This document shows, one piece after another, positions 1 through 53,040 of a stretch of DNA of 53,040 nt (position 1 is its first letter; every line of letters begins with the position of its first letter). Under the pieces are notes generated by a model. That model ran no database searches. It saw nothing but the letters and a program-made list of their open reading frames with translations, and was not told the origin of the DNA. The stretch is from positions 1 through 53,040 of the forward strand of contig DASXVO010000087.1 of assembly GCA_036504215.1 (NCBI GenBank), written 5' to 3'. This DNA is from Vicinamibacterales bacterium. GTDB taxonomy: Bacteria; Acidobacteriota; Vicinamibacteria; Vicinamibacterales; Fen-181. The translations under genes and the position numbers were made by a program.

Positions 1-252
1 CTGGCCGACTACCTGATCGGCAACCGCATCCGCTACGTTACGGCCGACTACTGGGACGCGTACGTCCTGGACTTCCTCACCCGAGAGCGGGTGATCGTCG
101 CGTCCACCGGCAAGATCCGGGTGCCCGAGTACCAGCAACTCGTCGCGGAACACCCCAAGGGACTCGTGTCGATCGAGCGACAGCCGTGTGAGGGACAGAC
201 GCGCGTCTCGCTCTGGTGCGTGTCGGTCGTGCCGGATCCGCCGAATCACTGA
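1..252 (+). CDS. C-terminal end of a polytopic membrane protein (GT39-like), partial
   Basis: An open frame enters from the left edge and stops with TGA at 250-252, giving the last 83 residues of a protein. The sequence around residues 10-36 (RIRYVTADYWDAYVLDFLTRE, then RVIVAS) matches the soluble C-terminal region often seen in hypothetical membrane proteins related to family 39 glycosyltransferases, where a 'YADYW.AY.L.FL..ERVIVA' block is common. No membrane helix is visible in the part present. It precedes three further membrane-protein genes on the same strand, so it probably belongs to the same envelope-glycan cluster. The function is inferred only from this short block. Confidence 0.55.
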   Translation: MADYLIGNRIRYVTADYWDAYVLDFLTRERVIVASTGKIRVPEYQQLVAEHPKGLVSIERQPCEGQTRVSLWCVSVVPDPPNH

Positions 253-296
253 GCGCCGGCGCCCGCTCCTGCGGCGTGTGCTACCATACCCGCCCG

Positions 297-1937
297 ATGC
301 GCTGGGAAAGGTTCAGGGAAACGACCGTCGTCTGGACCGCGGCGGCAGCGCTCGCGGTCGTGATGACCTACCCGCTGGCCTTCGGCCTCGGCCGGCTCGG
401 CCGGCTCGACACCGGAGACGGGCGTTTCAGCATCTGGAACGTGGCCTGGGTCTCGAGGGCGCTGCTCCACGACCCGGTGCACGTCTTCGACGCCAACATC
501 TTCTATCCGCACACCGGCACGCTGGCCTATAGCGAGGCCAACCTGGTGGCCGGCGCGCTCGGCGCGCCCGCATACGCGCTGACCGGCAACGCGTATGCCG
601 CGCACAACACCGCCGTGCTGTGGGCGTTCGTGCTGTCGTCGGTCGGCATGTACTATCTCGCCCGCTATCTGACCCGCAGCAGGGCCGCGGCTGGCGTGGC
701 CGCCATCTTGTTCGCCTTCTGCCCATTCATCTTCGCGAGGACAGCGCACATTCAACTGCTCATGACGGCGGGCCTGCCGTTCACGCTGCTGGCATTCCAT
801 CGCGTCGTCGATCGGCCCGAGACGTGGCGCGCGGTCGTGCTCGGGATCGCCCTGTGGTTGACCGCGCTCGCGTGCGGTTACTACGGCATCTTCGCAGGGT
901 TGATGGTTTCGTGCGGCAGCCTCTATTACCTGACGGCGCGGCGTCGCTGGCGCGACTGGCGCACCCTGGCCGCGCTGGCAGGCGGAACGACCGTGGCCGC
1001 ACTCCTGACGTGGCCATTCCTCAGACCGTATTTCTCGCTGACCGGCAGGAGCGGTCCCTTCCGTGCGCTCGAGGAAAGCAGTCAGCACTCGGCGAACTGG
1101 GGCGCGTACCTTGCCGCCGCGGGCCTGGGCGACCGGTGGCTGCAGGCGTTCGCCGGCAGATGGCAGGAGGTGCTCTTCCCGGGCATCATCACGCTGGTCC
1201 TCGCGGCTGCCGGAACGTGGATGGCGCTCACGCGCCGGGCGGAACGAGGCCACCGCGAGACGGTCGGGTTCTACCTCCTCCTCGGGGCCGTCACGTTCTG
1301 GCTCTCGTTCGGGCCGGCCGCCGGCCTGTACTCGCTGGCGTACCGGTGGGTGCCGGCCTTCACGCTGATGCGGGCGCCCGGACGGTTTGGGATCATGGTG
1401 ACACTGGCCCTGGTCGTCATCGCAGCCCACGGCCTCGCCGCGCTGCTGGCCCGACGACGTCGCTCGTGGGCAGTCGCCGCCGTGATCGGTCTCGCCGCGC
1501 TCGTCGAACTGGCGCCGATCCCGCTCAACTACCGCGACGTTCCACCGCCACCCGAGCCATACGTGCTGCTCGCCCATCTCCCGCCCGGACCCGTCGTCGA
1601 GTTCCCATTCTTCTACAGGGAGCAGGACTTCCATCGCCACACGGTCTACATGCTCGCATCGACCGCGCACTGGCTGCCGCTCGTGAACGGGTACAGCGAT
1701 TACTTCCCGCCCGATTTCCTCCAAACGGTGATCCCGATCAGCTCGTTCCCGAACGAGGAGTCGTTCCGGATCCTGCGTGACCGCCGCGCTCGGTACGCGG
1801 TGTTCCATCTCAACTACTACGACCGCCGGAGTTGGCCGAAGGTGCTGGCGCGCATCGAGCAGTACCGGCCATACCTGCGCCCGCTCGTCACCGGCGGCGA
1901 CATCTGGCTGTTCGAGATCGTCGGCTGGCCGTCCTGA
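297..1937 (+). CDS. Polytopic membrane protein, GT-C glycosyltransferase-like (paralogue 1)
   Basis: This 546-residue protein is hydrophobic for most of its length, with about ten or more predicted membrane segments and a soluble C-terminal domain from about residue 415. The first external loop carries an acidic motif (DTGDGRFSIWNVAW, about residues 38-51) followed by DANIFYPHTGTLAYSE, a layout typical of GT-C fold enzymes that use lipid-linked sugars. The C-terminal part has the conserved patch HRHTVYMLASTAHWLPLVNGYSDY split over short runs. I chose ATG 297 because the next upstream in-frame start lies inside the previous gene and adds a hydrophilic leader. The downstream gene is a clear paralogue. 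Substrate and sugar are unknown; a YfhO-like or flippase-associated role is equally possible. Confidence 0.75.
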   Translation: MRWERFRETTVVWTAAAALAVVMTYPLAFGLGRLGRLDTGDGRFSIWNVAWVSRALLHDPVHVFDANIFYPHTGTLAYSEANLVAGALGAPAYALTGNAYAAHNTAVLWAFVLSSVGMYYLARYLTRSRAAAGVAAILFAFCPFIFARTAHIQLLMTAGLPFTLLAFHRVVDRPETWRAVVLGIALWLTALACGYYGIFAGLMVSCGSLYYLTARRRWRDWRTLAALAGGTTVAALLTWPFLRPYFSLTGRSGPFRALEESSQHSANWGAYLAAAGLGDRWLQAFAGRWQEVLFPGIITLVLAAAGTWMALTRRAERGHRETVGFYLLLGAVTFWLSFGPAAGLYSLAYRWVPAFTLMRAPGRFGIMVTLALVVIAAHGLAALLARRRRSWAVAAVIGLAALVELAPIPLNYRDVPPPPEPYVLLAHLPPGPVVEFPFFYREQDFHRHTVYMLASTAHWLPLVNGYSDYFPPDFLQTVIPISSFPNEESFRILRDRRARYAVFHLNYYDRRSWPKVLARIEQYRPYLRPLVTGGDIWLFEIVGWPS

Positions 1938-1959
1938 GGCCCCACAAATCCCTGCTATC

Positions 1960-3654
1960 ATGCGTCACATGCGGGTCACCCCTCGCGTCCGGGAATTCGT
2001 GCTGATCGTTCTCGGTTTCGCCGTGCTCACGGTCATCATGACCGCGCCGCTCAGCTATCGCGCGGCGAGCGTGGGACCGATCAACACCGGCGACGGGCAG
2101 ATGAGCATCTGGAACGTGTCATGGGTGGCGCGCGCGCTCGTGCTCGATCCGCTGCACGTCCTCGACGCCAACATCTTCCATCCGCACTCGGGCACGCTGG
2201 CCTACAGCGAAACCAACCTTCTCGCCGGCGTGATCGGCATTCCGGCGTGGTGGATTTCACGCAACCCGTACCTGACGTACAACGTCACCGTCTGCCTGTC
2301 GTTCTTCTTCTCCGCCCTGGCCACGTTTGCGCTCGTCCGCCGGCTGACCGGAAGCCGCGAGGCCGCCGTCGTAGCAGCCATCTGCTTCGCGTTCGCTCCC
2401 TTCGTGCTGGTTCGCTACGCGCACATCCAGCTGATGATGACCGCGGTCCTGCCGGTGACGCTGCTGGCGTTCCACTGGTTCATCGACCGCCAGACGCCGG
2501 GCGCCGCGATCGCGCTCGCGTTGGCCCTCGCCGCGGCAGCCCTGGCCTGCGGCTACTTCGGGTTCATGGCCGGCCTGGCCGTTGGGCTGGGGTTCATCTA
2601 CTACGCGGTGGCGCGGGGAACCTGGCGCAATTGGCGATACTGGGCGCTGGGGGCCGGAGCGGTGGTCACGTCGGCATTGATGGTGCTGCCGGTCTTCTCC
2701 GCATATCTGCCCCTGCTCGGCAGCCAGGCGCCGTTCCGGACGGTCGAAGAATCTCGGCAATACTCTGCGACCGTGCCCGCGTATCTCAGCTCGACCACGC
2801 ACCTGCACCGCGCGGTGCTGGATGCCGTGGTCGGCTTCGATTCGGAGCGGATCCCGGAACGCATCCTCTTCCCGGGCTTCGTTGCGGGATCGCTTGCCCT
2901 CGCCGCATTCGCAGTCGCCCGGCGGAAGGTCTCGAACACGGCGCCGCCCTCCAGTCAGACGCGGTTCACCTCGAGTGAGCGCGAGGCGGTGGGCTTCTAC
3001 GCGCTGCTCGCCGCGTTCGCGGCGTGGGCCTCGTTCGGACCGGCGGGAGGGTTGTACACGCTGGCGTACCGATTCGTCCCGGCGTGGACGATGATGCGAG
3101 CGCCGGCCCGGTTCGGCACGCTGGTGACGTTGTCGCTGGCCGTCCTGGCCGGGCTGGGGCTCGCGGCATTTCTTCGTGGCCGCACCAGGCCGGCGATGAC
3201 GGCGGTGGCCGTCGCGCTCGTGGCGGTTGCGGAACTGGCCGCGTTCCCCCTGGATGCCCGGCAGGCGCTGCCCGTTCCGCCAGCCTACCCGATGCTGTCC
3301 CGCCTGCCCGCCGGGGCCGTCGCCGAGTTCCCGTTCTTCTACCTTCCGACAGACTTCCACCGGCACTGCCTCTACATGCTGTACACGACCGTGCACTGGC
3401 ACCCGATCGTGAACGGCTACAGCGATTACACGCCGGAGGACTTCAAGGCCATCGACATCAGCACCTTCCCGTCCAGAACGGCCTTCGGCCTGCTGCGGCA
3501 GCGTGGCGCCCGGTACGTCGTATTCCACCTCCGGTTCTACGACCGGCGGAGCCGCGAGAAGCTGATGGATGCGATCTATCGCTACCGCGACTACCTGCGC
3601 CCGCTGACACAGGCCGACGACGTGTGGTTGTACGAGATCGCGGCGTGGCCCTAG
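1960..3654 (+). CDS. Polytopic membrane protein, GT-C glycosyltransferase-like (paralogue 2)
   Basis: This 564-residue paralogue of the gene before it shares the acidic loop (NTGDGQMSIWNVSW), the DANIFHPHSGTLAYSE block, the GPAGGLYTLAYR block and the C-terminal VNGYSDY and FHLRFYDRRS segments. ATG 1960 starts the hydrophobic protein; an in-frame ATG at 1969 is an alternative, and an ORF extension to 1777 runs over the previous gene and is not credible. It begins 22 bp after the stop of paralogue 1, so co-transcription is likely. The pair looks like a tandem duplication. A role in modifying a surface polymer or lipid-linked glycan is inferred from the fold-like features; no substrate can be named. 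Confidence 0.75.
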   Translation: MRHMRVTPRVREFVLIVLGFAVLTVIMTAPLSYRAASVGPINTGDGQMSIWNVSWVARALVLDPLHVLDANIFHPHSGTLAYSETNLLAGVIGIPAWWISRNPYLTYNVTVCLSFFFSALATFALVRRLTGSREAAVVAAICFAFAPFVLVRYAHIQLMMTAVLPVTLLAFHWFIDRQTPGAAIALALALAAAALACGYFGFMAGLAVGLGFIYYAVARGTWRNWRYWALGAGAVVTSALMVLPVFSAYLPLLGSQAPFRTVEESRQYSATVPAYLSSTTHLHRAVLDAVVGFDSERIPERILFPGFVAGSLALAAFAVARRKVSNTAPPSSQTRFTSSEREAVGFYALLAAFAAWASFGPAGGLYTLAYRFVPAWTMMRAPARFGTLVTLSLAVLAGLGLAAFLRGRTRPAMTAVAVALVAVAELAAFPLDARQALPVPPAYPMLSRLPAGAVAEFPFFYLPTDFHRHCLYMLYTTVHWHPIVNGYSDYTPEDFKAIDISTFPSRTAFGLLRQRGARYVVFHLRFYDRRSREKLMDAIYRYRDYLRPLTQADDVWLYEIAAWP

Positions 3655-3679
3655 TCAGGGAAAGAGGAGCAGCGCCACC

Positions 3680-4147
3680 ATGAGCCTCACGACCGCCTGC
3701 CGCCATCGATCGGGCCGGGCCTTCCCGGTGTTCGTGTTCATCGCCATCCTGTTCCTGCCATGGCCTGACGGCGGCGGACGGTTCTTCTTCAGGTGCGTGG
3801 CGACTACAACTCTCAATCTCGCCACGAGCCCTCTGAGGCTGCTGCGTGGGTTCGATGCCTTTCAGGCCAACCTGAACACGCCCCAGGCAGGCGAATACGT
3901 GCTCCCCGGACGGGTCCGGGACATGCTGGCGATCCTCCGTGGCCCCGGTCGTGGCGTGAAGCGCTATCAGCTCTCCGAGTCGATCGCCGCCAACGACTGG
4001 GTGATGCAGCAGATCGTGGCGTCTTCCTGGCCGCGAACACTCGAGAGCGGTGCGCACGCACGGTTCGTCCTCGATCGCGATCCGGCGATGCCCGGTTGCA
4101 GTGTGATGGGCCGGCAAGGGGAAGTGGCTCTTGTTTATTGTCCTTAG
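3680..4147 (+). CDS. Small membrane-anchored or exported protein of unknown function
   Basis: This 155-residue protein starts at ATG 3680 behind a good ribosome site (AGAGGAG, 3663-3669). One hydrophobic stretch (FPVFVFIAILFLPW, about residues 15-28) could be a signal anchor. The rest is soluble, with a segment GVKRYQLSESIAANDWVMQQIVASSWPR that looks helical. It overlaps the start of the next membrane-protein gene by 17 bp, so translation is probably coupled and the two proteins may act together. I do not recognise the family with certainty; small proteins of this type are often found beside GT-C-like membrane proteins. Confidence 0.65.
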   Translation: MSLTTACRHRSGRAFPVFVFIAILFLPWPDGGGRFFFRCVATTTLNLATSPLRLLRGFDAFQANLNTPQAGEYVLPGRVRDMLAILRGPGRGVKRYQLSESIAANDWVMQQIVASSWPRTLESGAHARFVLDRDPAMPGCSVMGRQGEVALVYCP

Positions 4148-5507
4148 TCTCTTCTCGCTCGGCCTGTTCCTGGCCGGCTGCGTCCCGGCTTCGTTCTCCA
4201 GAGCCCGAGGCCGTGTCCTCGAGCAGGTGGGTTTGGCTGTCGGGCTCGGCATCCTCATCGACTACTGCCTCGTGTTGACGGGACAGAGGCTGACCCTCGT
4301 CCTCGCTGCCGGAATCGTCCTGGCGTCGTGGGGCGCGGTGAGACTTCTCCGTGACCTCGCCATTCGGCGAAAAGACGGGCTCGGCCGCGGCTGGATGACC
4401 GTGGCCACGGCCGGTCTCATCGGCGCCCTTCTGACCGTCTACTATCTTCAGATCGTGTCGGAGCCCCTGCTCCGCTGGGATGCCCGTTCGATCTGGTTCT
4501 TCCATGCCAGGATGATCTGGCTCGAGGGCGCGCTCCGTCAACACACCGGCCTGGCCCATCCATCACTCGCATTCTCGCATCCTGACTATCCGGAGCTTGT
4601 CCCGGCCCTCGCCGCTCAACTGGCGCACGTGAGAGGTTTCTGGAACGAGTTCTTCCCGAAGAGCAGCCTTGTCGTGATGCTCGTTCCGCTGGTCTTCTGG
4701 GTGTTCAGTTTCCACAAGAACAGCGTGAGCTTCCTGCTGCTGGTCCTGGTCTGCTTCTTCAGCCTGGATGCCTGGCTGTGGAACGGTTACATGGACGGCT
4801 ACCTGGCGATGTACTGCGGGATCGGGCTCCTCCTGTTCGGCCGTTACCTGTCCGAAGGGAGAGATACGGACCTGTACTCCGCGATGTGCGCGCTGGGGAT
4901 TGCCGCCTGCCTCAAGAACGAGGGGCTGCTGTTCGTCTCGTGCTTCGGGCTCGCGCTTCTCTGGATGAACGTAGGGCGTCCCCGGCTCTTCGTCCGGCAG
5001 GTGGCCAGGCGCCTCCGGAGAGACTCACACCTCGTGACGGTGCTGCTCCTCGCCATGGCGCCGACGGTGATGTGGACAATCTGGCGGCATGCCTGGACCC
5101 TTCAGAACGATCTCACGGCCGATGTGCCGGGTAGCCTGTGGCGCCTGTCGAGCCGCGTCGCTGACGGCGTCTCTCTCCTGCACGTTCTCGACTATCTGGT
5201 CCTGCGGGCGACCGCGATTTGGATGGTGGCTGGACTTCTCGCCCTCACCGCTGCGTTCTCGATCCACCAGCGGTTGACGCTGCATCACGGGGCTATCCTG
5301 GCGGCGACGACCTCGGTGCTGTACGTCTGCGGGATATCCATCGCGTACATGGGCACACCGTTGGACCTGGATTTCCATCTGTCGACGTCGGCCGGAAGAA
5401 CGATGGCGACAGCGAGCATGGGACTGCTCGTCTGCCTGTTCTTCCTGCTGTCGGATCTCGAGGCGGGTGAGCGGCCGGCGGAGACGGCTACTTCTTCTTC
5501 GAACTGA
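4131..5507 (+). CDS. Polytopic membrane protein, GT-C-like, TTG start
   Basis: This 458-residue integral membrane protein starts with TTG at 4131, preceded by AAGGGGAAG at a spacing of about six bases; no ATG gives a comparable N-terminus. The first segment (MFIVLSLFSLGLFLAG) is hydrophobic. Conserved-looking polar motifs sit between helices: WDARSIWFFHARMIWLEG, HPDYPELVPALAAQ, NGYMDGYLAMY and LKNEGLLF. WDA-type and DGY-type acidic loops are typical of GT-C fold glycosyltransferases. It overlaps the upstream small gene and is convergent with the transglycosylase gene, overlapping its last 20 bp. Probable role: transfer of a sugar from a polyprenyl carrier at the cytoplasmic membrane. That is inferred from motifs only. 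Confidence 0.75.
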   Translation: MFIVLSLFSLGLFLAGCVPASFSRARGRVLEQVGLAVGLGILIDYCLVLTGQRLTLVLAAGIVLASWGAVRLLRDLAIRRKDGLGRGWMTVATAGLIGALLTVYYLQIVSEPLLRWDARSIWFFHARMIWLEGALRQHTGLAHPSLAFSHPDYPELVPALAAQLAHVRGFWNEFFPKSSLVVMLVPLVFWVFSFHKNSVSFLLLVLVCFFSLDAWLWNGYMDGYLAMYCGIGLLLFGRYLSEGRDTDLYSAMCALGIAACLKNEGLLFVSCFGLALLWMNVGRPRLFVRQVARRLRRDSHLVTVLLLAMAPTVMWTIWRHAWTLQNDLTADVPGSLWRLSSRVADGVSLLHVLDYLVLRATAIWMVAGLLALTAAFSIHQRLTLHHGAILAATTSVLYVCGISIAYMGTPLDLDFHLSTSAGRTMATASMGLLVCLFFLLSDLEAGERPAETATSSSN

Positions 5508-7818
5508 TCTTCTTCCTGGGCGGGGCGGCGGGCTTCGGCTTCGGCTTGCCGCTGCCCTTGGCCGCCGACGACGCCTTCGATGCGCCTCCGGCCGCCGCAC
5601 CGGCCTTGTCCTCGCCGTAGAGACGCCGATAGTCTTCGGCCGACCCGATGATCTTCTTCACGTAGCCTTGCGTCTCGGGAAAGGGAATGTCGTCGATGAA
5701 CTCGTCCGCCTCGAGTCCGGGTCTGTCGGACCTCCAGGCGGCCACGCGATTCTCGCCGGCGTTGTAACTGGCGAGCGCGTAGTGCGCGCCGCCGAACCGG
5801 TGCACGAGCTCGGCGAAGTACGCGGTGCCGAGCTGGATGTTCACCTCGGGTGTGGTGAGCGAACCAGCCGAGAATCGCCGCATGCGCAGTGTCCGCGCGT
5901 AGTGCCGACCGGTGGACGGCAGCACCTGCATCAGGCCGATCGCGTTGGCGGCCGACTTCGCAACCGCATCGAACGACGATTCCTGGTTGATGAGCGCCGC
6001 CACCAGATACGGGTCGAGGCTGTGCGCGTGCGCGTACCGCTTGATGAGCGGCCAGTAGTCCACCGGGAAGATGATGCGCAGGACCTCGTTCGGCAGGTGC
6101 GTCGCGTGCGCCGCCATGTATTGCGGGTACGCCCGTTTCATCGCGACGATGCCCCGGCGCAGATCGCCCTGCTTGTTGTAGACCCAGCCGAGGGTTGCGC
6201 TCACCGGCGGGCTGTCGCCCCACGTCCGCTGCGCGTAGAGCAACTCGTCACGCGCCTGGTCGTACAACCCGAGGGACAGCAGCAGTCGCACCAGGTCGCT
6301 GGTGGGCGGCAGCGCAGGCGTCCCGGTCGAATCCGTCGCGGGCGCAGCCGCCTGCACGGATGTGTTCGCGGCCAGCCGCACGCCGGCGCCAGCCACGCGC
6401 CTTCTGGCCAGGCGTCCATAGTACGAATTCAGATAATCGGCCGTCACCACCTGGTAGACCGTCGCGGCGCCGTTCCTGTCACCCACCTGCTCGCGTGCCC
6501 TCGCCGACCAGTAGAGATAGGCGGGCCGGTAGTCCGAGTGCGGGAAGTTGGCCGCGGCCGTCTCGAACAACGCCATCGCGTCCCGATACCTGCTGTGCTT
6601 GTACGCGAACCAGCCGGCCTTCCAGCCCGCCCGCTCCGCGTGACGCCCCTTCGGGAACTTCGAGAGCAGCTCGCGGAACACCGCATCCGCCTGATCGTCG
6701 TCGTCAGACACGATGTAGTGCGTGGCGAGGTTGTTGAGCGCCTCTTCGGCCCAGGAGCTGTCTGGCGCCGAAGCCACGAGCGCGCGTGCGAGGCGAACGT
6801 ACTCGTCGTGGTCCCCGAGTTCCCGGGTGGCGGTCAGGTAGAAGAACTGCGCCTCGACCTTGCGCGACGCGTGGTCGAGATACGGCCGGAGTCCATCCTG
6901 CGCCTGGCGATAGCGGTGGAGGTAGTGATCGCATTCGGCGATCCGCAGCGCGATCAGCTCTGCCTGGTCGCCTCCGGCGATCGGCTGCAGCGCCTCGAGT
7001 GCCGGACGGGCCTGCTGATAGCGCTTGGATCCGAAGAGCCGCTCGGCGCGGCCGAGTTCGAGTCGATACCGTTGGGGCGAATCCTTGGCCGGCTGCAGGT
7101 CCTTGAGCGCGTCGAGTTCGGTGGCCGCGACCGTCAACAGGTCGCTCGTCGGGAACTCGTAGTAGAGGCGCGCGAACGTCTCGGCAGCATGTGGCCGGTC
7201 ACCGGAGGCCTGGTAGGCGTGCGCGAGCGCGAGAAGGACGGCGTCTGGCGCCGCGGTCCGCCGATTCGCCAGAGCCTCGTAGAGCTTCGCCGCGCCTGCG
7301 TGGTCCTCCTGCGCGACGGCGGCTTCCGCCTCACGCTGGACGGCGGCCTCGGTGAGGAAGCCCGGCACCTGCGCTTCGCGCAGCTTTCCAAAGACCGCCC
7401 GGGCCTCGGCCACACGCGCCAGGTTGAGATACGTCAGCCCGGTGAAGTAGCTGGCGTACGCGGCCAGTGGCGTCGTGGCCAGGGACGGGGCACTGACGAG
7501 CGGCAGCGCCTCCTTGAACTTCGCGTCCTGGAACAGCCGCACGCCCTGGGCGAGGTCGAGGAGGGCCTTCGGCGGCACGTGTGCCGCGACGTCTGGCACC
7601 AGCCAGATTTCCGCGGGATCGGTTGGCACGAGCGGCCGCGCCGACGGCGCGAGCGCGGGGGACACCGGTGCGACGCCGACCGGCGAGTCCGTGACCGACG
7701 GCGCCTGCGCGCCGCCCGAAACGGCAAAGCCGGCAACGATCAGCGCGACGAGACCCCAACGCAGGGAACGTGAAGCTTCAACGGGTCGTGGAACTCGAGA
7801 CTCGATCGTACCAATCAC
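5488..7818 (-). CDS. Slt-type lytic transglycosylase with TPR-like repeats
   Basis: This 776-residue exported protein has a hydrophobic signal segment (about residues 19-36) ending in AQA at 37-39. Residues about 85-500 form degenerate alpha-helical TPR-like repeats, as in the superhelical domain of Slt70. A lysozyme-like SLT domain covers about 590-725: the catalytic glutamate is E613 in INQESSFD, followed by GLMQVLP and ASYNAGENRV. The enzyme cleaves murein glycan strands, leaving 1,6-anhydro-MurNAc ends, in the periplasm. A Lys/Pro/Ala-rich tail (about 727-776) follows and may bind wall or nucleic polymers. Its ATG overlaps the stop of the upstream GAF/coiled-coil gene (ATGA, 7815-7818), implying coupled translation. 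Confidence 0.92.
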   Translation of the reverse strand: MIGTIESRVPRPVEASRSLRWGLVALIVAGFAVSGGAQAPSVTDSPVGVAPVSPALAPSARPLVPTDPAEIWLVPDVAAHVPPKALLDLAQGVRLFQDAKFKEALPLVSAPSLATTPLAAYASYFTGLTYLNLARVAEARAVFGKLREAQVPGFLTEAAVQREAEAAVAQEDHAGAAKLYEALANRRTAAPDAVLLALAHAYQASGDRPHAAETFARLYYEFPTSDLLTVAATELDALKDLQPAKDSPQRYRLELGRAERLFGSKRYQQARPALEALQPIAGGDQAELIALRIAECDHYLHRYRQAQDGLRPYLDHASRKVEAQFFYLTATRELGDHDEYVRLARALVASAPDSSWAEEALNNLATHYIVSDDDDQADAVFRELLSKFPKGRHAERAGWKAGWFAYKHSRYRDAMALFETAAANFPHSDYRPAYLYWSARAREQVGDRNGAATVYQVVTADYLNSYYGRLARRRVAGAGVRLAANTSVQAAAPATDSTGTPALPPTSDLVRLLLSLGLYDQARDELLYAQRTWGDSPPVSATLGWVYNKQGDLRRGIVAMKRAYPQYMAAHATHLPNEVLRIIFPVDYWPLIKRYAHAHSLDPYLVAALINQESSFDAVAKSAANAIGLMQVLPSTGRHYARTLRMRRFSAGSLTTPEVNIQLGTAYFAELVHRFGGAHYALASYNAGENRVAAWRSDRPGLEADEFIDDIPFPETQGYVKKIIGSAEDYRRLYGEDKAGAAAGGASKASSAAKGSGKPKPKPAAPPRKKISSKKK

Positions 7819-9542
7819 GGAACTTGCCCCAGCAACCCCGGGTCACCGCCGGCCAGCGTGCGGACCATCTCTTCGTCGAAGCAGTCCGCCCGGTGCCGGA
7901 CCGCCGCCGGGATCTTCTCTTCATACAGGCGGCGGGCGCGCTCGATCTCGGGGCCGAGTCGCTTCAGCAGGTCCCGGTCTTGGCGTCCCTGCTCCACCAA
8001 CGTCTCGTTGTACAACTTAATCTCGGAAATGAGCAACCTGGCATACCGGCGTGCCGATTCCTCCTCGCGCCGTTCGTCGGCAAACGGCGACGGGCCCGGC
8101 GGCCGGAGTTCCGGCATCCTCTGCTGGTGTTGCACACGCGTTGCCAGTGTGGCAGCCCGCGAAATCGTCAGCACTTCCAGCCGGTGCGCGGCATGCCGTA
8201 CCAGGATCTCGGCAGTCTCCGGCCAATGGCTCGGCACCACTGGCGCGTCTTCGTCACCGTCGTCGGCGTACAGGACCCCGATGGCCCGGCCGCCGACCAG
8301 GAGCGGCATCGCGAGGCCGACGCGCCCGGGAGGCACGACGATTGCCGCGCCGTGGCCGTCTGGCAATGCGAGCGGGGCGTCCGACGTGGCCACCGGATAC
8401 CCCGTGGCGATGGCGCGCGAGAGTGCGGTGTCGCCGTCGACCGGCAGATCGAGCTCCTCGGGCTGAAGAGTCGGCATGCCTGCCAGCTTCCAGCCGCGCA
8501 GGCGCGTGCCCCGGACCAGGAGCACTGCCACGCGGGCGACCTCGACCCCCGTCTGGGTGGTCAGGATGTCGAGCACTTCGGTGAGTGACTGCGCGGCGTC
8601 GAGGCGCCGAAACGCCTCCACGATCCGCTCGCTGCAGGCCAACTCAGCCTGCCGCTCGACCGCGTGGGCGTCGAGTTCCTGTGCCGCCGCGAGTTGAACC
8701 TGCTCGTGTTCGTGCGCGGCAGCGGCGCGCGCCTGCTCGGTCGCGTCCTCGGCGAGGATGCGGGCGCGGTCGGCCCGCACCGCTTCTTCGCGAGCGGCCG
8801 AGAGTTCGGTCCGCGCGGCAGTCAGATCCTGCGCGAGTTGGGCCGCTTCCTGCCTGGCTTCGTGCCTGTCGTGTTCCGTCTTGGCCATCGCCGCGGTCAT
8901 CGCCGCCAGTCCGGCCGCGTCCTCGCCCGTGCTGGCAACGCGCGCCTCGAGCTCCGCCACCACCGCCTGGTGGTCTCGCGCCAGCGCCGCTCGCGCGTCG
9001 TGGACGGCCTGGTCGCGTTCGGCTTCGAATTGACCGCGGAGCGCGGCCAGCGCCTCGTCGTGGCTTTGGCTGAACTCCTGCCGATGCGTTTCGAGCGCCT
9101 GATCGTGCGCCGAGGTCAGCGCCACCCGTTCGGCATGGACCGCCGCGTCACGTTCCGCTTCGAGTTGACCGCGAAGCGTGGCCAGCGCCGTCTCGTGTTC
9201 GCTGCCCACCTCGGTGCGAAGCGCGCTGAGCGCCTCTTCGTGCTGGCGGCCGAGTGTCTCGCGAAGGGCAGCCAGCGCCTCGTCGTGGCTCTGGTTGAAT
9301 TCCTGCCGATGCGTCTCGAGCGCCTGCTCGTGCGCCGACGTCACCGCCACCCGTTCGGCATGGACCGCCGCGTCACGGGCGGCGTCCGCCTGCTGCACCG
9401 CGTCGCGAACGGCCGTCTCTCGCTCCTCGGCCGCCACCCGCAGGACATCGGCCAGGATCCCGCGCAGCGCGGCGTCAACCGGGCCACGGATCTCCTGCAT
9501 GATCGAGTCGGACAACTGGTTGATGCGATCCTCGAGCGACAT
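7815..9542 (-). CDS. Coiled-coil and GAF domain protein, coupled to the transglycosylase gene
   Basis: This 575-residue cytoplasmic protein has three parts. Residues about 1-305 are a long Ala/Glu/Gln/Arg-rich coiled coil. Residues about 308-460 resemble a GAF sensor domain (RIVEAFRRLDAAQSLTEVL, GLAMPLLVGGRAIGVLYADD). Residues 460-575 are another charged helical region. The coiled coil contains an internal duplication: residues 56-95 and 131-170 are nearly identical, matching DNA at 9258-9377 and 9033-9152. The GAF domain probably senses a small molecule or mediates dimerisation; no output domain such as a kinase or cyclase is visible. Its stop overlaps the start of the lytic transglycosylase gene, so a link to wall turnover is plausible but inferred. 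Confidence 0.8.
   Translation of the reverse strand: MSLEDRINQLSDSIMQEIRGPVDAALRGILADVLRVAAEERETAVRDAVQQADAARDAAVHAERVAVTSAHEQALETHRQEFNQSHDEALAALRETLGRQHEEALSALRTEVGSEHETALATLRGQLEAERDAAVHAERVALTSAHDQALETHRQEFSQSHDEALAALRGQFEAERDQAVHDARAALARDHQAVVAELEARVASTGEDAAGLAAMTAAMAKTEHDRHEARQEAAQLAQDLTAARTELSAAREEAVRADRARILAEDATEQARAAAAHEHEQVQLAAAQELDAHAVERQAELACSERIVEAFRRLDAAQSLTEVLDILTTQTGVEVARVAVLLVRGTRLRGWKLAGMPTLQPEELDLPVDGDTALSRAIATGYPVATSDAPLALPDGHGAAIVVPPGRVGLAMPLLVGGRAIGVLYADDGDEDAPVVPSHWPETAEILVRHAAHRLEVLTISRAATLATRVQHQQRMPELRPPGPSPFADERREEESARRYARLLISEIKLYNETLVEQGRQDRDLLKRLGPEIERARRLYEEKIPAAVRHRADCFDEEMVRTLAGGDPGLLGQVP
9033..9152 (-). repeat. Internal coding duplication, copy 2 (coiled-coil gene)
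   Basis: This is the second copy of the 120-bp in-frame duplication in the GAF/coiled-coil gene, encoding residues 131-170. The near identity at the DNA level, compared with the diverged neighbouring heptads, points to a recent duplication or gene conversion. Confidence 0.85.
9258..9377 (-). repeat. Internal coding duplication, copy 1 (coiled-coil gene)
   Basis: This 120-bp segment codes for residues 56-95 of the GAF/coiled-coil protein and is nearly identical to 9033-9152. Both encode the pattern RDAAVHAERVA.TSAH.QA followed by LETHRQEF.QSHDEALAALR. The offset is 225 bp, a multiple of three, so the reading frame is kept. Confidence 0.85.
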
Positions 9543-9878
9543 AGGGAACTCGTTCAGTGACGGCGATGTGGACAGACTCCAAGCGTATCACCAGGAGTTT
9601 CGGTCGATCGCGGTCCGGACTGCAGGGGGCCACTTCCGGGAGCAGAAGAGCCAGGGGCGGCAACCGAGCTGGGGTTGACAACGGCCCAGCCATCGGCTTA
9701 CATGGAGGTATGCCCCTGATGCTCACCTGCTCGTGTTGTTGTCGAAGCCGGGCCGGGAGCGTCCGCGTGACGAGTGATCCGATGATCGAACGCCGCTGAA
9801 CGACATCGACCGCGACACGCGATACTCGAGGCCCAGGAGAACGACTCCCGGGCCTTTTTCATTGTAGAAGGAGCCCCC
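9543..9878. other. Divergent intergenic region between the GAF gene and cysK
   Basis: This 336-bp space separates the minus-strand GAF/slt operon from cysK and should hold both promoters. I see no convincing gene: a possible 80-codon frame at 9557-9799 has no ribosome site and no recognisable sequence. The one clear element is the hairpin with a T-run at 9830-9859. Confidence 0.5.
9830..9859 (+). terminator. Intrinsic terminator-like hairpin in the cysK leader
   Basis: The arms GGCCCAGGAG (9830-9839) and CTCCCGGGCC (9845-9854) pair over ten positions with one mismatch around a five-base loop, followed directly by TTTTT (9855-9859). It lies only 20 bp upstream of the cysK start codon and overlaps no gene. 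It either ends an unseen short upstream transcript or acts as an attenuator within the cysK leader. No anti-terminator arm was identified. Confidence 0.7.
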
Positions 9879-10847
9879 ATGGCGAGGATCTTCGACGACA
9901 ACTCTCTCTCGATTGGCAACACGCCTCTTGTCAGGCTCAACTCGATCACGGCGGGACTGCCGGCGACCGTCGTCGCCAAGATCGAGGGCCGCAACCCCGC
10001 GTACTCCGTGAAGTGCCGGATCGGCGCCTCGATGATCGAAGACGCGGAACGCCGCGGCATCCTCACGCGCGGCTCGAAGGCCGTCACGATCGTCGAACCG
10101 ACGAGCGGCAACACCGGCATCGCGCTGGCATTCGTCGCCGCATCGCGCGGCTACCCGATCACGCTCACCATGCCCGAGACGATGTCGATCGAGCGGCGGC
10201 GGCTGCTGAAGGCGTTTGGCGCCGAGCTCGTCCTGACCGAGGGCCCGAAGGGCATGCCCGGTGCCATCGCGAGGGCCGAGGAAATCGTCGCGTCCGATCC
10301 GAAGAAGTACTGGATGCCGCAGCAGTTCAACAATCCTGCGAACCCGGACGTCCACTTCAGGACGACGGGGCCGGAGATCTGGAACGACACCGACGGGAAG
10401 GCCGACATCCTCGTGTCCGGGGTCGGGACCGGCGGGACGATCACCGGCGTGAGCCGCTACTTCGAGCAGGAGAAGCACCGGCCGTTGTGGAGCGTCGCCG
10501 TCGAGCCGGCCGAATCGCCCATCCTGACCCAGATCAGGAGCGGTCAGCCGCTCAAGCCCGGGCCCCACAAGATCCAGGGTCTCGGCGCGGGATTCAAGCC
10601 GAACGTCCTCGACATGGATCTCGTGGACGAGGTGCAGACGGTGACGACCGAGGAGTCGATCGAGATGGCGCTCCGCCTGCACAAGGAGGAAGGGATTACA
10701 GGAGGCATCTCGTCCGGTGCAGCCGCCCTCGCGGCTGTCCGCGTGGCGGCCAAGCCCGAGAACAAGGGCAAGCTGATCGTGGTCGTGCTGCCCGACGCAG
10801 GCGACCGGTATCACTCGTCGGTGTTGTTCCAGGGAATCACGGTGTAG
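9879..10847 (+). CDS. cysK: Cysteine synthase A (O-acetylserine sulfhydrylase)
   Basis: This 322-residue PLP enzyme forms L-cysteine from O-acetyl-L-serine and sulfide in the cytoplasm. The PLP-binding lysine is K45 in the block [17 protein letters not shown] (75-80) binds the substrate carboxylate, and GVGTGGT (181-187) holds the PLP phosphate. SSGAAA and [10 protein letters not shown] near the C-terminus also match the CysK family. The length is normal for CysK and the SVKCRIG form is the CysA/CysK type rather than the cystathionine beta-synthase type. ATG 9879 follows GAAGGAG at good spacing. Directly upstream is a terminator-like hairpin that could control it; directly downstream is a tandem repeat array. 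Confidence 0.97.
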
Positions 10848-10853
10848 CGCGCT

Positions 10854-11037
10854 GAGTGATACCGGCAGGCCCGAGTGGCACCGGCAGGCCCGAGTGATAC
10901 CGGCAGGCCCGAGTGACACCGGCAGGCCCGAGTGGCACCGGCAGGCCCGAGTGGCACCGGCAGGCCCGAGTGGCACCGGCAGGCCCGAGTGGCACGGGCA
11001 GGCCCGAGTGGCACGGGCAGGCCCGAGTGGCACGGGC
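10854..11037. repeat. 19-bp direct tandem repeat array, nine full copies plus part of a tenth
   Basis: The unit GAGTGRYACSGGCAGGCCC runs without gaps from 10854 to 11024 in nine copies (10854-10872, 10873-10891 and so on), with variation only at three or four positions, then a tenth partial copy to 11037. The variants are ordered: GAT and GAC forms come first, then GGCACC, then GGCACG next to the downstream palindrome. The unit is not a multiple of three, so every frame reads through without stops and produces false ORFs. There are no spacers, so this is not a CRISPR array. Confidence 0.95.
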
Positions 11038-11051
11038 GTCCCGCCCGTGCC
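11029..11051. repeat. Perfect palindrome at the end of the 19-bp array
   Basis: GGCACGGGCG (11029-11038) and CGCCCGTGCC (11042-11051) form a perfect ten-base stem with a three-base loop. The left arm is the beginning of the last 19-bp unit, so the array looks as if it grew out of one arm of this palindrome. It sits 14 bp beyond the stop of the convergent DinB-like gene and could serve as a bidirectional terminator, although there is no T-run. Confidence 0.85.
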
Positions 11052-11064
11052 GGCTGGATCGCAG

Positions 11065-11556
11065 CTACTCGAACTCCCGCACGGGCGCGGCCTGATCGCG
11101 CCCCACTCGCCCGATCGCGATGTGGGCGCGGAAGTAGTTCTCGCCGCGGACCGGGCACCCCGCCATGCGGCGCAGCAGCGCGATCTGCCCGACGTGCGTG
11201 AGCGCGTCGGCGATCGCGCCCTGGAAGATCTGGCCAGCCGGGAACTCGAGCGTCCTCGCTTCGGCCAGCTTGCGATCGAGGGCTTCCAGGGCCGCAAAGA
11301 AGCGGTCCACCTCAAGGGGCCATTCGCGCGGCACCGCGTCGTGCCACTCGTAACGCCCCTCGACCTGCCCGGCGGCCCAGTCGAGGAGGTCGCCTATGTG
11401 TGCCAGGATCTCGCCCGGTGTGCGCGTGGTGTTGCCGGCGCGGAACGTGGCGAACGACGATGGCGCGTCGCGGACGGTCTTGCCGCCGCGATAAGCAAGC
11501 GTGGCGACGATGTGGCGAAGCATCGTCAGGCCGGGATCAATAGCCGGTTGAGTCAT
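11065..11556 (-). CDS. DinB-like four-helix-bundle protein
   Basis: This 163-residue protein has the DinB/YfiT layout: a helix with TPGEILAHIGDLLDWA (about residues 46-61) and another with ADALTHVGQIALLRRM (about 117-132). Histidines in these helices would form the metal site of the family. Members include bacillithiol- or mycothiol-dependent transferases and many proteins of unknown role, so the reaction cannot be stated. It is encoded convergently with cysK, with the tandem repeat array in between. The ATG at 11556 gives a typical family length. Confidence 0.75.
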   Translation of the reverse strand: MTQPAIDPGLTMLRHIVATLAYRGGKTVRDAPSSFATFRAGNTTRTPGEILAHIGDLLDWAAGQVEGRYEWHDAVPREWPLEVDRFFAALEALDRKLAEARTLEFPAGQIFQGAIADALTHVGQIALLRRMAGCPVRGENYFRAHIAIGRVGRDQAAPVREFE

Positions 11557-11745
11557 GGTGACACGCTAGCCGAGCGGGCGCCGGCGGCGCAACCCCGAAC
11601 GATCTTCCCCACCAGTCGCGCAACCGTGCAAGCCGATCGGTGCGGCGTCGGGCCTGCGGAAGGAGTAAGATCGCGTCGAGGCGTCGATTCGAGAGAACGG
11701 CGACCTCGGTCGTTGTCACGGCTCATCTTCTGGAGGACCTGATCC

Positions 11746-12486
11746 ATGCGACAGGTACCTGTGCTTCCGCCTGCTCCCTTCGGCATCGTCGGCAACGGGC
11801 GCGTCGCCCGCCACTTCCGCCATTACTTCAGCCTGATCGGCCTGTCGGTTCGCACGTGGTCGCGCGACAAGCCCGACGGCTCGTCACGCCACGACGTGGC
11901 CGCGCCGCACGAGGCGCTCGCTTCGTGCCACACCGTGCTGCTCTTGATCGACGACTCGGCCATCGAGCCGTTCGTCCACGCGTGGCCCGACCTTCGCCAC
12001 AAGCGCCTCGTCCATTGCTCAGGCAGCCTTGTTACGGCCGTCGCCGAGGCCGCGCACCCCCTGATGACGTTCGGGCCGGACCTCTACGACGCCGACACGT
12101 ATCGCGCGATCCCGTTCCTGCTCGACGCTGGCCGGACGCCGTTCACCGAACTCCTGCCCGGCCTGCCGAATCCGTCGTTCACGATTCCAGCCGCCGAGCG
12201 CCCGTACTACCACGCGCTCTGCGTCATGGCCGGCAACTTCTCGACGTTGCTGTGGCGGAAGCTGTTCGACGAGTTGGAGCGACGCTTCGGCATCCCCGCG
12301 TCAGCCGCGCACCCGTATCTCCAGCGGGTCGCGGCGAACCTCGTGGCTGATGCAGGCGGAGCGCTCACCGGGCCGCTCGCCCGCGGCGACACCGGGACGA
12401 TGGCCGCCGATCTCCATGCACTCGAGGGCGACCAGTTGCACGGCGTCTATGCCGCGTTCGTGAGGGCGTATGCACAGCGTCCGTGA
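11746..12486 (+). CDS. Rossmann-fold DUF2520 oxidoreductase, probable ketopantoate reductase (PanG-like)
   Basis: This 246-residue protein starts with a dinucleotide-binding segment (FGIVGNGRVARHF, about residues 12-24), followed by VLLLIDDSAI and VHCSGS, as in NADP-dependent beta-hydroxyacid dehydrogenases. The C-terminal half is helical and of DUF2520 type (HALCVMAGNF, GPLARGD). Proteins with this architecture replace PanE as ketopantoate reductase in some bacteria. Its 3' end overlaps panB by 17 bp, and panC and coaX follow. The context therefore points to reduction of ketopantoate to pantoate between PanB and PanC. The assignment to this step is inferred from family and context. Confidence 0.75.
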   Translation: MRQVPVLPPAPFGIVGNGRVARHFRHYFSLIGLSVRTWSRDKPDGSSRHDVAAPHEALASCHTVLLLIDDSAIEPFVHAWPDLRHKRLVHCSGSLVTAVAEAAHPLMTFGPDLYDADTYRAIPFLLDAGRTPFTELLPGLPNPSFTIPAAERPYYHALCVMAGNFSTLLWRKLFDELERRFGIPASAAHPYLQRVAANLVADAGGALTGPLARGDTGTMAADLHALEGDQLHGVYAAFVRAYAQRP

Positions 12487-13264
12487 CTTCGCGAAGTTCA
12501 AGGCCGACGGCCGCCGGATCTCGATGGTCACCGCGTACGACGCGTGGTCGGCGCGCCTTGTCTCCCGTTCGCGCGTGGACGCCGTCCTGGTCGGCGACTC
12601 CGCGGCCATGGTGATGCACGGCCACGACACGACGCTGTCCGCCACCGTGGCGCTGATGGCGCTCCACACGCGCGCCGTGGCTCGCGCGATCGGCGACAAG
12701 CTCCTCATCGCCGACCTGCCGTTCCTCTCGTTTCGCCAGGGCATTCCGGCCGCGATCGGCGCCGTCCGGTCGCTCGTGGCGGGCGGTGCCCAGGCGGTGA
12801 AACTCGAGGGCGTGGACGGCCACGAAGACGTCGTGCGGCAGATCGTCGGATCCGGCGTGCCCGTCATGGGGCACATCGGCCTGACGCCGCAGTCGATCAA
12901 CCACATCGGGGGCTTTCGGGTGCAGGGCACGAACGACCGCGAGGCCGCCGCGCTCCTTCGACAGGCGCACGCGCTCGAAGACCTCGGCTGCTTCGCGATC
13001 GTGCTCGAGTGTGTTCCCGCGGACCTGGCCACGCGCATCACGACCGAGCTGGCGATCCCGACCATCGGCATCGGCGCCGGGATCGGCACCGACGGGCAGG
13101 TGCTCGTCCTGCACGACCTGTGGGGCATCGGCACGACCGACCACGTGCCGCGATTCGTCCGCCGCTACATCGACGGCGATCGCCTGCTGACCGACGCGCT
13201 CGACCGCTACGACGCCGACGTGAAGGAGGCTCGTTTTCCAGGACCCGAGGAGAGTTACCGATGA
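12470..13264 (+). CDS. panB: 3-methyl-2-oxobutanoate hydroxymethyltransferase
   Basis: This 264-residue enzyme adds a hydroxymethyl group from 5,10-methylene-THF to alpha-ketoisovalerate, the first committed step to pantothenate. Family residues are visible: metal ligands D43 in LVGDS and D82 in ADLPF, K111 and E113 in AVKLEG, HIGLTPQ at 135-141, and the catalytic glutamate E180 in IVLECVP. GIGAG(I)GTDGQVLVLHD near the C-terminus also fits. The start ATG lies inside the upstream DUF2520 gene, and the stop TGA overlaps the ATG of panC (ATGA, 13261-13264), so translation is coupled on both sides. The length is normal for PanB. Confidence 0.96.
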   Translation: MHSVRDFAKFKADGRRISMVTAYDAWSARLVSRSRVDAVLVGDSAAMVMHGHDTTLSATVALMALHTRAVARAIGDKLLIADLPFLSFRQGIPAAIGAVRSLVAGGAQAVKLEGVDGHEDVVRQIVGSGVPVMGHIGLTPQSINHIGGFRVQGTNDREAAALLRQAHALEDLGCFAIVLECVPADLATRITTELAIPTIGIGAGIGTDGQVLVLHDLWGIGTTDHVPRFVRRYIDGDRLLTDALDRYDADVKEARFPGPEESYR

Positions 13265-14037
13265 CGACCGTCTTCGACGCTCCCGCCGCCTGGCGCACCG
13301 AACGGTTGGCGCTACTCCGCGACGGGCGCACGCTCGGCCTCGTGCCGACGATGGGGGCGCTGCACGAGGGGCACCTGTCGCTGGTCCGGCAGAGTCGCGC
13401 CGAGAACGACGCGACGCTCGTCAGCATCTTCGTCAATCCCACGCAGTTCGACGACGCGGCCGACCTGTCGGCCTATCCGCGAACGGTGGAGGAAGACCTC
13501 GCGATGCTGCGGGCGGAGGGCGTGGACTTCGTCCTGATGCCGCGCGAGGGGACTCTCTACCCTGACGGCTATCGCTACCGGCTGACCGAGCAGAGCCTGT
13601 CCACCGTGCTCGAGGGCGCCCACCGGCCCGGACACTTCGATGGCGTATTGACCGTGGTCCTGAAGCTCCTCCTGGTTGCGGGGGCTGACCGCGCCTATTT
13701 CGGCGAGAAGGACTGGCAGCAACTCTGCCTGGTGCGCGGGCTGGTGGAGGCGTTCTTCGTGCCGACGGCCATCGTCGCCGGCACGACCGTTCGCGAGCAC
13801 GACGGCCTCGCCCTCAGCTCGCGAAACAGGCGGCTGCTTCCGGACGATCGCCGGCTCGCTCCGCGCTTTTTCCAGGTGCTGTCGTCGGCCGACACCGCCG
13901 AGGACGCGGCGCGCGAGCTGCAGGGCGCGGGCTTCGAGGTGGACTACGTGGAGGACCGCGATGGGCGGCGGCTTGGCGCCGTTCGGCTTGGAGCTGTCCG
14001 GCTGATCGACAATGTGCCCCTTGGAGGTCGTCGATGA
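13261..14037 (+). CDS. panC: Pantoate-beta-alanine ligase (pantothenate synthetase)
   Basis: This 258-residue ligase joins pantoate and beta-alanine with ATP to give pantothenate. It has [13 protein letters not shown] (29-41) with the HxGH nucleotidyl motif H35-H38, [14 protein letters not shown] and [10 protein letters not shown]. It is about 20-25 residues shorter than the usual PanC, with the loss in the C-terminal domain, which still ends with [12 protein letters not shown] 13261 is the right start; the longer open frame upstream (from 12544) is only the shadow of panB. The stop overlaps the coaX start (ATGA, 14034-14037). No panD for beta-alanine is present in the window. Confidence 0.96.
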
Positions 14038-14846
14038 TTCTCACCCTCGATGTCGGCAACAGCCAGGTATTCGGCGGCGTGTTCGAAGCGGGTGACCTGA
14101 CCGTTCGGTTTCGCCAGGCGTCGCGGCCCGGCACGTCGTCTGACGAACTGGGTCTCTTCCTGAAGAGCGTGCTGCGCGAGAACCAGCGCGACCCGGCAAG
14201 CGTCGGGCAGATCGCGATTTGCTCGGTCGTTCCTGAGCTGGTGTACTCGCTGCGCAGTTGCTGCCGCAAGTACTTCGGGATCGATCCGTTCATCCTGCAG
14301 GCGGGCGTGAAGACCGGGTTGAAGCTGCGGTATCGGAATCCGATCGAAGTCGGGCCCGATCGCATTGCCAACTCGATCGGCGCCACTCATCTCTATCCCG
14401 ATCGCAATCTCATCATCATCGACTTCGGCACCGCCACCACGTTCGACGTCGTCCGGGCCGGGCGCGAGCACGTCGGCGGGATCATCCTGCCGGGCCTGCG
14501 CATCGCGATGGAGGCGCTCGAGAGAAACACCGCGCGGCTGCCGACCGTCGAGATCGTGCCGCCGAGCGAGCTTGTCGGGCGGTCGACCGTGGAGAGCATT
14601 CAGTCGGGCTTGTACTTCGGCAACCGGGCGATGGTGAAGGAGCTGACGCGCGAGATTCGCCAGCAGGCGTTTGGCGGCGAGCCGGCGATCGTCATCGGCA
14701 CCGGCGGCTTTTCGCGCCTCTTCGAGGGCGAGCACGTGTTCGACGCGTTGCTGCCCGACCTCGTGCTCATCGGCCTCGAGCGTGCGTTGCGGCTCAACGA
14801 GGGGGCGAGCCGGCCGTGGCGGGCGGCGGAGGCGGGGGTGTTATAA
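14034..14846 (+). CDS. coaX: Type III pantothenate kinase
   Basis: This 270-residue kinase phosphorylates pantothenate, the first step of CoA synthesis. It belongs to the ASKHA fold: the N-terminal phosphate loop is LDVGNSQ with D6, GPDRIAN (107-113) binds pantothenate, and DFGTATTFD (130-138) carries the catalytic D130. GGIILPG and GTGGF also match CoaX. The gene completes a reductase-panB-panC-coaX series of overlapping genes. Its last codons hold the extended -10 element of the ssrA promoter, and its stop codon TAA (14844-14846) is part of that TATAAT. CoaX enzymes need a monovalent cation and are not inhibited by CoA. Confidence 0.95.
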
Positions 14847-14847
14847 T
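14839..14847 (+). promoter_or_regulatory. Extended -10 promoter element for ssrA
   Basis: TGTTATAAT (14839-14847) is a perfect extended -10 element overlapping the coaX stop codon. Transcription would start near 14854, about 24 bp before the mature tmRNA 5' end, leaving a short leader for RNase P to remove. No good -35 is visible, which fits the extended -10 form. Confidence 0.7.
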
Positions 14848-14877
14848 CAGGAGTTGTTCGACGACGGCTCACCTTGT

Positions 14878-15229
14878 GGGGGCGACTTGGCTTCGACGGG
14901 GGTATAGGGCCGTGGGATGCATGCCGAGCCCCATCGACTCGTAAATCCGGTGGAAAACAACATAACTGCGGAACCGCAGCTCGCTCTCGCTGCTTAACTA
15001 ACAGCGACGTCCACCTCCAAGTTGCCTGCGCGCGGGGGACGGGATGTCAAACAGGCAGGCTGGCCGTTCGAGGGCGTTCCGGACCTTGGATGGCGAGACG
15101 ACATCGGGACTAGCGACTGGCGGTCTTAGCCTCTTCCCCAGGCTGGTCGCGAATCAACAGAAGAGGACACGCATGTAGAGTCCTGCGGTAACGTGCTCTC
15201 GGACGCGGGTTCGACTCCCGCCGCCTCCA
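14878..15229 (+). ncRNA. ssrA: Transfer-messenger RNA (tmRNA)
   Basis: The RNA starts with GGGGGCGACTTGGCTTCGAC and ends with GGTTCGACTCCCGCCGCCTCCA, the standard tRNA-like ends of one-piece tmRNA. GGGGGCG (14878-14884) pairs with CGCCTCC (15222-15228) including one G-U pair, and A15229 is the discriminator. The CCA end is not encoded. The tag frame ends ...LALAA-stop at 14995-14997. Read back to GTG at 14950 it gives VENNITAEPQLALAA, with the exact resume codon uncertain. tmRNA with SmpB frees stalled ribosomes and tags proteins for proteolysis. Its 3' end is a common integration site and is repeated twice further right in the window. Confidence 0.96.
15210..15229 (+). repeat. Putative attachment site core, copy in ssrA (attL)
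   Basis: The last 20 bases of ssrA, TTCGACTCCCGCCGCCTCCA, recur exactly at 30305-30324, and their last 18 bases at 34018-34035. Copies of a tRNA or tmRNA 3' end lying downstream in the same orientation are the classic footprint of integrase-mediated insertion that restores the RNA gene. Confidence 0.8.
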
Positions 15230-15608
15230 GACTTCGCTCATGAATGCAGGCGAAGTCTGTCCCGCCGTAGCAATGCCGAAGGAGTTGAAAGCCGGAGGCA
15301 TTGCGAAGGCGGACCCCCTTCGCCAAGCGAACGAGCTTCGTCTGGGCAAGCCAGACTCTCGTACTGCAGCTTGCCTCACCTTCGGGTGAGCTTGGTATGG
15401 GCACGCCAAACCATGCGCTTGCGCCGCCGAAGCTCGGAGAGCGAAGGCGCGAAGGCGGACGCTCTCCGTCCTCGGCCGATCCTCCCCCTGTCGCAGGTTC
15501 TTCCTCGCCCGACGTCTTCGCTGATCGCAGGATCGGCGCACTAATCGACCGGCCCCTCGTAATCCCACCGTATTCGCCATCGCGCCGACTCTTGCATGAC
15601 CTGCCAGC
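15229..15608. other. Hairpin-rich intergenic region after ssrA
   Basis: This 380-bp stretch holds no credible gene. AGACTTCGC (15229-15237) and GCGAAGTCT (15250-15258) form a perfect nine-base stem with a 12-base loop directly at the tmRNA end, possibly its terminator although no T-run follows. CTCACC (15375-15380) and GGTGAG (15385-15390) enclose a TTCG tetraloop. Several further short inverted repeats occur between 15300 and 15480. The 166-codon antisense frame here reads through the complement of the tmRNA T-arm and is a known type of false ORF. Confidence 0.6.
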
Positions 15609-15857
15609 ATGGAATCGCCGCGGTTCGTCTACGTTCTGGAGAGCATCCACGACGCCGCCCGCCAGTACGTGGGGCTCGCGGCTGATGTCGCGGCCAGGCT
15701 GGCCGAGCACAACGCCGGAAAGGCTCGGTACACCTCAAAGCACCGTCCGTGGCGGCTACGCGCCGCCATCGAGTTCACAGATCCTGACGCGGCGGCCCGC
15801 TTCGAGAAGTACCTCAAGTCCGGTTCCGGCCGCGCATTCGCCCGCCGCCACCTCTGA
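15609..15857 (+). CDS. Small GIY-YIG nuclease domain protein
   Basis: This 82-residue protein is a single GIY-YIG domain of the UPF0213/YhbQ type. FVYVLES replaces GIY and QYVGLA contains the YIG-type YVG. An arginine in AARLAEHNAG and the glutamate in RFEKYLKSGSGRAF correspond to the conserved catalytic positions. Such minimal nucleases may cut or nick DNA, but cell roles are poorly defined. The gene is the first after ssrA inside the presumed element and is on its own, 12 bp before the end of the integrase remnant on the other strand. Confidence 0.8.
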   Translation: MESPRFVYVLESIHDAARQYVGLAADVAARLAEHNAGKARYTSKHRPWRLRAAIEFTDPDAAARFEKYLKSGSGRAFARRHL

Positions 15858-15868
15858 GCCACCCGCGC

Positions 15869-16006
15869 TCAATCCCACGTCCTCGTTGCGTCGAAGAACC
15901 CGGCCTCCGATTTCGGCGTCGACAGCAGGCGGATCGTGCACGGCATCCGCTCGAGCACGTTCCACTCGACGGCCTTTCTCAACGCGGTGTTCAACACCGT
16001 CAGACC
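15869..16006 (-). pseudogene. Remnant of a tyrosine recombinase (integrase)
   Basis: About 45 codons on the minus strand read GLTVLNTALRKAVEWNVLER, then MPCTIRLLSTPKSEAGFFDA, ending at a stop. This is characteristic of the end of the SAM-like core-binding domain and the linker of phage-type tyrosine recombinases, where 'L..ALN.AVEW..L...P....L..PK....F' is typical. The upstream part is cut off by the C-terminus of the HNH gene, and the whole catalytic domain (R-HxxR-Y) is missing. It lies about 640 bp from the end of ssrA, reading towards it, as expected for an integrase beside its attachment site. Confidence 0.6.
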
Positions 16007-16017
16007 TGAGACCCTGC

Positions 16018-16959
16018 TCACCGCCCCAGCAGCGCGTGCTTGAACACGTTCGCGCGGTGATAGTCGAGGTAAGCGCTCTGCTCTCTCGAAAACTCGCCCA
16101 CGTCGACCCCAGCGTCGATTCCCCACGCATCAAGGAGTGTGTCTCTCACTTCCGGGACAACGACGAACTGGTGGCCGCTGGAAAACGTCACGTATCCCTC
16201 GTCGAACAGGTGATCGATGTGCGGTGAGAGCAGAAGTCCGTTGGCGCCGTCGAGTCGTTCGACATCGGTGGCGTTCCGCCACGGCTTGATATGACTCGCC
16301 TTCAAGTGCCTCGGCTCGTTCACGCCGGTGACCCGACACGCCTCTTCTCGCAAGAGGACATTCGACCGGAACACACCTTGCCCTCGCCTGGCCCTTACAA
16401 GTTGGTCCCTGAACGTCGGCCCGGGCATCCCGCGATCGAGAACGGTGACATCCAGGTCCGGCGGCTCGGGCGCGCTCTGGACCACTGAGATCGTGGCATA
16501 CGCGTCCCAGTAGGCTTGGCCGATCAGACCGATCAATGCGTCCGCAAGTGCCTGCGGCAACTGAGCGAGGTAGACGGATTGCAGGCCGTCACCGCTGTCT
16601 TGAAGGGGCGAGTATTTGGGCGGCAGGAGGGGACGCAGGATCGTTGCGTGGTCCTTGGGTCGGATCTGGTTGTTCAGGACGCAGTAGTCGACCGGGACGA
16701 ACCAGCCTTCTCGCGACCAGTTCGAACCCGCCGCACCGAAGTCGGGCTTTGGGCCGGTCTCGGCTCCCCCGGTGGCCAACCCGATTGCCTTGATGCGCGT
16801 ATCGCAGAACGAGAACACGACGTCGCCGGGCAACACTTGTCGCATGTTCTCGTAGAACTGGTTGCGAGCCCCGTTCGCGTTCTGTTTCGGGGACCACATG
16901 AAGTTCCCGCGAACCTCAGCCCGGTACGTCTGGTTCTGATTGACCCACCAGTAGCGCAT
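16018..16959 (-). CDS. HNH endonuclease with EVE/PUA-like N-terminal domain
   Basis: This is a protein of about 313 residues from ATG 16959 (a GTG at 16980 would add seven). The N-terminus (RYWWVNQNQTYRAE, GDVVFSFCDTRIKAIG) resembles EVE/PUA-like modules that recognise modified bases. The C-terminal HNH domain has ASHIKPWRNA and NGLLLSPHIDHLFDEGYV, supplying the metal-binding and catalytic histidines. This arrangement is common in modification-dependent restriction enzymes, so a defence role against modified phage DNA is likely but inferred. No partner methyltransferase is visible. Its 3' end abuts the integrase remnant, which suggests that its insertion, or a deletion, removed the rest of that gene. 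Confidence 0.82.
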   Translation of the reverse strand: MRYWWVNQNQTYRAEVRGNFMWSPKQNANGARNQFYENMRQVLPGDVVFSFCDTRIKAIGLATGGAETGPKPDFGAAGSNWSREGWFVPVDYCVLNNQIRPKDHATILRPLLPPKYSPLQDSGDGLQSVYLAQLPQALADALIGLIGQAYWDAYATISVVQSAPEPPDLDVTVLDRGMPGPTFRDQLVRARRGQGVFRSNVLLREEACRVTGVNEPRHLKASHIKPWRNATDVERLDGANGLLLSPHIDHLFDEGYVTFSSGHQFVVVPEVRDTLLDAWGIDAGVDVGEFSREQSAYLDYHRANVFKHALLGR

Positions 16960-17013
16960 CGCCCAACGGCTCGCGCCCACTATAGACCTAGCGCGGCCAC
17001 ACAGGCAACGAGC

Positions 17014-17112
17014 ATGGCACGGTCGGCGAAACCGAGGTACGACGGCGACGCCGACCGATTTGTCTTCGACCGGAGGTTTGACGCCGAGGGCGGGCGGGAG
17101 GGCGACGCATGA
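17014..17112 (+). CDS. Possible 32-residue protein preceding the RepB-type primase
   Basis: A short frame from ATG 17014 to TGA 17112 encodes a highly charged peptide (MARSAKPRYDGDADRFVFD and 13 more residues). Its stop overlaps the ATG of the primase gene (ATGA, 17109-17112), the coupling expected for a real leading gene of the operon. No domain is recognisable, and there is no strong ribosome site. It could equally be a chance frame. Confidence 0.4.
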   Translation: MARSAKPRYDGDADRFVFDRRFDAEGGREGDA

Positions 17113-17988
17113 CGGACCGGGAGACGGCGCGCCACTTCCTCAGGCTGGCGTTCGAGCCCGGAGACTGGGTGGCCGTGTTCCTGAAGGCGTACGACACCGG
17201 CCGCGTCATGCAGCGAGTCGCGCCGCTGGCGACGGTCTGCGAGCCTCGCCGGCAGACGTGGTTGCGCGTGATGAACGCGTACCGGTTCAACGTCTATGTC
17301 AGCGTCAATGCGATGACGCCGGGACTCCGAGAACGGACCAAGCACGCGGTGAGATCGGTCCGCCACGTGTTCCTGGATGTGGATGAGGACGCGGAGGGCC
17401 TGGTCGAGCGGCTGGCCACGAGGCACGACCTGCCCGCGCCGTCTTACGTCGTCCACTCATCGGCGGGCCGCCTGCAGATGGCTTGGCGCGTGCGCGGTTT
17501 CACGGGTGACACCGTCGAACGGCTGCAGAAGCAGCTCGCCAAGGAGCTGGGCGCGGACCTCAACGCGACCGCCAGCTCCCAGACGATGAGGGTGCCTGGA
17601 TTCCTCAATCGCAAGCACGCGCCAGCCCCCATCGTCACCGTCGAATACCGGGCCGCGAGCGCCGTCTACGGGCCTGGCGACTTCCCCACCCCGGCCGAAC
17701 CGCCTGGCCGAGCCCGCGAGCGGCTCGCCCCGGCGAGACTCGCGTCCGCTGTCGACCCCAACATCGTGGAGCGAGCCAGGCGGTACCTGGCGGCGGTTCC
17801 GCCGGCCGTGGCCGGCCAGCACGGCGACACCCAGACGTTCCGGGTCTGCTGTCGACTGGAACGCGCGCTGCGAGCCGCCCTGGTCCGAGCGGGAGTTGAT
17901 CGCGAAGCTGGAGCACGCGCGCCGCTACGGGCGGGAGCCGATCGGCGGCCTGCTGGGGAGCGGGACGAGGCGCGGCCATTCACCCTGA
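17109..17988 (+). pseudogene. RepB-like DNA primase, broken by an internal deletion
   Basis: Codons from ATG 17109 encode a protein with HVFLDVDED (about residues 86-94), PSYVVHSSAGRLQMAWRV and TMRVPGFLNRKH, the pattern of the plasmid and phage RepB-type primase domain with an acidic metal site. After TFRVCCRL (to 17858) the natural continuation WNARCEPPWSERELIAKLEH and ARRYGREPIGGLL is found in another frame starting at 17857 and ending with TGA 17986-17988. About 15-20 residues expected between the two blocks are absent, so this is a small deletion plus a frame change, not a single-base error. The original frame runs on meaninglessly to 18560. It is probably the replication gene of an integrated element. 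Confidence 0.75.
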
Positions 17989-18110
17989 GTTTCGTCGACC
18001 ACGCACGTGCCACACGGCCGTGCGTTCACCCGGTTCGCCAGCGTCCCCAGGACCCTGGTGAACATAGCCGCTGCCGTCGGCCCAGGCCCTCGGCAGTCTT
18101 GGAGGATACC

Positions 18111-18354
18111 GTGGCCAAGGAGAAAGGCAATGTGGTGTCCGTGAAGGCCGTCCGCGCCGAGCAAGGCGGTCCCTCAGGGAAGCTTGCCGACGCGGAATTG
18201 ATCTTCGAAGCCGGTGCGGGTCCGCTCAGCGGACTCCGGCTCATCGGCTTCGCCGTTTGGGAGCGTCGCGATGGCGGGAAAAACGTGACGTTCCCCGCCC
18301 GGCCCGCGATTCTCGATTCTCGACGCGTACAGCCGCCTCGAGCTTCAGTCCTGA
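18111..18354 (+). pseudogene. Conserved small element protein, frame-shifted near its end
   Basis: A GTG at 18111 with GGAGG at 18101-18105 begins a coherent protein: VAKEKGNVVSVKAVRAEQGG, then KLADAELIFEAGAGPLSGLR, LIGFAVWERRDGG and NVTFPAR. At about 18303 the frame loses sense, while another frame gives RFSILDAYSRLELQS and a stop at 18352-18354, resembling the expected C-terminal helix. The section expected between them appears deleted. Small proteins of this kind accompany RepB-type primases in integrated elements; a single-strand DNA-binding-like role is only a guess. Like the primase it seems inactive. Confidence 0.5.
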
Positions 18355-18477
18355 CCCGTTCCTCGACTCCCGAGGCAGCCGCCCTCAGGGCCCCTGCCTC
18401 GGGCTCGTTCGTCCGCGTCGCTCATCGTGGCAATCGTCCACCTGGAAACGATCATGGCGCTTCAAGAAGGACCGGTA

Positions 18478-19620
18478 ATGGACTCCGCAGCCCCTCGCTC
18501 TGCCCTTCGCCGTCCCGAGCTCGTGACCGACGCCTCCACGACGTCCGCGCCGGCCCCTGAACCCGCCCGTTTCCTCACCGTGACGGCCGTGTACCAGCTG
18601 TCGGAGGCGGGACGGAAGGCGTCGCTTCTGGCCGGCGGTGATGGCCGGGCTCTCCAGCAGCCCAAGATCCAGGTGCCGCCCAATCGTCTCCACCTCGTGA
18701 GCGTGGATGCCCAAGGCGTCGCGCGACTGAAACTCCGTCCCCGCTTCGAGATGGACGTGAACCAGCACGTCGTCCGGGCCGACGCTCACCCGACCTACGA
18801 CGCCCCGCCCACTCTCGACGATCTGTTCCGAGATGCGGCACGAAACCATGAACTGGAGCGCGTCTACCAGGCCGAGCGAACCGTCACACGGGCAACGAAG
18901 CGCGAAACCGAGCGGGAACGCCGCGCCACAATCGCCCAGGCGTTCCTGGCCGACAAGGCCCAGCGGGCCCTCTCAACGCCGCCGGTGCCGTCGCCAGTGC
19001 ACTGCTGCCTCCTGGTCGCCGGCCAAGGCCGCGCGGTCTTCGACGTGCGCAAGGATGAGGGCGTCGCCCGCGAGGTCCCGCCTGAGGCCTTTCGCCGCTT
19101 CCGCGCCGACGAGCAGGCGCGGAGGGCCCGCAACCAGCAGGCGCGCGCCGTCCACCTGGCGTTACACGAAGAGAAGGTGCGCTATGTCGCGGACTGGGTC
19201 GCCCAGCACGGCACACCCGAACTTCGGTCCCGCCACGCCGCCGGCGTCCTGCCGATGGCGGACGCGATTGAGGCGATCGCCGACCAAGCGTTCGCAGCCG
19301 TCGGCAACCTTCCGGTCTACAAGCACGACGGCGCCGCACGGCTTCAGGCTCACCTGCGTACTTTTCCGGAGTACGCCGACGTCGTCGTCTCGCCCCGCGA
19401 CCTCGTTGTCACAAGTACCTCCGCCGTCAATGCCACATCAGAGCGGTGGGCGACGGTCCGGGCGGTACAGACGGCGATGCCGGACGCTAACGTCACGATT
19501 CGATCGCACCGGCTCTCCTGGAAGCGCCGGCAGCAGGCCCCATCACTCACCCTCACGGGCGTCCTCGTGATTCAGGAAACGGGGCCGTTCACCCTCCGGC
19601 GAGAGTTCGCCGTGACCTGA
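18478..19620 (+). CDS. Conserved hypothetical protein of integrated elements
   Basis: This 380-residue protein runs from ATG 18478, chosen because AGAAGG precedes it; in-frame ATGs at 18427 and 18454 are less likely. A central region (about 120-185) is rich in Arg, Glu and Ala and probably helical. FLTVTAVYQLSEAGRKASLL and RLKLRPRFEMDVNQ near the N-terminus, and PTYDAPPTLDDLFRDAARN, look like conserved blocks. There is no signal peptide, membrane segment or known catalytic motif. It follows the two broken replication-type genes, so it probably belongs to the same mobile element. I do not recognise a function. Confidence 0.65.
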   Translation: MDSAAPRSALRRPELVTDASTTSAPAPEPARFLTVTAVYQLSEAGRKASLLAGGDGRALQQPKIQVPPNRLHLVSVDAQGVARLKLRPRFEMDVNQHVVRADAHPTYDAPPTLDDLFRDAARNHELERVYQAERTVTRATKRETERERRATIAQAFLADKAQRALSTPPVPSPVHCCLLVAGQGRAVFDVRKDEGVAREVPPEAFRRFRADEQARRARNQQARAVHLALHEEKVRYVADWVAQHGTPELRSRHAAGVLPMADAIEAIADQAFAAVGNLPVYKHDGAARLQAHLRTFPEYADVVVSPRDLVVTSTSAVNATSERWATVRAVQTAMPDANVTIRSHRLSWKRRQQAPSLTLTGVLVIQETGPFTLRREFAVT

Positions 19621-20149
19621 GGCGCGGTTCACGGCTCCCCGCCCTGCCAGCGCACAACCACGAAGCGCCCCACGCTGAGCAGTATGGGCAGTCGGGCTCT
19701 TTTGCTGATGGGTTCGGTGTCTCAAGAATCCTATGGCGCCCACTTGAAATGGTCCTGACACCTCGCCTGACGCGCGCGTCGCCCGGCGTATCATGAGACA
19801 TGTGATTGCTGGGACCGCGCCATCGTTGGCCACATCGCGAGCATTCCCGGGCACGCAGGATTCCTACAGGCAAGGGGGAGCTGGCGAGCACGTTCTCGCC
19901 GGGATGGGCCGCCTTCCATCTATCACGGGAATCTGGCTGATAGACGGCCGGCGGCAACTTCCGGTCGAATCCGTATCGATTCCGCGCAACCCAACGCACC
20001 ACACCCACTTGCCTCTGCCATCGAACGGCGCAAGAATGCGACCGGTAGGCATCGCCCCGTCCGAGCGCATGGGCGTTTCCCGGCTCCGGACCGGCAAAAT
20101 GGCGCATTCCAAATGAATGATCGGTTACTCGGACACGAGGGACCACTCA
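19621..20149. other. Intergenic region without a recognisable gene
   Basis: No frame in these 529 bases has both a plausible start and recognisable protein features. The frames at 19793-20116 (+) and 19864-20112 (-) look random. I found no terminator with a T-run. The region probably holds the promoter of the HEPN/AbiJ-like pair. Confidence 0.5.
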
Positions 20150-20797
20150 ATGATGGACACGGACGCAATACTCAAACAACTGGACTCGATTCTGCAACGT
20201 CATTTCCAGGCCGTTAACTCGGACGCCGATCCCATTCCTGCGTCGAGGATCAATGAGCTGCTCACCAGCGCTGAGGCGGCTATCCAACGACTTGCACCTC
20301 CGGGTTCCGCCTACCTCTCACGCGGTTCTGAGGCCCTGAAGGCGAATGGGGCAGACGAGTACCGCTTGGAACTACTGATGGGCGTTGTCGCCGCTCTCCG
20401 TCACGACCTCGAAGTCGGCGGCCTGCTACCGATCCAGGAGTTGATACGTGCCGAGGTGTTCGACGACTTTCTGGACATGGCGGATCACCTCCTTGCGTTA
20501 GGCTACAAGGACCCGGCGGCCGTTCTCGCCAGTGGCGTTTTGGAACAACACCTCAGGACACTGTGTCGCAGCCGCAATATCGCGACCGACGTAGATGGGA
20601 AACCCAAGAGCGCCGACAGCTTGAATTCAGAGCTGGCCCGCGTCGGCGCGTACAACAAGTTGGACCAAAAAAGCGTCACGTCGTGGCAGGACTTGAGGAA
20701 CAAGGCCGCGCACGGAGAGTACGTGGCGTACGACGCGCGCCAGGTGCAACTCGTGATACTAGGAATCCGCGATTTCGCGCGACGGATCCCGCTCTGA
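20150..20797 (+). CDS. HEPN-motif protein, probable abortive-infection partner
   Basis: This 215-residue helical protein starts at ATG 20150 (or the adjacent ATG 20153). Near the C-terminus it has RNKAAH in the context DLRNKAAHGEY (about residues 183-188), matching the Rx4-6H active site of HEPN ribonucleases. Helical segments such as LLMGVVAALRHDLEVGGLLP and AVLASGVLEQHLRTLCRSRN precede it. HEPN proteins cut RNA in toxin-antitoxin and abortive-infection systems, but some HEPN-like members are inactive scaffolds. It lies 103 bp before the AbiJ-like gene on the same strand, so the two may form one defence unit. That unit is inferred. Confidence 0.65.
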   Translation: MMDTDAILKQLDSILQRHFQAVNSDADPIPASRINELLTSAEAAIQRLAPPGSAYLSRGSEALKANGADEYRLELLMGVVAALRHDLEVGGLLPIQELIRAEVFDDFLDMADHLLALGYKDPAAVLASGVLEQHLRTLCRSRNIATDVDGKPKSADSLNSELARVGAYNKLDQKSVTSWQDLRNKAAHGEYVAYDARQVQLVILGIRDFARRIPL

Positions 20798-20900
20798 CGG
20801 CGGCCGATTAGCCAGCGGTTGCGCCCAGACGGCCTCCGGAGCTGGCTCAATGCGGCCTGGGGTGAACAGCGATCGGTAGGCGAACGGGAAGGCGACGGAC

Positions 20901-21764
20901 ATGAAGACGATCTCAGAGATCACGAGGCGGGCGATTGCCGACGGTCTCGCTGAGGGACCATACGACTGGGCCGGGCGCTTCAACGAGATCGACTTCCTCT
21001 CTCGTCTGTACGACCTAACCGCTCTTCCCTCCGACGACGGACGGTATGAGACTGCGGCCGGCGACATCCGCCAACACCGCGTCAACAACCAGGACGGCGA
21101 GCCGGACTGGGTCTTCTACGACCACCGGTTCGAGCTGCTCCGTGGAACGGACGAGGCGTTCGTGCAGTTCTTGTCCGGGACTGTACATCCGGCGGTTCGC
21201 CCGCATAGCGACCAGGCCTGGCAACTCGTCGAGATGTACAACGGCGAGCTCCGCCGCGACGGTTGGGAGCTGGTTCAAACCGACGAGATATCAGGGCGCC
21301 CGGTCTTCTCCGCACGTCGTGCCGACGCACAGCCCGAGGTGTTCGAAGAGCCAACCGGATGGCCGAAAGTCGACCGCCAAGTGGACGAGATTCGTCTCCG
21401 TCTGCGGGAGGGCCAGACCGAGGAGCAGTTCCAAGCGGTGGGCCACATGTGTCGAGAAACGCTGATATCCCTCGCCCAGGCGGTATACAACCGCAACCGT
21501 CACCCGCCTCTGGACGGGTCGGAACCCAGCGCCACTGATGCGAAGCGAATGCTCGAGGCCTTCATTGCGGCGGAACTCGCCGGACCGGCGAATGCCGACG
21601 CCCGCAAGCACGCGAGGGCGGCGTTCGACCTCGCCAACGGCCTCCAACACGATCGAACAGCCGGATTCCGAGATGCAGCGCTGTGTGCGGAGGCCACGGT
21701 CTCCGTGGTACGAATCGCGGCCATTGTTTCTGGACGTCGCGAGCGAACGGAGCTCGGCGACTGA
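20901..21764 (+). CDS. AbiJ-like abortive infection protein
   Basis: This 287-residue protein has an N-terminal domain of AbiJ type (NTD3-like): RRAIADGL, WAGRFNEIDFLSRLYDL, GDIRQHRVNN, DDWVFYD-like PDWVFYDHRFELL, and DGWELVQTDEISGRPVF (to about residue 140). The C-terminal part (about 160-280) is helical, with MLEAFIAAELAGP and FDLANGLQHDRTAGFRDAAL, a HEPN-like layout with a conserved histidine. AbiJ proteins block phage growth, presumably by RNA cleavage after infection. No signal or membrane segment is present. The stop at 21762-21764 abuts a fragment of an RNase A-like CdiA toxin, which marks a recombination junction. Confidence 0.72.
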   Translation: MKTISEITRRAIADGLAEGPYDWAGRFNEIDFLSRLYDLTALPSDDGRYETAAGDIRQHRVNNQDGEPDWVFYDHRFELLRGTDEAFVQFLSGTVHPAVRPHSDQAWQLVEMYNGELRRDGWELVQTDEISGRPVFSARRADAQPEVFEEPTGWPKVDRQVDEIRLRLREGQTEEQFQAVGHMCRETLISLAQAVYNRNRHPPLDGSEPSATDAKRMLEAFIAAELAGPANADARKHARAAFDLANGLQHDRTAGFRDAALCAEATVSVVRIAAIVSGRRERTELGD

Positions 21765-21940
21765 CATTCCCGCGGCCCAACCTGGCGCTTCACTATCGGA
21801 GTCCGGACGGCCGCACGATCGGCTCCTCGGTCGAGCGTGGCGACTCGCGACCGCACCCCTGCACGGGTGCCCTGGTCGTCCTTCGGTGGGACGACCTCCG
21901 CAATACCTTCTTCGTCCTGACCTCGTACCCGGAGGCTACG
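21764..21940 (+). pseudogene. C-terminal fragment of a CdiA-CT RNase A-like toxin
   Basis: The frame directly after the AbiJ-like stop encodes NLALHYRSPDGRTIGSSVER, then GDSRPHPCTGALVVLRWDD and TFFVLTSYPEA. This matches the tail of bacterial RNase A-like domains at CdiA C-termini, where 'G..V.RG......T..RVVLR.D....F.VLTAYP' is typical. There is no start codon of its own and the upstream part of the toxin, including the first catalytic histidine region, is missing. The stop has been lost, so the frame runs on past 22300. A CdiI-like immunity gene follows immediately, supporting the reading. Confidence 0.55.
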
Positions 21941-21942
21941 CG

Positions 21943-22299
21943 ATGGCTCCTCGACGCACGCTGGCACGCGGGAGCCGTCCGACGCTCTCCGCGGCTGACT
22001 ATCCCACGCCCGGCTCTTTCTTCGCCGGGTACCTACACGAGGACTTTGTGGAAGATCACGGCTCGCTGGAGGAGGCGCTTCGAGCGTTTCGGGCCGACGC
22101 CGACGAGGAGGAGCAGGAGCGGTTCACGCGGGAATCAGCGGGGCTGCTGGAGGCGGCCGCGAGGCTTCCGTACGACGTGGTCGCGGGTTTCATCCGGCGG
22201 GACCTTGGGGCGACCTGGCGTCCGACGGACCTCGCCCAGCTCGAGCGCCTGTTGGGTCGGTCTCCGGACCAGGCCAAACGCGCATCGGGCGGCAGTTGA
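21943..22299 (+). CDS. CdiI-like contact-dependent inhibition immunity protein
   Basis: This 118-residue acidic, helical protein starts at ATG 21943 with GGAGG at 21931-21935. ADYPTPGSFFAGYLHEDFVE (about residues 18-37) and GSLEEALRAF fit the CdiI_2 type of immunity protein, which binds and neutralises a CdiA C-terminal toxin. LPYDVVAGFIRRDLGATWRP follows. It overlaps the last codons of the RNase A-like toxin remnant, the normal order being toxin then immunity. It may persist as an orphan that protects against a toxin from neighbours. The specific toxin it neutralises is inferred from position only. Confidence 0.65.
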   Translation: MAPRRTLARGSRPTLSAADYPTPGSFFAGYLHEDFVEDHGSLEEALRAFRADADEEEQERFTRESAGLLEAAARLPYDVVAGFIRRDLGATWRPTDLAQLERLLGRSPDQAKRASGGS

Positions 22300-22309
22300 A
22301 AAGGACTCG

Positions 22310-22690
22310 GTGAGCGACGGCAGCTGTCGGGTTTCGGTGGCTATGCAGGCGATTCACGCAAATCGGACGCATTGGACCAAGACGGAGACAGATGACTGGG
22401 TGACCTCGCTGTGCCTGATCCTGGTCTTCGGAGGGGCACTCGTTTCGGCCACGTTCTTTGGAATGGTGATTGGCGTTCCCGCCCTCGTTGCCGGGCTCGT
22501 CCTCGGTGCCCTTCGGCTTGCCGGCCTCAATCCGTTCGTGAGCTATCTCTCGAAGAAGACAAAACTGGAAGGCCCTTGCCCGTATTGCACGGACCCGATT
22601 GTCCTGCTCTCTTCAAAGTCATCCTTCACGTGCGGGCGTTGCCGGCACGAAGTGGTTGTTCGAGGAGACGATTTCATCGCGCTGCCTTGA
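22310..22690 (+). CDS. Two-helix membrane protein with a C-terminal zinc ribbon
   Basis: This protein has 126 residues from GTG 22310 (AAAGGA at 22299-22304), or 115 from ATG 22343. Two adjacent hydrophobic segments (SLCLILVFGGALVSATFFGM and VPALVAGLVLGALRLAG) are followed by a cytoplasmic zinc ribbon with CPYC and CGRC pairs. The tail ends HEVVVRGDDFIALP. Proteins of this form are not assigned a function; a sensor or membrane adaptor role is possible. The start choice is uncertain, and the open frame further upstream belongs to the toxin remnant and the shadow of the immunity gene. Confidence 0.6.
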   Translation: MSDGSCRVSVAMQAIHANRTHWTKTETDDWVTSLCLILVFGGALVSATFFGMVIGVPALVAGLVLGALRLAGLNPFVSYLSKKTKLEGPCPYCTDPIVLLSSKSSFTCGRCRHEVVVRGDDFIALP

Positions 22691-22915
22691 AGACTCCCCG
22701 ACCGTTCCGGCACGGAGAGGTTTGCGCCGCGACGCGCTGGTCGGTCGCTCATTCGTCAGGACAGTGATAGTGTGCGCAGGTCGATGCCCGTGTCGGGCGA
22801 GCGGCCGGCTCCAGCTGGCGCGTGCGGAGAGCTCCGTCAGCGGGTGACTGCCTCCCCAAAGGCGATGCTGGCCGCCGTGCTGGCCACCGTTGAACGTCCG
22901 AGGCGCGCTACTGGC

Positions 22916-24388
22916 TCACCGAGGCTGCCATGACGGTCCTCCGACCACGCGTTTGAACCTCTCGCCGGCGGGCAGCGTCGCGTTGCCCTGGAGATTGTTG
23001 ATCAGGCCCACCAGTTGCGGAGAAACGGTTGATGGGTACTCGCGGTTCAGCGCGTCGAGCGTGGCTGGACGAGCGACCGAGACGAGGTTCAGGCGCCGCG
23101 GCTGCACGTTCAGGACGTTCTGGTCCGTCTCCCGCGCGAAGCTGCCGATGGCCTGTGCGAACGCCTCCTGGTAGCTCGACCACCGCTGGCTGGAGGTGTA
23201 GCCGAGGATCTGGAACACCTGCTCCCGGTACTCCACCCAGGCCGCGAGGCCGCGCAGCGTGGTTGTGTCGCTCTGCGCCTCGAACGTGGTCGACACCGAG
23301 GGGAGTCCGCCAATCTCGCGCCGCCACTCGCTGCCCGCCTGGATACCTTCCTGCGAGAAGAACTTCTGCGCCGCCTGTCGCGCGCTCGACCCCGCGGCGA
23401 GTCGCAGCACGACGAGCGCGTCCTCGTTCGGGCTCACGGCGCCAACCGCCTGCTTCTCGTTGCTGCCCTTCCATCCGTTCGGGAACTGGATGCGGAAGGC
23501 CATCTCGGGATGGCGGAACAGGTTGCCCTGGAAGAAGCCCTCGCGTGGATTCTCGCCGAACACGATACCGTCCACCCGGCGCAGGTACGCGGGACGGTTG
23601 ACGGCGAGACCCGAAGGGTCGCGGTTCAGCGACGCGACCGAGCGAGCCGCCCAGGCTTCGCGATTCTCGGGATTGGGGTGACTGGACAGCCACTGCGGCA
23701 TCCGCCCCTGGCTCTCAGCCTGCTGGCTGACGCCCTCCAGCATCCGGAAGACGTCAACCATCTTCCGAGGGTCGTAACCGTCGTTCAACATGTAGCGGAA
23801 GCCGAGGCTATCCGCCTCGGATTCGTCCGCCCGACTGAACTTGAGGAACAGCAGGCCAAGGCCCGTCTGCGCGAGGCCGCCGAACTGCGCGACCTTCGGC
23901 GACACGATCATGCCCGCGACCAGCCCCACTTGCGCCAGCTGTTGCTGGCTCATCTGGCTGACTGAATGGCGCGCGGTGACGTGGCCGATCTCGTGGCCAA
24001 GGATGGCGGCAAGTTCCGCCTCGGAGTTGAGGTGCGTGAGGATGCCGCGCGTGACGTAGACGAAGCCGCCGGGAATCGCGAACGCGTTGACCGCGGCGTC
24101 GTCCACGACCCGAAACGTCCAGGGCAGGCTCGGCCGCTCGGTGCGCGAGGCGATCGAGGTACCGAGGGTCTGGACGTAGTGCTGCAGCCGGTCGTCCGGG
24201 TAGAGCCCGTAGCTGGCCGCAACCGCCTTGTCGGCTTCGCGGCCCATCGCGATTTCCTGCGATTCACTGATCATGGCCAGCTGCTTCTTCCCGGTCACCG
24301 GATTCGTGGCGCACGACAGCGCCAGACCGGCCAGGGCAGCGGTCATCACGCCTCGTCGGATCCCAAGTCCCACTCGAGCCATGATCAA
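22916..24388 (-). CDS. M48-family metalloprotease, lipoprotein, BepA-like
   Basis: This 490-residue protein begins with a lipoprotein signal: a hydrophobic stretch to about residue 25, then C26 in ALSCATNPVTG. It carries the zinc motif HEIGH (132-136) and the third ligand in a DESEADSLGFRYM block (about 182-194), typical of peptidase family M48. NAFAIPGGFVYVTRGIL precedes the motif. The C-terminal region (about 300-490) resembles the extra domain seen in acidobacterial M48 proteins, with no TPR repeats obvious. It probably acts in the periplasm in outer membrane protein quality control. It is encoded 46 bp downstream of the broken zinc metallopeptidase fragment, on the same strand. Confidence 0.9.
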   Translation of the reverse strand: MIMARVGLGIRRGVMTAALAGLALSCATNPVTGKKQLAMISESQEIAMGREADKAVAASYGLYPDDRLQHYVQTLGTSIASRTERPSLPWTFRVVDDAAVNAFAIPGGFVYVTRGILTHLNSEAELAAILGHEIGHVTARHSVSQMSQQQLAQVGLVAGMIVSPKVAQFGGLAQTGLGLLFLKFSRADESEADSLGFRYMLNDGYDPRKMVDVFRMLEGVSQQAESQGRMPQWLSSHPNPENREAWAARSVASLNRDPSGLAVNRPAYLRRVDGIVFGENPREGFFQGNLFRHPEMAFRIQFPNGWKGSNEKQAVGAVSPNEDALVVLRLAAGSSARQAAQKFFSQEGIQAGSEWRREIGGLPSVSTTFEAQSDTTTLRGLAAWVEYREQVFQILGYTSSQRWSSYQEAFAQAIGSFARETDQNVLNVQPRRLNLVSVARPATLDALNREYPSTVSPQLVGLINNLQGNATLPAGERFKRVVGGPSWQPR

Positions 24389-24434
24389 GCCTCCAGTGTG
24401 CTTTCGTCGTGGAACGAACGGAGGCGGCGGCCGG

Positions 24435-24797
24435 CTACTGTCCGCCGCCCAGCGTGTTGCAGGCCTGCAAGCTCCCCGAGGTCAAGCCCCGGTTGAACCA
24501 CGTCACCCGCTGTTCGGAACTGCCGTGTGTGAAGCGTTCCGGGAACACGCGGCCCGTGGCCATCCGCTGGATACGGTCGTCGCCGATGGCCGCCGCGGCC
24601 CGTAGTCGCGCCTCCGCATCGCCGCCGTCCAGTTCCACTTCTCCCCGCTGGGCGCGACCGGGCTGCGACGCGGCGTGCCCCCAGACGCCCGCGAAGCAAT
24701 CCGCCTGCAGCTCGAGCGCCACCGAGAGTGCGTTGGCCTGGGACGAGCGCGCCTGTTGCGCCGCCCGCACGCGCCGGTCGATGCCGAGCAGCATCTG
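24435..24797 (-). pseudogene. C-terminal half of a YpfJ-type zinc metallopeptidase
   Basis: On the minus strand, codons from 24797 to the stop at 24435 read [58 protein letters not shown] and RFTHGSSEQRVTWFNRGL. This matches the C-terminal half of neutral zinc metallopeptidases of the YpfJ type, including the [12 protein letters not shown] block. The codons before QMLLGI do not fit the family. The missing preceding part, ending at HELGHHV, lies on the opposite strand immediately next to this point (24801-24959). The gene is therefore broken. Confidence 0.75.
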
Positions 24798-24800
24798 CCC

Positions 24801-24959
24801 TGTGGCACGGTGGAGTCGGCGACGGGGCCGTTCTATTGCCCCGCCGATCACTTCGTCTACCTGTACCTCGGTTTCTTCGACGAATTGCGGCAGCGGTTCG
24901 GAGCGCCGGGCGAATTCGCCCAGGCCTACGTGGTGGCGCACGAACTGGGGCACCACGTG
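24801..24959 (+). pseudogene. Inverted middle segment of the same zinc metallopeptidase
   Basis: On the plus strand, codons from 24801 read [40 protein letters not shown] and [13 protein letters not shown], the middle part of a YpfJ-type metallopeptidase with the zinc motif HELGH. In the intact family this block is followed directly by a 'QNLLGI' segment, which is exactly where the minus-strand half starts at 24797. The two pieces are complementary and not overlapping, so an inversion of about 160 bp within the gene is the simplest explanation. The N-terminal third was not found on either strand nearby. Confidence 0.7.
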
Positions 24960-25111
24960 CCGACATCCCCTTGTCCTGTCTTCCTGCACTGGCAATTCGG
25001 TACCAGAGGAGACCGCACGCGTCGCCGTCTGCGGCTCTCTGTGACTCACCGATTCAGTGCAGTGTTGTGGCGCGTGCAGAACGATGTCCTCGGAGACTCG
25101 CGAACCGTAGA

Positions 25112-25634
25112 TCAACTCAATCGCGTGCACTGAAATGCCCTCCCTGTTCCAAGACTTTGTGGCGCAACCACGATCGACAGGCTCGTGCGGGGAACGCCAA
25201 ACGTCGGCGCGCCCGCGATCCCGCAGATTCTACCTGAAGGATACCGGCCAGGCAGGACAGGTGAGGTCAAGCTGACCCTGCCGCCTTCGTAGAGTTCAGC
25301 GACTGCTCGCGGCAGCGGGTGGTGAAGCGGGCGCGATCCTAGTTCCGCCGCGTTTCGCTCAGCGACGTCACTCGTGCGAACGGGAAGTTGGCCAGCGACC
25401 GTGTCGCCATTCGTCCACGCGGCTGGCAGGCCCGGATGCGCAGGGAGAAGTCGAGGAACAGCTGGGTCCTGCCCAGCGGCGACCTTCGCCCAATAGCCGC
25501 GCGGTGGACACGGGATCGCCAACGCGTCACATACGCGCTTCAGGTAGTTGGACGACACCTCAGTACTTCCGGGCTACCGTCGTCATCGGCTCGGCCCAGA
25601 TTTCCTGATAAAGGTCATTGCGGGAAACGGCCAT
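25112..25634 (-). pseudogene. Frame-shifted gene with a helix-turn-helix-like N-terminus
   Basis: From ATG 25634 on the minus strand the frame gives MAVSRNDLYQEIWAEPMTTV and ARKY, then a TGA at 25560-25562. One base further the frame continues VSSNYLKRVCDALAIPCPPR and GYWAKVAAGQDPAV. Together these form the common 'L...VW..PM..LA..YGVS...L.K.C..L.IP.P.RGYWAKL.AGK' module, a DNA-binding-like N-terminal domain of uncharacterised regulators. So a one-base frameshift near 25559 splits it. The rest, down to 25112, shows no further recognised domain. A sequencing error cannot be excluded for a single base. Confidence 0.55.
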
Positions 25635-25693
25635 GCGCGGATCGTCGCTCGCCTTGAAGGGTGCGAGACACGCGCCTCGAGTTGTGCTATTCT

Positions 25694-25714
25694 GTATTTG
25701 CGAATCGCGAATAC
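25694..25714. promoter_or_regulatory. 21-bp near-palindrome, likely operator of the wHTH gene
   Basis: GTATTTGCGA (25694-25703) and TCGCGAATAC (25705-25714) are inverted copies with one mismatch around a single central base. It ends three bases before the ATG of the winged-helix gene, in a locally AT-richer stretch. The most likely role is an autoregulatory operator bound by that gene product. Confidence 0.55.
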
Positions 25715-25717
25715 TGA

Positions 25718-26281
25718 ATGTCACAACCCACTCTTCGTCCGCAAGATGTCCTGGTTCTCGCGAAATTGCTGAGTTACCGCGGGCCTCGCCCGCCGATGGC
25801 CCAGATGGGCATCGACCTGTCGATCAGCTCCTCCGAAGTTCATGCCGCTCTGAAGCGCCTCGTGCTGTCGCGTCTCGTGTCGAGTGGTGACACCGGCAAC
25901 CGACCGCTGCTCGAGCCCGTCCAGGAGTTCCTCGTCCATGGCCTGAGATACGCGTTTCCCGCGAAGCGAGGAGAGGTGACGCGCGGCGTGGCCACCTCAT
26001 ATGCCGCACCGCCGCTGAACAAACAGATCCAGTCCGGCTCCGACCTGCCGCCCGTCTGGCCGTTTCCCGAAGGACAGCATCGAGGCGTCACGCTCGAACC
26101 ACTGTACCGAACGGTTCCTGCTGCGGCGCTCCGCGATCCGTTCCTGTACGAGCTGTTGTCTCTCATCGATGCGCTTCGAGACGGTCGCGCTCGGGAACGA
26201 ACGCTCGCTGAACGCGAACTGGTCCACCGGCTTCGAGACCATGAACAACCCGAACCTGAGTCTGCTCGAAGCCGCGGTTAG
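25718..26281 (+). CDS. Winged-helix regulator-like protein paired with a nucleotidyltransferase
   Basis: This 187-residue protein begins with a winged-helix domain (QDVLVLAKLLSYRGPRPPMA, SSSEVHAALKRLVLSRLV, about residues 9-55) and continues with a region of low complexity (SYAAPPLNKQIQ, PPVWPFPEG) and a C-terminal helical part. Such proteins are often encoded just before AbiEii-like nucleotidyltransferases and act like the antitoxin or repressor. Its ATG follows a 21-bp near-palindrome, suggesting autoregulation. The gene overlaps the nucleotidyltransferase start by 41 bp. No metal or catalytic motif is visible. Assignment as antitoxin is inferred from gene order. Confidence 0.7.
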   Translation: MSQPTLRPQDVLVLAKLLSYRGPRPPMAQMGIDLSISSSEVHAALKRLVLSRLVSSGDTGNRPLLEPVQEFLVHGLRYAFPAKRGEVTRGVATSYAAPPLNKQIQSGSDLPPVWPFPEGQHRGVTLEPLYRTVPAAALRDPFLYELLSLIDALRDGRARERTLAERELVHRLRDHEQPEPESARSRG

Positions 26282-26939
26282 GCTCCTCGAGCCGCTCCTT
26301 GACGACCTGGTGTTCGTCGGCGGCTGTGCAACGGGTCTCCTCATCACCGATCCGGCAGCGGAGGGTGTTCGGCCCACGACCGATGTGGACACCATCGTCG
26401 AGGTCCCGTCGTATGGCGAGTACGTCACCTTGTCAGAACGGTTGCGCGCCTTGAAGCTGCGCGAAGATCACAGCGAGAACGCGCCGACCTGCCGGTGGCG
26501 ACATGGAGACCTGGCGATCGATGTGATGCCGACGGATGAGCGCATTCTCGGCTTCAGCAATCGCTTCTACAAACCTGCGATTGCATCCGCGCAGCGCATT
26601 CAGATCGCCGGCCTGCGGATTCGGCTCATCACGCCGGTCTACTTTCTTGCGACGAAGCTGGATGCCTTCAGAGCTCGCGGCAACGACGACTACAGCGGCA
26701 GCCACGATCTCGAGGACGTGATTGCGGTGATCGACGGCCGTCCCGAGATCGTCGATGACGTTCATACGGCCCCGTTTGACGTCCGCGTCTATGTTGCGTC
26801 TGAAATCCGGCAGTTACTGGCCACGGGGCGCTTCGTCGACGCCCTCCCTGGATTCCTCCTGCCCGATCCTGCCACTCAGCAACGGCTGCCCCTTCTGCTG
26901 GATCGACTGGCGGCCCTTGCCGGGCTGGGTCCTTCATAA
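26241..26939 (+). CDS. Nucleotidyltransferase of AbiEii/MNT type
   Basis: This 232-residue protein starts at ATG 26241. It has the nucleotidyltransferase signature: GG at 27-28 in VFVGGCATGL and the acidic pair D48 and D50 in TTDVDTIVE, with a later acidic residue in DLAIDVMP. LATKLDAFRARG and SHDLEDVIAVIDGR match the helical region of the AbiEii/AbiGii toxin superfamily. Such enzymes transfer nucleotides to tRNA or proteins to stop growth in abortive infection. It overlaps the winged-helix gene and so forms a two-gene toxin-antitoxin-like unit. A diverged copy of its last 120 codons lies at 29526-29887. Confidence 0.78.
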   Translation: MNNPNLSLLEAAVRLLEPLLDDLVFVGGCATGLLITDPAAEGVRPTTDVDTIVEVPSYGEYVTLSERLRALKLREDHSENAPTCRWRHGDLAIDVMPTDERILGFSNRFYKPAIASAQRIQIAGLRIRLITPVYFLATKLDAFRARGNDDYSGSHDLEDVIAVIDGRPEIVDDVHTAPFDVRVYVASEIRQLLATGRFVDALPGFLLPDPATQQRLPLLLDRLAALAGLGPS

Positions 26940-26976
26940 CAGACGAACGCGCGCCCCGCCGTCCGCGTGGGTGATC
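26578..26976 (+). repeat. 399-bp direct repeat, copy 1
   Basis: This segment covers the last 120 or so codons of the nucleotidyltransferase gene plus 37 bp beyond its stop. It aligns without gaps to 29526-29924. The interval between the copies (about 2.5 kb) carries HipBA. Confidence 0.85.
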
Positions 26977-27256
26977 GGGCTCCCGTGACGGGATCGCACA
27001 TCGGTCCCACTTCTTCGCGTTCCCACAAGAACACCCGCACTACTTCTGTTCGCGCTCGTTCGCTCCCAGCTCTTCTCCGAAGCGTAAACGCCCGAGATGG
27101 TCGGCGGACCTCGAGCAGACCATCATCTGCGTAACAGCTTGATGGACTAGAAGTTGCGACGCGCTCCCGAGGTCTCTTGTCAGACTCTTCGACGTAGTTT
27201 ACGCTCAACCTCCAAGCTGGCGACAGCGAGATAGGCTCGGCAATGGCAACATCCTT

Positions 27257-27285
27257 TTTACGTGATATCGTTGGCAGTGTATTAT
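27257..27285 (+). promoter_or_regulatory. Predicted hipBA promoter
   Basis: TTTACG (27257-27262) and TATTAT (27280-27285) have a 17-bp spacing and lie in the AT-rich segment before hipB. A GTGAT half-site overlaps the -35 end (27262-27266), as would suit repression by HipB. Confidence 0.5.
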
Positions 27286-27325
27286 GTATACATGATTCCT
27301 ACATGGAACAAATGGGCTGCCACAA

Positions 27326-27341
27326 TCACGTTTTAGTGATA
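27326..27341. promoter_or_regulatory. Operator-like inverted repeat ATCAC-N6-GTGAT
   Basis: ATCAC (27326-27330) and GTGAT (27337-27341) are perfect inverted half-sites. Further copies of the half-site occur at 27262-27266 (GTGAT) and 27355-27359 (ATCAC). Repeated half-sites between promoter and hipB are typical for HipB autoregulation. Confidence 0.55.
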
Positions 27342-27373
27342 TGCTACAGTGCACATCACGAATAGATAATCCA

Positions 27374-27703
27374 ATGCCTCACAGGACCATCGCTGAGACG
27401 CTACGTCAGAGCCGCCTGCTCCACGCCCTCAAGCAGGCGGAAGTGGCCAACAAACTCGGCATGCGACAAAGCCAGATCTCGACCCTAGAACGCGGACTAG
27501 TCAGCCCGCGCTTGTCGACGGTCGAAGATGTCGCTCGCGTCTTGGACCTAGAGCTGATGCTAGTGCCGCGGCAGCTGGTGCCAGTCGTCAAGGGGCTAGT
27601 TGAGGGGAACAGAGGTAACGTGACAGAAGAACGGGCTCTCTATACGCTGGACGAGGATGACGACCGCCAGCAGACCAAAGACCGTGACTCGGAGACCAGC
27701 TGA
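27374..27703 (+). CDS. hipB: HipB-type antitoxin, XRE family regulator
   Basis: This 109-residue protein has a Cro/C1-type helix-turn-helix: LRQSRLLHALKQAEVANKLG, MRQSQISTLERGLVSPRLST (about residues 9-48). The tail is acidic and polar (DEDDDRQQTKDRD), which suits the flexible C-terminus of HipB. ATG 27374 is preferred over 27341 because the upstream part overlaps the operator half-sites and encodes nothing conserved. It precedes hipA with 17 bp between its stop and the hipA ATG. HipB should bind HipA and repress the operon through the ATCAC/GTGAT half-sites. Confidence 0.85.
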   Translation: MPHRTIAETLRQSRLLHALKQAEVANKLGMRQSQISTLERGLVSPRLSTVEDVARVLDLELMLVPRQLVPVVKGLVEGNRGNVTEERALYTLDEDDDRQQTKDRDSETS

Positions 27704-27720
27704 ACGAGTTGAGGATTGCT

Positions 27721-28965
27721 ATGACGGCTGTCGCACGCGAACCTCGCCGTCAGATCTCCACACCTGTGGGCACCCTCGAAGTGCGTCTTGGGCAAACCAC
27801 GGTTGGCACACTTGCCCGCCTGCAGAATGACGCTACGCTGTTTGTCTTCGACCCTGAATACGTCGAAGACAACAATCGCCCGACCCTGAGTCTCGGCTAC
27901 AAAGGTCGCGACGGCAACCTTGTACAAAATGTGCGTCCGACGCGCACGAAGCTGCCCACGTTCTTCTCCAATCTCCTTCCCGAAGGACATCTACGCCAAT
28001 ATCTCGCGGCTCGCGGCGCAGTCCACCCAGACCGAGAGTTCTTCTTGCTCTGGCTCGTCGGCGCCGATCTCCCCGGAGCGGTCGTCGCAGCAGCAAGTGA
28101 CGGTGCCTTGCCCCCTCGAGCTGAGGGTGAAGAGCCGACGCATGCCGAGGAAGAACGGCCACTTCGATTCTCGCTGGCAGGCGTCCAGCTCAAGTTCTCG
28201 GCGGTGATGGAAACCTCCGGAGGACTGACGCTCCCTGTCGGAGGCGTGGGCGGAGATTGGATAGCCAAATTGCCCTCGCCGCGGTACAACTCCGTCCCTG
28301 AGACCGAGTACGCGATGATGACACTTGCCGCCGCAGTCGGCGTCCAAGTGCCAGAAGTCCGCCTTGTGCCAACTGCTGAGATCGGCGATCTGCCGAGCGG
28401 TCTGCCAGAGCGTTTTGGCCAGACGCTTGCCGTTCGCCGCTTCGACCGAACGGAGGGCGGAGAGCGAATCCACATCGAGGACTTCGCGCAGGTGTTCAAC
28501 CGCTATCCGGACGACAAGTACGGCAAGGCGAGCTACAGCAACATCGCCGAAGTACTTTGGGCGGAAACCGGCGAAGTAGGGGCATCCGAGTTCGTGCGCC
28601 GGCTGGTGTTCAACGTACTCATTGGGAACGGAGACGCTCACTTAAAGAACTGGTCTCTCATCTACCCAGATCGCCGCACGCCCGCTCTGGCACCAGCCTA
28701 CGATCTCGTCGGAACCGTCGCGTTCATCCAACACGATCGCCTCGCTCTATCGCTCGGCGGTACGAAGGAGTTCGGCGAAGTAGACATCGATCGGCTTCGG
28801 AGCTTCGCGGAGAAGGCTGGCTTGCCAACTCGCGCTGTGTTGAAGATCGCAAGCGAAACCGCACACGCTGTTCGTGATCTCTGGCCACAACACGAACCTG
28901 TCCGAGCGCTACCAGACAGCATTCGTGAAGCTATCGAAAGCCACATGAAGACAATACGTCTCTGA
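27721..28965 (+). CDS. hipA: HipA-family serine/threonine kinase toxin
   Basis: This 414-residue kinase runs from ATG 27721 (GAGG at 27711-27714); a TTG at 27709 is a weaker alternative. The N-terminal subdomain has TFFSNLLPEGHLRQYL. FSLAGVQLKFS is the glycine-rich phosphate loop, GGDWIAKLPS holds the ATP-binding lysine, RRFDR follows, and FNVLIGNGDAHLKNW is the catalytic loop with D305 and N310. APAYDLV is the metal-binding segment. HipA kinases phosphorylate glutamyl-tRNA synthetase or related targets and induce dormancy. All catalytic residues appear present, so it is probably active and held in check by the upstream HipB. Confidence 0.92.
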   Translation: MTAVAREPRRQISTPVGTLEVRLGQTTVGTLARLQNDATLFVFDPEYVEDNNRPTLSLGYKGRDGNLVQNVRPTRTKLPTFFSNLLPEGHLRQYLAARGAVHPDREFFLLWLVGADLPGAVVAAASDGALPPRAEGEEPTHAEEERPLRFSLAGVQLKFSAVMETSGGLTLPVGGVGGDWIAKLPSPRYNSVPETEYAMMTLAAAVGVQVPEVRLVPTAEIGDLPSGLPERFGQTLAVRRFDRTEGGERIHIEDFAQVFNRYPDDKYGKASYSNIAEVLWAETGEVGASEFVRRLVFNVLIGNGDAHLKNWSLIYPDRRTPALAPAYDLVGTVAFIQHDRLALSLGGTKEFGEVDIDRLRSFAEKAGLPTRAVLKIASETAHAVRDLWPQHEPVRALPDSIREAIESHMKTIRL

Positions 28966-29364
28966 GTGCCCGGTCCACGTGTGGGCGAGCGTAGAACCGC
29001 GCGAATCTGAACTTCCCTCGACCGATCTCACCGAGACGACGCGATCCGTTCTGAAGACCCCGACAGGCGTCGTGGCCCCGCAGGGGCCGCGGCGCCCCGC
29101 CGTGAAACAGTCTTGGCGTGTCGGCGGAGAGCGGGCATGCGTGGACTGCGCGCCGTCAACTACTTCTGCCGGTCTAATTGTCGCCGCGCATGGACGGGAG
29201 CGGCAGGCTGCGGCACGCTGAACCGACCGTGATGAGGTGGGGACCCGGACTGATCCTCCGGGCCCCGGTGCCCCCCCCGGACTCCATGGGCCCAAGGCAG
29301 TCGCCTTCTTTGTGCCACGAATCGGCACCGGCGGCCAGTGGGAGCTGCGGCCGCGTGCGGCTCC
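28966..29364. other. Intergenic region between hipA and the cysteine-cluster fragment
   Basis: No credible gene is present in these 399 bases. A run of eight C residues occurs near 29271-29278. The composition returns to high GC. The sequence before the fragment at 29365 shows no recognised element end. Confidence 0.45.
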
Positions 29365-29523
29365 ATGGACGACGCACTCTGCCTCCGCACCTATCCCCGG
29401 CGCACTCAGCCCTTCACGATCTGTCGCCGCTGCGACCGCGGGCACGTGTACTGCTCGCCGGCCTGCCGCGTCGATGCCCGCACGGCCTCGGCCCGCGCGG
29501 CCCGCCGGCGGCATCAAGCGAGC
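29365..29523 (+). pseudogene. N-terminal fragment of a cysteine-cluster protein of transposon type
   Basis: From ATG 29365 the frame reads MDDALCLRTYPRRTQPFTIC, RRCDRGHVYCSPACRVDART and ASARAARRRHQAS. The spacing C-x2-CDRG-x2-YC-x3-C and the following Arg-rich stretch ending in RRHQ match a small cysteine-cluster protein often encoded beside transposases. At about 29526 it is joined to the second copy of the nucleotidyltransferase end and the frame is lost. The C-terminal part is missing. Function is unknown; a zinc-binding nucleic-acid protein is plausible. Confidence 0.5.
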
Positions 29524-29525
29524 GA

Positions 29526-29887
29526 TGATTGCGACGGCGCAGCGCATACAGATCGCGGACCTCCGGATTCGGATCATCACGTCGGTCTCCTTCCTTGCGA
29601 CGAAACTGGATGCCTTCAGAGGTCGCGGTAACGACGACTACAGCGGCAGCCACGATCTGGAAGACGTGATCGCGGTGATCGACGGCCGTCCCGAGATCGT
29701 CGATGACGTTCATACGGCCCCGTTTGACGTCCGCGTCTATGTTGCGTCCGACATCCGGCAGTTGCTGGCCACGAGTCGCTTTGTCGACGCCCTCCCTGGA
29801 TTCCTCCTGCCCGATCCTGCCACTCAGCAACGGCTGCCCCTTCTGCTGGGCCGCCTGGCGGCCCTTGCCGGGCTGGGTCCTTCATAA
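29526..29887 (+). pseudogene. Duplicated 3' end of the AbiEii/MNT nucleotidyltransferase gene
   Basis: The frame encodes TAQRIQIADLRIRIITSVSF and continues to LALAGLGPS-like AALAGLGPS and a stop at 29887, equivalent to the last 115-120 residues of the gene at 26241-26939. The catalytic N-terminal part with the GG and DxD motifs is absent, so it cannot be a working enzyme. Substitutions relative to copy 1 are scattered and mostly keep the frame, which suggests either some age or purifying selection before truncation. No start codon of its own with a ribosome site is visible. Confidence 0.8.
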
Positions 29888-29924
29888 CAGACAAACGCGC
29901 GTCACGCCGTCCGTGCGGGCGATC
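29526..29924 (+). repeat. 399-bp direct repeat, copy 2
   Basis: This aligns without gaps to 26578-26976, including 37 bp after the stop codon. Homology starts at GATTGC and ends at GATC on both sides. It lies in the same orientation as copy 1 and could allow deletion of the hipBA interval by recombination. Confidence 0.85.
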
Positions 29925-30163
29925 TACTGGAACTTCTCAGGCGTGCTTTAGGGGGAGTGGAGAATATGGAGACGGTGATTCAGGTTTGGACCAGTGTTTT
30001 CGGGCCTGACACGTCGTTTCGCGGCCGAAGCCTGGAGACGGCGCCGGCGGAGAGCACCGTGTCCCGCCGCCCCAATCAGCCCCAAATCCCGGATCGGGTC
30101 CCGAGCCCGCCGCCAGAAACGGCCGGCGGCGGGAACCCGCCGCCGCCGACCGTCTCCACGATA

Positions 30164-30182
30164 TCTCCACAACGGGGGTCGA
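30164..30182. repeat. Insertion-sequence-end-like motif, copy 1
   Basis: TCTCCACAACGGGGGTCGA matches 52720-52738 (TCTCCACGACGGGGGACGA) at 17 of 19 positions, and both are followed by a TTCA-like sequence. Such TGT/TAT-CTCCAC-ACGGGG sequences resemble ends of insertion sequences, but no transposase lies directly beside either copy. Confidence 0.35.
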
Positions 30183-30304
30183 CTTCAGAGGACCGGAGAG
30201 GACGCCGGTGGACGTCGAGACGGGCTGGAAGTCGCTGTTCTAGCAAGCACTTAGACCAGAAGTCGCACGCCATCAATGGGTTGCGAAAAAGGTGCTCCTG
30301 AGAT

Positions 30305-30324
30305 TTCGACTCCCGCCGCCTCCA
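30305..30324 (+). repeat. Putative attachment site core, second copy (attR 1)
   Basis: TTCGACTCCCGCCGCCTCCA is identical to the last 20 bases of ssrA and in the same orientation. The sequence on either side is not tmRNA. This marks the likely right end of an element of about 15.1 kb starting at ssrA. Confidence 0.75.
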
Positions 30325-30518
30325 CCAGTTTCTGACGCCAAACCCGCATGTTCCGCAGAACCCGAACGGGTTTGGCCTGTCCTGCTGCAATCGCTGAACA
30401 AACCCGACCGTCGCGCGATGCCCGCCAGCGAGCTCTGGCGAGGGTCCCAACTCCGCCGGCTCCCACAATGATGCCACGCACTCGGCAGAATGTGCGTTCG
30501 GCCGTCCGGCGTGCGGGC

Positions 30519-30524
30519 TACAAT
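30519..30524 (+). promoter_or_regulatory. Predicted -10 element of hicBA
   Basis: TACAAT at 30519-30524 lies 16 bp before the hicB start codon, with only a weak -35 (TTCGGC, 30497-30502) at 16 bp spacing. The leader would be about ten bases and includes the AGAGGGA ribosome site. Confidence 0.45.
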
Positions 30525-30540
30525 TGTCCAGAGGGAAGCG

Positions 30541-30786
30541 ATGCCTGAGCTGCGCCAGAACATCACCGCGACAATTCGCCGCGGCGATCAGTCCGGTTTC
30601 ATTGGTGAGTGCCTGGAAGTTGCGGTAGTCACGCAAGGCGCTACCGTCGATGAGACCATCGAGAACCTGCGCGGGGCGGTCGCTCTCCACCTTGATGGCG
30701 AAAACCCCGCTGACTTCGGCCTGCGAGACTGTCCGACGCTGCTCGTGACGATCGAGGTGCAGCCGTCGTATGCCAAAGCTTCGTAG
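30541..30786 (+). CDS. hicB: HicB-family antitoxin
   Basis: This 81-residue protein has the HicB fold with the partial RNase H-like pattern: ITATIRRGDQSGFIGECLEV, AVVTQGATVDETIENLRGAV, then a short acidic tail. There is no separate DNA-binding domain, so regulation is probably weak or through the complex. ATG 30541 follows AGAGGGA at good spacing. It overlaps hicA by 17 bp, with antitoxin first, the order seen in many HicBA pairs. HicB covers the active site of HicA to prevent mRNA cleavage. Confidence 0.88.
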   Translation: MPELRQNITATIRRGDQSGFIGECLEVAVVTQGATVDETIENLRGAVALHLDGENPADFGLRDCPTLLVTIEVQPSYAKAS

Positions 30787-31009
30787 GCTTTCCGGCGACG
30801 AGGTCGTTAGTATCTTCCGCGGTTTCGGGTTTCGTGTCGTCGCGCAGCACGGCAGCCACATCAAGCTCGTCCGAGATTCGCCGTCCGGGCGTCACGTGCT
30901 GACGATTCCCGCGCATCGGGAACTGGATACCGGCACGCTCCGCGCCATCATTCGGCAGGCGAGCCGGTTCGTGGCCGCCGACGAACTCGAGCCGCATTTC
31001 CGCCGTTGA
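30770..31009 (+). CDS. hicA: HicA-family mRNA interferase toxin
   Basis: This 79-residue protein has the double-stranded RNA-binding-like HicA fold: LSGDEVVSIFRGFGFRVVAQ, then HGSHIKL with the catalytic histidine H30, and VLTIPAHRELDTGTLRAIIR. HicA cleaves mRNA and tmRNA and arrests growth when HicB is lost. The start overlaps hicB. It is convergent with the TOTE-like helicase gene, whose stop lies only 9 bp further. The presence of a tmRNA-cleaving toxin in an ssrA-associated island is a curious but possibly chance link. Confidence 0.9.
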   Translation: MPKLRRLSGDEVVSIFRGFGFRVVAQHGSHIKLVRDSPSGRHVLTIPAHRELDTGTLRAIIRQASRFVAADELEPHFRR

Positions 31010-31018
31010 CCGTCCGCC

Positions 31019-33844
31019 TCAGATAGAGCTCGACCTGCGCCGGCCAGACAGTGTGCGTAGGATCGCATCCAAGACTTGGTCGAGCCACATCCCGACATCC
31101 TCCGCCAGGAATCGCAGCACGAAATAGCCGTTCTCCTGCAGCAATTGGTCCTTCCTGCGGTCTCGCCGGTAGGCCGCCGGATCTGCCAGGTGCTGGCCTC
31201 CATCCAGCTCAACAGCGACGCGGGTCTCAGCGCTGAGCAAGTCGACTTCCAGCCGCCCGTGCCCGTCGAACGGAATCGGTAAGCACTCGTTCAGCGTGAA
31301 CCGCCCCTTGGTCTCGACCAGCGTTTCCAACCGTCGGAACAGGAACTCCTCCGTGGCGCTGCGGGCGCGCTCGGCTCCTTCGGCATCCGGTGGCACGGCA
31401 CGCGCCGCATGCACGAACAGACTAGCCAGCGGCACGTCGACGCCATCGCGGACAAGGCGCCGGACGCTCCCCGAGTAGTCTCGCTTCCACACGGGGTCTG
31501 ACGGCAGGATCACGTCGGCGGGCCAGCCCGGTATCGCACTCGCCGGCAGGAGAATCTGATACCCGATCGCTTCGTAACCCCGGCACCGGCGGTCGAACAT
31601 CCGTGCCAGCATCGGCACATTCAGATCGGCGTAGTCGAACACGCGCACGTCCCGCTTGCCATCGTGCAGGCGGTGCAGCCGACCCGCGTACTGGGCGACG
31701 GTACCCCGCCACGACACGGGCAGCGTCAGGAACAGCGTGTCGAGCCTCGGGTCGTCAAACCCTTCTCCGATGTACTTCCCTGTTGCCAAGATGACGCGCC
31801 CTTCGCCTGGCGGCACCGACGTCAGGCGTTCCGCCATCGCGAGTCGCTGCTTCTTGCCGAGCCCGGCCCTGAGGATGATCACGTGAGCGACCTGACCGAC
31901 GATCCCGGCCTCGAGCCGGTCGAGGTGCTCGTTCCGTTCCGTCAGGACGAGCGGAGACCGGCCGGTGCTCACCGCCTCCACCACGTCGGCGCAGATGCGA
32001 TGATTACGCTGGTCGTCCTCCACCAGGCCCTGGTACAACGCCTGGAACTCCAGGCGTCTGTCCGACTCAGGCTCGCGCAGAGGCAGAAAGGCGGTCGGCT
32101 GCACAAGCACGATGTGCTCGAACGGGTGGGCGGCGGCTTGAGTCCGTGGGTCGACTCTATGCCGAACCGGCCCGCACTGCATGAAGATGATGGGGTGGTG
32201 CCCGTCCTTGCGGATCACCGTGGCGGAGAGGCCGAGGACGAACCGGGCCTTCGACTGGCGGGCGACATTCTCGAAGCTCTGCGCCGACAGGTGGTGGCAC
32301 TCATCGACGATGAGGTGACCGTAGTCGGCAACGCGATCGTCAACGACGCCCTTTCGGACCAGGCTCTGGATGATGGCGACATCGAGTCGGCCCGTGGCTC
32401 GATCGCGTCCGCCGCCAATCCGACCGATCGCTTTCGACGGTACGCCGAGAAACGTTGACAATCGATCCACCCACTGATCCATGAGTTGCCGGCGGTGGAC
32501 CAGCACAAGCGCGTTCACGCCGCGTCTGGCGATAAGCCATGCCGCGATGACCGTCTTCCCGAACGCCGTCGTGGCCGCCAACACGCCGGTATCGTGCCTC
32601 AGCATGGCTTCAGCGGCTCGCTGCTGGTCGACTCGCAGCTCTCCCTGGAAACGCACGTCCAGATTCGTGCCCGCCTGGCGTTCGTCGCGGAGCACTGTCC
32701 GTACGCCCGCGTTGTGCAGCACCGCGCGCACATCGTCCAGGCAGCCTCGTGGCAGACCGATGTGATGGGGATGGTCCTCCGCACAGGCCACCACGCGAGG
32801 CTTGCCGAACGTGGAGAACCGCATCGCCTGTGCCGCGTAGAACTCGGGGTTCTGAAAGGCCGCCACCCGCAGCAACCGATTCCGCAGACCGGGGTTCAGG
32901 CCGTCCTTCGGGATGTAGAGCTGGTTCGCCTGGACGATCTCAATCGACTTCGGAAGAAGCCCGGTGACCGGCGGGTCTTTGTGACCACGTGAGGGCGGTG
33001 CGATCCACGGAGCGTCGTCATCGTCCTCGTCCGGCGGCAGCCGTACGCCGAGGATGCGACCGTTGTGTTCGGCCTCCTGCGCCAGCCGCTCGGCGTGGTC
33101 CCGACTGACTCGCCGGACACCTGCCAGAAAGGCCCACTGGTCCAACCAGGGCGACAGATTGTCGTTGAGAAACACACTGTGTCCCTGGTCGCGGGCTCGC
33201 TTCTGCAGGGGCAGGGCGATGAGGTTCCCGAAGCCACCTTGCGGCATCGTGTCCTGATTCGGAAACAGCCGGTCGTACGAATCCAACCCGATGTCCGGCC
33301 GCCCTTCCATCGTCTCGGTGAGCAGGAAGGATCCCAGTCTGCGGGCGAGCGCCGCCGGTATGGCCCGGTCGAAGAACATCCAGACATGTCCGCCTCGCCC
33401 GGAGCGAGACCGCTCGAGGGCCGCCGGCAAATCGAACCGCCGGCAGGTCGCGAGGAAGGCGACGGCATCCTCCTGCCAGCCCTCCTTGTCGAAGTCGATC
33501 GCGAGGAAGTGGCAGGTCTCGTCCAGCAGCAGCGGGTACACGCCCGCAACGAATGGCAGTCCTGCGGCGTCCTTCCCTGTCAGATGCCAACTGATGACGT
33601 CGTCGGTCACCGGAAGAAAGCGACGCTGTGGACAGTCCGTGCACTTGATCCGGGGCTTCTCGCACAGGCCCCTCACCCACTCGTTGCCACAGGCGGGCTG
33701 ATAGCCTGCCTTCCCTGTCCGCCGACTCTCGAACCGGCGCGGATACACGTCCTCTCGACCGCGGAAGAGCGAACGGAAGAGCGCGATCTTCTCCTGGGGC
33801 GGTGAAGTCCGCGAGGCGAGCAACGGTATCGGTCTGCTCGGCAC
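31019..33844 (-). CDS. Primase-helicase-nuclease protein of TOTE conflict-system type
   Basis: This 941-residue protein starts at GTG 33844. Order of parts: a four-cysteine cluster (C52, C61, C68, C71); an archaeo-eukaryotic primase-like domain with FLAIDFDKE (D117, D119), SGRGGHVWMFFD and GGFGNLIALPLQ (to about 215); a superfamily 2 helicase with ATTAFGKT (424-431), DECHH (514-518), LSAT (539-542) and a second lobe including GEGFDDPRLDTLFLTLPVSW; and a C-terminal PD-(D/E)XK-like nuclease with D868, E879 and LDGGQH. This combination is found in TOTE-type conflict systems thought to act on invading DNA or on transposons. All motifs look intact. Substrate and trigger are unknown. Confidence 0.82.
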   Translation of the reverse strand: MPSRPIPLLASRTSPPQEKIALFRSLFRGREDVYPRRFESRRTGKAGYQPACGNEWVRGLCEKPRIKCTDCPQRRFLPVTDDVISWHLTGKDAAGLPFVAGVYPLLLDETCHFLAIDFDKEGWQEDAVAFLATCRRFDLPAALERSRSGRGGHVWMFFDRAIPAALARRLGSFLLTETMEGRPDIGLDSYDRLFPNQDTMPQGGFGNLIALPLQKRARDQGHSVFLNDNLSPWLDQWAFLAGVRRVSRDHAERLAQEAEHNGRILGVRLPPDEDDDDAPWIAPPSRGHKDPPVTGLLPKSIEIVQANQLYIPKDGLNPGLRNRLLRVAAFQNPEFYAAQAMRFSTFGKPRVVACAEDHPHHIGLPRGCLDDVRAVLHNAGVRTVLRDERQAGTNLDVRFQGELRVDQQRAAEAMLRHDTGVLAATTAFGKTVIAAWLIARRGVNALVLVHRRQLMDQWVDRLSTFLGVPSKAIGRIGGGRDRATGRLDVAIIQSLVRKGVVDDRVADYGHLIVDECHHLSAQSFENVARQSKARFVLGLSATVIRKDGHHPIIFMQCGPVRHRVDPRTQAAAHPFEHIVLVQPTAFLPLREPESDRRLEFQALYQGLVEDDQRNHRICADVVEAVSTGRSPLVLTERNEHLDRLEAGIVGQVAHVIILRAGLGKKQRLAMAERLTSVPPGEGRVILATGKYIGEGFDDPRLDTLFLTLPVSWRGTVAQYAGRLHRLHDGKRDVRVFDYADLNVPMLARMFDRRCRGYEAIGYQILLPASAIPGWPADVILPSDPVWKRDYSGSVRRLVRDGVDVPLASLFVHAARAVPPDAEGAERARSATEEFLFRRLETLVETKGRFTLNECLPIPFDGHGRLEVDLLSAETRVAVELDGGQHLADPAAYRRDRRKDQLLQENGYFVLRFLAEDVGMWLDQVLDAILRTLSGRRRSSSI

Positions 33845-34328
33845 GAGGATCAGTCTAGCCGGGATCAGCTGCCGCGTGCCGCTCCAAGGACCGGGGCGTC
33901 GTGCTGGGGCTGATTTGGGGGGTTGGAACGCGGGATCAGCGGATCACGCGTGTTGCGAGGTCACGACTTTCGGAGAAGACATAGAAACAGCCCGGTTCTT
34001 GAAAACCCTGTCAAGACCGACTCCCGCCGCCTCCATTCGACTCGCCTGCCACCTGCCTTCGGCGAGCCGCAGGCTCGCTCATGGCAGGCCCCCGGTGGGA
34101 AAATGCCCTGAGCGAGCGACCGAAGGGAGCGAGTCGAAGGGCAAGATCTCCACTCTCAGTCCGCGTCAGGTGCGAAAACTCGGCCGAGGACGGATCTCCG
34201 ACAAATAGGCGTGTCGACTGCTTCGAGGGAGCTTGCGCCTCGGGAACCTCGGCCCGATCTGCGGGCCTACGATACCCCAGGCTTGCATCCCTTGATTTTG
34301 GGGCGGCCCCCGCGGGCACGCTTGGGCC
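33845..34328. other. Intergenic region with the third att-like repeat
   Basis: No gene is visible in these 484 bases. It holds the upstream region of the minus-strand helicase gene, the 18-bp att-like repeat at 34018-34035, and a nested hairpin just beyond it: GCCTGCCA (34044-34051) with TGGCAGGC (34082-34089), enclosing GCGAGCC (34062-34068) with GGCTCGC (34072-34078). The right part leads into the transposase gene. Confidence 0.6.
34018..34035 (+). repeat. Putative attachment site core, third copy (attR 2)
   Basis: CGACTCCCGCCGCCTCCA matches the last 18 bases of ssrA exactly; the two bases before differ (AC instead of TT). Same orientation as ssrA. It may be the right end of a second element stacked in tandem, carrying HicBA and the TOTE-like gene, or the outer end of the whole island. 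Confidence 0.7.
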
Positions 34329-35405
34329 ATGGACACGCTGCCTCCCCCGCTCGCCTTCTTCGTCCTGCTCTTCGCCGGCTGGGTCAACCGGCAGCAGCAG
34401 GCCGTCATTGACTACCTGCTCGAGGAGAACCGTGTCCTCCCTGCCGCGCACGGTTCCCGACGGTTTCGTCTCACCGACGACCAGCGGCGCCGCCTGGCCG
34501 TGAAAGGCCAGGTTCTCGGCCGGCGCCGCCTCGCCGACATCGCCGGCATCGTCACGCCCGACACCATCCTCCGGTGGTATCGGCGGCTCGTCGCCGCGAA
34601 GTACGACGGCTCACAAACGCGCCGCCCGGGGCGCCCGCCCACCACGCCGGACATCGCCGCGCTCGTCGTCCGCATGGCGACCGAGAACCCGACCTGGGGC
34701 TACACCCGTATCCGCGGCGGGCTGAAGCGGCTCGGCCACGCCGTGGCGCGCAACACCATCAAGGCGATCCTCAACGACCACGGCATCGAGCCCGCACCGG
34801 AGCGCGGCACGAAGACGCCCTGGAAGACATTCCTGGCCGCCCATTGGGACGGTCTCGCGGCGGCCGACTTCTTCACCGTCGAGGTGCTGACCATGCGCGG
34901 ACTGGTCCGCTACGTCGTCTGCTTCGTCATGAAGCTCAAGACCCGCACGGTGAAGATCGCCGGGATCACGCGTCAGCCGGACGAGGCCTGGATGATGCAG
35001 GTCGCCCGGAACCTGACCGACGCGCACGACGGCTTCCTGCGCGGCGTGACGCACCTCATCCTGGACCGCGACCCGCTCTACCCCGCCGCCTTTCGGCGCC
35101 TGCTCCGGCGCAGTGGCGTGACGCCCCTGGTCCTGCCGGCCTGGAGGCCCAATTTGAACGCGTTTGCCGAGCAATTTGTGCGGTCCGTCAAATCCGAGTG
35201 CCTGGAGCGGATCGTGCCACTTGGCGAAGGGCACCTCCGGGCGGCCGTCCGCGCGTTTGTCGAGCATTATCGTGCGGAGCGGCCGCACCAAGGTCTGGGC
35301 AATGAGATCATCGCCCCCAAGACACCGTCGATCGGCACCGGCCCGGTCACGTGCCGGGCCCGGCTTGGCGGCGTGCTCAAGTTCTATGACCGCGAGGCCG
35401 CGTAG
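34329..35405 (+). mobile_element. Transposase with integrase core (DDE, IS3/IS481-like)
   Basis: This 358-residue protein has an N-terminal helix-turn-helix region ([20 protein letters not shown], about residues 63-82), then [20 protein letters not shown], and an rve-type catalytic core: D in [11 protein letters not shown] in [10 protein letters not shown] and E in KSECLERIV, with [13 protein letters not shown] at the end. This matches a widespread integrase-core transposase. No terminal inverted repeats or target-site duplication could be identified beside the gene, so the element boundaries are not given. It lies between the ssrA island and the large three-gene cluster and marks another junction. 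The catalytic triad appears complete. Confidence 0.88.
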
Positions 35406-35751
35406 CCCGATGGGCCGAGTCTTCGCACACGGCCCAAGGTCGCGGCTACGTGGCCGAGGCTGTCGCCGTGCTGGCACCGCGCCTGGCAGCAGGCCACGGG
35501 TTGATGCTGCAGCTCGGGTGAATAGCGTCGTCGAATGGCGGGACGGCCCGCGTTCTCGCGCGCGCCGGCTTGACGGAATCGCAACAGGTCCTGGTCCATC
35601 AGTTTCTCCTTGTGAGAGAAGCTGTCGCCGGCTTTCAGGCGGCTGACCAGATGGGCTGGGGCGAGGGCCTACTGACTGGCGCGCTCGACTTCGCTCCGCC
35701 TTTACGTGCAATGGCGGCCACCCATCCACGCTATCATGTCCTCACACCCCC
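35406..35751. other. Intergenic region upstream of the large three-gene cluster
   Basis: These 346 bases lie between the transposase and the first giant gene and should contain the cluster promoter. A TATCAT at 35732-35737 could be a -10 but no matching -35 is seen. No coding frame or transposon end was recognised. Confidence 0.4.
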
Positions 35752-38700
35752 ATGGCGCTCCAAACGTCACGGCTCGCCGTCGATGCCCTGGCCATCGTCA
35801 AGGACCAGCCGGCAAACACACTTCAACCTCCGCTACCTGACGGGATCCATCTGCGGTGGTCATTCGACCGCACGGCGGGCTTCCCGTGGTACGGCTACTA
35901 CTTGTTCCGCCGCTCCCATAATGCGGCGGACCGGCAGGCTCGACATCCGGCACTGGAAAGCCTTGCGATTCAGCCGGGCGCCACCAACGTAGTCACGAGC
36001 GACGGCGAGTTCTCGAGCGACAGCAGCCTCGCAGTCGTGAACTATACGGCTCCGGGTGTTCCTGCGGCCCGCGGGTTGGATCTATCCGGCCGCACCTATC
36101 TGCGCTTCGCGCCGTCAGAACTCGTGAGCCGCGTGGTTGTCCGCGTGGGCCTGCGCACGACGATAGCACCGCCCTCCGCCATCGTGCTTTCGGCCTGGGC
36201 GCAGGATCCATCCAAGGGCGGCATCCCGATCGTCACCGCCAACAGCGCTGGTCCGGCGAACTCGGTGGTGGAAGCCTCTGTCGAAGCGGACGGAATCGTC
36301 GCCATCCAGATCACGACGGGCGACGGCGTGCTGGTACAGCTCAGTTTCGTGCCGATGAGTGACGGCGCATTGGTGGGCTGGAAGGAAGTGCCGGGCATCT
36401 CGTATCCGTTTACGCTTCCGCTCTCACACCCCGATTACCCGGCGTCGCCTGGACCGGTGAACCTCTCCGCCGCCGAGGCACAAGGACTCGCTCGCGTCGA
36501 GTACGGCTTGCCAACCGCGTGGGCCGGCACTCGATTTCAGGATCTGCACACGCAGTTGGTCACACTCGTCCAGGGCGGTCCAACAGGTCCGTCGATGGCC
36601 AGCAAGTCCGTCTCGATCCTGACGCCGCCGGCGCAACCCGCCGTTCCCACGTACTACCCCCTCGATCTCGTGCTCGTTGGCGCACTGAATCCCGCACTGG
36701 CCCAGATCGTCGGCGTCTATTGGATCGACCAGGCCAAGGCGTCCGGCCAGGATCCGATGTTCGCAACAACGGTGTACGACTACATGTTGGTGGCCGCCCA
36801 CCAGCAATCGCTCGGCACGACCGCCGCTGACGCGCTTCGCTGGCTGCGGCTGAATGGCCTCAGCACCGTTGATTCGTGCGTCATCTCGAACAAGAGTCTC
36901 CTCACTCCCGCGCCTCAGCTCGTTCCGCCGACGGGCAGCGAATGTTACGCCCTGCCGAGCGGCGGCCTGCTGCCAATCGACGCCGGTTTGTCTCATCGCA
37001 ACCACGTCGGGCTGCGGTGGGATCTCAAAGGCCCGGGGCAACGCGCCATCGATCCGCGCGCGGTGATGTATCACGTGTGGCGGACGGATCTCGGCACTGC
37101 GGATCAACCCGCGACGCCCGGCACCTACACGCCGCTCACGGCTCAAAGCCCCGTCGTCATCGTCGCGCCCGACGCGCCGGCACAACTGCCCGCCCCACCT
37201 CCCGACTGGCCGCCAGATCCGCTCTTGTACTTCGATCTCCGGCTGGCGGACGGCTGGTACGGCTACACGGTGAGCGGTGTCGACCTGTTCGGCCGGCACA
37301 GCGCGGCGAGCGCGCCTGCACCTTGGCGCCAGTGGTCGCCGGCGCCCATCCCGGCGCCGTGGTACTTCAAGCAGCCGGCTGCGGCCGACATGGTGGTGCA
37401 CCCGACCGCCATCCAACTCCTCGACCGCTCGCTGCCGCCGCCGCCGACCGGCATCCAGGCGCTCGCGCTGGACGATGCCGATCCCACGCTGGTGAAGGAC
37501 GCCGCCTATGCGACGTGGCGCGCAACCATCGTGGGCGCGGCCTGGTTCCAGGCGCTGACGAGCGACGGGCAGCGCACGTTCACCGGGCTCCGCGTCCGCT
37601 GGCTGTGGACGCACGCACACATGCGCCAGGCGCCCGACGTGCAGGAGTTCCGCATCTACTTCCAGTCGGGCCAGGTGGATGTGTTGCAGGGGACGGTCGT
37701 CGCTGTGACCGCCGCCACCGCGACCGAATCGGATCTGGTGACCGATATTGCCGGCAACCGACCGGCCGACACGTTTGCGGGCGCGTCGATTCGCGTGGGA
37801 CTCGACGCCTTCAAGATCGAGTCGACGCAGGCAGGCTCACCTCTTCGCCTGCGCGTCACCAACATCGGCCCGTTGAGAGATGTTGCGCCGCAGTCGAACA
37901 AGAGCTGTTCGATCGCCATCCCCGAGGGGCATGTTGAGTTCGTGGATTACACCGATCCAACGGCATGGGAGGAGCGTTTTGCGATCGTCCCGTACGCCGA
38001 TTCGCGGGGAGTGGCCGTACAGATTCCGGCAGCGGACGCGCTCGGCGTACTCCTGGACGGCGTTGGAGCCGCCGTCGCAGGCACTCGCGTCAGTCTGGAC
38101 GGATTGCCGGACTTGTCGGGCCTGGCCGGCGTCGGCGAGCAACTCGTGCTCGATGCCGACACGAATCGCACGAACCGCACATACCTGATTGTCGCGGTAG
38201 ACGATACCAACAAGCAGGTTGAGGTCGACGGATCGCCGAATACCGCTGGCGCGCTGTCGGCGTGGCGCATCGTCTACCCCTTGCGCAGCTACGATGTCCT
38301 GCTTCCGCTGGCGACAGACGCAGAGCACAGCGGCATTTCGCTCGCCACTCCCCTCGCAAGACCTGTGGCGTACGGCCAGGTGAGCGTGAGCGCCGCCGAT
38401 CAGAAGTCGTACGCGCGCGATGCACGCACGACGGGTCGCCTCGCCAATCGCAACGGCAACGAGAGCCCGGTGGGCAACAAGGCCACTGTCTTCCGTGTTC
38501 GTCGCGAGCCTCCGCCAGCGCCGACTCTGCCGCCAGCGGACTCTGACGTACTGCTCGCCACTCGAGCCGACTACCTGGCACATTCGTTCTTCACCTTCCG
38601 ATGGCTCCCGATCGCGAACACGCAGACCGACGTGTTCCGGGCTCTCGACGAATCGGTCTTCGACGCCGACTGGGAGAAACCGGTTGCCGAGCGCCTCCAG

Positions 38701-39765
38701 CTCGATCCCGTTCAGAATTCGCTTCACCGCGCGCTCTTCCCGGGTGCGTCCGCCGAGCCTCGGTGGGATGACGTGAAGTGTCAGGCAGTGGCGGACGAAC
38801 TGAACGCGATCACCGGCATGAAGGCCGCCGGGGCCACTCGCGCCGCAGCTCTGGCGGCGTATCGCGCCCTCAGCAACGATGCCCAGCGCGTCCTCGCCGG
38901 ACTTCCGGGCAACGAGCGGGCGTTCAGCCAGATCACGATTCGGCCGCTCGACTCGACGGATCCGGCCGTCTCCGATCGTCGCGGACCTGATTCCCCCGAC
39001 GGCTACACGGCGAATCCGGCGCTGCGTGCGTTCGAAGACACGCTCGACGGGCGCTCGAGCAGCCGGTACTTCTACCGCGCGGGCTCGGTTGACGCCGCGC
39101 ACAACCGCAGCGCGCAGCTGAGTCCGTCCACACCACCAGTCGCGTGCCCGGACGTCACGGCACCGTTGACGCCGTCGATCACGAAAGCGATCGGGGGCGA
39201 TCGGCACATCACGCTGCAGTGGGCCTCGAACCGCGAGCGCGACCTCGCCGAGTACCGCGTCTATCGCTCCGACACCGAGCACGACGCGCGCGACATTCGG
39301 CTGATGACGAGCGTTGGCATCGTGTCGCCTGTCACCGGCGGCCCTGCCGCGCAGCCCGCCGAGATGATTTGGACCGACACACCAGTCGCCGGCGGCAAGA
39401 ACTTCTACTATCGCGTCGTCGCCGCTGACACTAGTGGCAACGCCTCGGAGGCGTCGGCGAGCCTCCTGGCCCGCGCCTATGACGACGAGCGGCCGGATCC
39501 TCCGCAGTGGGGTGCCACCACGACGGTCGGCAACGATGTGCGGCTGACGTTCGTGCTCGCCGATCCAACGCATCGTCCCCTCGTCCAACGTTGCGACGCG
39601 GATGCCTACCTTCCGGCCTGGAACAACCTGACGTCGTGGCTGCCCGCCGGCACCGGCGAGTGGACCGACTCGACGCGCGTGCCCGGCCGCGACTATCTGT
39701 ACCGCGTTCGCGTGCAGGACGATCGCCAGCGGGTCAATCGCCTCTTCGTCGAGTCGAGGGTGTAG
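35752..39765 (+). CDS. Large protein with fibronectin-III-like modules, first gene of a giant cluster
   Basis: This 1337-residue protein has no signal peptide. Near the N-terminus (about 28-55) [26 protein letters not shown] looks like a fibronectin-III-type start. A second module is near 420-530 ([36 protein letters not shown]). The clearest fibronectin III domain is at about 1133-1245 ([57 protein letters not shown]). Between them are long Ala/Pro/Thr-rich beta stretches. No enzyme motif is visible. The gene ends 2 bp before the next start, so the cluster is co-transcribed. Probable extracellular or particle-bound scaffold; inferred. Confidence 0.72.
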
Positions 39766-39767
39766 CC

Positions 39768-42320
39768 ATGGCGACGATGTTCTCCATGTTCCTGCCGCCG
39801 GCCGCGACCAGTGCCGCGTCCGTCTTTCGCGAGAAGACGCCGTACGGGCCCTATACCATTTCGACCGGCGCGGGCTTTTCGGTTGGCGTCGTGATCGAAA
39901 TCGCGGAGACGGCCCCGTCCGCGCAGCGGACGGTTCGCGCGTGCTGCGGGGGCTGGCTGAAAGTGAGCGGCACGCAGGCTGGAACGAGCGCGACGGATCC
40001 GGATGCGTCGTTCGTCCTTACGCTCATTCCCCTGCCGCCTCCCACGCTGGCGCTTCACGATGTCAGCCATCAGTCCGCGTTCGAGATGCCGACGGCCTTC
40101 GTGTACGCCGGGATCGATGCCGCGAGTGTCAAGGCCACCCTGGCGACTCAGATCGATCGGAAGATCTTCGATCGACGATCCGGACGTCTGATTCAGATCA
40201 GCAGCAACATCCCGGTCGACACCAAGTGGGCTGCCTTCTGCGACGGCAAGCTCCAGATTCCGCTCGCGGCCGGCGACTCGATAGGCGAAGTGAGCGCCAA
40301 GAGCCTGGACTCGGGGTACCGAAGCGTCGGATTCGCGGTACGAACGAATTCAGGCGGTGCACTCGACACCACAACCGAGCCTCTCAACTTTCTCGATCCC
40401 GCCCTCCTCTTCACGCGTCTCGCCGCGTTGAAGCTCTCCGGCGGCGCGGACGCCATCGATGCGGCCGACCGGACTGATTCGTGGCTCGACATCGCCACGA
40501 CCGATCGCACCAGCGTCACCATTCGCGATGAATGGAACACGCCGCTCATCGACGCCACGCAGCAGGTCGTCGTGTCGGATGGCGTCACCTCCCAGTCGAT
40601 CGCACTCACCGTCGATCGTCAGGGCACGTTCGTGCTTCCGGCGGGTGGCGCGGGCCCGTATAGCATCACGCTGGCGGGCCGCAAGCTGACGCTGGCCACG
40701 AGCGACTTCACTGCCTCGGACAGCGTGCTCATCACCCCGACGACCGGCGCCCACCACGTGATCGGCACGGTCCGTCCGGAAGACTGGTTTCATCCAACCA
40801 CGCCGTCGCACGCGACATCGGCGACCGAGCTCCCGTTGTTCACGGAAGACAACGAAGTGGAATCGCTCATCGACGGCCTGGAGGCGTTTCCGCTCATCGT
40901 CAGCGACTTGAAGAAGATCGATGCCTCGACGGGTTTCTTCCTCTTCACCAACTGGTGGACCGAGCACCAGTTCGAGCTGGTGCCGGGTGATGCGGACTCG
41001 ACTCTCGAAAAGCTGATGAGACAGGCAGACCTCGCGGGCGCGCCGACGCGAGCGCTGATCTTCAACCACTTCGCCGATCTCATTGTGCCCACGCCATTTT
41101 CGCCAGACAACGCCCGCGCATGCGTGTACATGAATGCGTTGGCGAACGGACAAGCGGTCCTCGACGGCCGTACCCACCATTTCTTCTTTCCGCCCGCGGG
41201 CGTGTATGTCGCGGCCCAGACGTGGGCTCTGTACGACCCGGCAGGCGCGGTCGCCCACCTGGCCGACCTTATGACCGGCTCCACCGGCCCGAACCATTTG
41301 GGAACCCATCACACGAAGTCGGCCGTCATCCGCAATCGGCAGGGCACCGTGGCCTATGTCGGCGGGATGGATTTCAATTCCAATCGACTGGACAGCCGCG
41401 AGCACGCCGCGAGTGCCACGCGCTTTCACGACGTGCACTGCCGCGTCAGGGGTCCCGCCGCGAGTGATTTGACAAAGGTGTTCGTGGATCGCTGGGCCGA
41501 TCATCCCGACAATCAGCCGGCGGCGCGGCAGTTGGCTATCGGCGCGCCCGCGAGCGGCGCCACGGGCACGAAGATCGAACCGACGATCAACTCTCCAACC
41601 TCCCGGTCCACATGCTTCGTACAGATCGCGCGAACGATCCCGGCAGGCGTCACGAACTACGCGCCCAATGGCGACCGCACAATCGTCGCGACGATCAAGC
41701 AGGCCATCGGACGGGCGCGACGATACGTGTACATCGAAGACCAGTACCTCTGGGCAGCCGATGTCAGCGCCGCACTGCAGGGCGCACTTCCCAACATCGA
41801 TCACCTGATCGTCGTCGTGGATCACAGCGGCGGCGAGTCGAATGCCGCGCCATCGAACCGGGCACACTACCTGTTCCTCGACCCGCTCCACCGGGCCTTT
41901 CCTGAGAAGCTGCACGTCTTCAGCCTCGGCAACCACGGCTCCGAGTACAAGATTCACACCAAGGCCGTGATCGTCGACGACGTGTTTGCGACCGTCGGAT
42001 CGGCCAACATGGGCCGCCGCAGCTACACGCACGACACCGAAACGAACGCCAACATCATCGACGGCAAGATCGAGGATGGGGCACGAAAGTTCGCGCGCGA
42101 CCTTCGCGTGCGCCTGTGGGCCGAGCATCTTGGCTGGCCGGACTCGGCGAACTCCTATCAGCGCCTGGCCAACATAGACGAGGCGGTTCGTTATCTGACG
42201 ACCCCGACTTCCGTGTCGCGCCTTCTGCCATTCGATCTGAACGCAGGCGCCGGCACGGGCTACATGCTGACGTGGGACTCGCTCTGGGAGCCCGACGGCA
42301 GCGCGCCTCCGGCACCCTGA
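39768..42320 (+). CDS. Phospholipase-D-like protein with one intact and one degenerate HKD motif
   Basis: This 850-residue protein starts at ATG 39768, 2 bp after the previous stop. The N-terminal ~370 residues are beta-rich with no known domain. The C-terminal part is a phospholipase D fold: the first motif is HTKSAVIR at about 515-522, where the usual aspartate is Arg; the second is HTKAVIVDD at 730-738 with H730, K732 and D737, followed by [27 protein letters not shown] after the first motif and YIEDQYLW also fit. It could hydrolyse phospholipid or nucleic acid, or bind only, given the altered first motif. No signal peptide is visible. The next gene starts 10 bp later. Confidence 0.78.
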
Positions 42321-42330
42321 GCGACCGATC

Positions 42331-45300
42331 ATGGCCCCCGACTACTCCTATCCATCGCCGCTCAGCACCCTGCTTCCGCCCGGGTTTGGGCTCGATCAGG
42401 TGCTTCCGCTCGACGCCGACACGCTGGCGGCGATCGATGCGGCGGTGTCGTACGTCGATTTCACCTCGAGGTCCACGCCCCAAGGCCTGGGGCTGTCGCT
42501 GACGGTCTTGATCGAGGGCGAACTCGCGATTCCGATCCCTTGGGTGGACGGGCTGGCGCTGGTGTTTGGCGGCGCGAGCGGCGCCGGCCTCACCGCTTTC
42601 GAGGCGTCGATCGCACTCGGGCCCGGCACGTTCGAGTTCCAGGTTGACGACGTTGAAATCGCGCTGCGGCTCCCCCCGGATATTCTCAAGCCTGCTCCCG
42701 GTCCCAGTGGGACGGCTGCGCCGTACGCAGAGATCGCCGTGCGGGGCGGCTTCTCGATCGACCAAGCGCTCAATCTACGGTTCCAGGGATTCGATCGGCT
42801 GTCGTTGAGTCCGGTCACCATCGGCGACACCGGCATTGTCATTTCGGCCGACGACGTACGTCTCGACCTGTCGCCGACAGAGACCATTCCCGAGGTGGTG
42901 GCCGCGGGATTCGACGAAAGCTTCATCGGTGTCTTCATCGGGAATGCCCGCGTCGAGCTGCCGGAGGGCCTGCCCGCCCTCGCGCCGGAGGATCTCGTCC
43001 TGCAGAAGTGCGCGGTCGGATCGGGCGGTGTCAGCGGCCGCCTCTCCGCCGTCTACACGCCGACGTACGACGAGAACGCGAAACAGTTCAGCGGCCGCGG
43101 CGCCGGCGAATTGTTCACGGTTCCGTTTGCGCTCACCGAAATCGCGATCGAGCTCAAACACGGTGCTCTCGTCGAATCGAAGATCGCGGGCAAACTGCTG
43201 CTGCCGTTCTTCGACCATCCCACCGACGTTGAAATCGCCCTGAACCTCGACGGGCGACTGACCGTCAAGCTGGCGGCGCCCAATGGCCTGTTCACCCTGG
43301 AGAGAGCCGACCTGCTGTCGATGACGCTCAGCAGCCTCGGCTTCGACATCGCCGACGGGTTGCTCACCGCCAGGATTTCGGGATCGCTTACGCCATTGAT
43401 CGCCGGCATCAAGTGGCCGACCTTTACTGTCAACGAGCTATCCATCGACTCGAAGGGTCACGTCCGGCTCGCCGGCGGGTGGATGGCTCTGCCGAGCCAA
43501 TACGCCCTCGACTTCCACGGGTTCCGCATCGAAATCACCAAGCTCGGATTCGGGAAGACGGACGACGGCGGAAAATGGGTGGGCTTCTCCGGCGGCCTGA
43601 AGCTGGTGGAGGGGCTACCGGCCGGCGCGTCGGTCGATGGTCTTCGCGTCATCTGGTACGAAGACGGACGGACGCCGCCGATCCGACTCACCCTTCAAGG
43701 CGTCGGAATCGAGTTCGAGATCCCGGAAGTGCTCCGGTTCAAAGGAGCCGTCAACTTCAGCGGTCCTCAAACCAGAACGCTTCCCGTTTCCGCCACGCTG
43801 CCGAGTGGCGGCACCGAGACGATTCAGCGCTTCGACGGTGCAATCAGTCTCGACCTGCTCGCCATCAACATGAGCCTCGACGCCACGTTGGTCGTCGGGC
43901 AGGCCACGGGCGATCGCGGCAACTACGGCTTCTTCGCCATCTATGTCGCCGTCGAATTGCCGGCGGGCATTCCGCTGGGCGCGACCGGCCTCGCGTTCTA
44001 CGGCTTCGCCGGGCTGTTTGCAACGCAGATGGAACCCAACCGGAAACCGGAGGAAGGTTGGTACGAGAACGCCGACGGCGGTCCGGGCTGGTACAAGCGC
44101 GGCACACCGGGCATCGTGGACCTGAAGACGAAGTGGGATCCGATGCCGGGCAGCCTCGCACTCGGTGCGGGCACCACGATCGGCACACTCCCCGACAACG
44201 GTCAGAGCTTTCACGGCAAGCTGCTGTTCGTGCTCATCCTGCCCGGGCCGATTCTCATGCTCGAGGGGCGGGGAGATCTGCTCAAGAAGCGCAGCCAGCA
44301 GGAGGGCGGCGGCACCGCCAGCGAGCCGCTCTTCCGCGCCATCGCCGTGCTCGACGGGCGCGCTGGCACGATGACGATTGGTCTCGACGCACGCTACAAG
44401 TACGGCGCCAAGGGCGAACTGCTCGACATCCGCGGGAGCGCCGAAGCGTTCTTCAGTTTTCAGGACGCGAGCGCCTGGCACATCTACATTGGGCGCAAAG
44501 ACCCACGCGAGCGCCGCATCGTCGCGACCCTGTTCCAGATCTTCCTGGCCAATTCGTACTTCATGCTGGATGGAAAGAATCCGTTCTTCCAGACCGGCGC
44601 CTGGATCGGATACGAAGCCAAGTACAAGTTCGGACCGGCCGCGCTCGAGATCAGCGCCTTCATCGAAGCCGACGCGGTCGTCAGCCGCAAGCCGGTGCAC
44701 TTCTTCGGCGAACTGACGTTGCACGGCGGCTTGAGCCTCAGCCTGTTCGGCCTGGGGTTCCGCCTCATCGTCCACGCGCACGCGGCCGCCGACGTCTTCG
44801 ACCCGCTACACATTCGCTTCGACTTCCACGTCGCGCTCGATCTGCCTTGGCCGCTGCCAGACTTCAGCGTTGACTTCTCCGCCGAATGGGGACCGTTCCC
44901 CGATCCGCCGCCGATCCCGCTCCCGCTTCAGGATGTGGCCGCCGAGCACTTGAAGGTCACCACGACGTGGCCTTTGAAACGCGACGCGACCGTGCCACTG
45001 CTGCGGCCCGACTACAACCGTGGCGACGACTTCCTCGTCGATACACCGCCGGTTTACTCCGAGCCGAGCGACTTCAGCGTGCTGCCGATCATCCCGCTCG
45101 ACGCGAGGATGCACCTGACGTTCGGCCGGCCGATGAACGACGATGCCAGGGTGGGTGTGAACCCGCAGCCGACGACGCCCGAGTGGGATCAGATCGGCGA
45201 TACCAGCAGTGGAACGGGGCCCGCGAGAGCACGCTTCAGCCTGCAGGAGATCACTCTCGCGAAGCGCACCGCGTCGGGGTGGACGAAAGTGGCGTGGGCG

Positions 45301-48300
45301 CCGAACCCAACCCCCGCCACCCCGCAGCAGCAGATGTACGGCTCGTGGGCACCGGTGCCGACGGCGAACGGCGCGCCCGGCGGCGTAGACCAGGTGAAGT
45401 TGTGGCTCTGGTCGAAGAATCCGTTCGACTACACCCGACACGCAGGACGCGCCTGGGACGAATGGACTGCGACGGCTCTTCCCGACTACCCGTGCGTGCC
45501 GGCTGCTCCGGATCGGGAGGATTGTTTCGATCTCTCAGATGTCGATCCTGGGAGAATCGGGTCCGCGCCGTGGCACCCGCCTGGATTCCCCGACGTCACC
45601 GTTCAGTTCGCGACGGTCGACGGTGCAACCGTCATCTCCATCACGACGCCGGGCGATGTCACTGGCGTCCGCGTGCGCCCATCCTCGCAGACCGACGCCG
45701 TCCTGCTCCGCTGCTGCGCCGACTTCCGCGGTCGGCTGCCGGGAGTCGGCTCCAACCCTCGCGTCGAGTATCGGTTCCGATTCGAAGTTCACACGGGGGC
45801 GGGCGGGGTGCCGATCCCGGCCGCTTCCAGCCAGATCGTCGCCGTGCCCGGCGTGGACACCGGCTTGGCGCTGGGACCCGAGATGATAGTCATGCTGCCG
45901 CGTCCGGCGATGACGATCGAAGCGCTGATTAGTCGCGCGGGATCGAACGCCTCGCTTGCCGGCTTCAAGGCCGACGGGACGTCAGCCGGACGCGTCGGGA
46001 TCTCCTCGGGTTCGAAACAGCACGTACGACTGAACGGCGACGGCATCGTTCGTCTGGTCGTCCGCTCGGGCGGCGAGGGCGTGTTGCATCAGATTTGCGA
46101 AACGTATTCGTCGTTGAGCGTCACCGACGCCGTCGACGGTCGTGGCACGAGGCTGGGGACAACCGCGGGAGGAAACGGAGGAGGAACCGGAGGAGGAAAC
46201 AACGAAGGTGTCGTTGTGACGGGTGGAAGCAATGGCATCGGTTCGGTGACCATCACCGTAGAAGCGGGAACCGACGCGGGACGGGTGTGCATCAGGCGGC
46301 CGCCCGATCCGAACGACGTGAACCGCCGCGCGACGATGAGCGATCATCTCCGCGACGAAACGGCTCGCTGGTCTCAGACAGGCGACGTGCTCGAACCATC
46401 CACCATCTATCGGCTGAAGATCGTGACCGAGGTCCAAGTCGAAAGCGATCTCTCCTTGAATGGATTCACGGCACCCTCGGGATCGAACACGGCCTATCAG
46501 TTGCTCCCGTCGCCAAAACAGGAGCAATACGCTTTCTTCCGGACAATGGGCCCGCCAGGCTTGGCGGACCTCTCCACTCCGGAGGGAGTGCCGGCCGACG
46601 TGCCGTTTGCCTGCGGCCTCGACAATCTCACGCTGTACGTCAAGCAGACGATTCCAGCGACGGTGCCCGCAGCAGGACAGGCGCCGTTCCTGGCGAGGCC
46701 CGTCTATCGGGCGTACGACGTGGGCGTGGAGTTCAACGAGGACTACGTCGATCTGATGTACCGGATTGCGCGCCGCGATCTCGTCCTTCAGCTGTACGAC
46801 GCCAACGTGCAGCCGGTTCGCGACTCGCTCGGGCGTCTCGTCACCCTCGTCAATCGATGGGGCCGGACCGAGCAACTGTCTCTGAGCGAAACGGACCAAC
46901 GCCTGGTCAAGACACTCAACGACGCCGGGTGCGCCACTATCAACGAATCTGGCATCCCTCATACCGGCGTGCTCGTTGCGCCGATCTCGGGCGTCGTGCT
47001 CAACGCCGACACGGTGTACGAGGCGCGGCTGGCGCCGCGGCTCATGCACGAGGATTTCGGGGCGCTCGACGCCGGGGCCGTACCTAATCCCGGCACTGGT
47101 GCCATCGGTAAGTGGGTTGCCGTCAACGAAAGCTCGGCGAGTCCTGCGTCGAGCTGGACGATTCGGGAGACCGGCACGCCACCGACCCACGTGGTGACGC
47201 AGACCGCCAACGTGCGCGGCGGCACCGACGACGGCAAGGATCCCGTGAAGCCGGGCGCGCTCTTGCTCGCGAGCGACGACAGCGGCCGTCCGTCGAGCGA
47301 TCCGACCCAGCCGGGCAACTGGTCGGATTACCAGACGATGGTCATACTTCGCGCAACCGCCCGCGACGGGGCGGTCGGGATCCTCTTCCGGTATCAGGGC
47401 GCCGGCACCTTCTACCGGTTCTCCATGGACGGGCAGCGGAAATATCGCCGGCTGGTGAAAGTCGTCAACGGCACGCATACCGTGCTCGCCGAAGATGACT
47501 TCGCGATGCAGACGGCCGTCGACTACCGAATCACCATCGAGGCGATCGGCGCGAGCTTGCGTGTGTATCAGGACGGCGACCTCGTGTTCTCGGTCACCGA
47601 CACGACGATCGCGGCGGGGCGGCTCGGCCTGTATTCGTGGGGGAGCCTTGCGCCGTGCTTCGCCGACGTCGCCATCGAGGATTTCGGACCGAGAGCCGTG
47701 GCCGCGTACCGCTTCAAGTTCACCACGTCCGACTTCGCCAACTTCTTCCACCACCTGCACAGTTACTCGGACGAGACGTGGCGAGCCCCGCTCGATCTCG
47801 CAACGCTTCGGACGAACGCCGCTCTGCCAGCCGACACGGCCACGGAAGCCGAGCACCGGGCCTATGCCGCCGCGGCGCAGTCGGTTCTTGGGGATCGGGC
47901 CAACCAGGCGCCTCACGGAATCCAGATCACACGGATTGAATCTGGCGGACAGGCCCAGGGCTTCCTCGTTGAAAGCCCGGAGCCTCTCGACTGGACTCGG
48001 ACATCCTTCACGCTCAAGACAGCGGATCGTCGAGTGGCCGCGCCGTTGCCTCCGCTGGACGTCAAGCTTACGGACGTCACGTTCGCGACGACCGACCTCG
48101 CGCAGCACTCCGTCTCGCTCGTTCTGTTGAACACCGCGGACCTCTCGGGCTGCCGAATCGAACGTTCCACTCTTCCCGGACCAGACACCGACGCGGCGAG
48201 CCCTCACGTGCTCCTCATCATTCGCGCGACCGGCAGCGATGCGGGGTTGTTGTTCCAGGAGACGTTCGGTCCCAACGCACTGGATCGATACGAAGTCATC

Positions 48301-51300
48301 GACCTGGAGCCGCCGCAGCCTCCGCCGACCTCGTACGCTTCGCGCTGGATCGTCGCGAACGGCCGAATCGAGGAGCGTAACGACTACCGGGGCGGTTCGC
48401 CGATGGCCGACGTGCTGCCCAGACGGCCGGGCACCATGGCCGTTCTCGAGACCTCGTTCGACAACGCTCGCATTGCCTTCACTCTGCAGACGCAAAGCCT
48501 GCGTGACGTCGGCGTGGTGTTCCGCTGCACGGACAGCGAGCACTTCTATCGCTTCTCATTCTCCCGGTTCGATCCGTCCTTCAACGGTGGCTTCCGTCGC
48601 CTCGTCAAACGCGTCAACGGCGTTGTCACTGTGCTCTGGGAAGACACCGTGATGACGGATACGAGCCGGCCGGTGCGCGTGACGATCGAGACCTTCGACG
48701 ATCGCTTGATCGGCTACGTCGATGGCTCGCTGGTGTTCAACGTGCGCGACAGCGAGCTGCCAGCCGGGCGGCCTGGCTACTACTGCTGGGGCAATACCCA
48801 GGCGTTCTTCGAGGAGCTCGAGGTCGAATCGCTCGAAGCCGATCCGGTACTGTGGGAGCCGCCGCTCGCGGCCAGCGACGAACTTCAGTTCTTCGATGCG
48901 CCACAGACACACGGCGGGCCGTCGATCTGGACCGTTGCCGGCGGTGTCGTCCTTCAATCGGCGCCGACGGCAGGCGATGACGGCGCGTGGGAGGTGGTCG
49001 CCGGAACGGCCGACGACGTCGCGGTAGGCGCTGATGGATCGGTGTGGTCAACACGCTCGCAGAGAAACCGATCGGTTCTCGCTCGATGGAACGGGCTGGC
49101 CTGGGAGAGCAAGCGCGGCGGCGGTGTGCGCGTGGCCGTCGACGGCGAAGGCAAGCCGTGGATTGTGGACGCGACAGGATCTATCGCCCGGTGGAATGGC
49201 ACGGCGTTGCAGCGACTGGCCGGCCGCGCCGTTGACATCGGGCTCGGCGATCCGGGTGCTCCCGCTTACATCGTCGGCACAAAGCCGGAGCTCGATGGCT
49301 ACGAACTGCTCTACTGGAACGACCCCGCGTGGCACGCCTTCTCGGGGGCTGGGGTCCGAATTGCGGTGGGACCCACCGGCGACCCGTGGGTGGTGAACGA
49401 CAGACATCAAGTATGGGTATTCGAGTGGGCGACCCAGGCGTGGCGGCAACTGCCGGGTGAGGCAACAGACATCGCCGTCGGCGCTGACGGCTCGGTCTGG
49501 ATTGCAGGAACGACACCCGCACCTGGCGGGGGGTTCGTCGTTTCGCGATGGAACCAGTTCGCCTGGGAAGCGGTGCCCGGCCAGGGCGCGACCGCGATTG
49601 CGGCCGGTCCCGACGGAAATCCCTGGGTGGTGACGAACACGCGACGCCTCGCGCGGTGGGTTGGCAATCGTGCCACCAAGCCAGGCGCGAGCGCCCTCGG
49701 CGGGCCACAGAGCCTGAGCGACATTCATCTGCGTGCGCGCCTTCGTTCCGACTCCGGCGGTGCGATCGGCCTCTACTTCCGCTATCGAGACGAGGGCAAC
49801 TACTACCGGTTCTCGATGGACCACGATGGCGTCTACCGTCGTCTCGTCAAGGCGGTCAACGGGACGGTGACAGTTTTGTGGGAAGACCACACGCAGTACA
49901 TGACCGGACGGTCGTACGACGTCTCTATTTGTGCGCAGGGCCGCTGGCTGTCCGTGTCGATCGACAGCGTGGCGCTCTTCACGGTTCAGGACTTCGATCA
50001 CGACGCAGGCCGCGTCGGCTTCTATGCGTACGCGAACCCGAGCGCCAGGTTCGAGAATGTCGTGGTGACCAACTCCAGGAGAACCGCCGGGCCGTGGACC
50101 ATTCGTGACGAAACCGCGACCGGCGCTCCGTCCTGGTGGCGGGTGCGCCGCGGCGCGCTTGCGCAGATCACGCGCATCGGCGAAGCCGACGCCAACGCGA
50201 ATATCGGAACCGATGCCATCGTGGGCGATCCCGCGTGGTCCGCCTATCGCGTGAGCGCGAAGATGTCGTGCGTCACCGGCGAAGCTCTGGGACTCGTGTT
50301 CTGCTATCGGAGCGACGGCAACTGCTATCGCTTGACCGTCGATGCGCAGCACAACCTGCGGACGCTCACCCGGCACGTGGCCGGCGTGCCCTCCACGTTG
50401 TGGCAGGCGCCGGGGGGATACACGCCCGGCGGTCCGGTGGTGCTGATGGTCGAGGCGTCGGGCTCGAACCTGGTGGGGTACCTGAACGGCGAGCGTCTGT
50501 TCGACGTCGCAGACCCGACGTTTGCCGCAGGCGCGGCGGGCGTTTCGTGCTGCCGGAACGACTCGTTCGAACTTGATTCGTTCGAAGTCCGCGAGCTTCC
50601 GCTCGCTGCGTCCGCGCTCTTCAGGGATCGGTTCGCCGAAAAGGATACGTCGACGTGGACCTTCGTGGACGGTGGCGGCGCGCTCAGGGTGTCGCGCTGG
50701 GTCGCACGCCAGTCCGTGCTGACGCGAACGCTCGATAAACGCTCGAGCCGCAGGCTCACAGCGGCGGAGATCGCGCGCACCCGATCGTTCGCGATCATCG
50801 ACCGTGATCTTCGGAGCGACGTGATGGTTGTCGCCGGCGTGACGCTGCACACCGCGGGAAGCGCGGGCGTGGTCGTGCGGCATCAGGACGAGAAGAACTA
50901 CGTGCTGTTCAGGCTGAGTTCCGCTCAGGGCCGCGCGGAGTTGATTGAGGTGACGTCCGGCGTCGCCGTGACGACATGGACGACGGCGATCACGATTGCT
51001 CCAGGTCGCGAACTGGTACTTCAACTGCTGCTGAACGGCGAATCTGTCCGGAGCTTCATCGACGGCGTACCGGCATTTGGTCCGACGCCGATCGCGGCCG
51101 GCCCTGGACGAATCGGCCTCTTCAGCGACGCGGACACGACGGCGGAGTTTGCGAGAGTGGCGGTCTATCCCGTCGATCGCGCGTTCAATACCTGGCTGCT
51201 GAGCGACGCCTTCGACAGGCTGGTGCCGGGACGCTGGACGTTCGTGGACGAGGGCACGACAAATGCGCCTTCTCAGTGGACCGCGGGCGCTGGTGCGCTC

Positions 51301-52200
51301 GGCCAGTCGGAGGCGATTGGCGACGGCATCACGAATCCGGCGCATCTGGACAAACTGGGCACAACCGCAGTGGCCGGCGACACTCTTTGGACCGACTACC
51401 GGGCCAGCGTCGGCATCCGATCGAGGGTTGCGGGCACACTGGGGCTCGAGGTGCGACGAAAGGACGATCGCACTTTCCTGCGATTCGAACTCGATTTCGC
51501 CGCGGGTGTCCGGCGGCTCATCAAGGCCGTCGACGGGGTGTTCTCGTCGCTCTGGGAAGATCGTGTGACGCTGGCGGCGGGTCGCGAGTACCTCGTCACC
51601 GTCGATGTTCAAGGCGATCAGGCGGCAGCATTCGTGGATGGCGTCGAAGTGTTTCGAGGGATGGACCACTCGGTGGCCATCGGGTGTGTCGGCCTCTTCT
51701 GCTACGCGAGCGCGGGGGCGGTGTTCTCCTCGCTTTCGGTTGCACCGGCTGTCTGGGTGCCGCACTACCAGTTTGGTTCGGAGCGGCAACTGCCCTCCGG
51801 CACATGCGTCCGCGTTTCGCAGGCCGCGCCGGCCGCCGGCACGACGCCTCGACCAGGCGTGATCGAACGGCAGATCGATTCCGACGCTGCGCAGGTGGCG
51901 CGGTTCCCCGCGCGTGGCGTTCAGCTTCGATTCGTCGCGCGAAATGGCCAGCCGGGTCACACGCGCGTCTTCCTTCCCGACACCGAGTTCGCCGTGTCTG
52001 TTGACGCACAGGTCGTGCGCAAGGTCGATGGCACGGGTGTGTTCGTGCTGCCGCGCACATCAACACAGCTCGGCGCAGGCGAGTATCGGTGGTGTGTCGT
52101 CTATCGCCGCCAGGGAACCGGGCTGCTGCGACTCTCTCAGAGCGGCGACACGAGCGACGAAACGGTGACGCTCGACGTGCCCTGGACGAGCGTGAACTGA
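42331..52200 (+). CDS. Giant beta-rich protein with LamG-like repeats and a tectonin-like propeller
   Basis: This 3289-residue protein has no Sec signal at its start. Residues 1 to about 900 are long amphipathic beta stretches with repeating patterns (GLSLSLFGLGFRLIVHAHAA and similar), of unknown fold. A Gly-rich linker (AGGNGGGTGGGNNEG) lies near 1278-1292. Six modules of laminin-G/concanavalin-like type follow at about 1570-1790, 1972-2170, 2461-2580, 2587-2756, 2763-2948 and 2956-3138, each with a variant of 'G(I/L)xFRYxxxxxYYRFSMDxxxxYRRLVKxVNG...W'. Between the second and third, at about 2219-2447, WSTRSQ- and AVGADGSVW-type repeats resemble a tectonin propeller. It probably binds glycans or surfaces; the role is inferred. 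Confidence 0.78.
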   Translation: MAPDYSYPSPLSTLLPPGFGLDQVLPLDADTLAAIDAAVSYVDFTSRSTPQGLGLSLTVLIEGELAIPIPWVDGLALVFGGASGAGLTAFEASIALGPGTFEFQVDDVEIALRLPPDILKPAPGPSGTAAPYAEIAVRGGFSIDQALNLRFQGFDRLSLSPVTIGDTGIVISADDVRLDLSPTETIPEVVAAGFDESFIGVFIGNARVELPEGLPALAPEDLVLQKCAVGSGGVSGRLSAVYTPTYDENAKQFSGRGAGELFTVPFALTEIAIELKHGALVESKIAGKLLLPFFDHPTDVEIALNLDGRLTVKLAAPNGLFTLERADLLSMTLSSLGFDIADGLLTARISGSLTPLIAGIKWPTFTVNELSIDSKGHVRLAGGWMALPSQYALDFHGFRIEITKLGFGKTDDGGKWVGFSGGLKLVEGLPAGASVDGLRVIWYEDGRTPPIRLTLQGVGIEFEIPEVLRFKGAVNFSGPQTRTLPVSATLPSGGTETIQRFDGAISLDLLAINMSLDATLVVGQATGDRGNYGFFAIYVAVELPAGIPLGATGLAFYGFAGLFATQMEPNRKPEEGWYENADGGPGWYKRGTPGIVDLKTKWDPMPGSLALGAGTTIGTLPDNGQSFHGKLLFVLILPGPILMLEGRGDLLKKRSQQEGGGTASEPLFRAIAVLDGRAGTMTIGLDARYKYGAKGELLDIRGSAEAFFSFQDASAWHIYIGRKDPRERRIVATLFQIFLANSYFMLDGKNPFFQTGAWIGYEAKYKFGPAALEISAFIEADAVVSRKPVHFFGELTLHGGLSLSLFGLGFRLIVHAHAAADVFDPLHIRFDFHVALDLPWPLPDFSVDFSAEWGPFPDPPPIPLPLQDVAAEHLKVTTTWPLKRDATVPLLRPDYNRGDDFLVDTPPVYSEPSDFSVLPIIPLDARMHLTFGRPMNDDARVGVNPQPTTPEWDQIGDTSSGTGPARARFSLQEITLAKRTASGWTKVAWAPNPTPATPQQQMYGSWAPVPTANGAPGGVDQVKLWLWSKNPFDYTRHAGRAWDEWTATALPDYPCVPAAPDREDCFDLSDVDPGRIGSAPWHPPGFPDVTVQFATVDGATVISITTPGDVTGVRVRPSSQTDAVLLRCCADFRGRLPGVGSNPRVEYRFRFEVHTGAGGVPIPAASSQIVAVPGVDTGLALGPEMIVMLPRPAMTIEALISRAGSNASLAGFKADGTSAGRVGISSGSKQHVRLNGDGIVRLVVRSGGEGVLHQICETYSSLSVTDAVDGRGTRLGTTAGGNGGGTGGGNNEGVVVTGGSNGIGSVTITVEAGTDAGRVCIRRPPDPNDVNRRATMSDHLRDETARWSQTGDVLEPSTIYRLKIVTEVQVESDLSLNGFTAPSGSNTAYQLLPSPKQEQYAFFRTMGPPGLADLSTPEGVPADVPFACGLDNLTLYVKQTIPATVPAAGQAPFLARPVYRAYDVGVEFNEDYVDLMYRIARRDLVLQLYDANVQPVRDSLGRLVTLVNRWGRTEQLSLSETDQRLVKTLNDAGCATINESGIPHTGVLVAPISGVVLNADTVYEARLAPRLMHEDFGALDAGAVPNPGTGAIGKWVAVNESSASPASSWTIRETGTPPTHVVTQTANVRGGTDDGKDPVKPGALLLASDDSGRPSSDPTQPGNWSDYQTMVILRATARDGAVGILFRYQGAGTFYRFSMDGQRKYRRLVKVVNGTHTVLAEDDFAMQTAVDYRITIEAIGASLRVYQDGDLVFSVTDTTIAAGRLGLYSWGSLAPCFADVAIEDFGPRAVAAYRFKFTTSDFANFFHHLHSYSDETWRAPLDLATLRTNAALPADTATEAEHRAYAAAAQSVLGDRANQAPHGIQITRIESGGQAQGFLVESPEPLDWTRTSFTLKTADRRVAAPLPPLDVKLTDVTFATTDLAQHSVSLVLLNTADLSGCRIERSTLPGPDTDAASPHVLLIIRATGSDAGLLFQETFGPNALDRYEVIDLEPPQPPPTSYASRWIVANGRIEERNDYRGGSPMADVLPRRPGTMAVLETSFDNARIAFTLQTQSLRDVGVVFRCTDSEHFYRFSFSRFDPSFNGGFRRLVKRVNGVVTVLWEDTVMTDTSRPVRVTIETFDDRLIGYVDGSLVFNVRDSELPAGRPGYYCWGNTQAFFEELEVESLEADPVLWEPPLAASDELQFFDAPQTHGGPSIWTVAGGVVLQSAPTAGDDGAWEVVAGTADDVAVGADGSVWSTRSQRNRSVLARWNGLAWESKRGGGVRVAVDGEGKPWIVDATGSIARWNGTALQRLAGRAVDIGLGDPGAPAYIVGTKPELDGYELLYWNDPAWHAFSGAGVRIAVGPTGDPWVVNDRHQVWVFEWATQAWRQLPGEATDIAVGADGSVWIAGTTPAPGGGFVVSRWNQFAWEAVPGQGATAIAAGPDGNPWVVTNTRRLARWVGNRATKPGASALGGPQSLSDIHLRARLRSDSGGAIGLYFRYRDEGNYYRFSMDHDGVYRRLVKAVNGTVTVLWEDHTQYMTGRSYDVSICAQGRWLSVSIDSVALFTVQDFDHDAGRVGFYAYANPSARFENVVVTNSRRTAGPWTIRDETATGAPSWWRVRRGALAQITRIGEADANANIGTDAIVGDPAWSAYRVSAKMSCVTGEALGLVFCYRSDGNCYRLTVDAQHNLRTLTRHVAGVPSTLWQAPGGYTPGGPVVLMVEASGSNLVGYLNGERLFDVADPTFAAGAAGVSCCRNDSFELDSFEVRELPLAASALFRDRFAEKDTSTWTFVDGGGALRVSRWVARQSVLTRTLDKRSSRRLTAAEIARTRSFAIIDRDLRSDVMVVAGVTLHTAGSAGVVVRHQDEKNYVLFRLSSAQGRAELIEVTSGVAVTTWTTAITIAPGRELVLQLLLNGESVRSFIDGVPAFGPTPIAAGPGRIGLFSDADTTAEFARVAVYPVDRAFNTWLLSDAFDRLVPGRWTFVDEGTTNAPSQWTAGAGALGQSEAIGDGITNPAHLDKLGTTAVAGDTLWTDYRASVGIRSRVAGTLGLEVRRKDDRTFLRFELDFAAGVRRLIKAVDGVFSSLWEDRVTLAAGREYLVTVDVQGDQAAAFVDGVEVFRGMDHSVAIGCVGLFCYASAGAVFSSLSVAPAVWVPHYQFGSERQLPSGTCVRVSQAAPAAGTTPRPGVIERQIDSDAAQVARFPARGVQLRFVARNGQPGHTRVFLPDTEFAVSVDAQVVRKVDGTGVFVLPRTSTQLGAGEYRWCVVYRRQGTGLLRLSQSGDTSDETVTLDVPWTSVN

Positions 52201-52211
52201 ACCCTGAAGGC

Positions 52212-52640
52212 CTACCGCTTGTTCCGAAGGTTCTGCGGCGGCCAATCGCTTGGCTGCGGGATCCACATGTCTGGTGGAAGAAAGACGGAGTCGGCCAGGA
52301 GAATGCATCCAATCTGACTGATTCCTGAACGCACGGCCATGTGATGTTGTTCGCGGATGTGGCCCAGACGCGCCTGCATGTCGTCCACCGTCGCAGCCCC
52401 GTTGCCTTCCTTGAAGCACTCCCACGCGAGCCACTCTGGGAGCCTGTCGAATCTGGAGAAAGATCCGAACCCGGCGATCGCGTTGCGCGGCGACTTGAGC
52501 TTGAACAGGAACGGCGCGCCAGGCGTGCCGAGGAAAGCATAGTGGTCCGACGGTGTCCAAAAGTTGACCTCCTCCCACGTTCTCTTCCGGGACAGGAAGT
52601 CAAACCACCCGTTGTGGGTGACGGCGACCCAACCCTCCAT
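52212..52640 (-). pseudogene. N-terminal part of an HNH-type restriction protein, truncated
   Basis: The frame from ATG 52640 (GGAGG upstream at 52651-52655) encodes 142 residues: GWVAVTHNGWFDFLSRKRTW, VNFWTPSD, GAPFLFKLKSPRNAIAGFGS, FSRFDRLPEWLAWECFKEGN, then DMWIPQPSDWPPQN and a stop. This matches the EVE-like N-terminal domain of a family of putative restriction endonucleases whose C-terminal part is an HNH nuclease. The nuclease part is missing; the frame ends 12 bp beyond the stop of the giant gene on the other strand. Either it is a decayed gene, or the stand-alone domain has been kept. The first is more likely. Confidence 0.6.
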
Positions 52641-52719
52641 GCCCGCCAAGCCTCCGTAGCACGCCCACTGTAGCCCGTTCAGGACGCATGGGCCACGGTT
52701 CCCGCTGCGAGCGACAATG

Positions 52720-52738
52720 TCTCCACGACGGGGGACGA
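52720..52738. repeat. Insertion-sequence-end-like motif, copy 2
   Basis: TCTCCACGACGGGGGACGA matches 30164-30182 at 17 of 19 positions. It lies in the short gap between the truncated HNH-type gene and the nucleotidyltransferase gene. No transposase is adjacent. Confidence 0.35.
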
Positions 52739-52845
52739 TTCAAGGGGCTCCGCCGACCAATTCGTGTTCTCTGTCGCCGCAGGGCTGAGGTGCGTGGGCC
52801 GCGCAGACGGCGGCGCCGTATCATGAACCGAATCGGAGGTTGGCG

Positions 52846-53040
52846 ATGAAACATAGGCCCCTCTCGCAGCGCGAAATGGAAGCCGTTCGCGAGTTCTCTA
52901 CACGCATCCGCGCGGCGCTCGGCTCAAATCTCCTGGAACTTCGGCTGTTTGGCTCCAAGGCCAGGGGCGACTCTCGGCCGGACTCTGATCTCGACGTACT
53001 CGTGGTCGTCACCGGTGATCGCGTGGGGGCTGAAGACCTG
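52846..53040 (+). CDS. Nucleotidyltransferase (MNT-like), 3' end outside the window
   Basis: The frame from ATG 52846, with GGAGG at 52835-52839, runs off the right edge after 65 codons. LRLFGSKARGDSRPDSDLDV (about residues 32-51) carries the nucleotidyltransferase signature GSxARG...SDxD, typical of the minimal nucleotidyltransferases (MNT) that pair with HEPN toxins as antitoxins. A partner HEPN gene would lie just outside the window. An aminoglycoside-type enzyme is less likely given the short N-terminus. Confidence 0.75.
   Translation, partial: MKHRPLSQREMEAVREFSTRIRAALGSNLLELRLFGSKARGDSRPDSDLDVLVVVTGDRVGAEDL

What the first reader, a model, noticed from the sequence alone, without database searches (positions are those of the whole stretch)
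35752..52200. A 16.4-kb three-gene cluster of giant proteins with no assigned system
Three genes with spacings of 2 and 10 bp code for a fibronectin-III-like protein (1337 aa), a phospholipase-D-like protein (850 aa) and a 3289-aa protein with six LamG-like modules and a tectonin-like propeller. All lack Sec signals. Tight spacing and matching scale suggest one system, perhaps a toxin-like or surface assembly exported by a nonclassical route. No known secretion or injection genes are in the window.
Basis: partly seen in the sequence, partly recalled or inferred. Interest (0 to 1): 0.82.

Follow-up and report, generated by a model that had tools for sequence, protein, structure and literature searches.

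The report
Mobile giant-protein module with swappable enzyme
Two giant, uncharacterised bacterial proteins are encoded on either side of a small enzyme gene whose type changes from species to species (a lipid-cutting enzyme here, cell-wall-cutter-like or toxin-like proteins elsewhere), and the three-gene set recurs in unrelated soil and symbiotic bacteria, so it looks like an undescribed mobile module for carrying hydrolytic or toxic enzymes, although nothing has been shown experimentally.

Summary
In detail: three adjacent same-strand genes (1337, 850 and 3289 aa; gaps 2 and 10 bp), with six LamG-like modules, a tectonin stretch and a phospholipase-D (PLD) domain, and no Sec-like N-termini. 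The triplet is a real conserved unit. The same order recurs on Mycetohabitans plasmids and in Alphaproteobacteria, Acidobacteriota, Actinomycetota, Chloroflexota and (divergent) Myxococcota, wherever contigs are long enough. It is rare and patchy (4/396 genomes of its phylum, Acidobacteriota).

New here: the outer two genes are conserved families (an FN/carbohydrate-binding-fold protein without a Pfam family, and a DUF6603-like amphipathic beta-meander giant with a variable number of LamG modules), while the middle gene is exchanged. It is PLD in the window and several other lineages, and elsewhere lytic-transglycosylase-like, SGNH-like, beta-helix, metalloprotease-motif or pretoxin-like. Several middle proteins, the window's included, share an N-terminal adaptor domain.

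Most likely reading: a mobile effector module with conserved carriers and swappable envelope-attacking cargo. Delivery is inferred. Contractile injection systems are enriched in triplet genomes (8 of 14) but absent from the window's own genome, so they are not the obligatory exporter. No library or searched paper describes the system.

The parts
35752..39765 (+). Gene 1, 'FN': 1337-aa conserved giant, no Pfam family; always first gene of the module
   Evidence: ORF and codon usage; family in 12 loci of genome contigs plus plasmids; 37-48% identity to homologues
35914..36363 (+). CBM-like beta-sandwich of FN (aa 55-204)
   Evidence: AlphaFold model m66ab30fe0867 (mean pLDDT 58; this stretch mostly 63-85) and VIA-align Z up to 12.6 to carbohydrate-binding modules
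39064..39462 (+). FnIII-like region of FN (aa ~1105-1237)
   Evidence: weak matches only
39768..42320 (+). Gene 2, middle (cargo) gene: 850-aa adaptor + phospholipase-D-like protein
   Evidence: PLDc_2 5.9e-9 and PLDc 5.8e-8; PDB matches include a 1099-aa phospholipase D (7v53) and eukaryotic PLD1/PLD-alpha
39882..40358 (+). Adaptor domain (aa 39-197), shared with non-PLD middle proteins
   Evidence: profile-profile score 39.6 (P 4.2e-5) against 5 non-PLD middle proteins; shuffles at most 19, unrelated window proteins at most 15.5
40818..42146 (+). PLD-like domain (aa ~351-793)
   Evidence: tblastn/blastp to other middle proteins, Pfam
41310..41333 (+). HxK motif 1, HTKSAVIR (canonical aspartate not present)
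   Evidence: H and K kept in all PLD-type middle proteins listed
41955..41981 (+). HKD motif 2, HTKAVIVDD
   Evidence: canonical HxKxxxxD
42331..52200 (+). Gene 3, giant: 3289 aa, DUF6603-like beta-meander + LamG/tectonin modules; always last gene of the module
42331..44895 (+). Conserved amphipathic beta-meander region (aa 1-855); Pfam DUF6603 hit covers aa 764-882
   Evidence: 40-48% identity across phyla; model meb00d2d86231, 38 strands of 8 or more residues, side alternation 2.49 vs shuffled 1.45 (sd 0.18); DUF6603 E 4.9e-7
47104..47685 (+). LamG-like module 1 (aa 1592-1785)
48283..48837 (+). LamG-like module 2 (aa 1985-2169)
49012..49506 (+). Tectonin propeller (aa 2228-2392)
   Evidence: Pfam Tectonin 6.5e-11; PDB tectonin 2, 1.1e-5; absent from the Mycetohabitans giant
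49636..50079 (+). LamG-like module 3 (aa 2436-2583)
50089..50604 (+). LamG-like module 4 (aa 2587-2758)
50653..51183 (+). LamG-like module 5 (aa 2775-2951)
51229..51756 (+). LamG-like module 6 (aa 2967-3142)

Best explanation
The three genes are one horizontally mobile effector module. Shown from sequence: two conserved giant proteins (FN and the DUF6603-like giant) are encoded on either side of an exchangeable middle gene. Middle proteins often consist of a conserved N-terminal adaptor plus a variable C-terminal domain; in the window that domain is an HKD phospholipase D. Inferred: the adaptor docks the middle protein onto one or both giants, the giant's LamG/tectonin modules and FN's carbohydrate-binding fold attach the complex to glycans on a target cell, and the giant's large amphipathic beta-sheet holds, shields or passes the enzyme to or across the target envelope, where it cuts membrane lipid (PLD; in relatives probably peptidoglycan or other targets). 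With no Sec-like signals, release would be by lysis or another non-Sec route. In short: conserved carriers, swappable weapon, used against neighbouring or host cells.
For: Same order and tight spacing (-28 to 90 bp) in Mycetohabitans plasmids, Microvirga, Rhodobacteraceae, Paracaedibacter, Solirubrobacter, Thermoanaerobaculia, Bryobacteraceae, Herpetosiphonaceae, Anaerolineales and further Chloroflexota and Myxococcota genomes. FN and giant distances correlate, r 0.71, Mantel p 1e-4. Middle gene exchanged between near relatives: two Thermoanaerobaculia with FN 53% and giant 54% identical carry SGNH-like versus PLD middle genes; two FN paralogues in one Herpetosiphonaceae genome carry a short adaptor-type gene versus two tandem PLDs. 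Other middle types: SLT-like, beta-helix, HEAAH metalloprotease motif, adaptor plus hydrophobic Gly-rich stretch plus short C-terminal domain as in polymorphic toxins. Adaptor homology: leave-one-out scores mostly 38-54 (two weak members 25-27) against at most 19 for shuffles. Number of LamG modules varies (1 to 6), as expected for a recognition region. Carriers include a fungal endosymbiont and the amoeba-associated Paracaedibacter. Mobile context: plasmids, IS elements, a relaxase next to the Paracaedibacter copy, ssrA attachment-like repeats next to the window copy.
Against: No export or delivery step is shown. No immunity gene is evident, although antibacterial effectors usually have one. 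Several PLD middle proteins (Mycetohabitans, Solirubrobacter, Herpetosiphonaceae) lack the adaptor, so docking by it cannot be general. Several middle-enzyme assignments (SGNH, SLT, metalloprotease, pretoxin) rest on motifs or weak hits. Both structural models are of low confidence (pLDDT 61 and 58).
Confidence: 0.5

Rival explanations
1. The module is a payload or accessory set of contractile injection systems (eCIS, or T6SS in some hosts): the giants and the enzyme are loaded on, or help deliver through, a phage-tail-like injector encoded elsewhere in the genome.
For: Tube (PF06841) and sheath (PF17482) both present in 8 of 14 triplet-bearing genomes or records; two of the others (Rhodobacteraceae, Paracaedibacter) have T6SS VipB. 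Background: tube in 26 of 247 genomes of the same phylum; eCIS in 1.9% of bacteria (PMC8213781). Fisher p 4.6e-4 for DUF6603 versus tube in the phylum sample. M. endofungorum has a full eCIS on the same megaplasmid, ~58 kb away.
Against: The window's own genome (100% complete) and Microvirga have no tube, sheath or VipB. No triplet was seen inside a CIS cluster. Few independent lineages: collapsing Thermoanaerobaculia leaves 2 of 3, p 0.03. A shared antagonistic or symbiotic lifestyle could explain the correlation. Proteins of 2,500-3,300 aa are large for a CIS lumen.
Confidence: 0.2
2. An extracellular or surface-attached degradation and adhesion complex: carbohydrate-binding giants hold a hydrolase near dead cells, hyphae or polymers for feeding, without a toxin role.
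For: Most recognisable extra domains are carbohydrate-binding or hydrolytic: LamG/levanase-CBM, tectonin, CBM-like fold, PLD, SLT-like, SGNH-like. Some hosts (Myxococcales, Herpetosiphon) belong to groups known for predation.
Against: No Sec-type N-terminus or known sorting domain was recognised, whereas scavenging enzymes usually carry one; the exchangeable cargo with pretoxin-like and metalloprotease-motif members fits antagonism better; strong linkage to mobile DNA.
Confidence: 0.18
3. An intracellular anti-phage defence system: PLD as abortive effector with giant sensor proteins.
For: The window region is defence-rich (AbiJ-like, TOTE primase-helicase, HipA, HNH); PLD-family DrmC occurs in DISARM; weak DrmC hit (E 2e-4).
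Against: No PADLOC match for either giant; LamG/tectonin/CBM modules are extracellular-type; the middle gene can be a beta-helix or cell-wall-hydrolase-like; the DrmC hit is only the shared PLD motif.
Confidence: 0.07
4. The triplet is a chance adjacency of unrelated large genes.
For: None found.
Against: Recurs in the same order in at least five phyla.
Confidence: 0.01

Closest known systems
DUF6603 (Pfam PF20248)
   Same: Gene 3 matches part of the profile (aa 764-882, E 4.9e-7, over the curated cut-off); NCBI names the Mycetohabitans homologue a DUF6603 protein
   Different: Canonical DUF6603 proteins in the same phylum score E 1e-115 to 1e-140, lack the FN neighbour, and sit in other multi-giant clusters; the triplet giant is a divergent branch with added LamG modules
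Phospholipase D superfamily (closest solved: 7v53, a 1099-aa phospholipase D, and eukaryotic PLD1/PLD-alpha)
   Same: PLDc_2/PLDc matches, two HxK motifs with canonical HxKxxxxD in the second
   Different: First motif lacks the aspartate; fused to an adaptor and encoded between two giants
Tc (ABC) toxin complexes and RHS-type toxins
   Same: Works like: large carrier proteins without Sec signals plus an exchangeable toxic enzyme; glycan-binding parts
   Different: No RHS, TcA, TcB or TcC family match in any of the three proteins; cargo is a separate gene rather than a C-terminal extension of the carrier
Polymorphic toxin systems (CdiA, MafB, Rhs, LXG)
   Same: Conserved N-terminal adaptor with variable C-terminal domain; one middle protein has a hydrophobic Gly-rich pretoxin-like stretch
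   Different: No matching trafficking domain of a known class; no immunity gene seen; two co-conserved giants are not part of known systems
Effectors of contractile injection systems and T6SS
   Same: PLD and peptidoglycan hydrolases are typical T6SS cargo; genomic co-occurrence with CIS
   Different: Not in CIS clusters; own genome has neither CIS nor T6SS markers

Membership tests
DUF6603 (PF20248) | Match to the profile above its curated cut-off (27 bits) | tested here: met
   29.1 bits, residues 764-882 only; partial coverage, so a distant member; the six-frame genome search gave 20 bits, below the cut-off
Phospholipase D superfamily | PLD domain above Pfam cut-off with paired HxK(D) motifs | tested here: met
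   36.3 and 32.9 bits vs cut-offs 27 and 21.9; H515-K517 and H730-K732-D737
Phospholipase D superfamily | Phospholipid hydrolysis activity | not testable with these tools
   needs enzyme assay; nuclease or synthase activity is equally possible within the superfamily
Tc toxin complex | TcA/TcB/TcC homologues with RHS repeats | tested here: not met
   no such family among Pfam and NCBIfam matches of the three proteins
Polymorphic toxin system | Conserved N-terminal part joined to unrelated C-terminal domains | tested here: met
   adaptor profile in window PLD, Microvirga, Myxococcales, Paracaedibacter, Herpetosiphonaceae and Chloroflexota middle proteins
Polymorphic toxin system | Adjacent immunity gene | tested here: inconclusive
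   inter-gene gaps leave no room inside the module; genes downstream of the giant are not conserved among the loci seen, and the window contig ends 840 bp after it
Polymorphic toxin system | C-terminal domain is toxic | not testable with these tools
   needs expression test
Contractile injection system cargo | Encoded in or dependent on a CIS locus | tested here: not met
   own genome lacks tube and sheath; no triplet seen within a CIS cluster
T6SS effector | T6SS in the same genome | tested here: not met
   VipB absent from the window's genome
Known anti-phage defence system | PADLOC model match for the giants | tested here: not met
   no match for genes 1 and 3; only a weak DrmC (PLD motif) match for gene 2
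Transmembrane beta-barrel or lipid-carrier beta-sheet proteins (porins, LptD, ApoB) | Same fold for aa 1-855 of the giant | tested here: inconclusive
   Foldseek E down to 2.7e-6 and Z up to 12.8, but rmsd mostly 10-15 A, TM 0.15 and pLDDT 61: a shared long-strand meander, not a proven fold

The most novel reading that the evidence does not exclude
A previously undescribed class of self-contained toxin-delivery complex in which a DUF6603-type amphipathic beta-sheet giant, together with the FN protein, carries an adaptor-docked, exchangeable enzyme to and into target cells without Sec, T6SS or eCIS, spread by plasmids and islands across at least five phyla, including intracellular symbionts.
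Probability: 0.3. Interest if true: 0.92.

Novelty: new variant of a known kind. Interest (0 to 1): 0.74.

Why it matters
If right, it adds a delivery or carrier type for antagonistic enzymes that genome annotation now lists only as 'hypothetical protein / phospholipase D-like / DUF6603'. It gives DUF6603, which no paper in the searched open-access library mentions, a testable role, points to a source of new lipid- and wall-cutting enzymes, and supplies tractable carriers (Mycetohabitans, Microvirga, Solirubrobacter) for testing whether plasmid-borne giants matter for bacterial-fungal symbiosis or competition.

Tried and rejected
First genome-contig scan with the PLD protein alone found nothing; the FN alignment worked. 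FN in phage records and viral contigs: none. DUF6603, PF20248 and its presumed InterPro number in the literature: no paper; further paper searches found no description of the triplet. Chance adjacency: rejected by recurrence. The large antisense ORFs under the giants (970, 853, 660 aa) were taken as high-GC artefacts. Canonical DUF6603 clusters were compared and do not carry FN. A CIS as the obligatory exporter was rejected because the own genome lacks one. Pfam at relaxed E for the SGNH-like middle domain and for the C-terminal part of the Anaerolineales middle protein gave nothing, so the SGNH name rests on motifs only and the latter is left unnamed. The PDB search for the pretoxin-like C-terminus found no convincing relative, nor did plasmids or phages.

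Full report
OBSERVATION. Pfam sees a PLD domain in gene 2 and tectonin, 3-keto-disaccharide-hydrolase-like (LamG fold) and partial DUF6603 matches in gene 3; gene 1 has no Pfam or NCBIfam family. A module HMM counts six LamG-like modules in gene 3. No hydrophobic N-terminal segment is present in the window proteins or in the homologues tested. The window is the whole contig, so nothing beyond 53040 can be seen.

WHERE IT SITS. A whole-genome record in the same phylum (G378) shares its contig length and sequence with the Thermoanaerobaculia record JADGNZ010000005.1, so the host phylum is Acidobacteriota; the order is probably Vicinamibacterales, judged only from a 7.5-Mb single-contig relative that resembles Luteitalea. 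Upstream, the 3' end of ssrA (tmRNA, 14878-15229) is repeated at 30303-30324 and 34014-34035 (20 and 18 bp identical at the 3' side; no match expected by chance), which looks like two mobile elements stacked at ssrA and filled with defence-type genes. The triplet begins 1.7 kb beyond the last repeat, just after a transposase gene, so it is next to, and perhaps in a further part of, this mobile region.

CONSERVATION. tblastn of FN and of the giant against plasmids found four Mycetohabitans plasmids (fungal endosymbionts); the three inspected carry FN, a PLD protein and a DUF6603-type giant in the same order, with gaps of 18 and 14 bp in the two measured. A scan of ~85,000 species genomes with the FN alignment gave 12 further loci in Alphaproteobacteria, Acidobacteriota, Actinomycetota, Chloroflexota, Myxococcota and a Desulfuromonadales fragment. 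Wherever the contig is long enough, FN is followed by one or two middle genes and then the giant; three contigs (L034, L036, L039) end before the giant. The triplet is rare: 4 of 396 Acidobacteriota, 3 of 379 genomes in the phylum of the Myxococcales hit, 2 of 400 in the phylum of Herpetosiphonaceae (counts are of the FN family, and a few hits are partial). The distances of FN and of the giant's N-terminal part correlate (r 0.71, Mantel p 1e-4), though the trees are not identical. Conserved synteny plus patchy spread means a mobile unit kept together by selection.

THE MIDDLE GENE IS EXCHANGED. It is PLD in the window, Mycetohabitans, Solirubrobacter, Rhodobacteraceae, Herpetosiphonaceae (two in tandem) and one Thermoanaerobaculum, but unrelated elsewhere: SLT-like in Bryobacteraceae (E 6e-4, just under the cut-off; GLMQ and AAYN motifs) and its homologue in Microvirga; SGNH-like motifs (GDSW, GGND, DEMH) in a Thermoanaerobaculia genome, with a homologous middle protein in a second Acidobacteriota genome (G406); beta-helix in Paracaedibacter; a HEAAH metalloprotease motif in a divergent genome of the Myxococcales phylum; and, in a Chloroflexota genome, an adaptor followed by a hydrophobic glycine-rich stretch and a short C-terminal domain, as in polymorphic toxins. 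Two Thermoanaerobaculia whose FN and giant are 53-54% identical carry different middle genes, and two FN paralogues in one Herpetosiphonaceae genome do too. The N-terminal ~200 residues of the window's PLD protein, absent from the Mycetohabitans PLD, are homologous to the N-termini of non-PLD middle proteins: profile score 39.6 against at most 19 for shuffles and 15.5 for unrelated proteins; left-out or tested members score 25 to 54. Conserved adaptor plus variable C-terminal domain is therefore shown at sequence level; what the adaptor binds is inferred.

STRUCTURE. The giant's aa 1-855 are predicted as a long meander of amphipathic strands (38 of 8 or more residues; alternation about 5.8 sd above shuffled strands), matching porins, LptD, ushers and apolipoprotein B by Foldseek and VIA-align, but with low confidence and large rmsd. 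This supports a large membrane-facing, lipid-holding or enclosing sheet without deciding which. FN aa 55-204 is predicted as a carbohydrate-binding-module fold; the rest of FN is unassigned.

DELIVERY. Contractile-injection tube and sheath genes are present in 8 of 14 triplet-bearing genomes or records, T6SS in two others. The tube background in Acidobacteriota is 26 of 247, and published eCIS prevalence is 1.9% of bacteria (PMC8213781). The association is significant as counted but rests on few independent lineages, and the window's own complete genome and Microvirga have neither system. So a CIS may help in some hosts but cannot be required. Release by lysis or another non-Sec route is inference.

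VERDICT. The best-supported account is a mobile effector module of two conserved carriers around a swappable envelope-attacking enzyme (confidence 0.5 overall; about 0.9 that the three genes form one functional module; about 0.75 that the middle protein is an exchangeable cargo or effector; about 0.45 that it is delivered to other cells). It works like, but is not a member of, Tc toxins; it shares one defining trait of polymorphic toxins (adaptor plus variable end), with immunity and toxicity untested. No database or searched open-access paper describes it; subscription-only papers were not searchable.

Noticed in passing
15208-15229, 30303-30324, 34014-34035: The 3' end of ssrA (tmRNA) is repeated twice downstream, suggesting two tandem mobile elements integrated at ssrA (15.1 kb and 3.7 kb), carrying an HNH-like restriction gene, RepB-type primase, AbiJ-like, HipA and TOTE primase-helicase genes.
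   Followed up: partly
31019-33844 (-): 941-aa TOTE-conflict-type protein: archaeo-eukaryotic primase + superfamily 2 helicase + DUF559 nuclease-like domain. The tRNA-Gly predicted at 33415-33484 lies inside it on the same strand and is probably spurious.
   Followed up: no
52842-53040 (+): Start of a minimal nucleotidyltransferase (MNT, FGSKARGDSRPDSDLDV) cut by the contig end; in M. rhizoxinica a nucleotidyltransferase/HEPN pair also lies downstream of the triplet, possibly coincidence.
   Followed up: no
L020-L026 (G171, G076, G075, G054): Canonical DUF6603 proteins in Acidobacteriota form a second type of multi-giant cluster: a PhoD-like phosphatase in one, a weak alpha/beta-hydrolase segment inside another, and conserved 1400-1700-aa neighbours with no Pfam family. 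All four genomes have a PF06841 tube gene (4/4 vs 26/247), though G171's tube stands alone.
   Followed up: partly
L060 15731-37525 (NZ_CP062180.1 540730-562524): M. endofungorum megaplasmid carries a complete classical eCIS about 58 kb from the triplet.
   Followed up: partly
L034 5409-9584: A 1391-aa protein with an N-terminal HTH_3 domain lies directly upstream of the Myxococcales FN gene; possible regulator.
   Followed up: no
L087 13668-14744 (-): In a divergent triplet (G738) the first middle protein has a HEAAH zinc-protease motif; a second 260-aa gene of unknown type follows.
   Followed up: no
L070 430-11440 and L071 (Paracoccus pAMI4, Azospirillum oryzae plasmid): Distant relatives of the giant's N-terminal region on alphaproteobacterial plasmids, one annotated 'outer membrane protein' with a 1114-aa unknown neighbour.
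   Followed up: partly
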